In this document: in pieces, positions 1-50,734 of the stretch
Position numbering within the stretch: the stretch's first letter is position 1
How the letters are laid out: each line of letters starts with the position of its first letter
IMG/VR virus record: IMGVR_UViG_3300030060_004561
Span: 1-50,734 of that record
Origin: a virus
Reading direction: 5' to 3' (one strand)
DNA length: 50,734 nt
The notes under the pieces: generated by a model
The model's database searches: none
Seen by the model: the letters and a program-made list of their open reading frames with translations, nothing else
What the model was told of the DNA's origin: nothing
Translations under genes and position numbers: made by a program

Positions 1-101
1 AAGTTCGGGTGATGCCGCGCCATTTATCTACACCGGATTCCGACCAAGGTGGATTATGGTGAAGCCCATTGATGACTCCTACGCTTGGTACATTCACGAT
101 A
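1..101. repeat. Terminal direct repeat, left copy (circular closure)
   Basis: Positions 4-101 are identical to 50637-50734, and 1-3 match except for G at 3 versus A at 50636. An open frame continues across the junction in register. This is how a circular or circularly permuted genome looks when an assembler leaves an overlap at both ends. A genuine short terminal repeat is possible, but the repeat sits inside a coding region. Confidence 0.9.
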
Positions 102-319
102 CCGCGAGAAGTCCTTACAACTATTCTGACAATGAGCTAGTCGCAAATACTAGCGGTTCAGAATACAGCGTTTCGGGTGCTAGTGCTGGCGAACGACTCG
201 ATATTCTTTCCAATGGATTTAAGCACCGAACCAGTAATGTTGCTATGAACGCTAACAACAAAACTATGATCTACGCGGCCTTCGCCGAGTCGCCTCTAAA
301 ATACGCCAACGCAAGATAG
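2..319 (+). CDS. Tail fibre C-terminus (continuation of the gene starting at 47056)
   Basis: This is the last 105 codons of the large fibre that begins at 47056 and runs off the right end. The frame at position 2 is the same frame shifted by the 50,633-bp circular length. The segment continues a beta-rich region with FIYTGFRPRWIMVK, typical of the C-terminal DUF7483-like domain of marine phage fibres, and ends in ALKYANAR-like sequence (PLKYANAR). An ATG at 56 is an internal methionine, not a start. The S/N difference at the second residue comes from the single mismatch in the terminal repeat. It is followed 11 bp later by the gene at 331. Confidence 0.85.
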   Translation, partial: SSGDAAPFIYTGFRPRWIMVKPIDDSYAWYIHDTARSPYNYSDNELVANTSGSEYSVSGASAGERLDILSNGFKHRTSNVAMNANNKTMIYAAFAESPLKYANAR

Positions 320-330
320 GATTTAATATT

Positions 331-777
331 ATGCCATACGTCACAAAAGAAGGTCGGGCACTCCCGATGGACAAAAGTTTTACTCACAACAACAAGGGCT
401 TTGGAGCAACGTACCTTCGCATTGCTTCATCTGAAGAAAAAGCGGCAGAAGGAATAAGCTGGGAAACGCCAGTTGAGCCGCCAGTTGTGCGCCCACCGCT
501 AAAGCGCGAGAAAGCCGACAGTGTGGCACGTCTCAAACAGACAACTTGGCAAACTTTACACCCGACAGACTGGCGCGAGCTACCAAAAAACGAGATGCCT
601 GCCGACTGGGGTGCTTGGCGCGAGGCCGTGAAAGCTGAATGCCGCCGCCTTGAGGCTGCGTTTGAGGCTGCTCAAAGCTATGAAGATTTTGATGCTGTAA
701 AGGCTGAGTGGCCTTTGTCGCCTGCAGATCAGGAACAGCAGCAAGAACAAGACGAACCCCCAGCAGAGGAAAACTAA
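331..777 (+). CDS. Probable tail fibre assembly / chaperone-like protein
   Basis: 148 residues, acidic C-terminus. The middle (about residues 70-130) has the pattern of phage tail-assembly helpers: a short helix with TDWRELP, then GAWREAVKAECRRLEAA and a Trp-Pro near the end (AEWPLSP). The tail is Gln/Glu-rich (QQQEQDEPPAEEN). Position directly after the large fibre gene fits a fibre chaperone or an accessory fibre protein. I see no catalytic motif. Start ATG 331 has only a weak upstream ribosome site (aggatttaat). Function is inferred from context and general pattern only. Confidence 0.7.
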   Translation: MPYVTKEGRALPMDKSFTHNNKGFGATYLRIASSEEKAAEGISWETPVEPPVVRPPLKREKADSVARLKQTTWQTLHPTDWRELPKNEMPADWGAWREAVKAECRRLEAAFEAAQSYEDFDAVKAEWPLSPADQEQQQEQDEPPAEEN

Positions 778-778
778 G

Positions 779-904
779 ATGCCTAGAGTAGGAAATAAAA
801 AGTTCGCGTACACCGCGAAGGGAAAGAAAGCCGCAGCTAAACACGCCAAGAAGGTTGGCGCAAAGATGACTAGAAACAAAATGCCACGCAAAAAAGGTTA
901 TTGA
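779..904 (+). CDS. Small basic protein, 41 aa
   Basis: A 41-residue Lys/Arg-rich peptide: starts MPRVGNKKFAYTAKGK and ends in KMPRKKGY. The start has a good ribosome site (GAGGA, 9 nt upstream, inside the end of the previous gene), and the stop TGA overlaps the next start as TGATG. Such small basic proteins are common between fibre and structural genes in marine phages and may be virion-associated DNA-binding proteins. The tight coupling to both neighbours is the main evidence that it is real. Confidence 0.7.
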   Translation: MPRVGNKKFAYTAKGKKAAAKHAKKVGAKMTRNKMPRKKGY

Positions 905-1152
905 TGGCAGCTAAGAAGAAGAGCGTTAGCCTTAAGATGGGCAAGCATAAGAGCCGCACGGGTGGCCTTACTGCTGCTGGTCGCAAGAAGTACAACAAAG
1001 CTACTGGCTCAAACCTTAAAGCACCACAGCCCCAAGGAGGCCCACGCAAGCGGTCTTTCTGCGCTAGGATGAAGGGTGTTAAGGGGCCGATGAAGAAACC
1101 TAACGGGAAACCTACGCGCAAAGCGTTAGCTCTGCGTAAATGGAAGTGCTAA
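904..1152 (+). CDS. Small basic structural-type protein (DUF6321-like)
   Basis: 82 residues. It has the recognisable pattern of a small conserved phage family: GGLTAAGRKKYNKATGSNLK near residues 19-38, then RKRSFCARMKGVKGPM, and a C-terminal KALALRKWKC. I recall this family as DUF6321-like, with the conserved SFCARM and RKW-C motifs. Its role is unknown; the charge suggests nucleic-acid or capsid contact. Start ATG 904 overlaps the stop of the upstream gene; the TTG at 901 is less likely. Confidence 0.8.
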   Translation: MAAKKKSVSLKMGKHKSRTGGLTAAGRKKYNKATGSNLKAPQPQGGPRKRSFCARMKGVKGPMKKPNGKPTRKALALRKWKC

Positions 1153-1155
1153 CTT

Positions 1156-2187
1156 ATGTCATTCTTCTTTGGTAACTCACCTCAAGCAGTTATGCAGACC
1201 GCCCCGTCTAGCTGGGTGGAGCAGCAGACCTTGAGGGGAATAGGCTCTAACAGGACTCGATTGTATGTAGACTACAATGGAGACCTGTACGGGCAGTTTG
1301 AGAACAATACACCAAAGAAGATAGTCAGTCTAAAAGGTGCGGGAGCCTCATCCGTTGACTCTGTCCCTATCGGGGCAGTGTTTCAATGGATTGGGGGAAC
1401 CGCTCCGTTAGGTTATTTAATGTGCGATGGCAGTGCTGCCAATAATTACCCTCAGCTTGCCGCCCTTCTCGCATCTTGGGGTGGCAGAACGCCAGACCTT
1501 AGAGGCAGATACGTAATAGGTGCGTCTAACACAACGCCATCATACACTCAAAGTTTTCCGGGGCCGCTTACAATTTCTAGCACTGGCGGAGATACTGAAT
1601 TTGTTATTGATATACAAAACGTACCGGAGCACACGCATCAAGTTGACGCAGCTAACGTAGGATTTAGTGCAGGTGACGTGGAGTTAGTAAGCGGAAGTGC
1701 ATCCTTGTCAGGCGGTGGCATCTCAGGCGGGGATGTGGATATTGGCGACCTTGATGTAAACGCAGACGCAAGTGTTACCAGTAATGCCATAACTGGAGCC
1801 GTAGACGACCCTGATTCGCCACCGATGGATGACAACTCGCAGGGCGTAACTCAAGTTGTTACTGGTTTGGATGGGAGTGGCTTCAACAGTCGCTTGTATG
1901 TGAATTTATTTTCGACAGCAAAAGACCATTGGAGTTCTTCAGAAATGGATCACAGGCACACGATTCCATCGGGAACTATAACCTCCGATGCCTCCCTGAC
2001 AGGCAGTATTAACTATACAGAACCAACCTACACTTCCCCGTCATTAACCTACGTAGACCCCACAGTAACCTACACCGCCCCAACTTTTAGTGGCGGCAAA
2101 ACAGAGCCAGCTGGAGCAAGCAACCCAAACTCAATCGAAAAACTGCCACCTTACATAGCATTAAACTTTATTATTAAGCATGATTAA
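1156..2187 (+). CDS. Tail collar domain fibre protein
   Basis: 343 residues. Residues about 70-120 carry a phage tail-collar domain: PIGAVFQWIGGTAPLGYLMC, followed by YPQLAALLASWGGRTPDLRG and RYVIGA. Two His-rich strands (PEHTHQV near 157, MDHRHTIPSG near 268) and the closing KLPPYIALNFIIK are also typical of collar fibres, which trimerise and bind host surface glycans. The stretch between is Gly/Ser/Asp-rich and low in complexity, as in receptor-binding repeats. Its 3' end overlaps the next gene by 8 bp. Confidence 0.88.
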   Translation: MSFFFGNSPQAVMQTAPSSWVEQQTLRGIGSNRTRLYVDYNGDLYGQFENNTPKKIVSLKGAGASSVDSVPIGAVFQWIGGTAPLGYLMCDGSAANNYPQLAALLASWGGRTPDLRGRYVIGASNTTPSYTQSFPGPLTISSTGGDTEFVIDIQNVPEHTHQVDAANVGFSAGDVELVSGSASLSGGGISGGDVDIGDLDVNADASVTSNAITGAVDDPDSPPMDDNSQGVTQVVTGLDGSGFNSRLYVNLFSTAKDHWSSSEMDHRHTIPSGTITSDASLTGSINYTEPTYTSPSLTYVDPTVTYTAPTFSGGKTEPAGASNPNSIEKLPPYIALNFIIKHD

Positions 2188-4084
2188 CGACAGGGACAGA
2201 GTATCTGATGGGTTTCAATCCCTTGAGGGGGGCATGGATTCGGGTAAGAGCCCTTCTTTGCTTCGCCCCAACGAATGTTCCTATGCCAAGAATGTATCAT
2301 TTAGGGGTGGGTTTGCTAAGACTAGACCTTCCTTTAAGAAGATAGGGCTAACCGGAAGCGGGGCTTCTGACTTTGTAGGTAAGAAGTTCCAAGGGGCACA
2401 CTGGTTCACGACAGACACAGACGAGGGCTACATCATAGCTGTTGCTGGTGGCTTTATTTACAAGATTACTCCCCCTTCAGTAGAGGGTAATGACTGGACT
2501 GTTAAAGACGTTAGCAATGGTGCCGCCCTTAGAAGCACTCCCGACAGGGTATGGATGGTTCAAGCCAAGGAAAACTCCATTAAGAACTACTTGGTAATTC
2601 AAGACGGGATGTCTATTCCTACAATCTATGATCCTGTTGGCGGAACTAGAGTTAGCGATGTAGATAACAAAGAGGTTCCAAGGGGTAGCGGGCCTATGGC
2701 ATACGGGCATGGCAGACTTTGGGTGGCGCAGGGCAGCAACTTCTTAGCTGGAGACATAGCTAACAGCTCTACTGGAGTTTTGAAATTTACAGAAAACGAG
2801 TACATTGCTGGCGGTGGTTCATTCAGAGTCCCTCTAGGCTCTGGAGATATTACGGCTATGGAGTTTACCAACTCCCCCAACAATGGGCTTGGGCAAGGTG
2901 AGCTTTTCGTGTTCACGCAGAATGGGGCTGTAAGCGTAAGCGTTCCAGCCAATAGGTACGACTGGTTTGCTGCAACAGACCCAGCACAGAGAGTTGTTTT
3001 AATTAACAACGGCTCTATGTCCCAGTTCTCCACGGACTTGGTTAACGGGGACATCTTGTTCCGAGCCAAGGATGGTATTCGTTCGCTGATTATGGCCGTC
3101 AGAGACTTTAATCAATACGGCAACACCCCCATAAGCAGAGAGGTTAATAGAGTTTTAGAGGATGATGACCCTGCTCACTTTAAGTACACCAGTGGGGTAC
3201 TGTTTGATAACAGATACCTTCTGACAACGAACTCCTCTGAGGACTCGACTAAAGGAGTCGGCTTCAAGGGGGTGATTGCCTTAGACTTTGATTTAATATC
3301 TGGCATGGGGCAAAAGTCTCAGCCAGCGTATGACGGATACTGGAAGCTAGACGTTACTAGGACTGTGGGTGGGGCCAGCACTACTGTTAACATAGAGTGG
3401 ATGACGCTAATTACTGGGCTCGTAGATTCCGTAGAGCAATGTTTTTGCTTCGGGCGTCAGGGGAAGTTAACTGTTAACGATAGCTTGTCTGCTGCGGGTG
3501 ACACCGAGATGTGGGTGTTAAGCCGAGGAGAGTCAACTGGGATTTTTGATGAAGATGGCACGACTGATAATAAGATCACATCAGAGATAGAAACTTCTTC
3601 TTATAATTTCGGTGTTCCGGGTGGAGCCAAACAACTGGAAAGCGCAGACCTTTGGGTTGATAGCGTTACTGGCGGGGTGGTTAGCTTTAGCGCATACTTT
3701 CACCCCGACCAGTATCCAGCTTGGATCGGATGGCAGGACTGGAACATTGATGCAGCCTATAAAGACTGCGGCACAGACGTTTCTACTGTGTGTAACGGTG
3801 GCACGGCGTACATACCTCAGACATACCTCCCACAATACAGGCCGCGAATGAGTATTGGCTCGCCGCCAGCTGGCTCTATCGACGCATCCGGTCACACGTA
3901 CAATTACGGATTTGAATTTGCCGCCAGATTAAAATGGACTGGAAGGGCTAGAATTAAGATGTTTAAGCTCAATGCGCGTAATGTGCCAGAGGTTCCGTAC
4001 GCAGAAGTTGACGCAATAGACAGCACGCAGAAGAAGATAACAACCGTTTGCGAAGATGGAGAACTTAGAATACCGGAGATTTAA
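2180..4084 (+). CDS. Tail tubular protein B-like (nozzle) structural protein
   Basis: 634 residues. It follows the consensus of the beta-propeller tail proteins of marine podoviruses: an N-terminal gene-product-like opener with SLEGGMDSGKSP, then GAHWFTTDTDEG, VIQDGMSIPTIYD, MAYGHGRLWVAQGSNFLAGD, NGDILFRAKDGIRSL and ISREVNRVLEDDDP. This series recurs in T7 gp12-like nozzle proteins, which form the tube through which DNA exits. No enzyme motif is seen. The gp11-like adaptor at 6000 is the expected partner. A possible secondary role in receptor contact cannot be excluded. Confidence 0.82.
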   Translation: MINDRDRVSDGFQSLEGGMDSGKSPSLLRPNECSYAKNVSFRGGFAKTRPSFKKIGLTGSGASDFVGKKFQGAHWFTTDTDEGYIIAVAGGFIYKITPPSVEGNDWTVKDVSNGAALRSTPDRVWMVQAKENSIKNYLVIQDGMSIPTIYDPVGGTRVSDVDNKEVPRGSGPMAYGHGRLWVAQGSNFLAGDIANSSTGVLKFTENEYIAGGGSFRVPLGSGDITAMEFTNSPNNGLGQGELFVFTQNGAVSVSVPANRYDWFAATDPAQRVVLINNGSMSQFSTDLVNGDILFRAKDGIRSLIMAVRDFNQYGNTPISREVNRVLEDDDPAHFKYTSGVLFDNRYLLTTNSSEDSTKGVGFKGVIALDFDLISGMGQKSQPAYDGYWKLDVTRTVGGASTTVNIEWMTLITGLVDSVEQCFCFGRQGKLTVNDSLSAAGDTEMWVLSRGESTGIFDEDGTTDNKITSEIETSSYNFGVPGGAKQLESADLWVDSVTGGVVSFSAYFHPDQYPAWIGWQDWNIDAAYKDCGTDVSTVCNGGTAYIPQTYLPQYRPRMSIGSPPAGSIDASGHTYNYGFEFAARLKWTGRARIKMFKLNARNVPEVPYAEVDAIDSTQKKITTVCEDGELRIPEI

Positions 4085-4086
4085 TC

Positions 4087-4869
4087 ATGTCATGCACTAA
4101 CATTACAACTGGAGGCACTGTTGACCTTACCAGCGGAACCTTGCCTAGCAACTTTTGTCACACCAGCTGGCAAAACACATACAACGCTTTTGTATCAGCG
4201 ACCTCAGTTAGCTTTGAAGACGGTGCTGTATTTTCTGCTGGATCAACAGCTCCTGACAACACTGGTCACATATGGCTAAAGCAAAACCCAAGCGGGTGTG
4301 CCCCTATGGGGTGGTACTACCACGATGGGACAGACTGGAACAGCCCAGTCCCAGTTCCGCAGGAATCTTTGCCTAGCGGTGTGGTTACTGCTGGCACTAA
4401 GGGTTCTTCTACTAAGAATGCAGTCATTACTGTGGATACATACGGACGAGTAACCTCTCTAACTGAGGTAGACCCTACGGCTGAGTCCACCGATGGACAC
4501 GCTAAGGCTTGGGTTCAGTTTCAGCACAGTGAAATCTCGTCGCTCCCTGCCAGCAAGAACTACAACGTGTCAGCCATAACAACTACCGGGACTGGATTCT
4601 ACAACATAGTCACGGCCACTGGCCTGTTCAGTAACGTGTGTGTGTGTGTGGCTAGTCACCCCGGATTCGGCACAGACCAGTCACAATCATCCGCATCGTA
4701 CACTGGAGCAGATCACGTAAAGGTTCTCAGCTCTACGGTTGCTGGCGATGGTAGTGCTACTATTTCTATCGAGCTTCCGAGAATGCAAAATGATGGCGGA
4801 GGGACTTGGGACAATAATTATGGTGATGCCCCAACAGCTGGCGTTAACGTGGTGATGTTTGGGAACTAG
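4087..4869 (+). CDS. Virion appendage protein, unknown
   Basis: 260 residues, Ser/Thr/Gly-rich and without a family I can name. An early stretch, GHIWLKQNPSGCAPMGWYYH (residues 59-78), looks like the short peptide repeats in fibre-associated proteins (one-turn strand with Asp-Gly-Thr). A GT-dinucleotide run at about 4636-4650 encodes VCVCV. It lies between the nozzle and adaptor genes, so a tail appendage role is likely. Start ATG 4087 is only 2 nt past the upstream stop. Confidence 0.75.
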   Translation: MSCTNITTGGTVDLTSGTLPSNFCHTSWQNTYNAFVSATSVSFEDGAVFSAGSTAPDNTGHIWLKQNPSGCAPMGWYYHDGTDWNSPVPVPQESLPSGVVTAGTKGSSTKNAVITVDTYGRVTSLTEVDPTAESTDGHAKAWVQFQHSEISSLPASKNYNVSAITTTGTGFYNIVTATGLFSNVCVCVASHPGFGTDQSQSSASYTGADHVKVLSSTVAGDGSATISIELPRMQNDGGGTWDNNYGDAPTAGVNVVMFGN

Positions 4870-4879
4870 GGTGTATAAG

Positions 4880-5320
4880 ATGGCGACTAATTACATATAC
4901 AAACAAAAGAACCCAGACACTGGAGAGGATATGGACAGGGTTGGGATGATAACCATATTCAATGACTCTGAAATGCACAGGGTTCCAGACGGGGCTATTG
5001 AGGTCGGCGAAGCTCCAGTAGAGGAAGACCCCGAAGGAGCTTACTTTGATGCTTGGAGGCTCCAGCAGAACGGCACAGTTAAAATAGACCTAGAAGCTGC
5101 CAAGGAGATTAGGCTTAAATACCTTAAAAAAAGAAGAAGCAATTTACTGGAAAGAATAGACCAACTTCAGTTTAGAGCGCATTGCTCCGATGATAAGGAA
5201 GAAATACAAAAATTAGAGAAGACAAAAAACGAGCTTAGGGATTTTCCCGACAAAATAAACTGGAACGTAATTCACAATCTTAATGATGTTAAACACATAT
5301 TGCCGCCATGTTTAATCTAA
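4880..5320 (+). CDS. Tail fibre assembly-type protein
   Basis: 146 residues from ATG 4880; the frame also opens with TTG 4859, but the ATG has a better ribosome site (AGGGTG). The first half has a beta-rich module (TGEDMDRVGMITIFND). The second half is a helical region, LDYLKK-like: RLKYLKKRRSNLLERIDQLQ, then KLEKTKNELRDFPDKINW. This pairing of a short N-terminal module with an LRDhP-containing helical hairpin is seen in phage fibre-assembly and XkdW/DUF4376-like proteins. It overlaps the next gene by 13 bp. Confidence 0.75.
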   Translation: MATNYIYKQKNPDTGEDMDRVGMITIFNDSEMHRVPDGAIEVGEAPVEEDPEGAYFDAWRLQQNGTVKIDLEAAKEIRLKYLKKRRSNLLERIDQLQFRAHCSDDKEEIQKLEKTKNELRDFPDKINWNVIHNLNDVKHILPPCLI

Positions 5321-6003
5321 AACCACAAATAGATGTTCCATTAAGTTTGGGGCAAATAGTAAGCAACGAAGCTATGGCGGCTCCGATTATTAGCTTAGAG
5401 GGGGACGAGAAATTTGAAAACATAGACAGTAAGCCTCAGTCTATAGAGTGGGAGGAGGATCGTGAAAGAATGAAAGTCACGACCAAGCTGCCGCCAAAAC
5501 TTTTAGAACTGCTCGGAGGGAAATGGATTAACTCTGAGCATGAAACCGAAGAGCCCTGCTTAGAAACTGCGGCATCTATGACCTCACCGTCTGCTCTTGA
5601 GAAGATGGAAAAGAATGTCAAAATGGCTAAGAGCAGGTGCCTCAGAAAGCTAATTGTTCCGAGGCCAAGGCTTATCCCGCTGGTGTACGAGCTTAGTACC
5701 ATATGGCCTAAGTCCAGCATACAGCTGTCTGGAATGTTCGTTTATCCTAAAGAGGGTGGGTATATGGGGTGGCACACAAACAGCGACTCTCCATGCACAA
5801 GAGTATACATATCCCATGTAAAAGAGGGCGGAAAGTCATTCTTCCGCTACCGTTTGGACGGCGAATATGTTACAAGTTGGGATAAGGCAGGGTGGAATAT
5901 GCGTTGCTTTGAGGTAACCAAGGAAAACCCTATGTGGCATTGCGTTTACGCTGAAGAAGACAGGCTGTCTGTTGGGTTTAGAATTAACAGGAATTTACTA
6001 TGA
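5308..6003 (+). CDS. 2OG-Fe(II) oxygenase-like phage protein
   Basis: 231 residues. The C-terminal half resembles the double-stranded beta-helix proteins of marine phages: MFVYPKEGGYMGWHTNSDSP (H156, N158), then SFFRYRLDG, a second His in MWHCVYA (H211), and RLSVGFRIN, where an Arg could bind the carboxylate of 2-oxoglutarate. Enzymes of this fold need His-x-Asp...His; here the acidic residue is Asn158, as I recall for related phage proteins, so activity is uncertain. The N-terminal half is unrecognised. It sits among structural genes, so virion or host-surface modification is possible. It overlaps the next gene by 4 bp. Confidence 0.68.
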   Translation: MFNLKPQIDVPLSLGQIVSNEAMAAPIISLEGDEKFENIDSKPQSIEWEEDRERMKVTTKLPPKLLELLGGKWINSEHETEEPCLETAASMTSPSALEKMEKNVKMAKSRCLRKLIVPRPRLIPLVYELSTIWPKSSIQLSGMFVYPKEGGYMGWHTNSDSPCTRVYISHVKEGGKSFFRYRLDGEYVTSWDKAGWNMRCFEVTKENPMWHCVYAEEDRLSVGFRINRNLL

Positions 6004-7013
6004 AGTTACTTCTTAAAGATGTGAAATCTGATTGCGCTAAGGTGCTCTCAATGAGCAGCACTGACTCTCGTGTAGTTGATTATATCAATGAGGCGCAAGA
6101 GCGGCTGCTATACAAGGGCAAGTGGCCCGGAACCTACATTAGGTACGAGGTTACTCAGAGCAATGGCGCGATTACTTGGCCACGGCAGCTTGAGACAATA
6201 GAGTCAGTGGCCGTTGCGGGGGCATCCGGTAAAGTAAGAGATGGGTGGTATGAGTTCTTGGAGTCTGGGCCGGGACTTAGGGACAAAGATAGCGAAGACT
6301 CACTAACTCTTATAGATAGGGGCACGGCTCCTGCGTTCTCAGACATCGTCACCTCGGATGAGGTTGAGAAGAAGCTGCGAGTTCGCATTAAGTCGGCAGA
6401 CAATGTGTCAACTAAGTCCATAATCCTGCAGGGCTACGACGAGAATGGTGAGTGGATACGTACCACAAGTGACGGGGCGGTAATAGACGGAGAGAAGGTA
6501 ACCTTTGGTGGTGCAACTGACGGGGACTCAGACGGATGGTTTGATGTTGATACTACCAACAAATTTCAAGCTCTGTCTGCTGTTATCAAAGATAAGACCG
6601 ACTACTCGGTAAAGATTTTAGAGATTGAGGCCACTGGCACGGTCACTGAAAGGCTGATCGCGCAGTATGAGCCATCTGAAACACATCCCGAATACAGACG
6701 CTCGCTAATACCCGGACTTTCTGATACCAATACCACAGTTGCGGTGACTGTTATCGGTAAAGCAAGGTTCATTCCAGCATCCGAAGACAATGACTGGCTA
6801 TACATAGATGTTAGGTCAGCAATCAAGGAGATGGTTATAAGCATAAGCATGGCTGAAAAGAATATGCTGCAAGAAGCAATAGCTTTTGAGCAGCGAGCGA
6901 TTGGAATCCTAGAAGACTACCTAATGCACTACCTCGGTGAGGGGGCTATTGTTGTGCCACGTATTCAAGGCACGGCCTCCGAGACTGCTGCGGGTGTACA
7001 AAATCTACAGTAA
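6000..7013 (+). CDS. Head-tail adaptor / tail tubular protein A-like
   Basis: 337 residues. It begins with a helical module like T7 gp11 adaptors (VDYINEAQERLLYKGKWPGT, ITWPRQLETIESVAV), has WYEFLESGPGL near residue 80, an inserted beta domain, and a closing helical pair (YRRSLIPGL, MAEKNMLQEAIAFEQRAIGI). In podoviruses this protein forms the ring between portal and nozzle. It lies two genes from the gp12-like nozzle, as expected. Start ATG 6000 overlaps the previous gene by 4 bp (ATGA). Confidence 0.85.
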   Translation: MKLLLKDVKSDCAKVLSMSSTDSRVVDYINEAQERLLYKGKWPGTYIRYEVTQSNGAITWPRQLETIESVAVAGASGKVRDGWYEFLESGPGLRDKDSEDSLTLIDRGTAPAFSDIVTSDEVEKKLRVRIKSADNVSTKSIILQGYDENGEWIRTTSDGAVIDGEKVTFGGATDGDSDGWFDVDTTNKFQALSAVIKDKTDYSVKILEIEATGTVTERLIAQYEPSETHPEYRRSLIPGLSDTNTTVAVTVIGKARFIPASEDNDWLYIDVRSAIKEMVISISMAEKNMLQEAIAFEQRAIGILEDYLMHYLGEGAIVVPRIQGTASETAAGVQNLQ

Positions 7014-7015
7014 TT

Positions 7016-7786
7016 ATGAAACCTTACAACGCTGCCGAAATTCCTGAGTACACCCCGCTTGATCAGCGCGGAGAGTACGAGAACTGGATGAAGATGATGT
7101 CTGAGACCGAAGACGACAGAAGGCGTCTCGGTGAGCAGAAGATGGAAACACTTGACTCACTGCTCAGTAAGATTCCGGGCTTCAAGGAAATGCAGAGCAA
7201 CCTCACCAACATGGTTAACCGTATGTCTACTGGGCAGTTAACCGAAACGCATCAACAGGTTCTTGAAGCAGAAGCTGGTGGCCTGCGACAGCGGATGGGG
7301 CTGCAAGGCAGTCAGGCTGGACTAAACATGACGCTTGCCTCATTCGGCAGGGCGGGTTTGCAGGCACAGCAGACTGCTATAGGGATGATACCCCAGCTTA
7401 TGTCCAATCTTAAAACATCCTTCATGGGAAACATAGCTAACGACCCATCAGTGATGGGGCCGAGCTATTCTCAATGGAGCGCGCAGGCGCAGGCAGATCA
7501 CCGTGACATTTACGATTCTCGTGTGGCTCAAACGCAAGCAACGCACCAAGCCAATATGCTTAATACTCAATACAATATACAGCAGGCTGAAATGGCAAGG
7601 GCTAGATCAGAAATGAATGCAGCTAATGCTGCGGCAGAAGCGAGGGCCAACAGGATGGCTGCTATGCAAACTCAAAACATGGTCGCATCTCAGAACGCTG
7701 CTTCTTACGGCGCAGCACTCTCAAGCAGTAGCAATCCGTTTACTGGAGGTCTTCGCGGATACCTAGACCGCCGTGCTGCGGTGTAA
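7016..7786 (+). CDS. Internal virion protein (gp14-like position)
   Basis: 256 residues, helical and Ala/Gln/Met-rich. Residues 165-235 form a long coiled coil (QTQATHQANMLNTQ, EMARARSEMNAANAAAEARA). A central segment, GGLRQRMGLQGSQAGLNMTL, could associate with a membrane. Length, composition and place (first of three genes ahead of the giant protein) match the smallest T7-type ejection protein, gp14. Similarity at residue level is not visible, so the assignment is by architecture. Starts 2 nt after the adaptor stop. Confidence 0.7.
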   Translation: MKPYNAAEIPEYTPLDQRGEYENWMKMMSETEDDRRRLGEQKMETLDSLLSKIPGFKEMQSNLTNMVNRMSTGQLTETHQQVLEAEAGGLRQRMGLQGSQAGLNMTLASFGRAGLQAQQTAIGMIPQLMSNLKTSFMGNIANDPSVMGPSYSQWSAQAQADHRDIYDSRVAQTQATHQANMLNTQYNIQQAEMARARSEMNAANAAAEARANRMAAMQTQNMVASQNAASYGAALSSSSNPFTGGLRGYLDRRAAV

Positions 7787-7805
7787 AATTTAACTTGGAT
7801 TTATC

Positions 7806-10175
7806 ATGGCTGAAAGAATTAGACCAATTAACGTAGCTCAATACCTGCCGTCTGACGTGGCGGGACTGCAGGGTCGTCGTCAGGCTGTCGATGAGTTCAA
7901 CACTATGAAGCGTGTCGAGTCTCAGAAGATGGCGGAGGCTCAAGAGTTTGTTAACACACAGCTGAGGCAGATGGAGTCTGCAAAGCGTATGGCCGCAGAG
8001 CAGCAAAGGCTGGCACTGCAGGCTCAAGAACTTGAGGCCAACAAGAGACGCATGGCGCATCAGATGCGACTTGAGAACGCGCAGCTAGGCCACAAGATTG
8101 AGATGGATAATGCGGAGCTAGAGATGACTCAGCGTATGTTGCCGCATGAGCTTGCTGCTATGCAGATAGATAACATGGGTCGTATGCTTGAGAATGATGC
8201 GAAGGAGATTCGCAACCAGTACGCTCACGAAAGGGAGAAGTCTGATCTTATAGCCCAAGGTCTGAATAATAGGATCAATCAGAATAAACTTAAAGATTAC
8301 GCTAAAACTCAAAGCGAGCTTGCTCGTCTAGTAGAGTACGAGGACGCAGTGAGAGCGCACACGGAGAGCGGCAGGGCTGCAACTGACTTTGAATGGGAAG
8401 GCAAACCCTTCGTAACGCAAGAAGGCATCGATGGAACCAAGCGCATAATGACGCAGGTGACAGGAGCAGCGTCAGTTAAGCAGCAAGAGAAAGAGAACAC
8501 TGACAACTGGAATACTTATTCCACACTCAAGGCACCGCAGCAAGCAGCCATCGACGCAGTCAGGGTAGACCCAATTACTGGTTTGCCGATGCGAACAGGA
8601 AAGCAGTATGTAACTGCTGACGGCAAGTCCTTTACTGAAGACGGTCAAGAGTTAATCTCAAGACTGGCACGTCAGAACAAATTTAATAATGGATCGGGCC
8701 TTACCCCTGCTGACAAGGAGGAGCTGAGATCACCGACAACGCCAGATGACTGGTGGGAAGACCTTGGTAACGGCAGCGTAGCTCTGACTGAAAAAGGTCT
8801 TGCAGAATGGCAGAAGAGGGAAGACTTCCTCACGGAGCCTTGGGACGAAGAGAAGAAGACTGATGAGCTAGATGCAGCTGGCAATGTAATAAAATCTACC
8901 GTCGAGTACGTGCCTATGGACAAGCGCGAGATGGATGCGAAGAAGGAAATATGGAATGAGGAGCGAGATCAGCACATAAAGCTCGCCGCAGAGATGCCTG
9001 AGATGGGCGTGTTCAATCCCTCAAAAGAAAAACGCGCTCAGATGAGCTTGGACGCTAGAATGAGAGCTGGCGTAGAAGTTAGAGGCGCAGCCGAAGCTGC
9101 GCGTGAGTTCCAAAAGGGTAACAGGAATGCCTTCATCCGAGACGATCAAAGCCATCCGCATTTCCTTATCAACTTGGATGTCAACCAAGATGGCGATCTC
9201 TCCGAAGAAGAAGTTAATCGGGTGGCGGCAGCTGAAGGGCTGAATGGTGACAACAGACTTACTCCACAGGACGTTGAGCCATCACCCACAGCCTCGGATG
9301 TAACCAGCTTACTAGAGGGTGCAGTAAGTGGAATGACAGGCCCAGAGGGTTCGGACTTGATGAGCGCACGGAGCCTAGTCGCCCAAAAGGACGGCAACAT
9401 TGCTTACCCCGATGGCCAAACCAACATCGACAAGAAGAAGTGGGATAAAAGCGTTATGGGTCGTCAGGCAGAGTTCAAGGAACAGCTAACGAAGCCGACC
9501 AGTTGGAACCCAGACTATAGCAACGATGAACTAGACAGAGGATATGGTCTCTCGGAATCTGAAGCCAATGAGGTATTGGATTTAGTTAAGGCAGCGTTCC
9601 TTAACAACGAAGATTTCCTACAGGAATCGCCTGCGTTGAAAGAGATGGGCACGTCTCACAACTTGCGCCACCACATAAACTGGGCTGTTGATTACTACGC
9701 TAATAAGTATGCTAACAAAGACAGGCAGTCACTGGCTACTGCGCTTGGGTTTAACGACCATTTTGAGGGAGGCATATTCCCCACCAAGCTCTTTGAGAAT
9801 AAATCCAGACGCGAGTACCAAGAGATAATCCATACGGAAGTACCTGACGCTAAGATTAAATTAAAGGGCGGGAAGACTATTACCGTAAGGAAGTTCCTTG
9901 AGGAGAACAGGTCACCCCAAGACCTTAAGGATGCAGAGATTGAGTTCTCGATGGCAAAAGAAAACATCACGGAATGGGGCAACCCTGACGCACCTACACA
10001 GGGTGCAATCCATGATGAGAACAGAAAACGATTCAATAGTACGATTAAGCTGCGCTTCCTAAGTGACTCTCTAGGTACTATTAAGCGTGAGCTGCAAAAG
10101 TCGGTAGCTTCTGCCGACAAGCTGAAGCGTTTTGCAAAGCTCATGGTTTACTCCAAGGGCGAATACAACGATTAA
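7806..10175 (+). CDS. Internal virion protein with coiled coil and EF-hand loop
   Basis: 789 residues. Residues about 25-160 are an uninterrupted coiled coil rich in Gln, Met and Arg. Residue 458 begins a canonical calcium loop, DVNQDGDLSEEE (ligands D458, N460, D462, D464, E469), followed by a second, degenerate dockerin-like half, LNGDNRLTPQDV. The remainder is acidic and helical with no enzyme motif. Place and size fit the T7 gp15 role in the DNA ejection channel. Calcium binding is an inference from the loop. Start ATG 7806 lies 19 bp after the previous stop. Confidence 0.75.
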   Translation: MAERIRPINVAQYLPSDVAGLQGRRQAVDEFNTMKRVESQKMAEAQEFVNTQLRQMESAKRMAAEQQRLALQAQELEANKRRMAHQMRLENAQLGHKIEMDNAELEMTQRMLPHELAAMQIDNMGRMLENDAKEIRNQYAHEREKSDLIAQGLNNRINQNKLKDYAKTQSELARLVEYEDAVRAHTESGRAATDFEWEGKPFVTQEGIDGTKRIMTQVTGAASVKQQEKENTDNWNTYSTLKAPQQAAIDAVRVDPITGLPMRTGKQYVTADGKSFTEDGQELISRLARQNKFNNGSGLTPADKEELRSPTTPDDWWEDLGNGSVALTEKGLAEWQKREDFLTEPWDEEKKTDELDAAGNVIKSTVEYVPMDKREMDAKKEIWNEERDQHIKLAAEMPEMGVFNPSKEKRAQMSLDARMRAGVEVRGAAEAAREFQKGNRNAFIRDDQSHPHFLINLDVNQDGDLSEEEVNRVAAAEGLNGDNRLTPQDVEPSPTASDVTSLLEGAVSGMTGPEGSDLMSARSLVAQKDGNIAYPDGQTNIDKKKWDKSVMGRQAEFKEQLTKPTSWNPDYSNDELDRGYGLSESEANEVLDLVKAAFLNNEDFLQESPALKEMGTSHNLRHHINWAVDYYANKYANKDRQSLATALGFNDHFEGGIFPTKLFENKSRREYQEIIHTEVPDAKIKLKGGKTITVRKFLEENRSPQDLKDAEIEFSMAKENITEWGNPDAPTQGAIHDENRKRFNSTIKLRFLSDSLGTIKRELQKSVASADKLKRFAKLMVYSKGEYND

Positions 10176-10181
10176 AATAAA

Positions 10182-13100
10182 ATGAGAAAGATCAATCCAA
10201 CTTCGTCTGCTGATCTAGGCAGGCAGCTGCCCGATAGTTTTAGTGGCAAACTTTCCGCTCTCGCTCAAATGGGAATCGGTGTTCGCAGAGCACCCAACTG
10301 GAAAGAAGAAGAGGAGGAGAAGAAAGAGGAGGAGGAGAAATTAAGGGAGGCTTCATGGTGGGATTACGTAGAGGTGCCTGCTAAACAGTTAGCGAGCGGC
10401 ACGGCTCAAATCTTTACGGAGTCTACTGCGTCTGCTGGCACCCTTACAGCTTGGGCTAAGGGGCAAGTAGGTTTAAGCGGCGACCCCGAAGATAACTTTC
10501 TCTATCGAGCTGGCACCAAGGGAACAGAGATGGCAGAGATTGATTATCTGCCAAACAATTTCAGAGGTGGCGGCACCGGGTTCTTCCTGTCTGACGCACC
10601 CAAAGGTGTGGGTTCAGCTCTAGGTTTCGTTGGTAGTGGCGGTGTGTATGGAGCGGTTGGTAAAGGTGTCGGCAAGGTTGCTGCTAAACAGGTAGCCAAA
10701 AACCTATCGAAGCCATCCAACTTTAGGAGGGCTATCAAGGAGCAGGACGAAGTCCTTAAAGGAAGTAAAGTCAAGCAGCCTACTGGCCCATCCTCTATGC
10801 CCAAGTCTTGGTACAAGAATGAGGCAAAAGATATTGTCGGGAAGAGAGCTAGAAAGACACGTGCTGACGCGATGGAAAGGCTACCAAAGCTGGGCCAGTC
10901 TACGGGACAGGTTGCTGGTGTTGGTACGACTGGTGTGGCTGTTTCAGCAATGGAAGGTTTCAGAGATGCAGTCTCTGAACTCAGAGCTGAAGCCATAAGG
11001 CAAGGCAAAGACCCAGACAGCATAGATTACGGCGTGGCTTTCGATGCGTACTTCGCTGCCGCACCCGCTGGCTTGCTTGAGCTGCTCGGTGTTGAGCTGC
11101 CTCTATTAAGAGCCATGCGTGGTGCCTCGACAGTGGAAGACATAGCAAAGCACGGCGGTGACAACTTGGCTAGAAAGTCCCTTACCACCAAGATAGCTAT
11201 TGCCCTGCACAAGAACCTAGATAACGTAACCAAAGGAAGATTCTCTGCTGGCTTGGCAGCATTTAGTAAGAGGGCTAACGGAAGTAATTGGGTGAACAAC
11301 TCTAGGTTGGTGTTGGGGAACATAGCTCAAGAGGCAGGCCAAGAAGCAGCACAGGGTGCTTGGCTTAACATGGTGGCTGCAAACATTGCTGGCTACGATA
11401 AGAACCGAGACTTGTTTGATGGCCTCGTGCACCAAGGCGGTGTCGGCGGTGTCGTTGGTGGTGTGTTCGGCTTAGTTACTGTTGCCATCCGCCGCCGCGC
11501 AGCAAACATAGATCGCCTTAAGAACTTAGAGGACAGAGCATCGCAGTTGCGGGAGCGTGGGCAAGAGAAGCTGGCAGATGACGTTCAGTTAGAGGCTAAC
11601 AAACTGAGAGCGCAGATCATTGCTGAAAATGTAAGCATAGCTGAGGTAGACAATCAGATAGAAGCCAACGATACGACTCCTGCTGAGGTCGGGGAAGTTG
11701 TGTTCGAGGACAACATGGGCCTCGACACGCTGGCCACTGAGGCTACCCCAGCTGCTGAGACTGCTGCTACCCCAGCTGCTGAGACTGAGGTTGCTCCCGT
11801 TGCTGAGACTGAGGTTGCTCCCGCTGCTGAGACTGAGCTTGCTCCCGTTGCTGAGACTGCTGCCACACCAGCCGCTGAGGGTGAGGACAACTTCATTTCT
11901 CGTGTAAACAAAGTGCTTGCGGCGAGATTCGATGAATCTCTGACGCCAGAGCAGGAAGCAAATATGCGTCAGGCTTTTCGAGACGGAGGAGACGCCCTCG
12001 CCACAGCTGAGAAACAATTAAAACTTGAGGAGGAGTGGAATGCAGTAGACTCAGATAAATTAAAAGCAGATAACGCTGTTGTAACCGAGGCCAAGGAGCA
12101 GGGCGTTCCTGTTAGTGAGGTAATCCCAACCAAGGCGGGCAACCTCACAACCGCTAAAGTTAAAGAGGCAACTAAGCGGTGGAATAAAAAGAAAGCAGCT
12201 GACCAACAATTTACTGAGGAGACGACAGAGACTCAGTCAGATGAAGACATTGTTAAAGCAGTGGAGTCTAAAGGCAAACGACTTAAGGTTGTTAAGAGGA
12301 AAGGTAAGCCACTTGACGATCCTAAGACAGAGAAAATATATCAAGTTGTCGCCTTAGATAAGGACGGCAATGAGATAGCCAAGCTGTCGCCGCCTATGAA
12401 AAAGAAGGCAGCTGCAGCGTTTATGTTTAGGCAGGTTCAGCCACGGTTCCCCGGACTAAAGGCCAGCGTTGCTGGAGATCAAGCCAGAGAACTTGGTCTT
12501 GAAGATTCGTATGCTGGAGTGGTGCAGGCAGAGGAGGTGACAGACCCCGAAGGTATTGAGGCATTAGACCAAGACTTTAGAGATAGATTCTACGAAAAGG
12601 GAAAAGCACCAGAGACAACGGCTCGCACCTCGGAGCTGCAGCAAGAAGAGGCAGCAGACCGGAGGAATGAGGAACAGCTGGAAGATGATTTGTCTGCTGC
12701 AGCTGAGGCAGAGGCAGCGGCAGCAGAGGAAGAGCCTGCACCTGCTGCGCCCAAGAGACAGCCCAAGCCAAGCGTTGTTGAGAAAGCTAAAGCAACTGTC
12801 GCTGCTCGTAAAGACGAGGACGATTACATTGCTCAGATGAACAAGGAGCTTGAGGAGATGGGGGATCAACCCATGTCGCCTGAGCAGGAAGCGGAAAACC
12901 GCAAGGAATACCGTGAAGGCTTAAAGGAAGAAGCAGCGGAGCCTGCTCCAGAGGAAGCGGAAACAACAGCTGAGACTGTCGAGGGAGCGGAGCCTGACTA
13001 TATTATTTCAGATGATCAGATGGCTAAGGACATCGCCTCTCTTAAAAGGCTTGGTGAAACAATGGGGGCAGGGCCGGGGCAGGCGGGGTACGAACTGTCT

Positions 13101-16100
13101 GTCATAGGGGGAAGGCTCGCCTTGGCGTACATAGAGCGTGGAGCTTATACGTTTAAGCAATTTGCGAAGACGATGGTCGATCAATTTGGAGACTGGATTA
13201 AGCCACACCTTGTCGGCTGGTTCTTTAATGCGAGTAGGAGTCCCTTGATGCAGGACATCCCTGTTGAGCAGCTGACCGAGAAGGAGATGAACGACGAGCT
13301 TGAGGAGATGGAACTGGAGGACAGCAAGCCAGCCGAACCCAAGCCACCATCGTCAGCTAGTGCTAAGTTAGCTCAAGAGAAACGTAAGAAAGCAGCCGTA
13401 GCAAAGATAACTGGCAAGAACGTAGGCGTCCCGAAACCGTCCGTGCCCGTAGAGGATGGTGACGTAGTGATCCAGCCGCAAGGGCCGTGGCAAAACAAGG
13501 GGCTGGCGCAGGCGTGGGCTAACAAGGCTGCAGACAAAAACCCCGATCACACCTTTGAGGTTATACAAACTGGCCACAAAGAATACAGAGTGCAGTCGTC
13601 ACCTCAAGTTACTGACGACCAGCTCGAAGGCGAGGACAATAAGGAAGGGCCAGATATTGTGCGCCCCTTAATTGACCAGCCCCAACCTCAATTATCCGGG
13701 TTCAGCCCACAGGAGTCAAAGTCCGAGCGGGAGTTACTTGAGGAGAAAGCTCAATCTCTTGGCGAACGCATCGCAAGCATTAGCAAAGAGCTGAACACGG
13801 CGAAGACCTCGGAAACAAAAACTGTTTTTCTTTATAACTTAAACTCTCTTAAGAAAGAGTTGGAGGAAGTTAACAGAGCCATACCGGATGCCAGCACTAA
13901 CAGACAAGTGACGTGGTTTCCTAACCCTAAAGGTTCTGACACGATTGTTAGAAGAGCTGGCGGGCCTGTAATAAGAGAGGCAGAGATGCTGGAGATTGAC
14001 ACTGAGGCTGAAGCTGAACTTAAGGCAGAGAGAGAGAAGGCACTTGGTAAGTTAAGGACTAAGAGGCGGGAGCTTAAGAAACTGCAAGGTCTGAATGAGA
14101 AGCAACTACGCGACCCGAAAGTTCAAGCACAGATTCAAGGTCTTTTAGATGTTATAGCTAACCTAGAAGGAGATTTAAGGCGTGCAAATAATGCGCTTCA
14201 AGGCAGGCCGATTGCTGGGCAACAGGTCGGAGATGCGGAGTTTGAAACTCAGCGAGATGACGTAGAGATATTTAGAACAGAGCAAGATTTAATTGCCGAG
14301 CCTGAGCTTGAGCCCGAAGCATTAGCCAAGAAGGTCAATGCAACTGTTAGTCGTAACAGCCAAGTCCCTGCTGGCGTCAGGGAAAACGCTGACAATTTCT
14401 TCAACGATGAAGCATACGTAGCTGGGCTGCTGGATAAAGATGGTGACGTGTTTGTCCCGCCGAAAGAGGGGGAGCGTCACCCGGACGCTGTTGCCATTTC
14501 ATCTAACGGTATCACTCAAGTAATCAAGGACACGCTCATTGAGCTGATTCAAAACACCGGGCCGTTCAGAGGCATGATTGTTCCTAACATCCGCTTTGAT
14601 ACGAGCAAGGAAGGTAAGCCCATGTTTACCACTCCGAATGACGGAGATAACTCAATCAAGATTGATCTCAGGAAACTTGCTGAAGTTCTTAACGCGCCGA
14701 CTCTAGTCACTGTTGATGGTGTTGAGACAGGCGGCGATCCATTTACTATTAGGCAGATGCTTAGTCACGAGCTTAACCACGTTCTCATATGGCGTGCAAT
14801 ACGGCACGCTAAGATAACTGAAGGCAAGGACGGCAACCCACTTTCTCACGAAGGCATAGCGAAAAGATTTAGAGCAATTAACAAATTGAATCTTCAGATT
14901 CTCGAAGCTCAGATGGCTAACCGTGCTGCGAGAGGGTTGCCTCCTGAGAACGAAGCCTTTCGCTTATGGAAGCGACACGTTGCGAATCACTTCAGCCCAA
15001 ATGAAGTGTCACAACTGGTATGGGACGGCAGCGTTCAGCAGCAAGTTGAGGTTAAGGATAAGAATAACGTAATTGTTAGGGACGAGAACGGTAACCCTGT
15101 AATGAAAGACTTGCCTTACAAGGGGGCGATTCTGAACGCAGGAAAAATTAGCCAATATCAAGCGGGCGTTGAGTGGCTTGTGTTCTTGATGGATCGGGCT
15201 GCTGAGGGTGATAAGAATGTACTAAATCAATTAGACAGCATAAAGGATAGCACTAGGACATTCTTAGAATCTATATCTAAGCTGGGCAAGGGGGATTTTG
15301 TTGGGGGAGCTGTTCCGTACGCTGTGCAGGCAATGATAAATAATGCCACTACAATTACAGGTGGAGTTAACGTATTCTCACAAAGAATAAACAACCTAAA
15401 CAGGGACGATAGTAGGTGGGTGGAGGAAAACATTGTTCCTCTATACGAGAAGATAGATTTTGATCATGGCCGCAGGAAGGATTACAGAGAGATGGCTGCC
15501 TCTGACGAGGCAAGTGGTCAAGCCGACATAATTACCCGCTTGTGGGATGAGATGGTAACAGAGGCTCACGCCTTTAAGTCTATAGTTGAGTCGCTAAAAC
15601 GTGACAAGCAAGGTGACGCAACGATTAAAGTCAACGGCAAGGGGGTTAAGATAAACTGGGCTGTTGATTGGCATCAACCCAAAGGAGCGTACGTACTTAA
15701 AGTTTCGAGCGAGAGAGGAAAAGCATGGAATAAAACTTTTGAGGGAATATCCAAAGTGACTGGCAACTCTGTCGCCGACTTGAGAGCAAACAATCCGCAC
15801 CTCCCGAAGAACGAGAGGATAAGAGAGGGCTCTTACGTGCTGCTTCATTCTGTTGACAAGGGGCAGAAGGGGTGGGTCTTTGATACCGAAACAAGAGAGC
15901 AGAAATGGTACAGGAATGCTGTTGATTACATGAAGGGCAGGAAAGGGAAAGGTTCTTCAGTTAGCAGCCGTGGCAGAGCGCAACAAAAGGATGCGTCTGA
16001 GGCATCAATTAACCTCGATTTAATTATGCACCTGCTCTCCAATGAGGCAGACTATGCTAACATCCAGACAGAGCTAGACCAATCAAGCTCAGTGTCCAAG

Positions 16101-19100
16101 GTTGAGCCGTTCAACCCTGTACTTCCAGCCTCAAATGAAGTGGATGTCCAGCAGCCACGAGCTGGGTATGATCCGACCAAGACAAGCGAGAGCCTAGACA
16201 GGGCAGCTGAGAGGGAGATGATAGTTAGTTTCTTGACCGACAACTTCGCGCCAATCGAAGCACTCGGTCTACGCATAGAACCTCAAGACATGGCGCACGG
16301 CATAGTGATGATGGTGCACGATGCTGCGGCAGGTGGAGGGGATATTCAGAAAGCTGCCACTCAGATTAAAGCGTTTCATAATAAGGCACTATCCGATCAG
16401 CAGGCACTAGATGACGAGGTTGCTGCGCTTGAGTTGCAGAAAGATAACTTACTTAACAACAGGCCCAAAGGATGGACAGTGTCTTTGCCGCAGGTAAGAG
16501 ACGCTCTTAAGAAAGCAAGGGACAAGGCTACACGGCACAAAAATAAATACTTCCCGTCAGGGAAACTATCAAAAATTGAGCAACCTATCTCTGTCGAGGT
16601 GTTCAGAGGCAGCATACTGCCTGCGTTTAGGGACGCCATGCTTCAGTCAGGCATGACCTTTGAGCAGCTTTCCGACAGGATAGAAAAAGAGAAGCAGACT
16701 ATTGTTGAAGTAGATGTTGAAGAGGGCAACGTAGAGTTTGGATTCCCTGTTCCGCCTCCAGACTCTGATGGGTCTGGCCCGTTGTTAGATTACATTAAAG
16801 AGCTGGGCGTACCGGAAGCTGCCGCCACATCTAAGGGCAAGGTTCCCGGCGGAACCAAGTACAAGAAGGTGCAGGTCTCAGACTTCAATGAGATCATGCA
16901 GTTAGTAGAGGACTACATCCTAACTGGTAAGACCCCCGTAAATGAGGGAGGGGTAGCCACACTTGACGGTGTCATAGAGAGAACTAAAGAACTGCTGAAT
17001 AATGCTAACGACAGCGGCTTCGCTAAGATAGACGAAGCACTTAACATCCCGGTTTACGATGCCGCTGTGATTAAGGACGCTGCGATGAGTGCGGTTAAGA
17101 AGTCGCAGGGATTACTGAGTGCTGAACTCTCACAAAACGAGAGGCTGCGCTTGGTTGCATTTGATTCTTGGATAAGCCAGCAGTCAGGACAGGCAGCATC
17201 TCAGTCAGCTCAAGCACTGCGAATGAGGCAAGAGCTGATCAAGAAAGCAGGCCACTACATGGCAAGGCAGGGCTACGAGAATGCTCTGCGTGATCGTCAT
17301 TACAGAGACTTTGGTGCGACCGTAACGCTGGACTGGGTCAACCTAGTGAAGGGACTTATAACTGAGGCTGGTGCTCGTGCATCTAACAAGTCTATTGCAG
17401 AACACACTAAGAAGGGCGGCATCAACCCAGCTCGTCAGATTCTTGAGGGAGGATCGTTCGCATTTCTTGGAAGAGAGGGTGAAAGCACCGCTGAGATGCT
17501 GAACCAGATAGAGGATTGGATACAACGAGCGAACCAAAAAATATCTGCCTCTCATACTAACGGGCCTGTCACAGCCAAGGACTGGAAGCAGGCGTTCCTC
17601 TCTCACCCGCCAGCAGGCAGAGAGGCTGACGCTTTTAACAGGGCGCAATGGGATAGGATTGCTTCGGTCAGCCTAAACATATGGAGGGCGCAACGTCTTG
17701 CAGAATTTAGCAGCTTACTTAAAGAGAACGCTGGCAGCTTAACTGGTGGTGAGCTTACAGCTAAGGCTTTGGTGGAGAGCGCGGAGAAGTTACTCGCAAC
17801 TGCTGATGCAGGGGTATTCCAAGAGGGGAACAACGGTGCGGACACAATGATCAACGTGGGTGGAAAGAAAGTTCACCTGCCTGTTACCGCAGCGTGGGAT
17901 GCGGTTGCTCCAGCTGCGTACAACTCTAACAATGGATTCTTTGGGGACGAAGTTAGCGTGAAGTTAATGGAGTTGGAGAAAGAAATCGAAGACAAGAAAC
18001 TTGATGGTGTCAGAGCTGCAGCCAAGCGAGAGGAGATGGTCAGTCTGATAATGGCGAACACACCTATAAATCCTGCTCACTTGATGAGAGATGTATGGTT
18101 TGCTCACGCCTTGTCAGGCTTGCGTACGTTTGTAGACATCGGAACTGGCGGTGTAATCTTCGGAGCGACAAGCACCCTGCTGCTGTCAGCAGAGAACGCA
18201 TTGGCAGGCACAGGTAAATCAAGAGGCGACTCACTTAACATGATCACGTCCTTTGTCAAAGGATTGTGGGAGGGTATGGATGGCTTTGCTTACATCGTGA
18301 AGACAGGTGACACAAGCCTGCTGCCTGACGCTAACGAGCGGCTCATGGATATGCTCAAAACCCAAGAGGATTTTTACGGTGGTCTTGAGGTAGAGAAGTT
18401 TGCTAAGAGCGATAAGTTTGGCAGCAGTTACGCTAACATTCTTAAGTTTGTGCGGAGAATGGTGCTGGGCCTAGACTACATAGGCGCAACAGCAGGTCGC
18501 AAAGCTATGATGGTGTACGGTGCATCGCAAAGGCTGGCTAACGCTGAGTCCCTTGCTGAACTGGAGACCAACGCTGCCAAGAAGGCTGAACTTAAGCAAC
18601 AGGTTGCAAAATTAAAGAAAGCGTATGCTGCTTCGCAGAATCTAAGTAACGAAGCAGATAAGAAGAGAGCTTTGGATAAAGCTGTTGAAGAAATTTACGG
18701 CAAGAACCTGACCGAGGTAGCGCACAACTCCCACCTTAATGAACCCTTAGTCAAGGCTAGGGCTAGGGAAATCATGGAGTACGACATATCTACGCACGCT
18801 GACAATCTTACATTAGATTCCGGTGAGCTGGGCCGTGTGTTCGCACTCAATGCAGACCCGATTGGATTAGGTGGGTTGATGCACAGGATGATGCAGGGAT
18901 CAAAGCTGCTTAAGTACCCATTGGGACTAGCGTTCTCTCGCGCAGCCATGAACATGGTGTCTAACGCCACAAACTTTACGCCAATCATCAGTCTGATTAA
19001 CTACGCTAGGACAGTACCAACAGAGAGGAGTGCTCTTACTCGGTTCATCAGACGGACACCACAGTTTAAGGACTTCGACATTGCTCCAAGCTCTAAGAGA

Positions 19101-20177
19101 TACGGCGATAACAAGAACGCACAAGGACTTGAGGTCATGCCCCCAGAGAGGGCAGCTCTTATTAGGGCGCAGGCAATATCATCAACCGCTATAGGGTTGG
19201 CAGTGTGGGCGTTCCTGTTACAGCAGGACGATGACGATGAGGTGCAAGAGGAAGAGAAGTGGGATGTCATTGGTTCTTTAAGAGGGCTGTCCTACCAGAG
19301 GAGACAGCAGCTGTACTCTCAAGGGGTTAAGCCTCTGTCTATTAAGATAGGCTCCCACTACGTCAGCTACAAGAACACCCCGATGGCTGCTTGGTTTGCT
19401 GGCATGGGTGCATTAAGAGACGGGCTCAAGTGGAGCGACAACAAGGATGAGTACACTGCCGAAGATAAATTCTTAGACCTGACTATGGGTGGGTGGGCGT
19501 ACACTATGGACTTAGGCCCGACATCTACCACGTTCAGTTTGCTTCGGGCGTTAGAGGGTCAGGACTCTGGGCAGGTAGCCAAGAAGGTGCTGTCTCACAT
19601 AACTCAATCGAGTGTTGGCACACTGATGCCAGTGACTGGGGCTAACCTAATCAAAGAGATAGACTCAATGGCTAACCCGACCTATTACAAACCGGGCAAG
19701 GATCAAGTTGCTTCTTGGTTCCTTAGCCAGCAGGCATTCTTTAGAGTAAGCGGCAGGCCATTGGTTAACGCACTAGGTGAAGAGGTTGAGATAGCTCGCA
19801 CGCCTTGGGACAGGTGGTACGGAGGCACGGCTAATCCTGACCAGTTACTGAAGGAGCACAACCACCCAGCAGGCAGGCGTGAGTGGGTTGCCATTGCTAA
19901 GTGGGCTAGGAACGGAGTGTTCCTGCCCGGACAGAGCCTCGGCGGTAGGGATATAGTGGGGAGTGACCTTAAGAAAAGACCGATGACTCAAGAGGAAATC
20001 TATGAGTACAACAAGCAGTCAGGTCAGAAGTTGAAGGAACTCTTAGTGATGAACTTGGATTGGTTAGAAAAAACCACCCCCGAAACTGCACAGAGGTGGC
20101 TTGATAAGACATCACGTAGAATCCGTGATGGTGTTGCTAAGAGGATTGCTTACGAGGCTCGTCAGGCCCAAAGATAG
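10182..20177 (+). CDS. Giant 3,331-aa internal virion / ejection polyprotein
   Basis: This gene takes up one fifth of the genome. Visible parts: a Glu/Lys-rich N-terminus (about 35-50); Gly-rich segments at about 140-165 and 415-430 (GGVGGVVGGVFGLVTVA) that could enter membranes; a tandem ETEVAPVA-type repeat at about 520-568; two related linkers ending in TPEQEA and SPEQEA; a zinc-protease motif HELNH at about 1529; a LysM-like module at about 1837-1893 (TFEGISKVTGNSVADLRANN); a hydrophobic region at about 2650-2671; and a hydrophobic strand at about 3000 followed by an acidic run. This fits the gp16-like ejection protein of large podoviruses, which opens cell wall and membrane. No lytic transglycosylase motif was found by eye. 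The start has no clear ribosome site. The 3' end overlaps the opposing gene at 20137 by 41 bp. Confidence 0.85.
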   Translation: MRKINPTSSADLGRQLPDSFSGKLSALAQMGIGVRRAPNWKEEEEEKKEEEEKLREASWWDYVEVPAKQLASGTAQIFTESTASAGTLTAWAKGQVGLSGDPEDNFLYRAGTKGTEMAEIDYLPNNFRGGGTGFFLSDAPKGVGSALGFVGSGGVYGAVGKGVGKVAAKQVAKNLSKPSNFRRAIKEQDEVLKGSKVKQPTGPSSMPKSWYKNEAKDIVGKRARKTRADAMERLPKLGQSTGQVAGVGTTGVAVSAMEGFRDAVSELRAEAIRQGKDPDSIDYGVAFDAYFAAAPAGLLELLGVELPLLRAMRGASTVEDIAKHGGDNLARKSLTTKIAIALHKNLDNVTKGRFSAGLAAFSKRANGSNWVNNSRLVLGNIAQEAGQEAAQGAWLNMVAANIAGYDKNRDLFDGLVHQGGVGGVVGGVFGLVTVAIRRRAANIDRLKNLEDRASQLRERGQEKLADDVQLEANKLRAQIIAENVSIAEVDNQIEANDTTPAEVGEVVFEDNMGLDTLATEATPAAETAATPAAETEVAPVAETEVAPAAETELAPVAETAATPAAEGEDNFISRVNKVLAARFDESLTPEQEANMRQAFRDGGDALATAEKQLKLEEEWNAVDSDKLKADNAVVTEAKEQGVPVSEVIPTKAGNLTTAKVKEATKRWNKKKAADQQFTEETTETQSDEDIVKAVESKGKRLKVVKRKGKPLDDPKTEKIYQVVALDKDGNEIAKLSPPMKKKAAAAFMFRQVQPRFPGLKASVAGDQARELGLEDSYAGVVQAEEVTDPEGIEALDQDFRDRFYEKGKAPETTARTSELQQEEAADRRNEEQLEDDLSAAAEAEAAAAEEEPAPAAPKRQPKPSVVEKAKATVAARKDEDDYIAQMNKELEEMGDQPMSPEQEAENRKEYREGLKEEAAEPAPEEAETTAETVEGAEPDYIISDDQMAKDIASLKRLGETMGAGPGQAGYELSVIGGRLALAYIERGAYTFKQFAKTMVDQFGDWIKPHLVGWFFNASRSPLMQDIPVEQLTEKEMNDELEEMELEDSKPAEPKPPSSASAKLAQEKRKKAAVAKITGKNVGVPKPSVPVEDGDVVIQPQGPWQNKGLAQAWANKAADKNPDHTFEVIQTGHKEYRVQSSPQVTDDQLEGEDNKEGPDIVRPLIDQPQPQLSGFSPQESKSERELLEEKAQSLGERIASISKELNTAKTSETKTVFLYNLNSLKKELEEVNRAIPDASTNRQVTWFPNPKGSDTIVRRAGGPVIREAEMLEIDTEAEAELKAEREKALGKLRTKRRELKKLQGLNEKQLRDPKVQAQIQGLLDVIANLEGDLRRANNALQGRPIAGQQVGDAEFETQRDDVEIFRTEQDLIAEPELEPEALAKKVNATVSRNSQVPAGVRENADNFFNDEAYVAGLLDKDGDVFVPPKEGERHPDAVAISSNGITQVIKDTLIELIQNTGPFRGMIVPNIRFDTSKEGKPMFTTPNDGDNSIKIDLRKLAEVLNAPTLVTVDGVETGGDPFTIRQMLSHELNHVLIWRAIRHAKITEGKDGNPLSHEGIAKRFRAINKLNLQILEAQMANRAARGLPPENEAFRLWKRHVANHFSPNEVSQLVWDGSVQQQVEVKDKNNVIVRDENGNPVMKDLPYKGAILNAGKISQYQAGVEWLVFLMDRAAEGDKNVLNQLDSIKDSTRTFLESISKLGKGDFVGGAVPYAVQAMINNATTITGGVNVFSQRINNLNRDDSRWVEENIVPLYEKIDFDHGRRKDYREMAASDEASGQADIITRLWDEMVTEAHAFKSIVESLKRDKQGDATIKVNGKGVKINWAVDWHQPKGAYVLKVSSERGKAWNKTFEGISKVTGNSVADLRANNPHLPKNERIREGSYVLLHSVDKGQKGWVFDTETREQKWYRNAVDYMKGRKGKGSSVSSRGRAQQKDASEASINLDLIMHLLSNEADYANIQTELDQSSSVSKVEPFNPVLPASNEVDVQQPRAGYDPTKTSESLDRAAEREMIVSFLTDNFAPIEALGLRIEPQDMAHGIVMMVHDAAAGGGDIQKAATQIKAFHNKALSDQQALDDEVAALELQKDNLLNNRPKGWTVSLPQVRDALKKARDKATRHKNKYFPSGKLSKIEQPISVEVFRGSILPAFRDAMLQSGMTFEQLSDRIEKEKQTIVEVDVEEGNVEFGFPVPPPDSDGSGPLLDYIKELGVPEAAATSKGKVPGGTKYKKVQVSDFNEIMQLVEDYILTGKTPVNEGGVATLDGVIERTKELLNNANDSGFAKIDEALNIPVYDAAVIKDAAMSAVKKSQGLLSAELSQNERLRLVAFDSWISQQSGQAASQSAQALRMRQELIKKAGHYMARQGYENALRDRHYRDFGATVTLDWVNLVKGLITEAGARASNKSIAEHTKKGGINPARQILEGGSFAFLGREGESTAEMLNQIEDWIQRANQKISASHTNGPVTAKDWKQAFLSHPPAGREADAFNRAQWDRIASVSLNIWRAQRLAEFSSLLKENAGSLTGGELTAKALVESAEKLLATADAGVFQEGNNGADTMINVGGKKVHLPVTAAWDAVAPAAYNSNNGFFGDEVSVKLMELEKEIEDKKLDGVRAAAKREEMVSLIMANTPINPAHLMRDVWFAHALSGLRTFVDIGTGGVIFGATSTLLLSAENALAGTGKSRGDSLNMITSFVKGLWEGMDGFAYIVKTGDTSLLPDANERLMDMLKTQEDFYGGLEVEKFAKSDKFGSSYANILKFVRRMVLGLDYIGATAGRKAMMVYGASQRLANAESLAELETNAAKKAELKQQVAKLKKAYAASQNLSNEADKKRALDKAVEEIYGKNLTEVAHNSHLNEPLVKARAREIMEYDISTHADNLTLDSGELGRVFALNADPIGLGGLMHRMMQGSKLLKYPLGLAFSRAAMNMVSNATNFTPIISLINYARTVPTERSALTRFIRRTPQFKDFDIAPSSKRYGDNKNAQGLEVMPPERAALIRAQAISSTAIGLAVWAFLLQQDDDDEVQEEEKWDVIGSLRGLSYQRRQQLYSQGVKPLSIKIGSHYVSYKNTPMAAWFAGMGALRDGLKWSDNKDEYTAEDKFLDLTMGGWAYTMDLGPTSTTFSLLRALEGQDSGQVAKKVLSHITQSSVGTLMPVTGANLIKEIDSMANPTYYKPGKDQVASWFLSQQAFFRVSGRPLVNALGEEVEIARTPWDRWYGGTANPDQLLKEHNHPAGRREWVAIAKWARNGVFLPGQSLGGRDIVGSDLKKRPMTQEEIYEYNKQSGQKLKELLVMNLDWLEKTTPETAQRWLDKTSRRIRDGVAKRIAYEARQAQR

Positions 20178-20445
20178 GAGCTAAGAATTTCTCTAGGTAA
20201 TTCTTTTTCCTATCGTGTAAGACCTGCGCCAGTTTAATAGCCTCCATGTGTGGGTAGTAAGCAAGCTCAAGGCCACTCGTAACTAGGGTTGGTGCTCCCT
20301 TCTTAGCGTAATAAGAATGGTAGAACTTAGCCCTATTAGGTGGCATCACTGACAGCCAGCCATTGTATTCTATAGCCTGTGGCCTTGGGCCATATGCCTC
20401 GAACAATTTTTGGCAGCTGTCAGTGAATGGGATTGTTATGATCAC
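20137..20445 (-). CDS. Hypothetical protein, 102 aa
   Basis: Last gene of the leftward operon. It opens with GTG 20445, which shares bases with the upstream stop (GTGA), so translation is likely coupled. Aromatic residues are frequent (YNGWLSVMPP, KFYHSYYAKK, LAYYPHMEA), with a basic C-terminal part (DRKKNYLEKF). I recognise no domain. Its end runs 41 bp into the 3' end of the giant virion gene on the other strand, which could let antisense transcription dampen both. Confidence 0.65.
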   Translation of the reverse strand: MIITIPFTDSCQKLFEAYGPRPQAIEYNGWLSVMPPNRAKFYHSYYAKKGAPTLVTSGLELAYYPHMEAIKLAQVLHDRKKNYLEKFLAPIFGPDEPRKQSS

Positions 20446-20681
20446 GTCTTGAGGTCGCTGGGAAACCCATGCTTTTTGTATATCTGATTATTGTACAGAC
20501 CCCAGACACTAACCACAACATCCATGTCGTCCCCTCGGTTACCCTTTAGGGACAGGGTAATGCAAGCACCTTGGTTAAGGTTACACTTATGCAGCTTAAC
20601 GACAATGTTCTTGTCCTTGCCCTTGTCTCTGAATGTTGCAGTCGTCTCACGTACTACGTCCTTATCTAGTTTAGTTGCCAT
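20442..20681 (-). CDS. Hypothetical protein, 79 aa
   Basis: A small beta-rich protein: alternating strands such as KNIVVKLHKCNLNQGACITL, then MDVVVSVWGLYNNQ. ATG 20681 lies inside the end of the upstream gene (overlap 11 bp) with an AAAGGA ribosome site. No family recognised. Its tight coupling to both neighbours supports expression. Confidence 0.7.
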   Translation of the reverse strand: MATKLDKDVVRETTATFRDKGKDKNIVVKLHKCNLNQGACITLSLKGNRGDDMDVVVSVWGLYNNQIYKKHGFPSDLKT

Positions 20682-21054
20682 TGGCTATCCTTTCTTCTTC
20701 AGTTATCTCCTCTATGTGACCTTGAATTGTGGCCACGGTTTCATGGTCATCGACTAGCCGCTTGACTAAGTCGAGTGATCTTTGGTTGTACCCACCCACA
20801 GACCAGCGTGTGATCTGTGTGGTTGGAGTACCTTGCACGCCGCAGTAAGCGTAGCCATTCTTCCAGTTATGGATGGTGGCTTTCGTGCCATCCTCGAACT
20901 CTATCCTCCACTCTGCATCTACCTTCTGTCCGTCTCCCATTGTTGGATGTCCGAACAGCTTGCATAGCAAGTCGTAGCCTGCATCAAGGTTCCCTTGCTT
21001 GTGGCTAAGTGATACGTCGATGTGAACTCTGTCATTGTGTGTTACGTATTGCAT
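20671..21054 (-). CDS. Hypothetical protein, 127 aa
   Basis: I choose ATG 21054, not the longer frame up to 21144, because AAAGGA lies 7-8 nt upstream. The protein has a beta-rich centre: WRIEFEDGTKATIHNWKNGY, then AYCGVQGTPTTQITRWSVGG, followed by a helix (LDLVKRLVDDHETVA) and an acidic tail (EEITEEERI). The pattern EFEDG...ATIHNWKNG recalls small phage proteins that read out a substrate-binding strand pair, but I cannot name a family. It overlaps the upstream gene by 13 bp. Confidence 0.7.
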   Translation of the reverse strand: MQYVTHNDRVHIDVSLSHKQGNLDAGYDLLCKLFGHPTMGDGQKVDAEWRIEFEDGTKATIHNWKNGYAYCGVQGTPTTQITRWSVGGYNQRSLDLVKRLVDDHETVATIQGHIEEITEEERIANGN

Positions 21055-21719
21055 TGTATTTCCTTTGCTTTGTTTTTGCGGGCACCATGTGCTGGTGCGT
21101 ATATGTTCTTTGCTTTTATTGCCGATCCCATGCACAGCTTGCACTGGTCACACGTTACGTTGTGTGTGTAGTGCGGGCACATGATCTCGTCTTTGGTTAT
21201 GGGTTCCGGGCCTACCCTGTATGTGCGGTAGCCCATTGCGTTAGCCTTCTTCATCTCATGCACTGAGTGCACACTCGCCATGCAGAATGTCCTGTATGGC
21301 AGGTTGGCTGGGACTTTCCACTTGTGTGTGTAGCCAGTCCACTTGCCTGCGATTTGAAGGAGTGGTTGCCAGTGGTGCGCTGGCATTTCGGTTGGCTCCC
21401 CAGCAGCACCAACACGCAGTGGCGTGTTGCTGAGTAGCGTGACATCGCTCGACTCTGCGTCGAACGCCTTGTACTTACCCGCCTTGTACGATTTGTACAC
21501 TTGAAGCGGGGCTTGCTCCCACCTGACGTAGCAGAAGGGGTCGGCTGGGCATCCGCTGCAGCCTGCTCCCTTGGTTGTGTTGTTAGGTGGCTTGGATTTC
21601 CTGAGTATCCAAGTCTGTGCCATGCGACCAGTCTTCGTGTTAGAAGATGGCCTCCATAGTCCAGTCATTAAGACGACTGTCTTAGTGTTAGACCAAAGGA
21701 TGAAGCTCCCTTTGACCAT
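21042..21719 (-). CDS. Cys-rich phage protein (DUF7227-like)
   Basis: 225 residues. The opening (VVLMTGLWRPSSNTKTGRMA, then QTWIL) followed by CSGCPADPFCYV (C54, C57, C63) and QAPLQVYKSYKAGKY matches a phage family I know as DUF7227. Near the C-terminus is a second cluster, MCPHYTHNVTCDQCKLCMG, that looks like a zinc knuckle. Two Cys clusters suggest metal binding; radical-SAM or ferredoxin-like use has been guessed for relatives but is not shown here. The leader contains palindrome 21744-21767 and a GAAAGGAA ribosome site. Confidence 0.75.
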   Translation of the reverse strand: MVKGSFILWSNTKTVVLMTGLWRPSSNTKTGRMAQTWILRKSKPPNNTTKGAGCSGCPADPFCYVRWEQAPLQVYKSYKAGKYKAFDAESSDVTLLSNTPLRVGAAGEPTEMPAHHWQPLLQIAGKWTGYTHKWKVPANLPYRTFCMASVHSVHEMKKANAMGYRTYRVGPEPITKDEIMCPHYTHNVTCDQCKLCMGSAIKAKNIYAPAHGARKNKAKEIQCNT

Positions 21720-21743
21720 GATGTTCCTTTCTGTTGTGTTGAT

Positions 21744-21767
21744 TTCTTAAGTCGAGTGACTTAAGAA
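21744..21767. repeat. Palindromic element 1 (loop GAGT)
   Basis: Two 10-bp arms, TTCTTAAGTC and GACTTAAGAA, around GAGT. This is the longest perfect copy. It lies 25 nt upstream of the start at 21719 and 47 nt past the stop of the gene at 21814. Confidence 0.9.
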
Positions 21768-21813
21768 TTGTGGTGCCTGCCTTGAGCTGTGTGTGGCTGA
21801 CAGGTGATGGGTC

Positions 21814-22065
21814 TTATCCTTTCGTCCCGTCACCGTGGCAGGCATACCTTTCATCTAGTATCTCATTGGCTACCTTCACCACTGAATCGTCAGAGTACAC
21901 AGACCTAAGCCTAGACTTACCCTCACGTGTGGTGATCTCGGTTACTAGGATGGGGTTCATCTCAGGTGTATCCATCTGAGCTTCTATCAGTGCACGCAGT
22001 GGTGACTCGTCTGAGTTAGCAGGGAAAAACTTAGCATCTTCCCCGTTCAGCATTAGTATTTGCAT
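21814..22065 (-). CDS. Hypothetical protein, 83 aa
   Basis: Contains ESPLRALIEAQMDTPEMNPI (residues 20-39), probably helical, and a second helix, SVVKVANEILDERYA. The end is polar (CHGDGTKG). No recognised domain. It starts 2 nt after the upstream stop (22067), so translation is probably coupled. The 70-nt gap beyond its stop holds palindrome 1. Confidence 0.65.
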   Translation of the reverse strand: MQILMLNGEDAKFFPANSDESPLRALIEAQMDTPEMNPILVTEITTREGKSRLRSVYSDDSVVKVANEILDERYACHGDGTKG

Positions 22066-22066
22066 A

Positions 22067-22336
22067 TCAGTTTACCTTGTCTATGTATGCTGTTGTGTAC
22101 ATGGAGCTTCTGTCAGGCAGCGGCCCCTTTAGATCGACGAGGTTAGCCATGCCTCTGACTATTGCATGAGGCTGGCTGTTCCTCTCGTGTGTTTCAGTAG
22201 GTATGGTGCACTTGATGTTGAGCACTTGGTAACACTTCTGCTTCCAGTGAACAGTCCATACAGCCATGCCCATCTTGTTAGAGTAGGGCTTGTTGTAATG
22301 GAACCACACCCTACGTGGCTTGTTTGTTTTGCTCAT
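22067..22336 (-). CDS. Hypothetical protein, 89 aa
   Basis: A small mixed protein with aromatic strands (RRVWFHYNKPYSNKMGMAVW, KCYQVLNIKC). It overlaps the upstream gene by 26 bp and leads directly into the next. No family recognised. Two short Cys-containing strands are the only feature. Confidence 0.65.
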   Translation of the reverse strand: MSKTNKPRRVWFHYNKPYSNKMGMAVWTVHWKQKCYQVLNIKCTIPTETHERNSQPHAIVRGMANLVDLKGPLPDRSSMYTTAYIDKVN

Positions 22337-22514
22337 CTCTTTCTATCCTTTCTTCCTCTAGTTGTGGGTACATATTTTCTACCCAGTTAATCATCTCGTC
22401 TAACGTGTCGAAGATGTACTCGTCTCTCCCGATGTCTAAATCGTTCACCTTGTAGTACACCCACCACTGATCGAGGTGATGGAAGATCGTTAGTCTTGGT
22501 TCATCTCCCCACAT
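22311..22514 (-). CDS. Hypothetical protein, 67 aa
   Basis: An acidic protein with a likely beta hairpin (LTIFHHLDQWWVYYKVND) followed by a helix (FDTLDEMINWVENMYP) and a charged C-terminus (EEERIERDEQ). Starts 2 nt after the stop of the gene at 22517. No family recognised. Confidence 0.65.
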   Translation of the reverse strand: MWGDEPRLTIFHHLDQWWVYYKVNDLDIGRDEYIFDTLDEMINWVENMYPQLEEERIERDEQNKQAT

Positions 22515-22516
22515 GG

Positions 22517-22969
22517 TTACAGGTTCCTTTCTACTAGGTCAGCGATGTCATCGAAGCTACCATGACTGACACCCGGATTCCTCATGTAGGTATCGTTGAT
22601 GTTGGCTGCGTTACAAGAGTTGTATTTATAGGTACGATCTTCTTCCTCTAGTTTCAGCACGTAGACATCAAGCCCATCATCACCTTGATCTGACAGCTCT
22701 GTCTCAAGGAATCCAGCCCAGCTTGCTACGCATTCGGGCATATAAGATATAGCTTGAGTCTTGTTCCATTCGTCTGGGTTTCTTGCCAGCTCGGTAGCTT
22801 CCTCCCAGCTAACACCCTTGTCTTTGCAGTACAAGTCAGTCAGCACACCGAGGCAACAGAACTTGTCCTTGTGACCCTTAGCTGCATCAGTCTTGAGTTG
22901 TTCTTGTCCCTGCTTGTATTCACCGGAGCGCAATGCCTCCGTCCATAATGTTTTGATCTTTTCTTTCAT
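22517..22969 (-). CDS. Conserved phage protein of the CCLGVL family, 150 aa
   Basis: I choose ATG 22969, with AAAGGAA upstream; the longer frame to 23080 only adds codons from the pentamer tract and palindrome 2. The sequence shows the pattern of a widespread small phage family: WTEALRSGEYKQGQEQLKT at residues 9-27 and KFCCLGVLTDLYCKD at about residue 37, followed by an acidic C-terminal half (ENL tail, GSFDDIADLVERNL). The family is common in phages and environmental genomes and has no known function. Confidence 0.78.
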   Translation of the reverse strand: MKEKIKTLWTEALRSGEYKQGQEQLKTDAAKGHKDKFCCLGVLTDLYCKDKGVSWEEATELARNPDEWNKTQAISYMPECVASWAGFLETELSDQGDDGLDVYVLKLEEEDRTYKYNSCNAANINDTYMRNPGVSHGSFDDIADLVERNL

Positions 22970-22996
22970 CTTATTCCTTTCTTGTTGTGTTGTTGA

Positions 22997-23018
22997 TCTT
23001 AAGTCGTGTGACTTAAGA
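22997..23018. repeat. Palindromic element 2 (loop GTGT)
   Basis: Arms TCTTAAGTC and GACTTAAGA (9 bp) around GTGT. It lies 28 nt upstream of the start at 22969 and directly borders the pentamer tract. Confidence 0.9.
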
Positions 23019-23021
23019 GTT

Positions 23022-23697
23022 GCCGTGACTGCCACGACATGACCCACCGGGCCTTGTCTCTCCAAACCTTGCCTTGCCATGACTGCCTTGCCTCGTCTCG
23101 ACTGGTCTCACCCTGCGATGCCATGACTGCCTCGCCTTGTCCAGCCTGTCCTAACCTAGACGTACCAGACCTTGCCCCGACTGCCTTGTCACGACTTGCC
23201 TGACCACGCCTTGTCTTGCCGTGTCTCGTCCCGACTGGACTGCCCTGCCGTGTCTCTCCATTCCTCACCATGCCCTGCCCCGCCATGACTGGCTTGCCAT
23301 GTCTGGCCATGTCCTGACTTACCCTGCCCCGTCCCGACTGCCATGCCACGTCTGGCCTTGCCATGATCTGCCCCGTCTCGCCAAGACTTACCGGGCCTTG
23401 ACTGCCACGCCCGACCCTGCCTTGTCCCGCCTTGCCTTGCCGTGCCAAGACTGCCTCACCTAGTCGCGCCTCGCCTTGTCCCGCACCGACTTGCCGTACC
23501 AAGACTGCCCTGACTGGACGTGTCAGGCCACGTCTAGCCGTGCCTTGCCTAGCCTTGACTGCCATGCCCTGTCGCGTCTCGCCTTGCCACTACCTGCCTA
23601 GCCAAGCCTTGCCCAGCCTTGACTGCCTCGCCTCGTCGCTCCTCGCCTTGCCAGACCTTGCCTTGCCCTGACTGCCCAGCCACGCGAAGCCGAGTTA
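23022..23697. repeat. Hierarchical pentamer tract (GNCNN units with GACT punctuation)
   Basis: About 676 bp made almost wholly of 5-mers of form GNCNN on the + strand (GCCTT, GCCTC, GTCTC, GCCAT, GCCGT). The register slips by one base at each GACTGCC. These marks are at 23027, 23081, 23125, 23179, 23238, 23287 (GACTGGC), 23336, 23400, 23449, 23503, 23557, 23621 and 23670. The 12 intervals are 54, 44, 54, 59, 49, 49, 64, 49, 54, 54, 64 and 49, all 5n-1. Because 5-mers are read over three frames, several frames are open by accident and give Ala-Arg-Gln-Gly-rich peptides. I call no gene inside. It separates the stop at 23708 from palindrome 2. Confidence 0.92.
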
Positions 23698-23707
23698 GGA
23701 ATGGGGT

Positions 23708-24247
23708 CTAGTCTTCAACCTCGACACCGAGGTCTAGCTTGACCCTGTCAATGGCAGCGAATACCGCTGCGAATTCGGTGTAGTTATCGTACTTCCTTCG
23801 GAACGTGTCCATCTCGAACAGGATACGCTCAAGCACGAGAGCACGAGTGTCTTCGTCTTTCATCGCACGTTCAGTAGGTACATACACGTTGCGTTCCACT
23901 TCCTCACCCTCATCGTTGATGACTTCTTGTCGGATGCTGATGAACGCACGGACGTTACCGTTCTCATCTGCTCCCTCTTCAACGACAGGTCTGATCTCGA
24001 TAGACTGAATGAGGTTGCGAGCCTGCTTCAATCTGTGCTGTTGTGCAGCAGCCTCATCATCCCACTCGAAGTGGTGATGCAATGGATTGTCAGGGTCTTC
24101 AGCCCTAGCCAATACATCTTCGGGTAACACGTACCCGTCATTGGTGTTGACGATGTCAGTCAACTCATTGTGTGCTGCGATTGCATCTGCATCATCACTT
24201 AGCTTGTGTGATCCAGCCTTCTTAACTACTTCATACTTAATGCTCAT
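23708..24247 (-). CDS. Conserved phage/plasmid hypothetical protein, 179 aa
   Basis: Acidic protein with a conserved-looking core: NPLHHHFEWDDEAAAQQHRL (residues 53-72), then KQARNLIQSIEI and a beta segment VRAFISIRQEV. This is a known-looking family that accompanies replication-region genes in phages and plasmids: a variable N-terminus, EWDD-containing helix, then strands. It ends with helices (RRKYDNYTEFAAVFAAIDRV). No catalytic motif. ATG 24247 follows GAAAGGAAAA. Confidence 0.72.
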   Translation of the reverse strand: MSIKYEVVKKAGSHKLSDDADAIAAHNELTDIVNTNDGYVLPEDVLARAEDPDNPLHHHFEWDDEAAAQQHRLKQARNLIQSIEIRPVVEEGADENGNVRAFISIRQEVINDEGEEVERNVYVPTERAMKDEDTRALVLERILFEMDTFRRKYDNYTEFAAVFAAIDRVKLDLGVEVED

Positions 24248-24270
24248 TTGTTTTCCTTTCGTTTGTTTGT

Positions 24271-24292
24271 TCTTAAGTCACTCGACTTTAGA
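24271..24292. repeat. Palindromic element 3 (loop ACTC), containing a stop codon
   Basis: Arms TCTTAAGTC and GACTTTAGA around ACTC, with one T-T mismatch. On the - strand the mismatch makes TAA, which is the stop codon of the gene at 24288-25031. Confidence 0.85.
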
Positions 24293-25031
24293 TTTCTACT
24301 TTGAATGTACCCCAGCTGTTACCCTGTCTTTGCGGTCGGTTCTCACCGATGCCAACTGTCCTACCTGCATCGTTAACAGCATTGACTATCTCCTCTGCTG
24401 TCACTTGGTTGGTGTTGTACTCAACAGTAAAGGGTATCTTCCATGTGTTGAACCCAGCGCGGTACCGAATGTCTGCAGTACCCATGCCCACACGGACATC
24501 ATCTTCCCGCAGACAGGCACCGTACTTGTGCGCCTCTTCCAGTTGCTCAAGCATCTCTTCCTCATCCCAGCCCATCTCTTGAGCCAAGAGTTTCTCTGTA
24601 TAGTTTAGCCCATTAACTGGAGGCGCAATGATAGGCACGAGATCGTACTTACCTTCCCGATCTTCATGCCCGTAGATGTGCATGAATCCTTTGGCATCCT
24701 GCATAGTCTTGCCATCAAAGAACTTGAACGCACGCTGCGTTGCTTGCTTGATAGCGACAGCAGGGAATCCATAAGGAGTGCCATCCACTGTGTCCTCGAA
24801 CCTGTACAGTGTGTCGTACATCAGCTCCACTGGTTGCTTCTCTTCCGGTTTGCGCTTGGCTTTGCCGAGCTGCTTGTCCCGCATTTGCTTGCGGCTTTTC
24901 TCTGAGAACTTGTGAACGACCAGACGATTGAGACCAACGATAGTTATATCAACCTCTTTGTATGTCTGAATCTTTAGGTTCACACGTTCGGGTACTTGTT
25001 TCTTGTCTGCTTTCTTAGTTGTAGTAGGCAT
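24288..25031 (-). CDS. Phage protein with possible RAMP-like features, 247 aa
   Basis: N-terminus ITIVGLNRLVVHKFSEKSRK, basic stretch KAKRKPEEKQ, FPAVAIKQATQRAFK, then DVRVGMGTADIRYRAGFNTW and IPFTVEYNTNQVTAEEIVNA. It ends with VGIGENRPQRQ then GTFKVE. The order strand, helix, basic loop, Gly-rich return with GIGxxRPxxxGxxGTF resembles RAMP/Cas7-like folds. I have seen similar phage proteins, but I cannot show the fold from sequence. Its stop codon lies inside palindrome 3. The leader holds a ribosome site GAAAAGGAA at 25031. Confidence 0.65.
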   Translation of the reverse strand: MPTTTKKADKKQVPERVNLKIQTYKEVDITIVGLNRLVVHKFSEKSRKQMRDKQLGKAKRKPEEKQPVELMYDTLYRFEDTVDGTPYGFPAVAIKQATQRAFKFFDGKTMQDAKGFMHIYGHEDREGKYDLVPIIAPPVNGLNYTEKLLAQEMGWDEEEMLEQLEEAHKYGACLREDDVRVGMGTADIRYRAGFNTWKIPFTVEYNTNQVTAEEIVNAVNDAGRTVGIGENRPQRQGNSWGTFKVEI

Positions 25032-25069
25032 TGTTATTCCTTTTCTTTATTGGTTTGTGTGTTGAAAGA

Positions 25070-25089
25070 GGGGGAGCACTCGCTCCCCC
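25070..25089 (-). terminator. GC-rich hairpin, possible leftward terminator
   Basis: Arms GGGGGAGC and GCTCCCCC around ACTC, then TCTTTC on the - strand. It sits between two leftward genes, next to palindromic element 4. The U-tract is short, so it may attenuate rather than stop transcription. Confidence 0.5.
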
Positions 25090-25092
25090 CTG

Positions 25093-25112
25093 CTTAAGTC
25101 ACTCGACTTAAG
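25093..25112. repeat. Palindromic element 4 (loop ACTC)
   Basis: Arms CTTAAGTC and GACTTAAG (8 bp) around ACTC, the same loop as the adjacent GC hairpin. It lies 2 nt downstream of the stop of the DUF932 gene. Confidence 0.9.
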
Positions 25113-25114
25113 AA

Positions 25115-26176
25115 TTAGTTGTTGATCTCGTTGCCGATCTCACCTGTCCGACCATACTCTCCCATGTCTGCATATTCTGATGCGAGTGCGAAGGCATCTT
25201 GACTGATGCGTGGGCTGGCCTCGAAGTATTGATAGGCAGCACGATCCTTCGCACTCTTATGTGCTGTGTCCGTGCGCTTCTCCTCTACCATGTCGTGGTC
25301 TTGTACTGCAGTGACTGCATTGTATGCACCCCATACAGTACCACGTCCCAGCTCTGCACCATGCCTGCTGCCGTGGTATGCAGTCATGTACTTGTCGTAC
25401 ATATTGCCGGGGCGTCCGGTCATCTCGCCATTCTTGTAGTGACGAGGCTCCACCTTGGCGATGGTCTTGAAGTACCGCTCGACAGCGGGCTGCTTGATGG
25501 TGGTGGTTGCGAACTTCTGAAAGACCTTCACTGTATCGTTGAAGAAGATGCGGTGCTTCTCTAGCAATGACGTAGCAAAGTCAGTCTTCGCCTTGATGTC
25601 ACCACTGTGCTTGATGCTACCCGACTGCTGTGTCTTACCCTTGAGCGCAGCATACAGTGTGTTCTTACACACCACACGAATGGTTGTCATCTTGTACGTC
25701 AGGCTACGGTTACCCGTGTGACCTGTGACTATCAGCAGGTACGGCATGACAGTGTCACCATTGACCACATCTGCTGGATCAATGGGCATCTTAACCTGCA
25801 CCCATGCCAGCGCACCACGCTCATACTCACCGCACCCTACGAACTCACCGCCTTGGGCAATGATTGGATCGGCTATGCCAAACGCATGGATGTTGTCGAT
25901 CTCTTGGAAGCTCTGCCCTACCTGACCTAATGGTACACGTGTGTCACTGCGTAACACCATGCGTTGATCCTCTACCTCCACCCATCTGCGTGATGGTGCT
26001 GGATTCTGCTGCGTCACACCCCATCTGTCGGTGTGCTCTAGGTCGTCGTCATCCCATGCTACCTTAGCAAAGTAGGTACGCCAGTTCATACCGGAGTTGC
26101 TGATTAGGTCATGCGCTGTCTTCATGTCAGCGAACTTGGGTTTCTCACCTAGTGTAGTTGCTATTGTATCTAACAT
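25115..26176 (-). CDS. DUF932 phage/plasmid-like protein (TIGR03299 type)
   Basis: 353 residues. Diagnostic parts in order: VGQSFQEIDNIHAF, GCGEYERGALAWVQVK, GDTVMPYLLIVTGHTGNRS, TTIRVVCKNTLYAAL (the conserved RVVCKNT signature) and a C-terminal helical part with basic DHDMVEEKRTDTAHK. The family is widespread on phages and plasmids, usually near replication genes, and its role is unknown; a DNA-binding or replication-linked function has been proposed from context. ATG 26176 follows GAAAAGGAA. The leader carries palindrome 5. Confidence 0.85.
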   Translation of the reverse strand: MLDTIATTLGEKPKFADMKTAHDLISNSGMNWRTYFAKVAWDDDDLEHTDRWGVTQQNPAPSRRWVEVEDQRMVLRSDTRVPLGQVGQSFQEIDNIHAFGIADPIIAQGGEFVGCGEYERGALAWVQVKMPIDPADVVNGDTVMPYLLIVTGHTGNRSLTYKMTTIRVVCKNTLYAALKGKTQQSGSIKHSGDIKAKTDFATSLLEKHRIFFNDTVKVFQKFATTTIKQPAVERYFKTIAKVEPRHYKNGEMTGRPGNMYDKYMTAYHGSRHGAELGRGTVWGAYNAVTAVQDHDMVEEKRTDTAHKSAKDRAAYQYFEASPRISQDAFALASEYADMGEYGRTGEIGNEINN

Positions 26177-26178
26177 AT

Positions 26179-26493
26179 CTATTCCTTTTCTTTTGTGTTT
26201 GTGTTGTGTTGTTCCCTTAAGACACCCGTCTTAAGAATTCTTGGCAGGGGCGTGCACCGTATGCTGCGCTCATCTTGCAGCTCATCCCAGCTCTTAACCT
26301 TAAGAGTGGGCCTCACATATAATAACTCAAGCGATGCTTCCTCTTCATCGTTACTGTCTAGTATCTTGCACCAATCGTGTGCGTCATGCACATGATGCTG
26401 CTCCTTGGCTACCATCAGCCTGTCAAATGACCGTCTAATGTTCTCCTCTGTTGCGTTCATGCTGCCTAGATTTATTTTGATTTGAACTATCAT
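26179..26493 (-). CDS. Hypothetical protein, 104 aa, reading through palindrome 5
   Basis: Starts with ATG 26493 sharing bases with the upstream endolysin stop (TAATG). Residues 1-60 are helical (EENIRRSFDRLMVAKEQHHV). The last 20 residues (RILKTGVLREQ) come from palindrome 5 and the A-rich leader of the next gene, so this palindrome either sits inside the coding region or was acquired when an original stop was lost. No family recognised. Confidence 0.6.
   Translation of the reverse strand: MIVQIKINLGSMNATEENIRRSFDRLMVAKEQHHVHDAHDWCKILDSNDEEEASLELLYVRPTLKVKSWDELQDERSIRCTPLPRILKTGVLREQHNTNTKEKE
26216..26235. repeat. Palindromic element 5, compensatory variant (loop ACCC)
   Basis: Arms CTTAAGAC and GTCTTAAG around ACCC. 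Both arms differ from the consensus (TC/GA to AC/GT), and the stem is fully kept. Confidence 0.9.
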
Positions 26494-26951
26494 TACTTGT
26501 CCTTTCTGTAGAATTTATGTCTGCCTACTGTACTCACGTGCTTGTACGCTCGCGTCCAGTAATTATCTATATTGTCACGTGCATAATGGTCGGCGTGTTT
26601 AACATATGCCCTGTCTAATGCGTGCAAATGTATAGCTAATGCCTTTGCCTTGGGTGCTAAGTCGTGCGACTTAAGAAGTTGATTGAGCTTATTGAAGTTA
26701 GGGTCGGCTGGATTCCAGCATGAAAACTGCCACGTCTTCCCGTTATTCTTAAGACAGATGTCTTTAGCTGTCTTGTGTCTGTTGATTACACGCTGCTGAA
26801 TCACGCAGGCTACAGCATACATACCTTCGTATCCCTCGCCACGTGCCTCACCTAGCAGTGTCTTTGCTACTATCTCCTGCTCCTCTGTTAATTGCTGTGC
26901 CTGTGCCTGCGATGCTATCGCCAGCGCACACAGTAGTATCTTTTTACTCAT
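26493..26951 (-). CDS. Secreted SleB-type endolysin (cell-wall hydrolase)
   Basis: 152 residues from ATG 26951, preceded by GGAGGA. The signal peptide is MSKKILLCALAIASQAQA with cleavage likely after AQA (residue 18), so export goes by Sec. The body follows the SleB / Hydrolase_2 pattern: TLLGEARGEGYEGMYAVACV (E35 or E39 as catalytic acid), VIQQRVINR, WQFSCWNPADPN, ADHYARDNIDNYW and VGRHKFY. The enzyme would cleave peptidoglycan glycan strands for lysis. Palindrome 6 lies inside the coding region and specifies residues 92-98 (LLKSHDL). A 36-aa gene overlaps its start (ATGA). Confidence 0.87.
   Translation of the reverse strand: MSKKILLCALAIASQAQAQQLTEEQEIVAKTLLGEARGEGYEGMYAVACVIQQRVINRHKTAKDICLKNNGKTWQFSCWNPADPNFNKLNQLLKSHDLAPKAKALAIHLHALDRAYVKHADHYARDNIDNYWTRAYKHVSTVGRHKFYRKDK
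26658..26673. repeat. Palindromic element 6, degenerate, inside the endolysin gene
   Basis: TAAGTC-GTGC-GACTTA, 6-bp arms. It encodes LLKSHDL of the endolysin; the same SHDL would be read from palindrome 2. Confidence 0.75.
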
Positions 26952-27058
26952 TGGTTCCTCCATATTCTCAGCGGGTTACGTGTCACGTCACACACTGCGT
27001 GCGATGCTGTGACTAGCTGCCATTCCATATACTTCCAGCTCCATTTCCATTCATTCAT
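26948..27058 (-). CDS. Small Trp-rich protein, 36 aa, upstream of endolysin
   Basis: Sequence MNEWKWSWKYMEWQLVTASH then AVCDVTRNPLRIWRNQ. Start ATG 27058 follows GAAAGGAACAC, the leader type used across this operon, and the stop overlaps the endolysin start (ATGA). Six Trp in 36 residues is unusual. It may modulate lysis, or serve as a leader peptide that couples endolysin translation. No family recognised. Confidence 0.65.
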   Translation of the reverse strand: MNEWKWSWKYMEWQLVTASHAVCDVTRNPLRIWRNQ

Positions 27059-27085
27059 TGTGTTCCTTTCGTTTGTGTGTTGTTC

Positions 27086-27103
27086 TTAAGTCAAGTGACT
27101 TAA
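27086..27103. repeat. Palindromic element 7 (loop AAGT)
   Basis: Arms TTAAGTC and GACTTAA (7 bp) around AAGT, merging into an A-run that is the U-tract of the leftward terminator at 27112. It lies 28 nt upstream of the start at 27058. Confidence 0.9.
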
Positions 27104-27111
27104 AAAATAGC

Positions 27112-27145
27112 GGCGGGGAATGCGTATGCTCACGCACTCCCCGCC
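27112..27145 (-). terminator. Strong leftward intrinsic terminator
   Basis: 14-bp arms (27112-27125 and 27132-27145) with a 6-nt loop, then TATTTTTTAA on the - strand. The 20/37 position pairs as G-U only in - strand RNA and is an A-C mismatch on the other strand, which fixes the direction. Confidence 0.8.
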
Positions 27146-27243
27146 TGTCATATGTTTATTTCGGTGGGCGATTCCCCGACATTTGCCCTTAGCTCTCTCT
27201 GCTACGAGCCTTTTGGCCCGCTCGTCTGAGCATAGACGATAGC

Positions 27244-27265
27244 TCTTAAGTCAAACGACTTAAGA
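27244..27265. repeat. Palindromic element 8 (loop AAAC)
   Basis: Arms TCTTAAGTC and GACTTAAGA (9 bp) around AAAC, in the hairpin-rich block with no adjacent gene. Confidence 0.9.
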
Positions 27266-27485
27266 TGTGAGCGTGCGACAGCCCAGCTGTCATCGCTTTC
27301 GGTAGCCATACACTACGCGCTCCGTCGAGCACGCGCTGCGTTGCCACCGTGCGCTTGAGTCACTGCTGGATTTTACTCATGCTACCCTCATTGCTTTCAG
27401 CGTGAAGACAGAGAACGCAGCGGCGTACGATAGCTGCGCCTGTGCCTCCGTGCTACGGGCTTGCATTGTGCCAGCACGCTCACAC

Positions 27486-27505
27486 CTTAAGTCAGGCGAC
27501 TTAAG
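27486..27505. repeat. Palindromic element 9 (loop AGGC)
   Basis: Arms CTTAAGTC and GACTTAAG (8 bp) around AGGC. The next copy follows after 15 nt, with a GAACTC direct repeat between. Confidence 0.9.
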
Positions 27506-27520
27506 AACTCGCTTGCGAAC

Positions 27521-27542
27521 TCTTAAGTCGAGTGACTTAAAA
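27521..27542. repeat. Palindromic element 10 (loop GAGT)
   Basis: Core arms TTAAGTC and GACTTAA (27523-27540) around GAGT; one C/A mismatch breaks the outer pairs. The A-run after it is the U-tract of the terminator at 27552. Confidence 0.9.
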
Positions 27543-27551
27543 AAAGAGAGA

Positions 27552-27569
27552 GGGGAGCTTTCGCTCCCC
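27552..27569 (-). terminator. Leftward intrinsic terminator after the gene at 27590
   Basis: Arms GGGGAGC and GCTCCCC with a GAAA tetraloop on the - strand, then TCTCTCTTTTTTT. Classic intrinsic terminator, 20 nt beyond the stop at 27590. Confidence 0.8.
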
Positions 27570-27589
27570 CCTCGCTCGTGCGCTCCCGC

Positions 27590-28144
27590 TTAGGCGGTCT
27601 CGCTGACCTCCAGCTTGAAGGTCTTAGCGGCGATCTCGTCGAACCGCTTCGTGATCGCCTTGGCGATCGGCGACTCCGCGCCGCCTGCGTACTTGATGCA
27701 GGCGTCGAAGTCGATGTCGACGATCTTGCCCTTCTCGCGCTTGGCGCAGTGCTCCATGATCGCGACGATCACCTTGCGCTCTGTGTCGACCTTGACCGTG
27801 CGAGTGCGTGCAAAGAACCCGGCGGCGTTCAACGCCCGGTTGATCCGCAACGACACAGCGTTGTCGGAGCGCAGGCGGTGGTGCTTGTCCTTAAGCAGCT
27901 TGCCGACCTCGCTGTGAACCTTCGCCCACGGCGTGCCCTTGCCTGCTTTGTTCTTGCCTTTGACCAGCCCGACTTTCGCGCCGTACGCTTTCATGAAGCG
28001 CACGATCTCAGCCGTGCAGGCTTTCTCGACTTCAGTCTCCACGACAACCAGTTGCAGAATCGCATTTGCGACCGCGCCTGCGGTTTCTACGTTGGCGGTT
28101 TCGGTGATCTCCACAGTCGGGAGTTGGGGTATTTCAAACGTCAT
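27590..28144 (-). CDS. GC-rich protein of unknown function, 184 aa
   Basis: First gene of the leftward operon. N-terminus Ala/Val/Thr-rich, possibly helical. The middle is basic (LVKGKNKAGKGTPWAKVHSE, KLLKDKHHRLR). The end is Ala/Lys-rich (ESPIAKAITKRFDEIAAK). Base use is clearly more GC-rich than in neighbours, with many GCG, GTC and CTC codons, suggesting recent acquisition. The charge pattern suggests nucleic-acid binding. ATG 28144 follows GAAAGGAA. Confidence 0.75.
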   Translation of the reverse strand: MTFEIPQLPTVEITETANVETAGAVANAILQLVVVETEVEKACTAEIVRFMKAYGAKVGLVKGKNKAGKGTPWAKVHSEVGKLLKDKHHRLRSDNAVSLRINRALNAAGFFARTRTVKVDTERKVIVAIMEHCAKREKGKIVDIDFDACIKYAGGAESPIAKAITKRFDEIAAKTFKLEVSETA

Positions 28145-28180
28145 AACACTATTCCTTTCATGAGGGGCAGTATTGATATT

Positions 28181-28200
28181 CTTAAGTCGTGCGACTTAAG
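28181..28200. repeat. Palindromic element 11 (loop GTGC), operon head
   Basis: Arms CTTAAGTC and GACTTAAG around GTGC, 36 nt upstream of the first gene of the leftward operon. Confidence 0.9.
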
Positions 28201-28358
28201 CGGCCAATGTGATTGACCTTTTGCCTCTCACCTATATGACAACGGGGACTTTTAGGCCCCCAGCCTAACGCTGCCGTCTAAAAATCACCAGCAGGCGCAC
28301 CCACGCGGGGACGCCCCCACCCCCCCTTCGGGTAGACCCCACGTATAATATAAGGTGT
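28201..28358. promoter_or_regulatory. Divergent control region
   Basis: GC-rich 0.16 kb between the leftward operon and the rightward small terminase. It contains a GGGG...CCCC hairpin near 28242-28260 and C/G runs near 28310-28330. A TATAAT at 28344-28349 lacks a -35 partner. The leftward promoter must lie here or within the terminase start, but I cannot fix it. Confidence 0.4.
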
Positions 28359-28387
28359 TTGAGATTTTTTGGTATTTTCCCTATATT
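28359..28387 (+). promoter_or_regulatory. Sigma70-type promoter of the small terminase
   Basis: TTGAGA (28359-28364), 17-nt spacer, TATATT (28382-28387): 5 of 6 matches in each box. The start would fall at about 28394-28396, on or next to the ATG at 28396, implying a leaderless transcript. Confidence 0.6.
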
Positions 28388-28395
28388 GTTGACCT

Positions 28396-28896
28396 ATGGC
28401 GAATAAGAAGAAATACGACTGGGATGAGCTGCACAGCGAGTTCATTCGCAGCAATATCTCAATGCGAGACTTGGCGAAGAAGCACAGCATCAGCTACTCG
28501 TATCTAGCTAAGAAGTCATCTAAAGAGAACTGGTTCGAGCAGCGGGAGTCTTTTCAGAGCGAAGCTCGTGAGGCTGTGGCGAATGAAATAGCCAAGCAAG
28601 CGGAGCAGCAGAACAGCGAGCTGTCGAAGATCGTGTGCAAGTCTGCGGAGGAGCACGTTAAGCGATCTAAGGAGACCGGGGACAAACTGTACACACTGTT
28701 CCAAGCTGCGGTTACTGCTATGACTCAGGGGAATCTGCGGGAGATGCGGGGTGCCATTGACGCTTGGGTGGCACTAGACAACCAAATGCGTAAGATTCAC
28801 AAGGTGGACACTGAGTCTAACAAGCCTTTGATAAACATTGCGGTAATGGGGGCGTTGCCCTCGACTCGCACTACCGCTGAAGTGGTTGATGTTTAG
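28396..28896 (+). CDS. Small terminase-like DNA-binding protein
   Basis: 166 residues. N-terminal HTH: DWDELHSEFIRSNISMRDLA then KKHSISYSYLAKKSSKENW, as in small terminases and phage HTH proteins. The middle is a coiled-coil-like helix (EAREAVANEIAKQAEQQNSE) and the C-terminal part has VTAMTQGNLREMRGAIDAWV. It would recognise packaging start sites and recruit TerL, although TerL is 15 kb away. A pure regulator is the alternative. No ribosome site before ATG 28396. Confidence 0.65.
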   Translation: MANKKKYDWDELHSEFIRSNISMRDLAKKHSISYSYLAKKSSKENWFEQRESFQSEAREAVANEIAKQAEQQNSELSKIVCKSAEEHVKRSKETGDKLYTLFQAAVTAMTQGNLREMRGAIDAWVALDNQMRKIHKVDTESNKPLINIAVMGALPSTRTTAEVVDV

Positions 28897-29147
28897 AGAA
28901 GTTCAATGCTCTTAATCATTCCCTTTGGAAGTGCTGTGTAGTCCCCTTCTTTAAGGCTGTCGTCCTTAACAGGCTCTGTGAAGTAGGATGAGGCTATGAC
29001 GATGTAATCGTCGAACTCTTGGTGCAGATAGCCAACGGTTACTGCAGGTGCGGGCTTTGCTGATTTTGCTTCGGCATTTATGACTCCGGTAACATCAATC
29101 CAATGAACCTTGCATAGCTTACCCTTTTTTGGAATACGTGCCCCCAC
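28893..29147 (-). CDS. Conserved phage hypothetical protein, 84 aa
   Basis: Begins at GTG 29147 (VKMG-like opening MGARIPKKGK). Later VHWIDVTGVINAEAK and VTVGYLHQEFDDYIVIASSY, ending in PKGMIKSIELL. The pattern of W-x-D, GYL and C-terminal IP(K)G-I-x-x-I is seen in many small phage proteins of unknown role. Its 3' end overlaps that of the small terminase by 4 bp, tail to tail. A weak start region lowers confidence in the exact N-terminus. Confidence 0.65.
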   Translation of the reverse strand: MGARIPKKGKLCKVHWIDVTGVINAEAKSAKPAPAVTVGYLHQEFDDYIVIASSYFTEPVKDDSLKEGDYTALPKGMIKSIELL

Positions 29148-29156
29148 ACATTGATT

Positions 29157-29360
29157 CTAATTGCCTTTGCGAAGACGGGCAAGGGCAACAGTGCGGCGGC
29201 GTTTAGATTCTTCCTTTAGCTGCGCGGCAAGCTCCGGTTCGTCAATTCTTAGCGCGATGTAGGCCGACTCCAGCATTGAGCTATCGGCGGTGCCGTGAAG
29301 CCACTTTGTCGCCACCTTGACCCACTCTTGTCTGTCGTATGAACGCACGTTGTCGGACAT
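29157..29360 (-). CDS. Hypothetical protein, 67 aa
   Basis: Helical and basic: MSDNVRSYDRQEWVKVATKW, then ESAYIALRIDEPELAAQLKE and a tail ESKRRRTVALARLRKGN. Starts with ATG 29360, 3 nt past the stop of the 23-aa frame upstream. No family recognised. Confidence 0.65.
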   Translation of the reverse strand: MSDNVRSYDRQEWVKVATKWLHGTADSSMLESAYIALRIDEPELAAQLKEESKRRRTVALARLRKGN

Positions 29361-29363
29361 TTG

Positions 29364-29435
29364 TTATACCGTTGCGAGGCAGTACACAATGTACAGGAAA
29401 CAGGCTGCTAGGAATAGGTCGAAGATTAGATTCAC
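29364..29435 (-). CDS. Possible 23-aa membrane peptide
   Basis: GTG 29435 with AGGA close upstream gives MNLIFDLFLAACFLYIVYCL then ATV, one hydrophobic span. Adjacent genes leave a 78-bp gap that this frame fills, with a stop just before the next ATG. Too short to be certain. Confidence 0.35.
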   Translation of the reverse strand: MNLIFDLFLAACFLYIVYCLATV

Positions 29436-29440
29436 TGTCC

Positions 29441-30010
29441 TCAAATCGTGATCTCTTCCACCCCGTTCATGTCTATGTAGGCGTTTTCTCTTAATGCAGT
29501 ACCCCCGTTTATGGTTTTCTGCGTCTCGGTAGTCATCACCTCGAATTTGATTCTCCACTCTAAGCCACCCGTATCCTTGTTGTATTCTGCTAATAGTGTG
29601 TGGTAGCAAACGCTTGAGTCTACTAACACCAAAAGGCCAGTAAGATTAGTCCTTAGCGAGTACGCTGTGTCGTAACATCGTTTTAGTTTGTCGTATGTTA
29701 CTAGCCATGTTCCTTTCCACTCATCAAAGAATTTCTCTTTGGTTACACCAAATCGTGATTTAATTTCCATTACTTGGTTTATCTCGGCATCTATCCATAC
29801 GCATCTAGCATCTACCGGGGAGCCTATGTGCTTAGACGCCCATTGTCCGTCCGGTATCCCAATAATTGCATCTAGGTCTGCATACCTGTCTTGGTTGGTT
29901 TCAATCCAGCAATGCTTTGGATTTTTCTTGTTCCACGCTTTTAGCCCTTTTCTTGCCCAGTCAACGGCTACTAACCCCATCGGGGACATTGCGTCTATGT
30001 CCTTTTTCAT
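29441..30010 (-). CDS. PD-(D/E)XK nuclease-like protein, 189 aa
   Basis: From ATG 30010: DRYADLDAIIGIPDGQ (D45 or D47), then QVMEIKSRFG (E82-I-K84), W/K motifs GTWLVTYDKLKR and a C-terminal TQKTINGGTALRENAYID. This is the pattern of phage PD-(D/E)XK proteins (acidic strand followed by E-x-K). The frame is open further upstream to a GTG at 30088 that would add the hairpin region; I prefer 30010 because it avoids it, although no ribosome site is visible. Probable role: DNA processing in replication or recombination. Confidence 0.68.
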   Translation of the reverse strand: MKKDIDAMSPMGLVAVDWARKGLKAWNKKNPKHCWIETNQDRYADLDAIIGIPDGQWASKHIGSPVDARCVWIDAEINQVMEIKSRFGVTKEKFFDEWKGTWLVTYDKLKRCYDTAYSLRTNLTGLLVLVDSSVCYHTLLAEYNKDTGGLEWRIKFEVMTTETQKTINGGTALRENAYIDMNGVEEITI

Positions 30011-30019
30011 AATTGGAGG

Positions 30020-30091
30020 GGGGTGGTGCTGCGGGAGAGAGGCCCAGCGGGGAGCTGGGAAGGAGGTTCCCGTGAGAATCAGCACCACCCC
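30020..30091. other. Nested stem-loop with embedded Shine-Dalgarno
   Basis: Outer 12-bp arms GGGGTGGTGCTG (30020-30031) and CAGCACCACCCC (30080-30091). Within: CGGGA/TCCCG (30032-30036 and 30068-30072) and CCCAGC/GCTGGG. AAGGAGGT sits at 30060-30067 and can also form GGGAA-GGAGG-TTCCC. It is directly upstream of the start at 30010 on the - strand. Confidence 0.75.
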
Positions 30092-30135
30092 TTAAATAGT
30101 TTTAACAATACGTTGTTCCCATACGTCTAATAAGT

Positions 30136-30231
30136 ATGAATGAGTTTGGTCTAGCTTTAGCACTGGTGGATACAGCAGCAGTGGTTCTCACTGCGGGTAG
30201 TCTTTTTTATATCGCAACGAAGATGAAGTAG
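30136..30231 (+). CDS. Possible 31-aa membrane peptide
   Basis: MNEFGLALALVDTAAVVLTA then GSLFYIATKMK: one hydrophobic helix with a basic C-terminus. It is in a gap and overlaps the end of the gene at 30188 on the other strand by 44 bp. No good ribosome site, so it may be chance. Confidence 0.3.
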   Translation: MNEFGLALALVDTAAVVLTAGSLFYIATKMK

Positions 30232-30361
30232 GCTTATGCGCCCGCTTCCCCCGCCCCCAGTTGATAGCGTCATAGTTTTTGTCGTACTGCTTCTTGTCGG
30301 CATGGCGTGCCTTGCTGCCCTTGCCGCTACTTGAAACAGGCTTTCCATCGTATCCAATCAT
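30188..30361 (-). CDS. Small basic phage protein, 57 aa
   Basis: MIGYDGKPVSSSGKGSKARH, then DKKQYDKNYDAINWGRGKRA and a polar end. The opening and DKKxYDKNYD pattern resemble small phage proteins I have seen near replication genes. ATG 30361 follows GGAG by 5 nt, and the upstream stop lies 1 nt before it. This frame is preferred over the overlapping frame 30157-30357. Confidence 0.68.
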   Translation of the reverse strand: MIGYDGKPVSSSGKGSKARHADKKQYDKNYDAINWGRGKRAHKPTSSSLRYKKDYPQ

Positions 30362-30362
30362 A

Positions 30363-31052
30363 TTAGCTCCATTTCTCTATTGTTCTTCCTAGTGGGTCTA
30401 CGTCTCCTCCGACCCCTAGCTTCAGATTCGCTTTCTCGCTTATCCAGCCTACTAAGGCGTTTGTGAAGGCAGAGTTCCAGCACACCTGCTGCACACCCTT
30501 GCTCTTGCACCAGTTCCGGTAAAACTCAGCGGCCTTCTTAATATCGACGCCCAGTGAGCTTGCTCGTTCCTTATGAGCCTCAGTGGGTTCCCAGTCATCG
30601 GGAATATCCGTAGCCTTTTTCTTAGCCTTGGTTTTGTTTTGGGGTTTACTTACGTCTTCGCTTTCGACTTCGTCTTCGTCTTCCACCGTCATCTGCCCGT
30701 CATTTGTAATACGCTTGCTGGAATTTCCACAATTTTCGGGAAACTTTGAAGGTGTTCGGGTTCTTTGGTTAAAGTGCTGAATCTCTAGCAATGGTTTCCC
30801 TTCGACACTTTCATAGAGACATATCAGTCCCTGCTTAGAGCAAAGGTTCAACCAATCCTTAATGTTCTCGGTAGAGACCTTATCAACCTGAAGCGGGTAG
30901 CAACGACTTACCAGAAGCTGCGGCAGGGCACTGTATCGGCCATAATCGTCTACAACAGACATCAAACGTCGATAGAATAGCTCCGCATCCCAAGGTAGAT
31001 TGTTGACGGCGACAGATTCGATTATCCCATCTCTTATGATTCTCGACGGCAT
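30363..31052 (-). CDS. Replisome organiser / helicase-loader-like protein
   Basis: 229 residues. The N-terminal domain is a winged-helix-type module: MPSRIIRDGIIESVAVNNLP, ELFYRRLMSVVDDYGRYSAL, QLLVSRCYPLQVDKV, a sequence typical of phage replisome organisers and DnaT-like helicase loaders. A charged linker (VEDEDEVESEDVSK) leads to a C-terminal domain (DDWEPTEAHKERASSLGVDI, FYRNWCKSKG). It probably binds the origin and delivers DnaB at 33232. It overlaps the nuclease gene by 19 bp. Confidence 0.8.
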   Translation of the reverse strand: MPSRIIRDGIIESVAVNNLPWDAELFYRRLMSVVDDYGRYSALPQLLVSRCYPLQVDKVSTENIKDWLNLCSKQGLICLYESVEGKPLLEIQHFNQRTRTPSKFPENCGNSSKRITNDGQMTVEDEDEVESEDVSKPQNKTKAKKKATDIPDDWEPTEAHKERASSLGVDIKKAAEFYRNWCKSKGVQQVCWNSAFTNALVGWISEKANLKLGVGGDVDPLGRTIEKWS

Positions 31053-32110
31053 ACCTTAGCCTTTCCCGTTTTTTCCTCGATTAAATCGTACAAGGAAGTG
31101 TTTAAGGTTTCCTTCGCCTCTGATGGGTGAAGCTCTCCATATTGCTGAATCTGTTTAGTGAGCTTAGGAAGGCTCACAGAGCAGCTTTCTAGGAATCCGC
31201 TGTCTGATACCAGACCCTCCTCCTTAAGCCGTTCTAGGGCCATCTGAGGCTCAGTAATGCGCCTTGTGGTTCTGCCTGCGACCAGCTCAAAGTTAGGCAC
31301 GCCTAGTTCGTGCTCCTCAAGAAGCTCACGAACGTGATTTTCTATGGCGTTACACATCTCCCTGACGGCTGGCACAACAGCCATAGCCTCAGATAACTGG
31401 ACAGGGGTAAGAGCGGTAACGTCCTTGACCCTTGCTATAGCGGAGGATTTAGCCTGCAGAGCAGGGCAAAGCTCCTTAGCCTTGCAATACTTGCACTGTT
31501 TGTCTCCAGCCCGAAGGAATGCGTTGCCGTCATTCATCCTCCGCAGCACAGCATTTACCCTGTTCCGTACCTTTGCCATGCCCTTTTTGTCGTATGTATG
31601 GGTCGTGGAAGGGCCGCAAGTGGGCTGGATAATAGCGACAGTAACCTCCTCAAAGCGGTATTTGTAGTTTGCCAGCACCGCCAGCCACATGAGCTGCTTG
31701 TTCTCGGATGCGTTGGCGACCTTGAGCGGGCCTGTCTTGTAGTCAGCGATTAGGCACAGGCCGTCACGGATGGCCACAAAGTCTGGTACTCCGCTGAACT
31801 TATCGTTCCGATACCACAGGCGTACCTCTTGAATAATTCTAGGGGGGTTGGTTCTCCAATCGTCCCACATCAAATCCATCAATGCCTCGCGTTGTTGCAG
31901 GCATTTGCTTGCGATCACTTGATCGTATCCCTCCAGCTTCACCTCGTCAGGCTTGTAGAGCCAGTGGTGAATTAGGTCTCCCTTCATTGATTGTGAAGTA
32001 GACTTGTCCTTCAGTCCGAGGGACATAGCGTGCCGTCCGGGGCATAGCTCATTTGCCTCTGCGTCAGAAGCTGACGGCCTTCCTTTACGTTCGTCTATCA
32101 TATGGTTCAT
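31034..32110 (-). CDS. PD-(D/E)XK nuclease with 4Fe-4S cluster (RecB/Cas4-like, DUF2800)
   Basis: 358 residues. Active-site order: E95 (IIQEVRLWY), D110 (SGVPDF), D123 and K125 (LIADYKTG). Four Cys fit the Fe-S cluster of AddB/Cas4-type nucleases: C23 (ELCPG) and C206, C209, C215 (CKYCKAKELC). DUF2800 proteins of phages share this. It likely works with SSB and the RusA-related protein in recombination-type replication or DNA end processing. ATG 32110 follows AAGGAGGAAAAGTA. Confidence 0.85.
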   Translation of the reverse strand: MNHMIDERKGRPSASDAEANELCPGRHAMSLGLKDKSTSQSMKGDLIHHWLYKPDEVKLEGYDQVIASKCLQQREALMDLMWDDWRTNPPRIIQEVRLWYRNDKFSGVPDFVAIRDGLCLIADYKTGPLKVANASENKQLMWLAVLANYKYRFEEVTVAIIQPTCGPSTTHTYDKKGMAKVRNRVNAVLRRMNDGNAFLRAGDKQCKYCKAKELCPALQAKSSAIARVKDVTALTPVQLSEAMAVVPAVREMCNAIENHVRELLEEHELGVPNFELVAGRTTRRITEPQMALERLKEEGLVSDSGFLESCSVSLPKLTKQIQQYGELHPSEAKETLNTSLYDLIEEKTGKAKVCRRES

Positions 32111-32351
32111 TACTTTTCCTCCTTATCCTCTCAATGGGCAACCCAAAACCCGCTACCTCTGCCGCTGACTCAAGCCCTCCCGAAAGGAAGAAGGGCTTGA
32201 GATTGGCTAACCTTTCAGCTTCGCCACGCGACAAAGGGCGGATAGGGTTGCAATCTTTGTCGAGTAGGCCGTCAGTAACCGCCTTCCTTCGGTCATGCAC
32301 CGCCTGTTCAATAACACAGGCGATAAGCTCCCTGACGGCATACTCGTCCAT
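32085..32351 (-). CDS. Hypothetical protein, 88 aa
   Basis: Charged helical protein, MDEYAVRELIACVIEQAVHD then RPLSRGEAERLANLKPF and a basic tail (IERIRRKSNEPYDRRT). It overlaps the nuclease gene by 26 bp and follows the SSB gene by 7 bp. No family recognised. Confidence 0.68.
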   Translation of the reverse strand: MDEYAVRELIACVIEQAVHDRRKAVTDGLLDKDCNPIRPLSRGEAERLANLKPFFLSGGLESAAEVAGFGLPIERIRRKSNEPYDRRT

Positions 32352-32357
32352 TCATAG

Positions 32358-32810
32358 CTAGAACGCCACGTCGTCAGCAACGAAGCCTTCTTCTTCCTCG
32401 AATCCACCGCCAGCAGCGTACTCGACCATCTCAATGATCTGCACACCTTGGAGGCCGCACCCAACTCCAGCACCATTCCCGTGGTCTGGGTAGTCGTATG
32501 CGTTGATAATGACATTAGCAATGGTTCCATTGCCGATGCCGCTTAGGTCTTCAATAGTGTTACGCTTCGCGTCCACCACTTGCACAGGGCGAGTAGCCTT
32601 GGCGATGACGTACATCCCCATCTCGGCCTTACCCTTTTCTTTTCCGTCAGTCACATTAAGACCTAACTTCTTGAGAGCGGTCACATCATCCTTGCTCAGG
32701 TTGGTGCAGTTCACTTGGAACTTCTTGCTCTTGTCGTTAGGAGTCGCAAGGTGTGCCCAGTACAGGGTGCAGTTGCGAATCTTGTGATATGTATTTTTCT
32801 TTTCAGCCAT
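32358..32810 (-). CDS. Single-stranded DNA-binding protein (T7 gp2.5-like)
   Basis: 150 residues. Beta-rich N-terminal part: MAEKKNTYHKIRNCTLYWAH, then KFQVNCTNLSKDDV, MGMYVIAKATRPVQVVD and GNGTIANVIINAYDY. The Glu-rich, Phe-ended tail EEEEGFVADDVAF is the classic mark of phage SSBs, which use it to bind partner proteins. It fits between the RusA-related gene and the nuclease. Start ATG 32810 has a poor ribosome site. Confidence 0.82.
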   Translation of the reverse strand: MAEKKNTYHKIRNCTLYWAHLATPNDKSKKFQVNCTNLSKDDVTALKKLGLNVTDGKEKGKAEMGMYVIAKATRPVQVVDAKRNTIEDLSGIGNGTIANVIINAYDYPDHGNGAGVGCGLQGVQIIEMVEYAAGGGFEEEEGFVADDVAF

Positions 32811-32904
32811 CTTTTTGTTTCGTTTTGGTTTCGTTTTAGTTTAGGTGCTGGATGCCCGATTTCTACTCGCCACGATCTTAATCAGTGGTCGGGAGTGCCC
32901 AGCG

Positions 32905-33231
32905 TCACTGAATCTTAGTTAGCCTTACTATTGCCCCCTCTTCCCCCTTTGGAACCATCTTCACATCCACCGATATTTTCGGGATGAACTTCCAAGCATC
33001 GTCGGCTGGCAGTAAGGACATCGCAAATTGTGGCCAATGCTCCATCGAGGTCTCTTCGCCTCTTGTCTGAGACAAGCACTGTAACTGAGAGATGATACTG
33101 TCCTTCGCTTGATCCATCCATTTCTTTGCTTTCGGTGCAGTTATTAGTCGTTTACCAACAATGATTTTCTTGTTCTTAAAGGCAGGTACATGGCCTATCC
33201 CTTTTATCACCAATGTCAAAGGCTCCTCCAT
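32905..33231 (-). CDS. RusA-related protein, possibly inactivated by frame change
   Basis: 108 residues: MEEPLTLVIKGIGHVPAFKN, KKIIVGKRLITAPKAKKWMD, then DDAWKFIPKISVDVK and KGEEGAIVRL, a pattern I know for small RusA-related phage proteins. The RusA catalytic-type stretch RRDLDGALATICDVL is in the +1 frame at about 33033-33077, not in this frame. Either this is a derived family, or the sequence has undergone frame change. It directly precedes DnaB (stop 33232). Confidence 0.65.
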   Translation of the reverse strand: MEEPLTLVIKGIGHVPAFKNKKIIVGKRLITAPKAKKWMDQAKDSIISQLQCLSQTRGEETSMEHWPQFAMSLLPADDAWKFIPKISVDVKMVPKGEEGAIVRLTKIQ

Positions 33232-34545
33232 TTAGTCCGTAAATACAGCAGATTTGAATCTGGTAAGGTGGGGGACGAACTGCAGGTCTATTCTCCCGCA
33301 TGGCCCGTTCCGGTGCTTGGCGACAATAACCTCCACAATGTTATTCTCGTCCCCAGTAGCGTGCAGCAATGCGACTATGTCAGCATCCTGCTCAATGCTT
33401 CCGCTATCACGCAAGTCGCTAAGTCTAGGCTTGCGGTCTTGATCCTCAACCTTTCGGGATAGCTGGCTTAGAACGAGCACGGGTATGTCTAGTTCCTTCG
33501 CCACGCTTTTCACAGCGTCAGAAATCTTGCCTACCTCTTGAACCCGCGAGTCAGCCTTCGCGTTCATACGCTGCAGATAGTCAATCACTAGGAACTTGAT
33601 GCCGTACTTGTACTTCATCTGCCTAGCCCTAGACATAAGCTGTATCGGATTTAAGCTGCCGCTTTCGTCTATGTACAAAGGCGACCTAGCAATCTTGCAT
33701 CCGTTGGTTGCAATCGACTGTATTTCACTCGCAGCAAGGCGACCACTCGCAATGTTATGTCCGTTTACTCCTGCACGAGATGACAGCATTCTCTTAACGA
33801 GGGATCGAGATGTCATCTCTAGAGAGAAAAATCCTGTAGGGATTCCTTGGTCTATTGCCACGTTTTCCGCAATGGTCAACGCCAGACTGGTCTTGCCCTG
33901 TGACGGCCTCGCAGCGAGCACAATCATGTCGCCATCCTTAAGACCCGTAGTAATTTTATCGAGAGCGGGAAACCCCGTTGAGATTCCAACAACAGTACCT
34001 TGGTTGGCGTATGCAGTCTCAATGTCGGTCATAGCCATCTTGACTACATCCTTCAACGGAGTTATCCCGCTCTCCCTGTCATCAGATAGAAGCCCCATCA
34101 GCTTAGACTGGGCATCGTTTAGCAGCTCGTCATCATCACCTTTGCCGCTAACTATCGACAGGATTTGCTGCGCGGTGGTCGTGAGGGAGCGCAGCTCGGA
34201 CTTCTTCTTTACCTTAGCCACATACGCTGGAAGTCCAGCAGCGGATGGGACTTGGTTGGGTAGCGAACTCACATAAGGCAAACCGCCGATAGCGTTAAGC
34301 CCTCCTTCAACTGTATCCTTCGCCTCTTGAAAAATAGTAATAGTGTCAACCACCGTCCCGTCATTCCTCAGCTTAAGCATGAGTTCAAACAAGTTGCGGT
34401 GCCGATGCTCGTAGAAATCGTCAGGGATGAGTGATGTCGCCGCATCATCAATGCAAGCTGGCTCTAGCAAGCAGCAGCCAAGCACAGCAGCTTCAGCCTG
34501 AGAGGACGCTGGTATGCTAATTTCCTGCTGTATCGTCGATTCCAT
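33232..34545 (-). CDS. dnaB: Replicative DNA helicase DnaB-like
   Basis: 437 residues from ATG 34545 (a TTG at 34557 would add four). N-terminal domain 1-150 (SSQAEAAVLGCCLLEP) and C-terminal RecA-like domain. Walker A ARPSQGKTS (about 212-220), Walker B KFLVIDYLQ (about 317-325), H3-like QLSRKVEDQDRKPRLSDLRD, arginine finger region SGSIEQDADIV. It would unwind DNA at the phage fork, loaded by the organiser at 30363. The end overlaps no gene; the RusA-related gene begins 1 bp on. Confidence 0.93.
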   Translation of the reverse strand: MESTIQQEISIPASSQAEAAVLGCCLLEPACIDDAATSLIPDDFYEHRHRNLFELMLKLRNDGTVVDTITIFQEAKDTVEGGLNAIGGLPYVSSLPNQVPSAAGLPAYVAKVKKKSELRSLTTTAQQILSIVSGKGDDDELLNDAQSKLMGLLSDDRESGITPLKDVVKMAMTDIETAYANQGTVVGISTGFPALDKITTGLKDGDMIVLAARPSQGKTSLALTIAENVAIDQGIPTGFFSLEMTSRSLVKRMLSSRAGVNGHNIASGRLAASEIQSIATNGCKIARSPLYIDESGSLNPIQLMSRARQMKYKYGIKFLVIDYLQRMNAKADSRVQEVGKISDAVKSVAKELDIPVLVLSQLSRKVEDQDRKPRLSDLRDSGSIEQDADIVALLHATGDENNIVEVIVAKHRNGPCGRIDLQFVPHLTRFKSAVFTD

Positions 34546-34723
34546 ATTGCTTGGCAAGTTTGGCTGTTTCGGTCAGAACGCAGTGACGAATGATGGAGGA
34601 TACAGGGATTCCAGAGGCTTCTGAAATCTTCTTCAACACATCGTCGAGTTTCTTCGGGATTCTAAAACAGGTGGTCTTTTCCATGCGCCTTGGCATGGCA
34701 TCGTTTGTAGTTGCAATACTCAT
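34517..34723 (-). CDS. Ribbon-helix-helix regulator
   Basis: 68 residues from ATG 34723 (a TTG is 9 nt upstream). Core: EKTTCFRIPKKLDDVLKKIS then EASGIPVSSIIRHCVLTETA, a CopG/Arc-type DNA-binding strand and two helices. It overlaps DnaB by 29 bp. It could repress the early operon or its own promoter. Direct target not known. Confidence 0.75.
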   Translation of the reverse strand: MSIATTNDAMPRRMEKTTCFRIPKKLDDVLKKISEASGIPVSSIIRHCVLTETAKLAKQYGIDDTAGN

Positions 34724-34737
34724 GTCTGTCAATTTTA

Positions 34738-35751
34738 TTACGCTACCTTAATCATTTCTTTTTCGTTTTGCTGAAAGTAATTTTCAGCCTCAGCAGGGAG
34801 CACCAAAGTTCTGTAATGCTTAAAGAGCATATCGTAGTTCCCGTGCCCCATAGCATCCCTTGTCCATTCGTACCCGTACTTAGATAACGCATACGAAGCG
34901 AACGTGTGCCTAGTGCAGCTATTAGGCCAAACCCCCAGCAACCCTATGCTGTTCTTTATTGCATTCCAATTAGACTTCCAGTTATCGCACTGAATGCTCA
35001 TCTTCTCCTGCCAAGCCCAGCACAGAATGTCGTGCAGCTTGGGGCAAATCTTAATCAGCCTTTCCCTTCTGTCTTTGGCCTTCGAGGCGGGGACATGGAT
35101 GTATTTGTCCGAAAGCGATATGTCCTGCCAGTTAATGCTTTCCGACTCACGTTCCGGTCTGGTTCCAGCGTAAAGCTGTATAGACATCCGGGGGATTGCT
35201 TCGGGGCAATATGCCTTGGCGTAGGCGGTCATGCTCTGAACCTCCTCGACAGTTAGAATCTCCTTGGCCTCCTCTTTAGCCTCAAGCTCTTCCACAGAAT
35301 GCTTGTAGGTTGAGATTCTCTTGGTCGGATTTAACTCAGCAATTCCCTCCCGAATGCTCCAGTTGTATAGGTTTTTGACTTCCTTGATGTAACCGTTCTT
35401 TGTGCGAGTGGCTAGGCCCATAGAAGAGACCCACTGTTTTATCTCGCTATGCTGCACCTCATCCAGTAATCTCCCCTTAAATGACTCTCCGAAACGCAAA
35501 ATTATAGATCGCAATGTCTTCATTGTGGTAGCTGCGTTTCCAGCATCTTCCTTATCCTTCAAGAACCGTTCAACGGCTGATGAAACCTCAGCCATCCTCT
35601 GCCTACGTTTCTCTACGGAAACCTGCTCTTTTACCACGTCCAGTAGGTTTAGGTTGTTGTCCCGAACTAAACGCAGTGCCAGAGCCATCTCATGTTTTTC
35701 TTCTTCGCTGGCGTACATATGACTGACATTTGTATCACGAATGCAATGCAT
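34738..35751 (-). CDS. int: Tyrosine recombinase (integrase)
   Basis: 337 residues from 35751; ATG 35718 (MYAS) is a possible start. N-terminal SAM-like domain (70-150) and catalytic domain with R198 (YAGTRPE), K224 (PASKAK), R281 (CTRHTF), H303 (MGHGN) and the nucleophile Y313 (FKHYRTL). The usual His of HxxR is S278. The C-terminal FKHYRTLVLPAEAENYF and CTRHTFASYAL resemble integrases of Verrucomicrobiota and relatives. It would integrate phage DNA, with attP probably in the adjacent gap (35756-35979). A 14-bp palindrome overlaps its start. Confidence 0.9.
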   Translation of the reverse strand: MHCIRDTNVSHMYASEEEKHEMALALRLVRDNNLNLLDVVKEQVSVEKRRQRMAEVSSAVERFLKDKEDAGNAATTMKTLRSIILRFGESFKGRLLDEVQHSEIKQWVSSMGLATRTKNGYIKEVKNLYNWSIREGIAELNPTKRISTYKHSVEELEAKEEAKEILTVEEVQSMTAYAKAYCPEAIPRMSIQLYAGTRPERESESINWQDISLSDKYIHVPASKAKDRRERLIKICPKLHDILCWAWQEKMSIQCDNWKSNWNAIKNSIGLLGVWPNSCTRHTFASYALSKYGYEWTRDAMGHGNYDMLFKHYRTLVLPAEAENYFQQNEKEMIKVA

Positions 35752-35755
35752 TGCA
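35742..35755. promoter_or_regulatory. 14-bp perfect palindrome over integrase start
   Basis: TGCAATGCATTGCA. Overlaps the first integrase ATG (35751) and could be an operator or recombinase-binding site. Not found elsewhere by eye. Confidence 0.5.
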
Positions 35756-35979
35756 AAGAAAAGTTATTAACAGGCTTTCTAACGCTTGACGGTGAGATAA
35801 GGTGAGGCTAAGTTTGCTGTGCGGTTGAACCCGCTTAAAAGTTCACTTTGCCTAATGCAGCGTGGCAACCTGTGCGGCCTAAACCGGAACCTGAGCCAAC
35901 CGGATTAACGGGAGTAGTGTGTACGTCCCCGTTGGCCGTACTTCTATCTTCTCCTATAATAATTAAGGAATAAAATATC
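35756..35979. other. Intergenic region, attP candidate and hairpin
   Basis: No gene seen. Contains GCGGTTGAACCCGC (35821-35834), an imperfect inverted repeat, and a hairpin AACGGG...CCCGTT (35907-35933) enclosing GTA-GTGTG-TAC. Integrase lies on one side and capsid on the other, so this is the natural place for attP; the core itself cannot be seen without the host sequence. Confidence 0.45.
35932..35960 (+). promoter_or_regulatory. Promoter of the major capsid gene
   Basis: TTGGCC (35932-35937), 17-nt spacer, perfect TATAAT (35955-35960). Its -35 overlaps the 3' arm of the hairpin at 35907. AAGGA at 35965-35969 gives the ribosome site for ATG 35980. Confidence 0.6.
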
Positions 35980-37242
35980 ATGGCTTGTGCAAATATTTTT
36001 CAAGCACTTAAAATGGTTAGCGAGTCGTTGGGCAAAGATGTCCACCGCAAAGCTACCCAAAAGAGCGTTTGGATGAATGCCGTGCCGAAGGGTGTATATC
36101 CTTTGGGCCAAGGCTTAACTCAAACGACTTTCACAATCGAGAACTCTCTACCTGTTGACGATCAGCTGGCATGGGAGAAAATCGCCACCTCATCTGGAAC
36201 CAATCAAGCTGGTATCGACACTAACGCAGGTCTGTGTCAGCCAGATTGGCAGGACGTGGAATGGGGATTCAGCGAGCAAACCTACAGCCCTGAGCGCGTA
36301 GCCGTTCGAGGCCCACAAATTTGCCAATCGAATCTTAAGTACCGCTACAACGTGGACGTGTTCATGCGTGCGTATCTCGAAGAGATTACGAAGCACTCGA
36401 AGCGGGTCTTGGAGAACAAGATTCAAAACGAGTACATGAAGCACGCCCGCAAGGTGACCATCTCTGGTGCCTCTGGCAGCGAAGCCTTAGTTGACACTGA
36501 GGTTATCGGTGACGGCGACACAGAGATGAAGGACTTGACCGAGGCGACTGATCTCGCGGATTCGGTCAAACTTCTTCCCGGTCACCTCGACCAGCTTGCC
36601 ATCAAGCTGATTGAGTCTGGCGCAACCGAAGGAGACAGCAATGGCTTCGTGGAGCTTGGTGCCAATGGCCCAGTCTTCCCGCTGATTATCGGCATGGAGC
36701 AATCCAACCTACTGCTGAAGTCTGACGACAACGTCCGTACTGACTACCGTGAATCCTCCAAGTCGAACGAGCTTCTCGCTCGCCTCGGAGCCGACCGTGT
36801 AACTGGTAACTTCCGTCACATTGTTGTCACGAACCCAGTTCGCCTGAAGCGTAACTCCGGTGGCGATGGCTATGATCGCGTAAGCGAGAATATCGCCCTC
36901 GGCTCTGGTGAGCTTGAGAAGGGCAGCGGAACCAAGATTCGCCCCGAATACGTGGCTGCTACTGGTTCCGGTGCTGCTACGCACGAGGCCGCTATCGCAC
37001 TCGTTCCAAGCGTAATGAAGCAACTGGTTGTTCCGTCTCAAACTCCCGGCGGTCTCGCCTTCTCTCCTGAGAACTACTCAGGTGATTGGCAGTTCATTAC
37101 CGGAGACTACAAAAACGCAGACGGATGTGCTGACCCTCTTGAGGTTTATGGTCGTCACTACGGTCAATACGAAATGGCGTTCGAGCCAGTGTTCGGTGAC
37201 CACGGTGCTTCCTTGATCTACAAGCGCAACGGCGCGGCTTAA
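35980..37242 (+). CDS. Major capsid protein
   Basis: 420 residues with the HK97-type features usual in podoviruses: an N-arm (MACANIFQALKMVSESLGKD), a P-domain with FTIENSLPVDDQLAWEKI and AVRGPQICQSNLKYRYNVDV, a long helix (YLEEITKHSKRVLENKIQNE), and C-terminal FEPVFGDHGASLIYKRNGA. I recognise the opening from capsid proteins of uncultured and Verrucomicrobiota-linked phages. Own promoter upstream and UUCG-loop terminator downstream suggest high, independent expression. Separated by 2 kb from scaffold and on the other strand. Confidence 0.85.
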   Translation: MACANIFQALKMVSESLGKDVHRKATQKSVWMNAVPKGVYPLGQGLTQTTFTIENSLPVDDQLAWEKIATSSGTNQAGIDTNAGLCQPDWQDVEWGFSEQTYSPERVAVRGPQICQSNLKYRYNVDVFMRAYLEEITKHSKRVLENKIQNEYMKHARKVTISGASGSEALVDTEVIGDGDTEMKDLTEATDLADSVKLLPGHLDQLAIKLIESGATEGDSNGFVELGANGPVFPLIIGMEQSNLLLKSDDNVRTDYRESSKSNELLARLGADRVTGNFRHIVVTNPVRLKRNSGGDGYDRVSENIALGSGELEKGSGTKIRPEYVAATGSGAATHEAAIALVPSVMKQLVVPSQTPGGLAFSPENYSGDWQFITGDYKNADGCADPLEVYGRHYGQYEMAFEPVFGDHGASLIYKRNGAA

Positions 37243-37266
37243 TTCGCCTCAGTCGTCATCACCATA

Positions 37267-37290
37267 GGGGTGCCCCTTCGGGGGCACCCC
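37267..37290 (+). terminator. UUCG hairpin after capsid gene
   Basis: Arms GGGGTGCCCC and GGGGCACCCC with TTCG loop: very stable. Only ACTTTAAAGG follows, so it may act as a partial terminator or 3' stabiliser. Confidence 0.75.
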
Positions 37291-37307
37291 ACTTTAAAGG
37301 AACTATT

Positions 37308-37862
37308 ATGGCACCTAAGATCAAAAGAGTTCGTCAGCGAATTGCAGAAATAAGATCAAAGATTTCATCTGGCATTCCTGCCAGTGTTAAACAATCTGTA
37401 AAGCGAACACCTATTTTATCTAGAGGTAACCCATCCCCTAAGAGGGCCAAGGTTGCATCTGTTTCTAGCGGGAACCCCGCTCCTAAGAAGGCCAAGGTTA
37501 CTAGCAGTAATGTGCCAAAGGTCAGCAAGAAGACTGTAACAAAACCAAGGCCGAAGCCACCTGTTAAGGTAAGCAATAAGACTGTAACAAAACCAAGGCC
37601 AAAGCCTGCACCTAGACCTCGCGGTCTTGGCGGCAACTCGACAGTATTGAAGCCAATTAAAACCCGCACACCTAAAAAGGCGGCACCTAAAAAGGTAACG
37701 GCTTCACAAGTTAAAGTTAGCAAGAAGACTGTAACTGCAAATAAAACCAAAAAGAATCTACAGCCTTTGCGTGACTCTAAGGGAAACCTTACAGCTCGCG
37801 GCAGGTTAATGAAACTGTCTAGCTTTAGGAGCCGTGATAAGGCGGCTAGAAGGCGTGGGTAA
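37308..37862 (+). CDS. Histone H1-like basic Lys/Pro-rich protein
   Basis: 184 residues, almost only Lys, Arg, Pro, Ala, Ser, Thr and Val. Repeated units such as VSKKTVTKPRPKP and APKKAKV occur at about residues 45-110 and again (VSKKTVTANK) near 142. The end is SRDKAARRRG. The composition resembles linker-histone tails, and it would be disordered and bind DNA, perhaps to neutralise packaged DNA. AAAGGAACT precedes ATG 37308. It overlaps the next start by 1 bp (TAATG). Confidence 0.8.
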   Translation: MAPKIKRVRQRIAEIRSKISSGIPASVKQSVKRTPILSRGNPSPKRAKVASVSSGNPAPKKAKVTSSNVPKVSKKTVTKPRPKPPVKVSNKTVTKPRPKPAPRPRGLGGNSTVLKPIKTRTPKKAAPKKVTASQVKVSKKTVTANKTKKNLQPLRDSKGNLTARGRLMKLSSFRSRDKAARRRG

Positions 37863-38047
37863 TGAACGATTCTCTTGACTGGTTGCGAGTGCTAGGCGTT
37901 AATGGTGGCGTATTCGCTACCGTATCTCTTGCTGAGATAGAGATGGTCTTAAAGATTGTCTTGCTAGTAGCGACTATCGTTTGGACAATAGTTAAAATCT
38001 ATAACCTAATTAAATATGGCGACGACACAAGCAACTCAAAGAAATAA
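37862..38047 (+). CDS. Holin-like membrane protein, 61 aa
   Basis: A single strong hydrophobic helix at residues 26-50 (IEMVLKIVLLVATIVWTIVK) and a polar tail (DDTSNSKK). Small size, charged C-terminus and position before a second membrane protein fit a holin or antiholin. Start shares bases with the previous stop. Confidence 0.65.
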   Translation: MNDSLDWLRVLGVNGGVFATVSLAEIEMVLKIVLLVATIVWTIVKIYNLIKYGDDTSNSKK

Positions 38048-38234
38048 GCCCGGCTGGAAAACCACAGAATTTTGGATCACAGTTTGCGTAGCAGGCTGTT
38101 CCCTACTGTGGGGTGCGGGAGTAGTAGACCCAGAGGCAGGAGCTTCATCTGCAGACAAAGTTTTCGGGTTTGTGGTTAGCAGTTTAACTGCACTCGGATA
38201 CACCGTATCTCGCGGCCTAACCAAAGCTAAGTAA
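38016..38234 (+). CDS. Holin-like protein, 72 aa
   Basis: GWKTTEFWITVCVAGCSLLW (residues 13-32) and VFGFVVSSLTALGYTVSRGL (49-68) are two hydrophobic segments. This is the familiar pattern of small phage holins (GWKTTEFW...ALGYTxSRG). It overlaps the previous gene by 32 bp in another frame. It could partner the 61-aa protein in lysis timing. Confidence 0.72.
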   Translation: MATTQATQRNKPGWKTTEFWITVCVAGCSLLWGAGVVDPEAGASSADKVFGFVVSSLTALGYTVSRGLTKAK

Positions 38235-38251
38235 TGACTCCGATTAAGTAA

Positions 38252-38467
38252 ATGTTAGCGGCCTTACTAAAGGCTGTACTAGACTGGCTTACCGGACTGG
38301 TTAAGTCAGAGATTAAGCAGGATGTTAAGGCGACAGATGTCGAAACACCTCAAGATATTGTTGATGACTTCCGCTCTTCTATGCGGCGTAAGCTGCGGGA
38401 CAACAAAGGTTGTCTTTGTGAAGGAGAGTGCCGATGTGGTGAGGCTGGGGCCAAACGTGAAGGGTAA
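38252..38467 (+). CDS. Amphipathic helical protein, 71 aa
   Basis: MLAALLKAVLDWLTGLVKSE then IKQDVKATDVETPQDIVDDF and a C-terminal CLCEGECRCGEAGA with four Cys. It may be an inner-membrane spanin-like or accessory lysis protein; no classical TM helix is present. A second gene (38337-38582) overlaps its last 130 bases in another frame. Confidence 0.55.
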   Translation: MLAALLKAVLDWLTGLVKSEIKQDVKATDVETPQDIVDDFRSSMRRKLRDNKGCLCEGECRCGEAGAKREG

Positions 38468-38582
38468 GGTTTATTTCCGAAAGGATGGGGAGTGGGTGCT
38501 CTCCAAGAACAACGTAACCCTTCCCGAAGGTTGGTACGCAGGATCACTGGATGGGGGAGCCGAAGGAGACACAGGCGACTGA
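38337..38582 (+). CDS. Small lipoprotein, possible outer spanin
   Basis: From ATG 38337 (81 aa): MSKHLKILLMTSALLCGVSC, Cys at residue 20, a signal peptide with a loose lipobox (GVSC). Then VVFVKESADVVRLGPNVKGK, EWVLSKNNVTLPEGWYAGSL. A short lipoprotein overlapping an upstream gene is the Rz/Rz1 layout, so outer spanin is plausible. The ADVVRLGPNVKGKVY pattern recurs in other phage lipoproteins as I recall. It overlaps the next gene by 32 bp. Confidence 0.65.
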   Translation: MSKHLKILLMTSALLCGVSCGTTKVVFVKESADVVRLGPNVKGKVYFRKDGEWVLSKNNVTLPEGWYAGSLDGGAEGDTGD

Positions 38583-39000
38583 TAGTGCCCGTAAGATAAA
38601 CGGCAAGATCGGTGAGCTTCTGACAGCTGTAGAACTTCTGCGGCACGGGTTTGCTGTAAGCTGGCCGTTTATCGACAGCGGCTATGATTTGTTAGCCGAC
38701 ACAGACAAAGGTAAGATTCACCGGATACAGGTAAAGACGGCAACGCCGAACCACACCGGAAACTTCTACGTTCACTTCCTAAAAGGGAGCAAAGTTAAAA
38801 GAAAATACACCGCTGAAGAAGTTGATTTCTTTGTGGTGGCTTTGAATTATAACGGGCAACCAGCCTTTTACGTTATTCCCACGGAGGAAGCTGGCAGTAA
38901 AGGAATCTTTTGGCCCGCAGGGCAACACCCACGCTACCCCGATAAATGGAAAACCTGTCGGCTTGAGAAGTATCGGGATAGGTGGGATTTGCTGCGATAA
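38551..39000 (+). CDS. PD-(D/E)XK endonuclease-like protein, 149 aa
   Basis: Core GKIGELLTAVELLRHGFAV (E22, E28), YDLLAD (D46), RIQVKTAT (Q60-V-K62). This is the motif set of archaeal Holliday resolvase / homing-type nucleases, with Q-x-K in place of E-x-K. It may cut foreign or branched DNA, or help packaging. It ends one base before the opposing scaffold gene, so both share a terminator-less convergent end. Confidence 0.75.
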   Translation: MGEPKETQATDSARKINGKIGELLTAVELLRHGFAVSWPFIDSGYDLLADTDKGKIHRIQVKTATPNHTGNFYVHFLKGSKVKRKYTAEEVDFFVVALNYNGQPAFYVIPTEEAGSKGIFWPAGQHPRYPDKWKTCRLEKYRDRWDLLR

Positions 39001-40131
39001 CTATTCGTCCATTACCTGTTTAAGGTGATCCAAGAATCCAATGTCTTGAGGCTTTTCACTAGCGGCGTCACTGCCAGAGACCGCTGGGCTTGCGCCCGTT
39101 AGTTCTTTAATTTGCGCTCTAAGGCGTTTGTTAACTTCAATCTGTGCCCCATATGCTTCACGGTACTTTGGAGCAACCGCTGCCCAGCATGATGCGAGAA
39201 CCAGTTCTTCGGGGCTGGATGCGCCAGTGTAGATTCTGCGTGCTAAATCGTACCGCTCGTCTACCTCTTTGTTCCACTCAGCGTCATCAGATTTCTTTTG
39301 AAAGAACTCAAGGTTTAACGCTGTCTGTGACACCTCATCAAACAGTTTATTGCTTGCTTCGCTGTTTGACGAACGTGTCTCTCTTTCTGCCTGCATTAAC
39401 TGCTCGTAAGTGGAATTAGCGTTTTCCAGTTCAATTTGCCTATCACGCTGCAGAGCGTCCATCTCCGAGATTATGTTAGCCAATCTCGCCTGCTTGCTTA
39501 CTGGCAACTCAGAGAAGATGTCATCTAACTTTTCTGTTCTAGCATCGCTTTCAGCACTGAACATCAATGTTGTAATAGCCTCACCGAGGCCAACGCCCAC
39601 CATATCCTTCGCTTGGTTAAGGAGACCTGCTGCCTTCTCTTCGTATTTGCGCTTAAACTCAGGGTGTCTTTCGATTGCCGAGACCTTAAGTTCTTCTGAT
39701 AGTTCGTCGCGTTCGCGTTTGATTTTTTCAAAGTCTTCAGACGGCTTATCGCTGGCAAGTTTAGACTTTAGCTCTTCGAGTTCTCGCCGTGCGTTATCTC
39801 TGTCTTGCTTAATCTTTTTGAAGTTAGCAGCAGACGGAGAAAGGTTTTCTTCCGCTGGTGCTTCCCCAACCTCGCCAATCTCCCCAACCTCGCCCACTGG
39901 CTCAGAGTCATTCGGCTCAGGCTCAGGCTCAGGCTCAGGCTCTTGAACTGGTTCGTCTGACATCGCATCTTTAAGTGCGGCCATAAAGTCAGAGGGCTGG
40001 CCCTCTTCGTCCGTGGCAGTCGCGCTGCTAAGATCGGTTTGCTCTTGCGGCATCTCCTGTGTAGTCGTTGCCGATTCTTCCGCTTGAATAGTATCCAAGC
40101 CTTCCATAGATAGTTTTTCTTCAGCCATCAT
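39001..40131 (-). CDS. Capsid scaffolding protein
   Basis: 376 residues, highly acidic, mostly helical. A run of EP repeats (residues 62-72), a GEVGEIGEVGE stretch, then a long coiled coil (FKKIKQDRDNARRELEELKS; FEKIKRERDELSEELKVSAI) and a C-terminal helix (EKPQDIGFLDHLKQVMDE) that likely binds the capsid protein. Position between portal and capsid gene fits. Starts with ATGATG; the first overlaps the upstream stop. Confidence 0.82.
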   Translation of the reverse strand: MMAEEKLSMEGLDTIQAEESATTTQEMPQEQTDLSSATATDEEGQPSDFMAALKDAMSDEPVQEPEPEPEPEPNDSEPVGEVGEIGEVGEAPAEENLSPSAANFKKIKQDRDNARRELEELKSKLASDKPSEDFEKIKRERDELSEELKVSAIERHPEFKRKYEEKAAGLLNQAKDMVGVGLGEAITTLMFSAESDARTEKLDDIFSELPVSKQARLANIISEMDALQRDRQIELENANSTYEQLMQAERETRSSNSEASNKLFDEVSQTALNLEFFQKKSDDAEWNKEVDERYDLARRIYTGASSPEELVLASCWAAVAPKYREAYGAQIEVNKRLRAQIKELTGASPAVSGSDAASEKPQDIGFLDHLKQVMDE

Positions 40132-40409
40132 TCTTCCTTGTTATTTTCCGCAAACGTAGCAACCAAATCTTCTGCGTTTGGCAGCGGTTGTTCTAGGGAT
40201 TTTAGTGTTTCTACAGCGGCTCTCCATCCAGTTTCAAGCCCATTCGCATAGGCGTGGTCGTAACCGTTGGTTCCTACCGTAGGTAAAGGCCGTGTTGAAG
40301 GTCGCTCCTCAGTCAGAACGTCTATCATTGCCTTTACTGTTTTGTTCTTTAGTACGCGCTCGGCCTCTTTAGTTAAGTTCCGATCCGCTCTCCAGTCCAT
40401 CATCTTCAT
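40128..40409 (-). CDS. Hypothetical protein, 93 aa
   Basis: Between portal/scaffold genes. Helical: RADRNLTKEAERVLKNKTVK, AMIDVLTEERPSTRPLPTVG, GYDHAYANGLETGWRAAVET. Common in podovirus packaging operons, perhaps a decoration or assembly helper. It overlaps the upstream gene at 40369 by 41 bp. Confidence 0.7.
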   Translation of the reverse strand: MKMMDWRADRNLTKEAERVLKNKTVKAMIDVLTEERPSTRPLPTVGTNGYDHAYANGLETGWRAAVETLKSLEQPLPNAEDLVATFAENNKEE

Positions 40410-40602
40410 AAGAGTTAAGTTGAAGAAGAAACTTCTCGAAAAGAAATTCCGCGAACCTCTCCCTCTTTTGCGATAAAACCATTTCGCTTAAATGGGCAAT
40501 TTCTTTTTGCTCCTTGCGGCAACGCTTTACTTCTTCAGAGCAAATAAGAACCAAGAACTTCAGCTCTTCCTCATCAATAGTTATATCGCTAGGGTCGGAC
40601 AT
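40369..40602 (-). CDS. Hypothetical helical protein, 77 aa
   Basis: I take ATG 40602 (MSDPSD), because the longer frame runs into the portal's end. Sequence: IDEEELKFLVLICSEEVKRC, KEQKEIAHLSEMVLSQKRER, an amphipathic helix pair. It overlaps the portal by 14 bp and the next gene by 41 bp. No family recognised. Confidence 0.65.
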   Translation of the reverse strand: MSDPSDITIDEEELKFLVLICSEEVKRCRKEQKEIAHLSEMVLSQKRERFAEFLFEKFLLQLNSYEDDGLESGSELN

Positions 40603-42769
40603 CGCTCTCTTTGTAACGCTTAAGCTCGATGTCTGCTTGAGCCTCCATCTGCTTGCGCTGAATGTCAGCCGCCGTTTGTGCATCTTTTCGCGCCATGTCA
40701 CGTTCGGCACGCATTTGAAGCACTCGTTCCTTTGCGTCTGCCCCAGACTCAATAGCACCTGCCTCGGCCTGTGCTTGCTGTTGAGATTCTTCACGGGCTT
40801 GAACCTGTTGTCCAAGGTTCTTGAATACGTTAATTAGCTGCTGCATCTGCGCGTTAAGTTGAGCGTAAAGCTCCTTACGAGAGCTGTCCTGAGACAGAAC
40901 CTGTGAGTGCATCGCCGCATGGTTGAGAAGGAACTGCAAGTAGACAGCGACCTCTTTCGGGTCGCCCCCTTGCTCCAGTGAATTGAACGCATTAGTTCCA
41001 GCCTCTAAGTGGGACTGAAGGTGAATAGCGTGATTGTCTGACTCTGAGATTGGAATAGCTTCTTCCAGCTTGAACAGGGCGTTTTCGTATGCAGCTTCTT
41101 GCGAATGCTCCTGCTGAAGGTGATCTTTTTGAGGAACTGGGTAGTAACGCTCCAAGCTATTAAACCCAGTCATCGCAGCAATGGTGTCTTCGATCACGTG
41201 CTGACGCCCTGTTTCGGGCAACATTTGCGAAATAGCCATAAGCTGGTTCATTGTGTTCCTGCGCTCCAAGGCAGAGCCGCGACCATTAGTTCTAGTAGCA
41301 CGAATCCAGTCGAACGAGGCCATTGCAGCTTTAGGGACGCCTCGATCTTTGCAACGCTTTTGGAACTCCAATGCCTCTTTACCTCCCGGCACGTCTTCAG
41401 TTAGGTCTGGGTTAATTGCCCTGCGATAACGCTCTGTAAACAATGCGTCTAACTGGTTGTAGTATCGGTTAAGCTGTGTCTTTCCTAAGATAGACTGCTG
41501 CGCTACCAAAGCCTCGATCTCCGTAGCTGTTCGTGGGTTGCCGTCCTTTTCAAGCCTTTGCCTGTATTGAGTAAGACCAGCCTGCAGAGTACCCTCAAGG
41601 TTTGCCTCCACCTTTATCGGTGCGTCAAGTACGCCAGCAGAGTTAGTTTGCTGAACCGACATTCCCGGTGGAATAACCGTATACGGCCCCATCTGCACAA
41701 TGCTTGTGCGATTTAAGTCGCTTGGGTTTTGGGGTTGAAAGTGAATAGCAGTGCGTGCGACAGCAGCGTCAATCAGAGAACACTTAAGCCTGTTCTTAAG
41801 CTCTAGAGCGGAGAACATCTTGATGCCCATCCCCTTCACGGAGTGGTGCTGTCCGTCCCCCTTGTCGTAGTAAAGGCAGTGAATGCACTGATCCCAGTTT
41901 TCAAATTGACCCACGTTGCGGAACAAAAAGTTTCTAGCGTCACCGCGCTCGTCAATCATGCAATGCGTTATCTTGCCGTCAAACTCACGGTAGTAAACGT
42001 GGGCCACCCGTACCACATCGCATTCCGATGAGTAAGCTAGATCGTTGTTTCTTATTTGCTGCTGATAATACTCCCACTGCCTTTTTCCGTTAATTCCGTC
42101 CTCTTCCGGTACGGCGTCCATTATGGCTTTCTGCACAGCGGAAACATTCCAGCCTGCGGCAGCAGCCGCCTCCGGGCTCTTTATGTAGCCATACAGTTCG
42201 TGCACTTGGTACATGGTACGAACCGCAGCGACTTCCCATTCGTTGACATTAGACTTAGTCTTTTCGGGAACAAGCAGGTCAGCACACCGGATAGGCTTAC
42301 ACCGCCAGTCCAGTGTGTCCTCAAACACCATAGGCCCGTAGCCGTAGAGCACCATCTCGTGCTGAGATAGCTGCATTAGATAGTCAAAGTTAGTGTCCTT
42401 CTTCTGCATACGATCAAACTCTTCAGTAATGATCTTGCTGTAGGATTCGTCAGTGTTTGGGTTATCGTGCTCGATGCGAACTGTGGCGTATGTCGGAACC
42501 TCAGAAAACACGTCATAGAATGCGGAAAGGCCCATAGACAAAAAGCTCTCTGCCTCTCTGAAGTTTACGTTGCATCGGTATGACTGAGCATTTTTTCTTA
42601 GTTCAGATTTATTGTACGGCGGGTTTCCGTCTACTAAACCTTTAACCTTAGCTCTTACAAGAGACCTTGATTCGTCGGCTCTGGCCAAATTAAGCACCAT
42701 GTCCCGAACTTTTTCGGGGTCTCTAAGCCGAGATTCAGCAGATGGGGAGTTGTCCAAATAGTCTTTCAT
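40589..42769 (-). CDS. Portal protein
   Basis: 726 residues. Typical podovirus portal sequence: NAQSYRCNVNFREAESFLSM near residue 60, EFDRMQKKDTNFDYLMQLSQ, ELKNRLKCSLIDAAVARTAI and VPQKDHLQQEH. It ends with a long coiled coil (about 640-726, EERVLQMRAERDMARKDAQT) that likely forms the barrel reaching into the capsid. It is the docking ring for terminase and adaptor. Overlaps the upstream gene by 4 bp (ATGA). Confidence 0.88.
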   Translation of the reverse strand: MKDYLDNSPSAESRLRDPEKVRDMVLNLARADESRSLVRAKVKGLVDGNPPYNKSELRKNAQSYRCNVNFREAESFLSMGLSAFYDVFSEVPTYATVRIEHDNPNTDESYSKIITEEFDRMQKKDTNFDYLMQLSQHEMVLYGYGPMVFEDTLDWRCKPIRCADLLVPEKTKSNVNEWEVAAVRTMYQVHELYGYIKSPEAAAAAGWNVSAVQKAIMDAVPEEDGINGKRQWEYYQQQIRNNDLAYSSECDVVRVAHVYYREFDGKITHCMIDERGDARNFLFRNVGQFENWDQCIHCLYYDKGDGQHHSVKGMGIKMFSALELKNRLKCSLIDAAVARTAIHFQPQNPSDLNRTSIVQMGPYTVIPPGMSVQQTNSAGVLDAPIKVEANLEGTLQAGLTQYRQRLEKDGNPRTATEIEALVAQQSILGKTQLNRYYNQLDALFTERYRRAINPDLTEDVPGGKEALEFQKRCKDRGVPKAAMASFDWIRATRTNGRGSALERRNTMNQLMAISQMLPETGRQHVIEDTIAAMTGFNSLERYYPVPQKDHLQQEHSQEAAYENALFKLEEAIPISESDNHAIHLQSHLEAGTNAFNSLEQGGDPKEVAVYLQFLLNHAAMHSQVLSQDSSRKELYAQLNAQMQQLINVFKNLGQQVQAREESQQQAQAEAGAIESGADAKERVLQMRAERDMARKDAQTAADIQRKQMEAQADIELKRYKESDVRP

Positions 42770-43350
42770 TTCTTTTTCCAGCAGTTATTAGGCAAGTCTT
42801 TGTTCACCTTGTCGCTCATATGTTTTTGTAGCAGCTCCAAGGGGAACCACACCTGCGCCTTATTAAGGCATCCGCAATGCTTACACGATTTTAACAAGTT
42901 GTCATGTTCCGTTTGACGGGCACCCACAAATTTAGACAGTAAACTGGCAGCACCCGAAAGGCCGCACGGCACGCAACCAGCTGGAGTGACGTTAGATGGG
43001 CACTTTGCACAAACCCTAGCGCGTCCCTCAGCCTCTCCAGCCTCAACCCTTTCGTTCCCCTTAAGGATAGCTTCTCCCAATATCTTTGTAAAAGTTAGGA
43101 CTTGCCCCATAGTAATAGTCGGCCCCTCCTTGGCGGACTTTTCCTTGCAAGCGTCCGGTACTTGCGAGCACATATAATCTATGATGTCTTGCTGCCAGTC
43201 AGGCTCAAGGGGAAGTCCGTTAGCAGCCCTGTGGTTGGCCACTTTGTTGACTAGACCATCGTAATGCGGCCCTTCTATTAGGGTATCTGTTTCGGGCTGA
43301 TAATAACGCCAACCACCCAGCTTCCCTGTTTTTCTGTTAATCTCTAGCAT
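42766..43350 (-). CDS. Cys-rich protein with zinc-ribbon clusters
   Basis: 194 residues. Two Cys clusters: CAKCPSNVTPAGCVPCG at about 112-128 and CKHCGC at about 157-162, followed by VWFPLELLQKHM and LPNNCWKKK. I know this pattern from phages of uncultured bacteria with the same placing after terminase; role unknown. The clusters suggest zinc binding. It overlaps TerL by 14 bp, so it may help packaging. Confidence 0.7.
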   Translation of the reverse strand: MLEINRKTGKLGGWRYYQPETDTLIEGPHYDGLVNKVANHRAANGLPLEPDWQQDIIDYMCSQVPDACKEKSAKEGPTITMGQVLTFTKILGEAILKGNERVEAGEAEGRARVCAKCPSNVTPAGCVPCGLSGAASLLSKFVGARQTEHDNLLKSCKHCGCLNKAQVWFPLELLQKHMSDKVNKDLPNNCWKKK

Positions 43351-45034
43351 AAAGATTAGATTCTACGTATACGTCATTGTTTTGCTGGGCAAATTTTTCC
43401 CATTCAGAATCTGTGCCAACAGAGCTAGTTAGCTCTCCTGAGCCTAGACGCCTTGCCATGTCCAGCAAAACCACTGCAGCATCAGCAAGGTCGGGACTTT
43501 GTCCAATACGCCCTTTCATGTCTGCTTTTTTCTCGACAACTATCTTCCGCTTCTCGTCATCAAACAAACGCTGGCAGAACTCAATAACCGTATCTTTGTC
43601 TAGACCGCCCACTTGGTCGTGCTGAACCCATTCCCTCATAGAAAACCACAGCTCAGTTACCCTGTTAGCGTACACCTCGTGACTTTCCCTGCCATCCTCC
43701 AGAGAAACAGGCAGGTTTGAAGCCTTGCCACCGAACTCAACCCTGTTAATAAGAGGAGACCACTCTCTCATAAGTATGTCAGCCAACCCGCCACCCTCAC
43801 CGCTGGCGTCTATTGAGAACATATTAGGTCGGACACTCCTAGCGTTGCACTCCTGCTTTACAGCGTTTGCTATCTGATAGTGCACTGGCAGGCTGGAGCC
43901 TGCGTCGATCTGAATGGTTACAATGTCCGTAAATTCTAGGGCCATCCTTTGGTTTTCTAGTTCTCCGTACTTAGCAAACCGCAGGACGCACCTGTCTCCG
44001 CCAAATGCTGGGTCTAATCCAGCCAGCATCTCGAAGCTCTGACTGAACACTTTAGGGCTGTAGACATCGTGGGTCTGGCACATTGCCTCAGACAGAACCG
44101 TCCTCACCACACCCTGTGGTGCCCACCAGCCACGAGTAAACTTCCAAAACCTTGGGGACGACTCCCCCTCAAATTCAATGGACTGCCTGACTTGGTTAGC
44201 CGTAATAAGATAGGGCCACCGAGTCTCCCCTACTTCTATATTAGGACTACGCATCCCATCAAAACGCACGCAAACCCCACGTTTTGTCTCCCATTCCTGC
44301 GTTTCTACCCCCACAGACTCCCACCCATCCTTTGGCTCTGAGAACCTACCGTGCTCGTCTAGTATGCTGTGAGGGTTTCCAATGGCCACAAACTGAAACT
44401 CCCGACAGCCCTTAGCTAGGTTAGAAGACGCTTGAAAAGCGGCCTCTGGAATGTCAGTAGCCTCGTCACATATGACTAAAATGCGCTCTGAGTGAATACC
44501 CTGTATGTTTGCCACGGCCTTGGACGTTGACCCATCCAGCACAGCTATTGCGAATATAGCGTTCTTTGAGTCCCCCTTGGTGGATTGAAGCTCAGTCTTA
44601 GAATCAACCATGTTTCCGGGGAGGCGACCAGATGCTTTGTTATACAAGTGCTGAAGGTTAGCCCACGCCCGTTTCCTAATCATCTTGGCCGTGGTAGATG
44701 TAAACAAGCAGGTAGAGTGTTCGGGATCAGCCAGCCACCAGACCAAAGCGTATAACGTGCTTCCGAATGTCTTGCCAGAGGCAGCACAGCCAGTCCAGCT
44801 AACCCAGTCGTTTTCGCACAGAGATTCGCATTGCCTCTCTAGCCAAGGATTCCAGTCCATTTCGGGCCATATAAAATTAACAGCCCTCTTGAAGTGCTCA
44901 TACCTTCCGAGTCCACCCTGCTCAGGAGTCCTACCTTCTCTGAAGCAATAAAGCTCCAGCTCAAGTTGACTTATAGGGTGGTTAAAATTTAGTCCATACC
45001 TGTCGTCATCCACTTGACCAAATACTAAATGCAC
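43337..45034 (-). CDS. terL: Terminase large subunit
   Basis: 565 residues, opening with GTG 45034. ATPase: Walker A TGCAASGKTF (about 81-90), Walker B ILVICDEATD (about 185-194), coupling AIGNP near 218. Nuclease: GLDPAFGGD (D341), SIDASGEGGG (D409), SPDLADAAV (D515, D518). It packages DNA into the prohead and cuts it. The start is 36 bp from the divergent collagen-like gene, which leaves little room for promoters. Confidence 0.93.
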   Translation of the reverse strand: MHLVFGQVDDDRYGLNFNHPISQLELELYCFREGRTPEQGGLGRYEHFKRAVNFIWPEMDWNPWLERQCESLCENDWVSWTGCAASGKTFGSTLYALVWWLADPEHSTCLFTSTTAKMIRKRAWANLQHLYNKASGRLPGNMVDSKTELQSTKGDSKNAIFAIAVLDGSTSKAVANIQGIHSERILVICDEATDIPEAAFQASSNLAKGCREFQFVAIGNPHSILDEHGRFSEPKDGWESVGVETQEWETKRGVCVRFDGMRSPNIEVGETRWPYLITANQVRQSIEFEGESSPRFWKFTRGWWAPQGVVRTVLSEAMCQTHDVYSPKVFSQSFEMLAGLDPAFGGDRCVLRFAKYGELENQRMALEFTDIVTIQIDAGSSLPVHYQIANAVKQECNARSVRPNMFSIDASGEGGGLADILMREWSPLINRVEFGGKASNLPVSLEDGRESHEVYANRVTELWFSMREWVQHDQVGGLDKDTVIEFCQRLFDDEKRKIVVEKKADMKGRIGQSPDLADAAVVLLDMARRLGSGELTSSVGTDSEWEKFAQQNNDVYVESNLYARD

Positions 45035-45043
45035 CAGTAAACT
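45014..45043 (+). promoter_or_regulatory. Possible promoter of the fibre genes
   Basis: TTGACC (45014-45019), 18-nt spacer, TAAACT (45038-45043). It overlaps the TerL start on the other strand. Weak -10, so low confidence. Confidence 0.25.
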
Positions 45044-45070
45044 AATGTCAATAGTAGCTGGTGGTACTAA

Positions 45071-46246
45071 ATGTCTAAAGTCTTAGGAAACTCTAACGTA
45101 GATGGTGCTAGTTTCGAGGGGGTAGTGTCCCAAGTCTCAAGCACTCAAATTCTCCAGTCTCAACCCAGCTGGGTTTTTGGTACCCCAACTGAGATTGCCG
45201 CTGGCGGTTCTCCCACTGTTTCTGTAACTGGAGATTACCCGAATCAAACAATCACATTTGGATTGGTTGCGGGAGCCACTGGAGCGCAAGGAATACAGGG
45301 AGAGACCGGAGCCGCTGGTGCCGCTGGTGCCGATGGTTCAGATGGTGCCGATGGTTCAGATGGTTCAGATGGTTCAGATGGTTCAGATGGTTCAGATGGA
45401 GCCGATGGTTCAGATGGTGCAGATGCGGCCACTCCCAACTGGACTTTACAGACTTCAACTGTATCGGCTGGCGGCACACCTACGGTCAGCGCAACCGGAA
45501 CATATCCAAATCAAACAATTACGTTTGGCCTTGTTACTGGAAGCGCGGGAGCTGATGGAGCTGATGGAGCTGATGGAGCTGATGGCAGTAATGGCACGAA
45601 CGGAACAAATGGTAGTGACGGCACAGGATTCACTGGGGGAAGTTACAACTCATCCAACGGTATAGTAACTTTTACATCTGATGACGGGCTAGGGTTTACA
45701 ACGGGTGATTTAAGGGGAGCAGACGGGGCAGATGGAGCAGATGGCAGTAACGGCACGAACGGCAGTAACGGCACGAACGGCAGTAACGGCACGAACGGTA
45801 GTGACGGCACAGGATTTACCGGAGGAAGTTACAACTCTTCCAACGGCATAGTAACTTTTACATCTGATGACGGGCTAGGGTTTACAACGGGTGATTTAAG
45901 AGGAGCAGACGGAGCTGACGGTGCTGACGGTGCTGACGGTGCTGACTCAACCGTAGCTGGCCCAGCGGGAGCTGACGGTGCTGACGGTGCTGACGGTGCT
46001 GACGGATTGGGAGTTCCATCAGGAGGCAGCACTAATCAAGTGCTGGCAAAAGCCAGCAACACAGACAACGACACAGCTTGGGTAGATAACACGGGTGGCC
46101 ACGCCATCAAGGACGAGGGAGGCTCTGCCTTAACAACTAGAGCTAATATGACCTTTATAGGTGAGTTAGTTGCTGCTACAGACAACAGCTCAACAACATC
46201 AACTGATATTACAATGGACGCCAAGACAGCTTGGCTTTACGGATAA
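45071..46246 (+). CDS. Collagen-like fibre protein
   Basis: 391 residues. Gly-X-Y triplets (GADGSDGSDGSDG, GSNGTNGSNGT) at about 80-115, 155-185, 218-240 and 280-316 would form collagen triple helices. Between them a conserved beta module, SYNSSNGIVTFTSDDGLGFT, occurs twice. A PTVSVTGDYPNQTITFGLV module is repeated near residues 49 and 139. The C-terminus (LTTRANMTFIGELVAATDNS) looks like a trimerisation tip. Probably a trimeric tail fibre. A GGTGG is upstream of ATG 45071. Confidence 0.85.
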   Translation: MSKVLGNSNVDGASFEGVVSQVSSTQILQSQPSWVFGTPTEIAAGGSPTVSVTGDYPNQTITFGLVAGATGAQGIQGETGAAGAAGADGSDGADGSDGSDGSDGSDGSDGADGSDGADAATPNWTLQTSTVSAGGTPTVSATGTYPNQTITFGLVTGSAGADGADGADGADGSNGTNGTNGSDGTGFTGGSYNSSNGIVTFTSDDGLGFTTGDLRGADGADGADGSNGTNGSNGTNGSNGTNGSDGTGFTGGSYNSSNGIVTFTSDDGLGFTTGDLRGADGADGADGADGADSTVAGPAGADGADGADGADGLGVPSGGSTNQVLAKASNTDNDTAWVDNTGGHAIKDEGGSALTTRANMTFIGELVAATDNSSTTSTDITMDAKTAWLYG

Positions 46247-46575
46247 TGGCCACAACACACAAAAAACTAGCCAGCGTTCAGCTCGGCTCATCGGCTGGGG
46301 ACATCTACGCCCCCAGCGTCTATGGTATGGTAAAAACTATCGTGCTTCACAATACCAGCAGCGCGAGCAAGCACGCCACAATCTATTTCGGCACAGCATC
46401 AAACGCAGCCGACAAGATTCTAAGAGTCACCTTAGAGGGTTACGAAACATTAGAGTGGGGGTGCCAGCATATGATCGTCGTAGACGGAACATCTTCTAGC
46501 GGGGTCAAGCTGAGTGGCGAGGCCGAAGACGCATCAACAGTTAATTGCTTCATATTTGGAGCGGAGGAATCTTAA
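46246..46575 (+). CDS. Fibre-associated protein, 109 aa
   Basis: ATG 46246 shares bases with the previous stop (TAATG). Beta-rich: HKKLASVQLGSSAGDIYAPS, MVKTIVLHNTSSASKHATIY, GYETLEWGCQHMIVVDGTSS. This is the pattern of small phage fibre-base proteins of marine phages (KTIxLHNTSSxxxxATIYFG). Role inferred from pattern and place. Confidence 0.78.
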   Translation: MATTHKKLASVQLGSSAGDIYAPSVYGMVKTIVLHNTSSASKHATIYFGTASNAADKILRVTLEGYETLEWGCQHMIVVDGTSSSGVKLSGEAEDASTVNCFIFGAEES

Positions 46576-46576
46576 T

Positions 46577-47056
46577 ATGGCATTTAGTACATCATCAATA
46601 GCAGCAATTAAGGGTGAGACTGGCGCACAGGGGCCAGCGGGGAATGACGGAGCAGCTGGAGCAGCTGGAGAAACAGGCCCGGCTGGCACAGTAAACACCG
46701 CCACGGACTACACTTGGACTAACAGCAACAGGGCTACTCCCGTTGGTGAAAACGATGGCAGCTTCGACTTGGATAATGGGCAAAACTTTACTTGCACACC
46801 ATCTGCCGCAGTCGCCCTTACGTTCACGTCTGACACCAGCGGTAGCGGTAGCGGAGCGTTAAGCTCAACCCAATCGGGCCAGTCTGGCTTTATACTGCTG
46901 GATAATGGGGGCGCAGCCAAAGCTCACACCTCAGCTTCGACCACATTTCACGATGCTGATTTTCTGACGACCATCGGCGGCACAGGTAAATACCTAATCA
47001 GCTATTTATGCGATGGAACCAACGTCTATTGCTCAACAACTAAGTTATTAACCTAA
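46577..47056 (+). CDS. Short collagen-like fibre protein, 159 aa
   Basis: ATG 46577 has GGAGGA upstream; the frame reaching 46514 would overlap the previous gene. A short collagen tract, GETGAQGPAGNDGAAGAAGE (residues 12-31), is followed by a compact beta domain (DYTWTNSNRATPVGENDGSF) and a Ser-rich C-terminus. Probably a trimer with the other fibres. Overlaps the next gene by 1 bp. Confidence 0.8.
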   Translation: MAFSTSSIAAIKGETGAQGPAGNDGAAGAAGETGPAGTVNTATDYTWTNSNRATPVGENDGSFDLDNGQNFTCTPSAAVALTFTSDTSGSGSGALSSTQSGQSGFILLDNGGAAKAHTSASTTFHDADFLTTIGGTGKYLISYLCDGTNVYCSTTKLLT

Positions 47057-50000
47057 TGGCTTGCTTCCAAACAGGATTAGCTGGGAAGAGTGCGGCTGGG
47101 ACTGCCCCAGACGACCCTGTGACCCGTTCGCTGCGGTTTGATGGCAGCTCGTACCTTTCGTTTACGCCATCGTCCGCAACCTCAACACGGCAGAAAGCGG
47201 TAATTAATTTTTGGTTTAAACTAGCAGAGCCAGAGTCAAGTTCTACTAGAAACACTTACCTCTTTACCGCAGGAACAGTGCAAGGAACCCCAACAGAATG
47301 GTTTGGAATAAATTATGGTGCATCAACAAATAAAATAACTATTGGTGCTGCCTTCGGGTCTGCTGGCGGTGCAACAACCGAAGCTGTGTTTCGTGATTAC
47401 AGTTCGTGGTACAACCTGCACCTCATCGTAGATACGACTGAATCATCCGACTCCAACAAGTTTAAGCTGTACATAAACGGGGTGCTACAAACGCTTACCG
47501 GAACATTTCCCACCCTAAACTCCAACCTCCATATAGGCTCGGACAAGCCCCACCGATTCGGATGGCAAACCAGTAGTTACCACGGAACCACATACAGCCC
47601 ACAGGTGTACATTGCCAATGCGTATCTTTTGGAAAACTCCACGCTACCTTTTACAGATTTCATCGAGGACACAGGATTTGGAAGTTACAAACCAAAAGCA
47701 ACCAGCGGCTTAACTTTTGGAAACAACGGCTGGCACATCGACGCACAGCCAGCCCACGATGCCGACCTCCTCGTATCTTCCATTGACCGTAACCAAGGCG
47801 ACACGTTGTTTGCTGACGCAGCGAAGGGGCATGTGCTGACTTCCACAGGTTCACCAAAGCATAGCATTGCCGTAGGCAATCCTTTCACTGGCGACGACAG
47901 GTCGATGTTCTTTGATGGCACAGACGATTACATAAAAGTCGCAAGTGCATCCTCTGACTTCGCTTTCGGCACATCAGACTATACTATCGAAGGCTGGTTT
48001 AACTTTTCCCACCTCACTGGGATACAGACAATATGTGACCTTCGTCCCACTAACTCGATTGACAGCGCACGCTCTTTTTTCGGCACAACCGGAAGTGGAT
48101 TATATGTTTACCTAAACTCCACTAACACTACTTTAGCCCCTAGTGGAAGTTTGACTATAGACCGTTGGCATCATATCGCTTTAGTCAGGTCTAGCAGTAG
48201 CTTAAAATGTTATGTTGATGGAGAACTTAAAGGGACTATTAGTTCGTCAACAAACCACAGCACGGACGGCACTCCGCATTTAGGCTCAACTAACCCTTCC
48301 CCAAACCATGAGGGGATTCTTTCGGGTTACATTTACGACTTTAGAATCATTAACGGAACTGCGGCGTACACTGGGGAGTTCACTCCGCCAAGTGGAAAAC
48401 TTACGGCCACTGGAGGAGTTTACCCCAGCACTACAAACGTAAACACATCCATCACTTCAAGCCACACTAAGCTGCTTATACAGCCCGACAAGAACGATAG
48501 CTCCATAGGTGACGAGACATCGAACCACACCATCACAACATCCGGGGCACTGATTGCTGGGTCTAGCTCGTATGAAGACAAAGCTAAATCAACTGCGATG
48601 TACTTTGATGGGAATGGTGACACGATTGCATCGGCGGCATCTAGCGACTTTGCGTTTGGGACAGGGGATTTTACCGTAGAAGGCTGGTACTACTTTCAGT
48701 CCATTCCGAGTAGCACTGATGCAATGCTGGTTGATTTCCGCCCAACCAATAGTGAGACAAGTACATCGTTTGCATTTTCAACGGACACAACGAATGGAGT
48801 AAAGGTCTACTCTGGTGGAGACAACCAGCTAGGAGGTTCGCTGTCGTTAAACACTTGGCATCACATTGCTTTGGTCAGAGATAGTGGAACACTTTACGTC
48901 TACATTGATGGAACTGCCACCGGAACTACGCAAACCTTAACTGCGGATTTAAGCACTAACGGCACTCCGAGGCTGGGCGCAACGGCTGATGCGGGAACGA
49001 GTGCTGTCTTTACTGGTTATATCTTTGATGTTCGTGTTACGAAGGGCACAGCCCGTTACACCAGCGGATTCACCACACCATCAGCCCCATTCGAGCTGAA
49101 CCCCGTCTATCTTGGCGGTGACCAATCGAGTAACAAAAATCATTTTACGCCAACAGGCATTGATTCAACGGACATCCGAACAGACGTACCCACCGACTCC
49201 TTCTGCGTGTTGTCGCCAATCGACAAAGGCGGCGGCGTCACTCTGTCAGAGGGGAACCTAAAGGCTAACTTTAATAATAATTGGAAAAACGTGCGCGGAA
49301 CTATGGGGGCTACGTCTGGTAAGTTTTATTTTGAGGTTATCGGAACCATAGACGCTAATAATCGGTGGAACTCTGGGATTGATATAAACCAAAAGTGTGA
49401 GGTTCGTACCTACGGCAGCAACACTGGTTCAATCGTTTACGCGCTTTACGATGGTAAAATATACAACGGCACTGGCTCCGCTGGCGGCATTGGAAACAGC
49501 GAAAACTCATCTTACTATGAAACTGGCACTCAAGACCAATCTGAAACTAACGCCCGTATTGGGGTGGCCGTAGACATTGACGCTGGAAAGGTATGGTTTC
49601 GATTCAATAACGGAAGCTGGGAAAACTCTGGCGGCGACCCGACCAACGCAAGTGCCAATGGGACAGTAACATTTACAGCAAACTCATTAGTGCAGCCGTT
49701 AATCGGTGGATATTCAGCCAGCGGAACATCTTGCAACGCCACCTTTTACTTTCAAGAGTCTGAATGGACTGACACTGCTCCAGCGGATTACGGAGAATGG
49801 AAAACATCTAGGCTCGCTGCCCCAACCGCTACTCCCGCATCCCATTTTAATACTGTATTATACAACGGGACATACGATAGTTATTACGGCGTTGGGACAT
49901 CCTCTCAGTCAATTACAGGTGTCGGATTTTCACCGGGCATAGTGTGGGTCAAGGACAGGGACGGTTTATCGGCTACCTATAGCAATAGCTACAACGGACA

Positions 50001-50734
50001 TTACTGGCTCGATACTCTGCTAGGTACGGGCGGTGCGTTTAATGTTGATAGAGATAATAGTTCCCATTCGGGAACCAGTTTAGCTTCGGGTGAGGATGGA
50101 ATTAGCTCATTCGATTCAGATGGATTTACAGTCGATGAGGCTGAAGAGACGAACTTTTTAGCGGACTTGTATGGTAACGGCGCGGTTACGTTTGCAGAAA
50201 GATATGTAGCGTGGTGCTGGAAGCTAGGCACAACCGCAAGTAGCTGGAGTGGAGGGGGACAAGACCCAGACACAGAGCATTACAATTCGGATGCTGGTAT
50301 ATCGATTATAAATTACTACGATGTCGATGGTAACGGAACATCAATTAGCATAAATCACAGTTTAGGTGAGGCTCCAGAGTTTGCAATTTCAATGGACTAT
50401 GGGGATTATACCGGAGGCCACCACGTTTGGCATAAGGATTTAACTGCTAACAATTATTTAGATTTATCCGGTACTGGAGCACAATCGTCCGACAGTTCCT
50501 ATTTCCCGTCCTCGCCAGCTACCAATACAACTTTTACGGGTGGGTCAAGCATTGTTGACAGTAACACAAGCCACATTGTGCTGTTCCGTTCGGTTGAAGG
50601 CTTTAGCAAGTTCGGGAAATACACGGGCAATGGAAATTCGGGTGATGCCGCGCCATTTATCTACACCGGATTCCGACCAAGGTGGATTATGGTGAAGCCC
50701 ATTGATGACTCCTACGCTTGGTACATTCACGATA
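47056..50734 (+). CDS. Large tail fibre with three LamG domains, SPRY and DUF7483 (continues at position 2)
   Basis: 1,298 residues in all (1,226 here up to the window end). LamG-like domains at about 24-192, 284-441 and 514-671 (FDGNGDTIASAASSDFAFGT, WHHIALVRDSGTLYVYIDGT). A SPRY-like domain at about 745-915 (GATSGKFYFEV; IGVAVDIDAGKVWFRFNNG), then a DUF7483-like region at 935-1298 (GFSPGIVWVKDRDG). All are carbohydrate-recognition folds, so this is the main receptor-binding fibre. Start ATG 47056 shares a base with the previous stop. Confidence 0.88.
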   Translation, partial: MACFQTGLAGKSAAGTAPDDPVTRSLRFDGSSYLSFTPSSATSTRQKAVINFWFKLAEPESSSTRNTYLFTAGTVQGTPTEWFGINYGASTNKITIGAAFGSAGGATTEAVFRDYSSWYNLHLIVDTTESSDSNKFKLYINGVLQTLTGTFPTLNSNLHIGSDKPHRFGWQTSSYHGTTYSPQVYIANAYLLENSTLPFTDFIEDTGFGSYKPKATSGLTFGNNGWHIDAQPAHDADLLVSSIDRNQGDTLFADAAKGHVLTSTGSPKHSIAVGNPFTGDDRSMFFDGTDDYIKVASASSDFAFGTSDYTIEGWFNFSHLTGIQTICDLRPTNSIDSARSFFGTTGSGLYVYLNSTNTTLAPSGSLTIDRWHHIALVRSSSSLKCYVDGELKGTISSSTNHSTDGTPHLGSTNPSPNHEGILSGYIYDFRIINGTAAYTGEFTPPSGKLTATGGVYPSTTNVNTSITSSHTKLLIQPDKNDSSIGDETSNHTITTSGALIAGSSSYEDKAKSTAMYFDGNGDTIASAASSDFAFGTGDFTVEGWYYFQSIPSSTDAMLVDFRPTNSETSTSFAFSTDTTNGVKVYSGGDNQLGGSLSLNTWHHIALVRDSGTLYVYIDGTATGTTQTLTADLSTNGTPRLGATADAGTSAVFTGYIFDVRVTKGTARYTSGFTTPSAPFELNPVYLGGDQSSNKNHFTPTGIDSTDIRTDVPTDSFCVLSPIDKGGGVTLSEGNLKANFNNNWKNVRGTMGATSGKFYFEVIGTIDANNRWNSGIDINQKCEVRTYGSNTGSIVYALYDGKIYNGTGSAGGIGNSENSSYYETGTQDQSETNARIGVAVDIDAGKVWFRFNNGSWENSGGDPTNASANGTVTFTANSLVQPLIGGYSASGTSCNATFYFQESEWTDTAPADYGEWKTSRLAAPTATPASHFNTVLYNGTYDSYYGVGTSSQSITGVGFSPGIVWVKDRDGLSATYSNSYNGHYWLDTLLGTGGAFNVDRDNSSHSGTSLASGEDGISSFDSDGFTVDEAEETNFLADLYGNGAVTFAERYVAWCWKLGTTASSWSGGGQDPDTEHYNSDAGISIINYYDVDGNGTSISINHSLGEAPEFAISMDYGDYTGGHHVWHKDLTANNYLDLSGTGAQSSDSSYFPSSPATNTTFTGGSSIVDSNTSHIVLFRSVEGFSKFGKYTGNGNSGDAAPFIYTGFRPRWIMVKPIDDSYAWYIHD
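50634..50734. repeat. Terminal direct repeat, right copy
   Basis: Same 101 bp as positions 1-101 with one substitution (50636). See left copy. Confidence 0.9.

What the first reader, a model, noticed from the sequence alone, without database searches (positions are those of the whole stretch)
21744..28200. Eleven-copy palindrome family, CTTAAGTC-N4-GACTTAAG, confined to one leftward operon
Copies at 21744, 22997, 24271, 25093, 26216, 26658, 27086, 27244, 27486, 27521 and 28181. Arms are 6-10 bp, loops are always 4 nt, with at least eight different loop sequences (GAGT, GTGT, ACTC, ACCC, GTGC, AAGT, AAAC, AGGC). Constant stems with free loops suggest selection on a hairpin or on a dyad site for a dimeric protein. 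Most copies lie between a gene end and the leader of the next gene. None was seen in the other 42 kb. Possible roles: operators or stoperators, RNA processing sites, or a short mobile palindrome.
Basis: partly seen in the sequence, partly recalled or inferred. Interest (0 to 1): 0.85.

Follow-up and report, generated by a model that had tools for sequence, protein, structure and literature searches.

The report
Repeated palindromic control sites in phage
An uncultivated phage carries a dozen near-identical 20-base palindromes, nearly all between the genes of a single operon; its only known close relative carries the same set with the same base swapped in every copy, so an unidentified protein most likely reads these sites, probably to switch the operon.

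Summary
The palindrome family is real: 14 matches to CTTAAGWC-RNNY-GWCTTAAG (up to 3 mismatches) in the window against 0.22 expected. All but one (12268, probably chance) lie in the leftward operon 20137-28200. The 4-nt centre is RNNY in 12 of 12 copies. One close relative was found (IMGVR_UViG_3300031886_000005, collinear, 53 kb). Its 13 copies in the same operon all have CTTAAGAC/GTCTTAAG arms; the window mostly has CTTAAGTC/GACTTAAG. This concerted switch in both arms means that a sequence-specific factor reads the arms. The only A-type copies left in the window overlap coding sequence, which suggests the window's lineage switched. Fixed arms with a variable centre favour a DNA dyad bound by a dimer (operators/roadblocks at gene junctions) over an RNA hairpin, but a mild strand asymmetry keeps the RNA reading open. 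The binding protein is unidentified: the Arc-like ribbon-helix-helix protein keeps its predicted base contacts, and the fast-diverging first gene (27590-28144) has no recognised fold. Closest known: Cluster O 17-bp dyads, Cluster K ESAS and Cluster A stoperators of mycobacteriophages. The family was found nowhere else.

The parts
28181..28200 (-). Site 1, CTTAAGTC-GCAC-GACTTAAG (minus strand), leader of the operon's first gene (27590-28144)
   Evidence: orthologous slot in relative G001 14833
27522..27541 (-). Site 2, TTTAAGTC-ACTC-GACTTAAG, directly after a terminator
   Evidence: G001 15504 also follows a terminator
27486..27505 (-). Site 3, CTTAAGTC-GCCT-GACTTAAG, 36 bp from site 2
27245..27264 (-). 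Site 4, CTTAAGTC-GTTT-GACTTAAG, in a stretch without a convincing ORF
27085..27104 (-). Site 5, TTTAAGTC-ACTT-GACTTAAG, directly after a terminator, 26 nt before a small ORF
   Evidence: G001 16310
26748..26767 (-).
   Evidence: G001 16732
26656..26675 (-). Site 7, CTTAAGTC-GCAC-GACTTAGC (2 mismatches), inside the endolysin gene, degenerate in the relative
26216..26235 (-). Site 8, CTTAAGAC-GGGT-GTCTTAAG, A-type arms, overlaps the 3' end of the 104-aa gene and the leader of the DUF932 gene
   Evidence: identical to G001 17207
25093..25112 (-). Site 9, CTTAAGTC-GAGT-GACTTAAG, followed by a terminator-like GC hairpin
   Evidence: G001 18810 with the same hairpin
24272..24291 (-). Site 10, CTAAAGTC-GAGT-GACTTAAG, leader of the 179-aa gene, absent in the relative
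22998..23017 (-). Site 11, CTTAAGTC-ACAC-GACTTAAG, leader of the gene at 22517-22969
21746..21765 (-). Site 12, CTTAAGTC-ACTC-GACTTAAG, leader of the 225-aa gene
21667..21686 (-). Degraded A-type copy inside the 225-aa gene (3 mismatches), orthologous to G001 22305
27548..27573 (-). Intrinsic terminator after the first gene, directly upstream of site 2
27112..27145 (-). Intrinsic terminator (15-bp stem), directly upstream of site 5
27590..28144 (-). First gene of the operon, 184 aa, 60% GC, 41% identical in the relative, no known family; candidate reader of the sites (inference)
34517..34732 (-). Arc-like ribbon-helix-helix protein, 71 aa, alternative candidate reader (inference)
20137..28200 (-). 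Leftward operon carrying the sites (endolysin, DUF932, DUF7227-like and unknown genes)

Best explanation
The copies are a family of about a dozen 20-bp dyad DNA sites, CTTAAG(T/A)C-RNNY-G(A/T)CTTAAG, read by one sequence-specific dimeric regulator, most likely phage-encoded. They act together as the operator set of the leftward operon: one site in front of its first gene and further sites at gene junctions, just upstream of the ribosome-binding leaders, where the bound protein would block or modulate transcription in the manner of operators plus stoperators. Shown here: the sites, their symmetry, their junction position, their restriction to one operon, and the concerted arm switch between two phages. 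Inferred: protein binding, that it acts on DNA rather than RNA, repression as the outcome, and the identity of the binder (first gene 27590-28144 or the Arc-like protein 34517-34732).
For: Number and confinement far above chance. Near-perfect symmetric arms; centre RNNY in 12 of 12 window copies and 13 of 13 in the relative, a pattern that reads the same on both strands and includes A..C combinations that do not pair. Concerted switch: 10 of 12 window copies have TC/GA arms and 13 of 13 in the relative have AC/GT arms (p 2e-5 if copies were independent), although the phages are collinear and most shared proteins are 40-80% identical. In the window the A-type copies all overlap coding sequence, where the change would alter amino acids. 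Slots conserved at orthologous genes (28181/14833, 27522/15504, 27085/16310, 26216/17207, 25093/18810). Fixed arms with a variable centre is the usual signature of a DNA dyad. Distant relatives of the phage that lack the operon lack the sites.
Against: No binding protein is identified. The RHH candidate keeps its predicted base contacts (T20, C22, R24) unchanged. The first-gene candidate has no recognised fold. No sigma-70 promoter overlaps the sites, so a classical operator is not demonstrated. A mild strand asymmetry (position 12 is T in 13 of 13 copies of the relative; wobble-type exceptions 26 versus 5 on the transcript strand) is not expected of a fully symmetric DNA site. Only two genomes carry the family.
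Confidence: 0.58

Rival explanations
1. RNA leader element: each site forms an 8-10 bp hairpin in the mRNA just upstream of an unstructured CAA-rich leader and the Shine-Dalgarno sequence. A phage or host RNA-binding protein or nuclease reads it and cuts, protects or insulates each gene's message.
For: Sites lie between stop codon and leader on the transcribed strand; they fold at about -9 to -11 kcal/mol with the leader unpaired. Exceptions to pairing are mostly of the G-U type on the transcript strand (26 against 5 of the A-C type, my tally; nominal p 2e-4 computed for 5 of 31), and the centre is oriented in the relative.
Against: Stem bases are invariant while the loop varies, the opposite of usual RNA hairpin recognition. 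A..C occurs across the centre at about the expected rate. Several sites precede no gene or lie inside genes (27245, 27486, 26748). Flank asymmetry can come from T-rich terminator tails and A-rich leaders. The arm switch needs a sequence-specific reader in any case.
Confidence: 0.22
2. Recombination boundary sequences: the sites with their leaders are short homologies that let gene cassettes be exchanged or moved.
For: The orthologous gene at window 22517-22969 and relative 17257-17682 sits in different places in the two operons, each time directly behind a site; the number of small site-preceded genes differs between the phages.
Against: Does not explain strict dyad symmetry, the RNNY centre, or a concerted base change in all copies. 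Sites inside genes do not bound cassettes. Likely a by-product rather than the function.
Confidence: 0.08
3. Promoters for an unrecognised phage RNA polymerase or sigma-like factor, one per gene.
For: T7-promoter-like position in front of leaders; at three places (27522, 27085 and the relative's 15504) a strong terminator lies directly upstream.
Against: No RNA polymerase or sigma factor found in the genes tested, including the 3331-aa protein. A symmetric site gives no direction, and no conserved -10 or other element surrounds it. At 25093 a terminator-like hairpin follows the site.
Confidence: 0.07
4. Chance or low-complexity artefact, or a mobile palindrome spreading by itself.
For: Multiple copies of a short palindrome.
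Against: 0.22 expected against 14 found; conserved slots and coordinated change between phages; flanks are not copied along with the site.
Confidence: 0.02

Closest known systems
17-bp dyad repeats TGTTCGG-N3-CCGAACA of Cluster O mycobacteriophages (Corndog group; PMC4351075)
   Same: Many copies of a short perfect dyad with invariant arms and a variable short centre; many intergenic and some inside genes; predicted to bind a dimeric protein; function unknown.
   Different: Sequence unrelated; 34 copies over the whole genome, not tied to one operon or to starts; no arm switch between relatives reported in the passages read.
Extended start-associated sequences (ESAS) of Cluster K mycobacteriophages (PMC3203893)
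   Same: Inverted repeats with a variable spacer just upstream of translation starts of non-structural genes; consensus of the repeats differs between subclusters; thought to bind DNA-binding proteins.
   Different: ESAS arms are 17 bp, imperfect, spacer 4-13 bp, and linked to a 13-bp SAS (GGGATAGGAGCCC) that is absent in the leaders here.
Stoperators of Cluster A mycobacteriophages (L5/Bxb1; PMC6550527, PMC9283540)
   Same: Many repressor sites along transcribed genes; site consensus and repressor diverge together between phages.
   Different: Stoperators are 13-bp asymmetric, oriented with transcription and bound by a monomeric repressor; here the site is a dyad and the repressor is not known.
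LexA/DinR SOS box CGAAC-RNRY-GTTCG of Bacillus (from memory, a lead only)
   Same: Dyad with 4-bp purine-N-N-pyrimidine centre.
   Different: Different arms; no LexA-like protein found in the phage genes tested.

Membership tests
Cluster K ESAS | Inverted repeat immediately upstream of translation starts | tested here: met
   About half of the copies lie 20-45 nt before a start codon
Cluster K ESAS | 17-bp imperfect arms linked to the 13-bp SAS GGGATAGGAGCCC | tested here: not met
   Arms are 8-10 bp and near-perfect; the leaders hold no such SAS, only CAA-rich sequence and AAGGA-type ribosome sites
Cluster A stoperators | Asymmetric 13-bp site in one orientation relative to transcription | tested here: not met
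   Site is a 20-bp dyad; only mild asymmetry in the centre
Cluster A stoperators | Bound by the phage immunity repressor and blocks elongation | not testable with these tools
   Needs binding and transcription assays
Cluster A stoperators | Site consensus co-varies with a diverging repressor between phages | tested here: inconclusive
   Sites switch in concert; the repressor is unidentified; the first-gene protein is 41% identical between the phages, the RHH protein 81-83%
Cluster O 17-bp dyads | Sequence TGTTCGG-N3-CCGAACA | tested here: not met
   Arms CTTAAG(T/A)C and centre of 4 nt
Cluster O 17-bp dyads | Invariant arms, variable centre, many dispersed copies | tested here: met
   dispersal here limited to one operon
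Intrinsic terminators | Hairpin followed by a T-run on the transcribed strand | tested here: not met
   Sites are followed by A/C-rich leader, not T; true terminators lie next to some of them

The most novel reading that the evidence does not exclude
A sequence-specific RNA-level system: a phage factor recognises a palindromic hairpin placed before each gene of an operon and processes the polycistronic message into units with a hairpin and an unstructured CAA-rich leader, and the recognised stem sequence has been re-specified as a whole set between two related phages.
Probability: 0.15. Interest if true: 0.75.

Novelty: new variant of a known kind. Interest (0 to 1): 0.52.

Why it matters
Dispersed dyad sites in phages (Cluster O, ESAS) have gone unexplained. 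Here a pair of related phages shows a clean concerted change of one base pair in nearly every copy, with left-over old-type copies where coding sequence holds them. That is a natural experiment on how a regulator and a dozen sites change specificity together, and it gives a direct test for the unknown reader: it should bind its own phage's arms and not the other's.

Tried and rejected
Chance or composition: rejected. Terminators: the sites lack T-runs. Host sigma-70 promoters at sites: none. Known RNA family: no Rfam match in the window. Search for other carriers: T-, A- and S-type (G/C) patterns in IMG/VR gave only single-copy contigs apart from the one relative; protein searches in IMG/VR, GTDB genomes and INPHARED found no further carrier. 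Six whole distant relatives (terminase 56-58%, portal-like protein 47-49% identity) lack the operon and have no palindrome family of their own. Gordonia and Mycobacterium phages sharing the 179-aa gene have no such family in the stretches read. Structure prediction of the first-gene protein was too poor to use. Corndog could not be fetched as a positive control. Recombinase core sites: a 4-bp spacer is too short for tyrosine recombinases (from general knowledge).
Full report
Observation. The window is a 50,734-base virus record from IMG/VR. A scan with CTTAAGWCRNNYGWCTTAAG finds 14 places with up to three mismatches, against 0.22 expected from dinucleotide shuffles. Thirteen lie in the leftward operon between 21667 and 28200. 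One weak match (12268) lies in the gene of a 3331-aa protein and is probably chance.

Anatomy. On the transcribed (minus) strand the usual order is: stop codon, a few T, the 20-mer, a CAA-rich leader, an AAGGA-type ribosome site, ATG. Nine of twelve copies have a non-coding core although only 21% of the operon is non-coding. Strong terminators lie directly upstream of 27522 and 27085, and a GC hairpin lies directly downstream of 25093. The 4-nt centre is RNNY in all 12 copies. RNNY is its own reverse complement at the purine/pyrimidine level, as expected for a site read symmetrically on both DNA strands.

Phage context. The phage has a tyrosine recombinase, an Arc-like ribbon-helix-helix protein, a DnaB helicase, an ssDNA-binding protein, an exonuclease, terminase and a 3331-aa protein of unknown kind. 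The operon with the sites encodes the 184-aa first gene, an endolysin (Hydrolase_2), a DUF932 protein, a DUF7227-like protein and unknowns. Two of these, the DUF932 and 179-aa proteins, have distant homologues in actinobacteriophages among others.

The relative. IMGVR_UViG_3300031886_000005 (53,398 bases, here G001) is collinear and circularly permuted; most shared proteins are 40-80% identical. It carries 13 copies in the same operon, every one with CTTAAGAC...GTCTTAAG arms, a few with one mismatch. In the window 10 of 12 have CTTAAGTC...GACTTAAG. The base pair at position 7 of each arm has therefore changed in both arms of nearly all copies. The window's A-type copies (26216, 26748, and the degraded 21667) all overlap coding sequence and are orthologous to the relative's 17207, 16732 and 22305; the T-type would change amino acids there. 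The simplest inference is that A-type is ancestral and that the window's lineage re-specified its free copies. Sites also turn over: 24272 and 26656 have no counterpart in the relative, and the gene at 22517-22969 sits in a different place in the relative, again behind a site.

Mechanism. A plain hairpin does not explain invariant stems, a variable loop and a coordinated switch; these require a sequence-specific reader. For a DNA reader speak the symmetry, the RNNY centre including non-pairing A..C, and copies with no gene behind them or inside genes. For an RNA reader speak the position before leaders and a strand asymmetry: exceptions to pairing are G-U-type on the transcript strand 26 times and A-C-type 5 times (tallied; binomial), and position 12 is always T in the relative (p 0.0016, copies not independent). 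I weigh DNA at about 0.58 and RNA at about 0.22. Repression by roadblock at gene junctions is inferred from position alone.

The reader protein. The RHH protein is Arc/NikA/RelB-like, but the residues that align with base contacts of RelB (S3, D5, R7; PMC2812701) are identical in the two phages. Its cluster of changes (IPKK to NTDQ) follows the recognition strand. The first-gene protein is a separate unit (site, gene, terminator) in both phages and is 41% identical, compared with 73-78% for the endolysin, DUF932 and small-terminase neighbours. That fits a co-diverging regulator, though other operon genes of unknown function diverge as much, and no fold could be assigned. Neither candidate is established.

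Known systems. The nearest precedents are the Cluster O 17-bp dyads (PMC4351075), the Cluster K ESAS whose consensus also differs between subclusters (PMC3203893), and Cluster A stoperators whose consensus co-varies with the repressor (PMC6550527). The family here fails defining features of each (sequence, SAS linkage, asymmetry), so it is filed with none. It is a new variant of the general kind 'dispersed multi-copy regulator sites in a phage'. It was not found in any other collection searched.

Limits. Two genomes only; host unknown; no binding or transcript data; copies are not independent, so p-values are nominal.

Noticed in passing
window 23018-23700 (minus strand); relative G001 20300-20985: A 680-nt non-coding, G-rich array of degenerate pentamers GGNNN in the same operon, punctuated 12 times by GGCAGTC (11 spacings, ten of them 44-64 nt and of the form 5n+4, one double) in the window, and 10 times by GGCGGTA(C) (spacings nearly all multiples of 5) in the relative. 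The arrays share no blastn similarity but the same architecture and slot. No known kind comes to mind; could be an R-loop or origin region, a recombination hot spot or a sponge.
   Followed up: partly
window 10182-20177: A 3331-aa protein with no match in PHROGs or Pfam, about 36% identical to a 3232-aa protein in the relative and not found in the six distant relatives tested.
   Followed up: partly
window 40589-42769 and 43337-45034: The portal-like 726-aa protein has 193 relatives in IMG/VR, the best 80 at about 46-50% identity apart from the close relative, but none in INPHARED phages or GTDB genomes, so the phage belongs to a large uncultivated group.
   Followed up: partly
L013 3057-3080: An A-type palindrome in an unrelated contig (66 kb) is part of an intrinsic terminator (CCCTTAAGAC-AAAC-GTCTTAAGGG followed by a T-run); a second similar hairpin follows. 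Unrelated to the finding.
   Followed up: yes
window 27590-28144: The operon's first gene is 60% GC in a 50% GC genome; its relative's copy is 52% GC.
   Followed up: no

What the first reader, a model, noticed from the sequence alone, without database searches (positions are those of the whole stretch)
23022..23697. 676-bp tract of GNCNN pentamers with a precisely kept slip at every GACTGSC mark
The tract is low in complexity, but not simple: 5-mers GNCNN (mainly GCCTT, GCCTC, GTCTC, GCCAT) run in register, and one 4-mer, GACT, appears at each mark. Thirteen marks give twelve intervals, all 5n-1 nt (44, 49, 54, 59 or 64). Random insertion or deletion would spoil this, so either a copying mechanism makes 5-nt steps with one punctuation per unit, or selection keeps the 5-nt spacing, for example for binding along a helical array. 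Units differ in sequence but not in register. It lies in a spacer of the leftward operon beside palindrome 2.
Basis: seen in the sequence. Interest (0 to 1): 0.92.

Follow-up and report, generated by a model that had tools for sequence, protein, structure and literature searches.

The report
Phage VIPR guide-RNA array
The odd five-letter tract is a set of twelve guide RNAs lying next to the gene for their protein partner, a CRISPR-like targeting system called VIPR that phages appear to use against rival phages and that was described in a 2026 preprint, so this is a new example of a remarkable but already reported system.

Summary
23022-23697 parses as pentamers with 13 four-base marks, and all 12 mark intervals are 5n-1. 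Read on the coding strand the tract is GGC/GTC/GAC + NN pentamers, and each mark is GSCAGTC.

The two genes just upstream in the same leftward operon explain it. 24288-25031 encodes a RAMP-fold protein matching the solved SUSP1 Vipr protein (PDB 36pp; profile E=3.6e-13, single sequence E=7e-5); its model matches CRISPR Cas7/Csm3. 23708-24247 encodes its co-occurring partner. This is a VIPR system, in which NN dinucleotides guide DNA recognition with a one-base skip (PMC13142463).

Of 112 related viral loci, 103 carry such a tract, on the vipr sense strand 147:3. Mark spacing is 5n-1 in 445 of 540 cases. Window NN pairs look like codon positions 1-2, so the skipped base falls at wobble. A guide from one relative matches another phage's major-head gene 22/22, every skip at wobble, the match ending at the marks.

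The marks are therefore guide boundaries, not copying or DNA-helix marks. No target of this phage's own guides was found. Verdict: new member of a known kind, with a punctuated array unlike SUSP1.

The parts
24288..25031 (-). vipr gene (gene A, 247 aa, phrog_4652): RAMP-fold RNA-binding protein, Vipr homologue
   Evidence: PDB 36pp_D SUSP1 Vipr: profile E=3.6e-13, single sequence E=7e-5; AlphaFold model pLDDT 91 with top Foldseek hits all CRISPR Csm/Cas7-type proteins, E down to 2.8e-6; G-rich loop GIGENRP
23708..24247 (-). vap (Vipr-accessory) candidate (gene B, 179 aa, phrog_15946, 'FEWDD' protein)
   Evidence: found next to vipr in 101 of 112 loci; model pLDDT 93 without a significant PDB match, best weak hit TFIIE E=0.13
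23022..23697 (-). vrRNA (guide) array: 12 complete guide units bounded by 13 marks, transcribed strand minus
23670..23676 (-). first boundary mark (GGCAGTC on the coding strand); 12 more at 23621, 23557, 23503, 23449, 23400, 23336, 23287 (GCCAGTC), 23238, 23179, 23125, 23081, 23027 (plus-strand starts of GACTGSC)
   Evidence: consensus GGCAGGC/GGCAGTC in 101 loci
23628..23676 (-). guide 1, decoded target AGnAAnAAnCTnAAnGAnGCnGAnGA
23564..23627 (-). guide 2, AAnTGnAAnTTnTAnAGnGTnAAnGAnGCnAGnAT
23510..23563 (-). guide 3, AAnTAnAAnACnTAnGTnCTnACnCAnAG
23456..23509 (-). guide 4, TTnACnAAnGGnGGnAAnGAnGCnTAnGA
23407..23455 (-). guide 5, TTnACnAAnAAnGGnAAnAGnCGnGT
23343..23406 (-). guide 6, AAnCCnAAnTTnGAnGGnAGnATnAAnCAnGTnAT
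23294..23342 (-). guide 7, GGnGGnAGnAAnAGnATnCAnATnAA
23245..23293 (-). guide 8, ATnGGnAGnATnGAnATnGAnACnAG
23186..23244 (-). guide 9, CAnGGnGAnACnAAnAAnGTnCAnAAnGTnAA
23132..23185 (-). guide 10, GGnAAnCTnACnTAnTAnCAnTGnAAnGA
23088..23131 (-). guide 11, ATnATnAGnGAnCAnGAnGAnAA
23034..23087 (-). guide 12, ATnAAnAAnTTnGAnAAnCCnGGnATnGT

Best explanation
23022-25031 is a phage VIPR system: vipr (24288-25031), a vap-like partner (23708-24247) and an array of 12 vrRNA guides (23034-23676), all on the leftward strand. Vipr subunits are expected to line up on the RNA, one per pentamer, holding the G-N-C triplet and presenting the NN pair. The NN pairs of a unit together read a double-stranded DNA target in the pattern NNxNNxNN, with the skipped base falling mostly on codon wobble positions of rival phage genes, whose expression is then repressed. 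The four-base marks (GSCA before GTC) drop one base of spacer, so a filament cannot cross them in register, and they delimit the guides. Shown here: register, marks, gene identities, fold, genomic association, codon-phase signature, and a perfect decoded target for a guide of a relative. Shown in the preprint for SUSP1: RNP formation, the one-base skip, repression. Inferred: expression, processing at the marks and repression by this particular phage.
For: Vipr homology to PDB 36pp. RAMP fold. The vipr/vap pair is the only gene homology found between the window and mycobacteriophage Quico, and Quico has the same kind of tract beside that pair. Tracts in 103 of 112 loci, 152 of 159 within 1.5 kb of vipr/vap, 147 sense against 3 antisense, 0 in shuffled DNA. 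Mark spacing mod 5: 445 at 4, against 53, 32, 6 and 4 in the other classes. Window NN pairs fit codon positions 1-2 on the sense strand in 1996 of 2000 bootstraps; in 62 other loci the two wobble-skipping phases win 54 times. Guide of L122 matches the L089 major head protein gene 22/22 with one-base skips, every skip at wobble, ending at the marks. Guide of L071 matches the vipr genes of L067 and L114 at 20/22. The preprint describes the same system.
Against: No target of the 12 window guides was found: five viral and two genome pattern scans gave only hits that chance explains. The triplets are looser (G-G/T/A-C) than the preprint's GGY; 40% of middle bases are not G. No structured 3' tail follows each unit, unlike SUSP1. 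RNA production was not tested. In the pooled scan, skip 1 exceeds the other skips only modestly at 2-3 mismatches.
Confidence: 0.95

Rival explanations
1. The locus is VIPR, but the mark-to-mark unit is not the guide: mature vrRNAs overlap or span marks (the 'staggered arrays with overlapping vrRNAs' mentioned in the preprint).
For: The preprint names such arrays. NN pairs next to marks are purine-biased, hinting at extra constraints there.
Against: The 22/22 match of the L122 guide fills exactly one mark-to-mark unit and stops on both sides. A one-base phase drop at each mark breaks a pentamer filament.
Confidence: 0.25
2. A decayed or inactive VIPR array in this phage.
For: Looser triplets than GGY; no target found.
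Against: vipr and vap are open and fold confidently; all 12 spacings are kept; NN pairs keep a coding signature; other loci have equally loose triplets.
Confidence: 0.08
3. A cis-acting DNA element (iterons, operator, centromere) bound by the neighbouring proteins along the double helix.
For: Repetitive, non-coding, beside a palindrome and possible DNA-binding genes.
Against: A one-base loss per about 50 bp worsens helical phasing; GGY is on the vipr sense strand in 147 of 150 cases; NN pairs are codon-like; protein A is a RAMP.
Confidence: 0.02
4. Plain microsatellite expansion with slippage.
For: Low complexity, period 5.
Against: Units differ in sequence but keep register and marks across about 100 loci; slippage gives 5n, not 5n-1, spacings.
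Confidence: 0.01

Closest known systems
VIPR (Viral Interference Programmable Repeat) systems, e.g. Escherichia phage SUSP1 (PMC13142463; PDB 36pp)
   Same: Small RAMP-fold Vipr gene, adjacent vap-like gene, pentamer guide RNA with a conserved triplet and variable NN, phage-encoded, 8-12 NN per guide.
   Different: SUSP1 has separate vrRNAs each with a structured 3' tail and no GGCAGGC marks between them; here 12 guides run head to tail, separated only by four-base marks, and the triplet is G-N-C rather than GGY.
VIPR arrays of Cluster F mycobacteriophages (Quico, Donkeykong, Gorge) and Gordonia phages (UmaThurman, ODay)
   Same: Same vipr/vap families (about 30-37% identity) and same GGCA-marked pentamer arrays.
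   Different: There the array lies before or between vipr and vap, and triplets are strict GGC or GGY; in the window it follows vap.
Class 1 CRISPR-Cas (Cas7/Csm3 backbone)
   Same: Vipr model resembles Csm3-type RAMPs; programmable RNA-guided logic with boundary elements between guides.
   Different: No CRISPR repeats or other cas genes noted beside the array; the guide is read in gapped dinucleotides.
TRAP (trp RNA-binding attenuation protein) sites
   Same: About 11 triplets with 2-nt spacers along RNA (recalled, not tested).
   Different: Triplets are GNC not NAG, the neighbouring protein is a RAMP, and many units follow one another.

Membership tests
VIPR | Vipr protein: RAMP homologue with G-rich loop | tested here: met
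   PDB 36pp_D E=3.6e-13 and 7e-5; Csm3-like fold; glycine-rich C-terminal motif
VIPR | vrRNA of alternating GGY (or related consensus) and NN, 9-16 repeats | tested here: met
   12 units with 8-12 NN each; consensus G[G>T,A][C>T]. Met in the relaxed form; strict GGY is not met at every triplet
VIPR | Adjacent vap gene | tested here: met
   Gene B adjoins vipr in the window and co-occurs in 101 of 112 loci; its assignment to one of the six published vap families was not testable
VIPR | One-base-skip target code, skip at wobble | tested here: inconclusive
   Supported statistically for the window and by a 22/22 match for a relative; no target found for the window's guides
VIPR | vrRNA expressed and bound by Vipr | not testable with these tools
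   needs RNA sequencing and pull-down
VIPR type II (SUSP1-like) | Each vrRNA ends in a conserved structured 3' tail | tested here: not met
   Units abut directly at four-base marks; SUSP1 tails seen in L130
CRISPR-Cas class 1 | Identical repeats with unrelated spacers plus cas genes | tested here: not met
   Array is pentamers with 4-base marks; no PADLOC match for the two genes; Foldseek resemblance is at fold level only

The most novel reading that the evidence does not exclude
The GGCAGKY-punctuated continuous array is a distinct VIPR array type: a four-base phase-drop mark, shared by about 100 phage loci, that sets guide boundaries and blocks Vipr filaments from running on. In this phage it is combined with a relaxed G-N-C triplet code. 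The preprint's main text does not describe such a mark; its supplement could not be read.
Probability: 0.35. Interest if true: 0.65.

Novelty: new member of a known kind. Interest (0 to 1): 0.55.

Why it matters
VIPR is a newly reported, possibly pre-CRISPR, RNA-guided DNA-recognition system used between phages. This locus adds a 12-guide example with a relaxed triplet. The comparison set gives independent sequence-only support for the wobble-skip code on both strands and shows how guides are delimited in continuous arrays. It also explains unannotated or mis-called repeat regions in well-studied mycobacteriophages and Gordonia phages.

Tried and rejected
Coding repeat: rejected, since the marks break frame and no family matched ORF 22999-23565. 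DNA helical phasing: a one-base loss per unit is the wrong direction. TRAP-like regulator: considered from the 11-triplet spacing, dropped when gene A proved to be a RAMP. Rfam: no match. Targets of the window's guides: pattern scans in viral contigs and genomes; the five hits (L125-L129) match the 18 searched bases but extend no better than chance (3 of 10 further bases) and no contig was credibly hit by two guides, so none is claimed. Self-targeting: best window matches are no better than shuffled guides. Host: TerL and DnaB relatives are too distant to name one. Vap fold: no significant PDB match. RNA folding z-score -4.4 is not interpreted, since the period-5 make-up alone may cause it.

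Full report
Observation. The tract at 23022-23697 is as described. It parses into 124 pentamers and 13 GACT tetramers, with all 12 mark-to-mark distances 5n-1. On the minus strand, which is the coding strand of the leftward operon, each unit reads GSCA-GTC-NN followed by G[G/T/A]C-NN repeats. Over 119 pentamers the first base is G in 116, the third is C in 99 and T in 14, the middle is G in 72, and the last two vary. The first triplet of every unit is GTC. There is only one such tract in the window.

Relatives. A blastn search of the surroundings hit only Cluster F mycobacteriophages, and the hits fall on a tract there. Those tracts have the same architecture with different letters: GCCNN pentamers broken by GCCT, which is GGCNN broken by GGCA on the coding strand. 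Comparing all ORFs of the window with Quico gave one shared gene pair, window 24288-25031 and 23708-24247, and in Quico this pair lies beside its tract. Gordonia phages UmaThurman and ODay carry the pair with a GGYNN tract between them.

Scale. IMG/VR scans with alignments of the two proteins gave 112 loci. Of these, 103 hold a period-5 tract; 152 of 159 tracts lie within 1.5 kb of the genes; GGY is on the gene's sense strand in 147 of 150; shuffled loci give none. Marks GGCAG[GT][CT] are spaced 5n-1 in 445 of 540 cases.

Identity. A literature search found a 2026 preprint on VIPR systems, a phage-encoded RAMP protein with guide RNAs of alternating GGY/NN (PMC13142463, read). A profile of gene A, built from 45 sequences including the window's, matches PDB 36pp_D, 'SUSP1 Vipr protein', at E=3.6e-13; the window protein alone matches it at E=7e-5. 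Its AlphaFold model (pLDDT 91) has CRISPR Csm/Cas7-type proteins as its top matches. Gene B is a confident but unmatched fold and is best read as the accessory (vap) protein; that assignment rests on co-occurrence.

The code. The preprint reports that NN pairs read DNA with one skipped base, usually the wobble base, on either strand. Three tests here agree. (1) The NN pairs of the window fit codon positions 1-2 of coding-sense DNA better than any other phase in 1996 of 2000 bootstraps. Of 62 other loci, 35 fit the sense wobble-skip phase and 19 the antisense one, leaving 8 for the other four phases. (2) A guide of L122 matches L089 at 22 of 22 bases with one-base skips (expected about 4e-5 such matches). 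The site lies in the major head protein gene of that phage, every skipped base is a third codon position, and the match ends at the two marks. (3) A guide of L071 matches the vipr genes of two other phages at 20 of 22, in line with the preprint's statement that some guides target other VIPR systems.

What the marks are. In SUSP1 the vrRNAs are separate transcripts with structured tails and no such mark between them. In the window and most relatives, guides run head to tail with a GGCA tetramer between them. Because the tetramer shortens the step by one base, a filament of five-base subunits cannot pass it in register, and the one perfect target match stops there. I infer that the marks delimit guides. 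The preprint mentions staggered arrays with overlapping vrRNAs without detail in its main text, so overlap remains a rival.

Limits. No target of the window's own guides was found in five viral and two genome scans. The hits obtained extend no better than chance and are not claimed. The host is unknown. Expression, processing and repression were not tested. The supplement of the preprint could not be read, so whether the mark and the relaxed triplet are already described is open.

Verdict. A real and striking feature, correctly spotted, but a member of a system already reported: a VIPR guide array with its vipr gene and a vap candidate.

Noticed in passing
21749, 23001, 24275, 25096, 26659, 27088, 27248, 27489, 27525, 28184: Ten copies of a palindrome close to TTAAGTCNNNNGACTTAA, several of them between genes of the leftward operon; candidate operator or regulatory stem-loop.
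   Followed up: partly
L007 2938-3324, L005 3029-3187, L009 2647-2970: Annotated 'hypothetical proteins' (Donkeykong gp48, ByChance gp39, UmaThurman gp40) lie on the guide arrays and are probably not genes.
   Followed up: partly
L006 1769-2986: In mycobacteriophage Gorge vipr and vap are annotated as one fused ORF (gp54).
   Followed up: no
24288-25031: The window's Vipr has an extra helical insertion of about 35 residues (near residues 139-173) that the three aligned actinophage relatives lack.
   Followed up: no
10182-20177: A 3331-aa ORF fills a fifth of the phage genome; its function was not examined.
   Followed up: no
45311-46006: Collagen-like 9/18-bp repeats inside the tail-fibre gene 45071-46246.
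   Followed up: no
L122 4489-4548: In the guide with the perfect target several triplets are degenerate (TGT, TAT, TGC) while all NN pairs match, suggesting that NN is under tighter selection than the triplet.
   Followed up: partly
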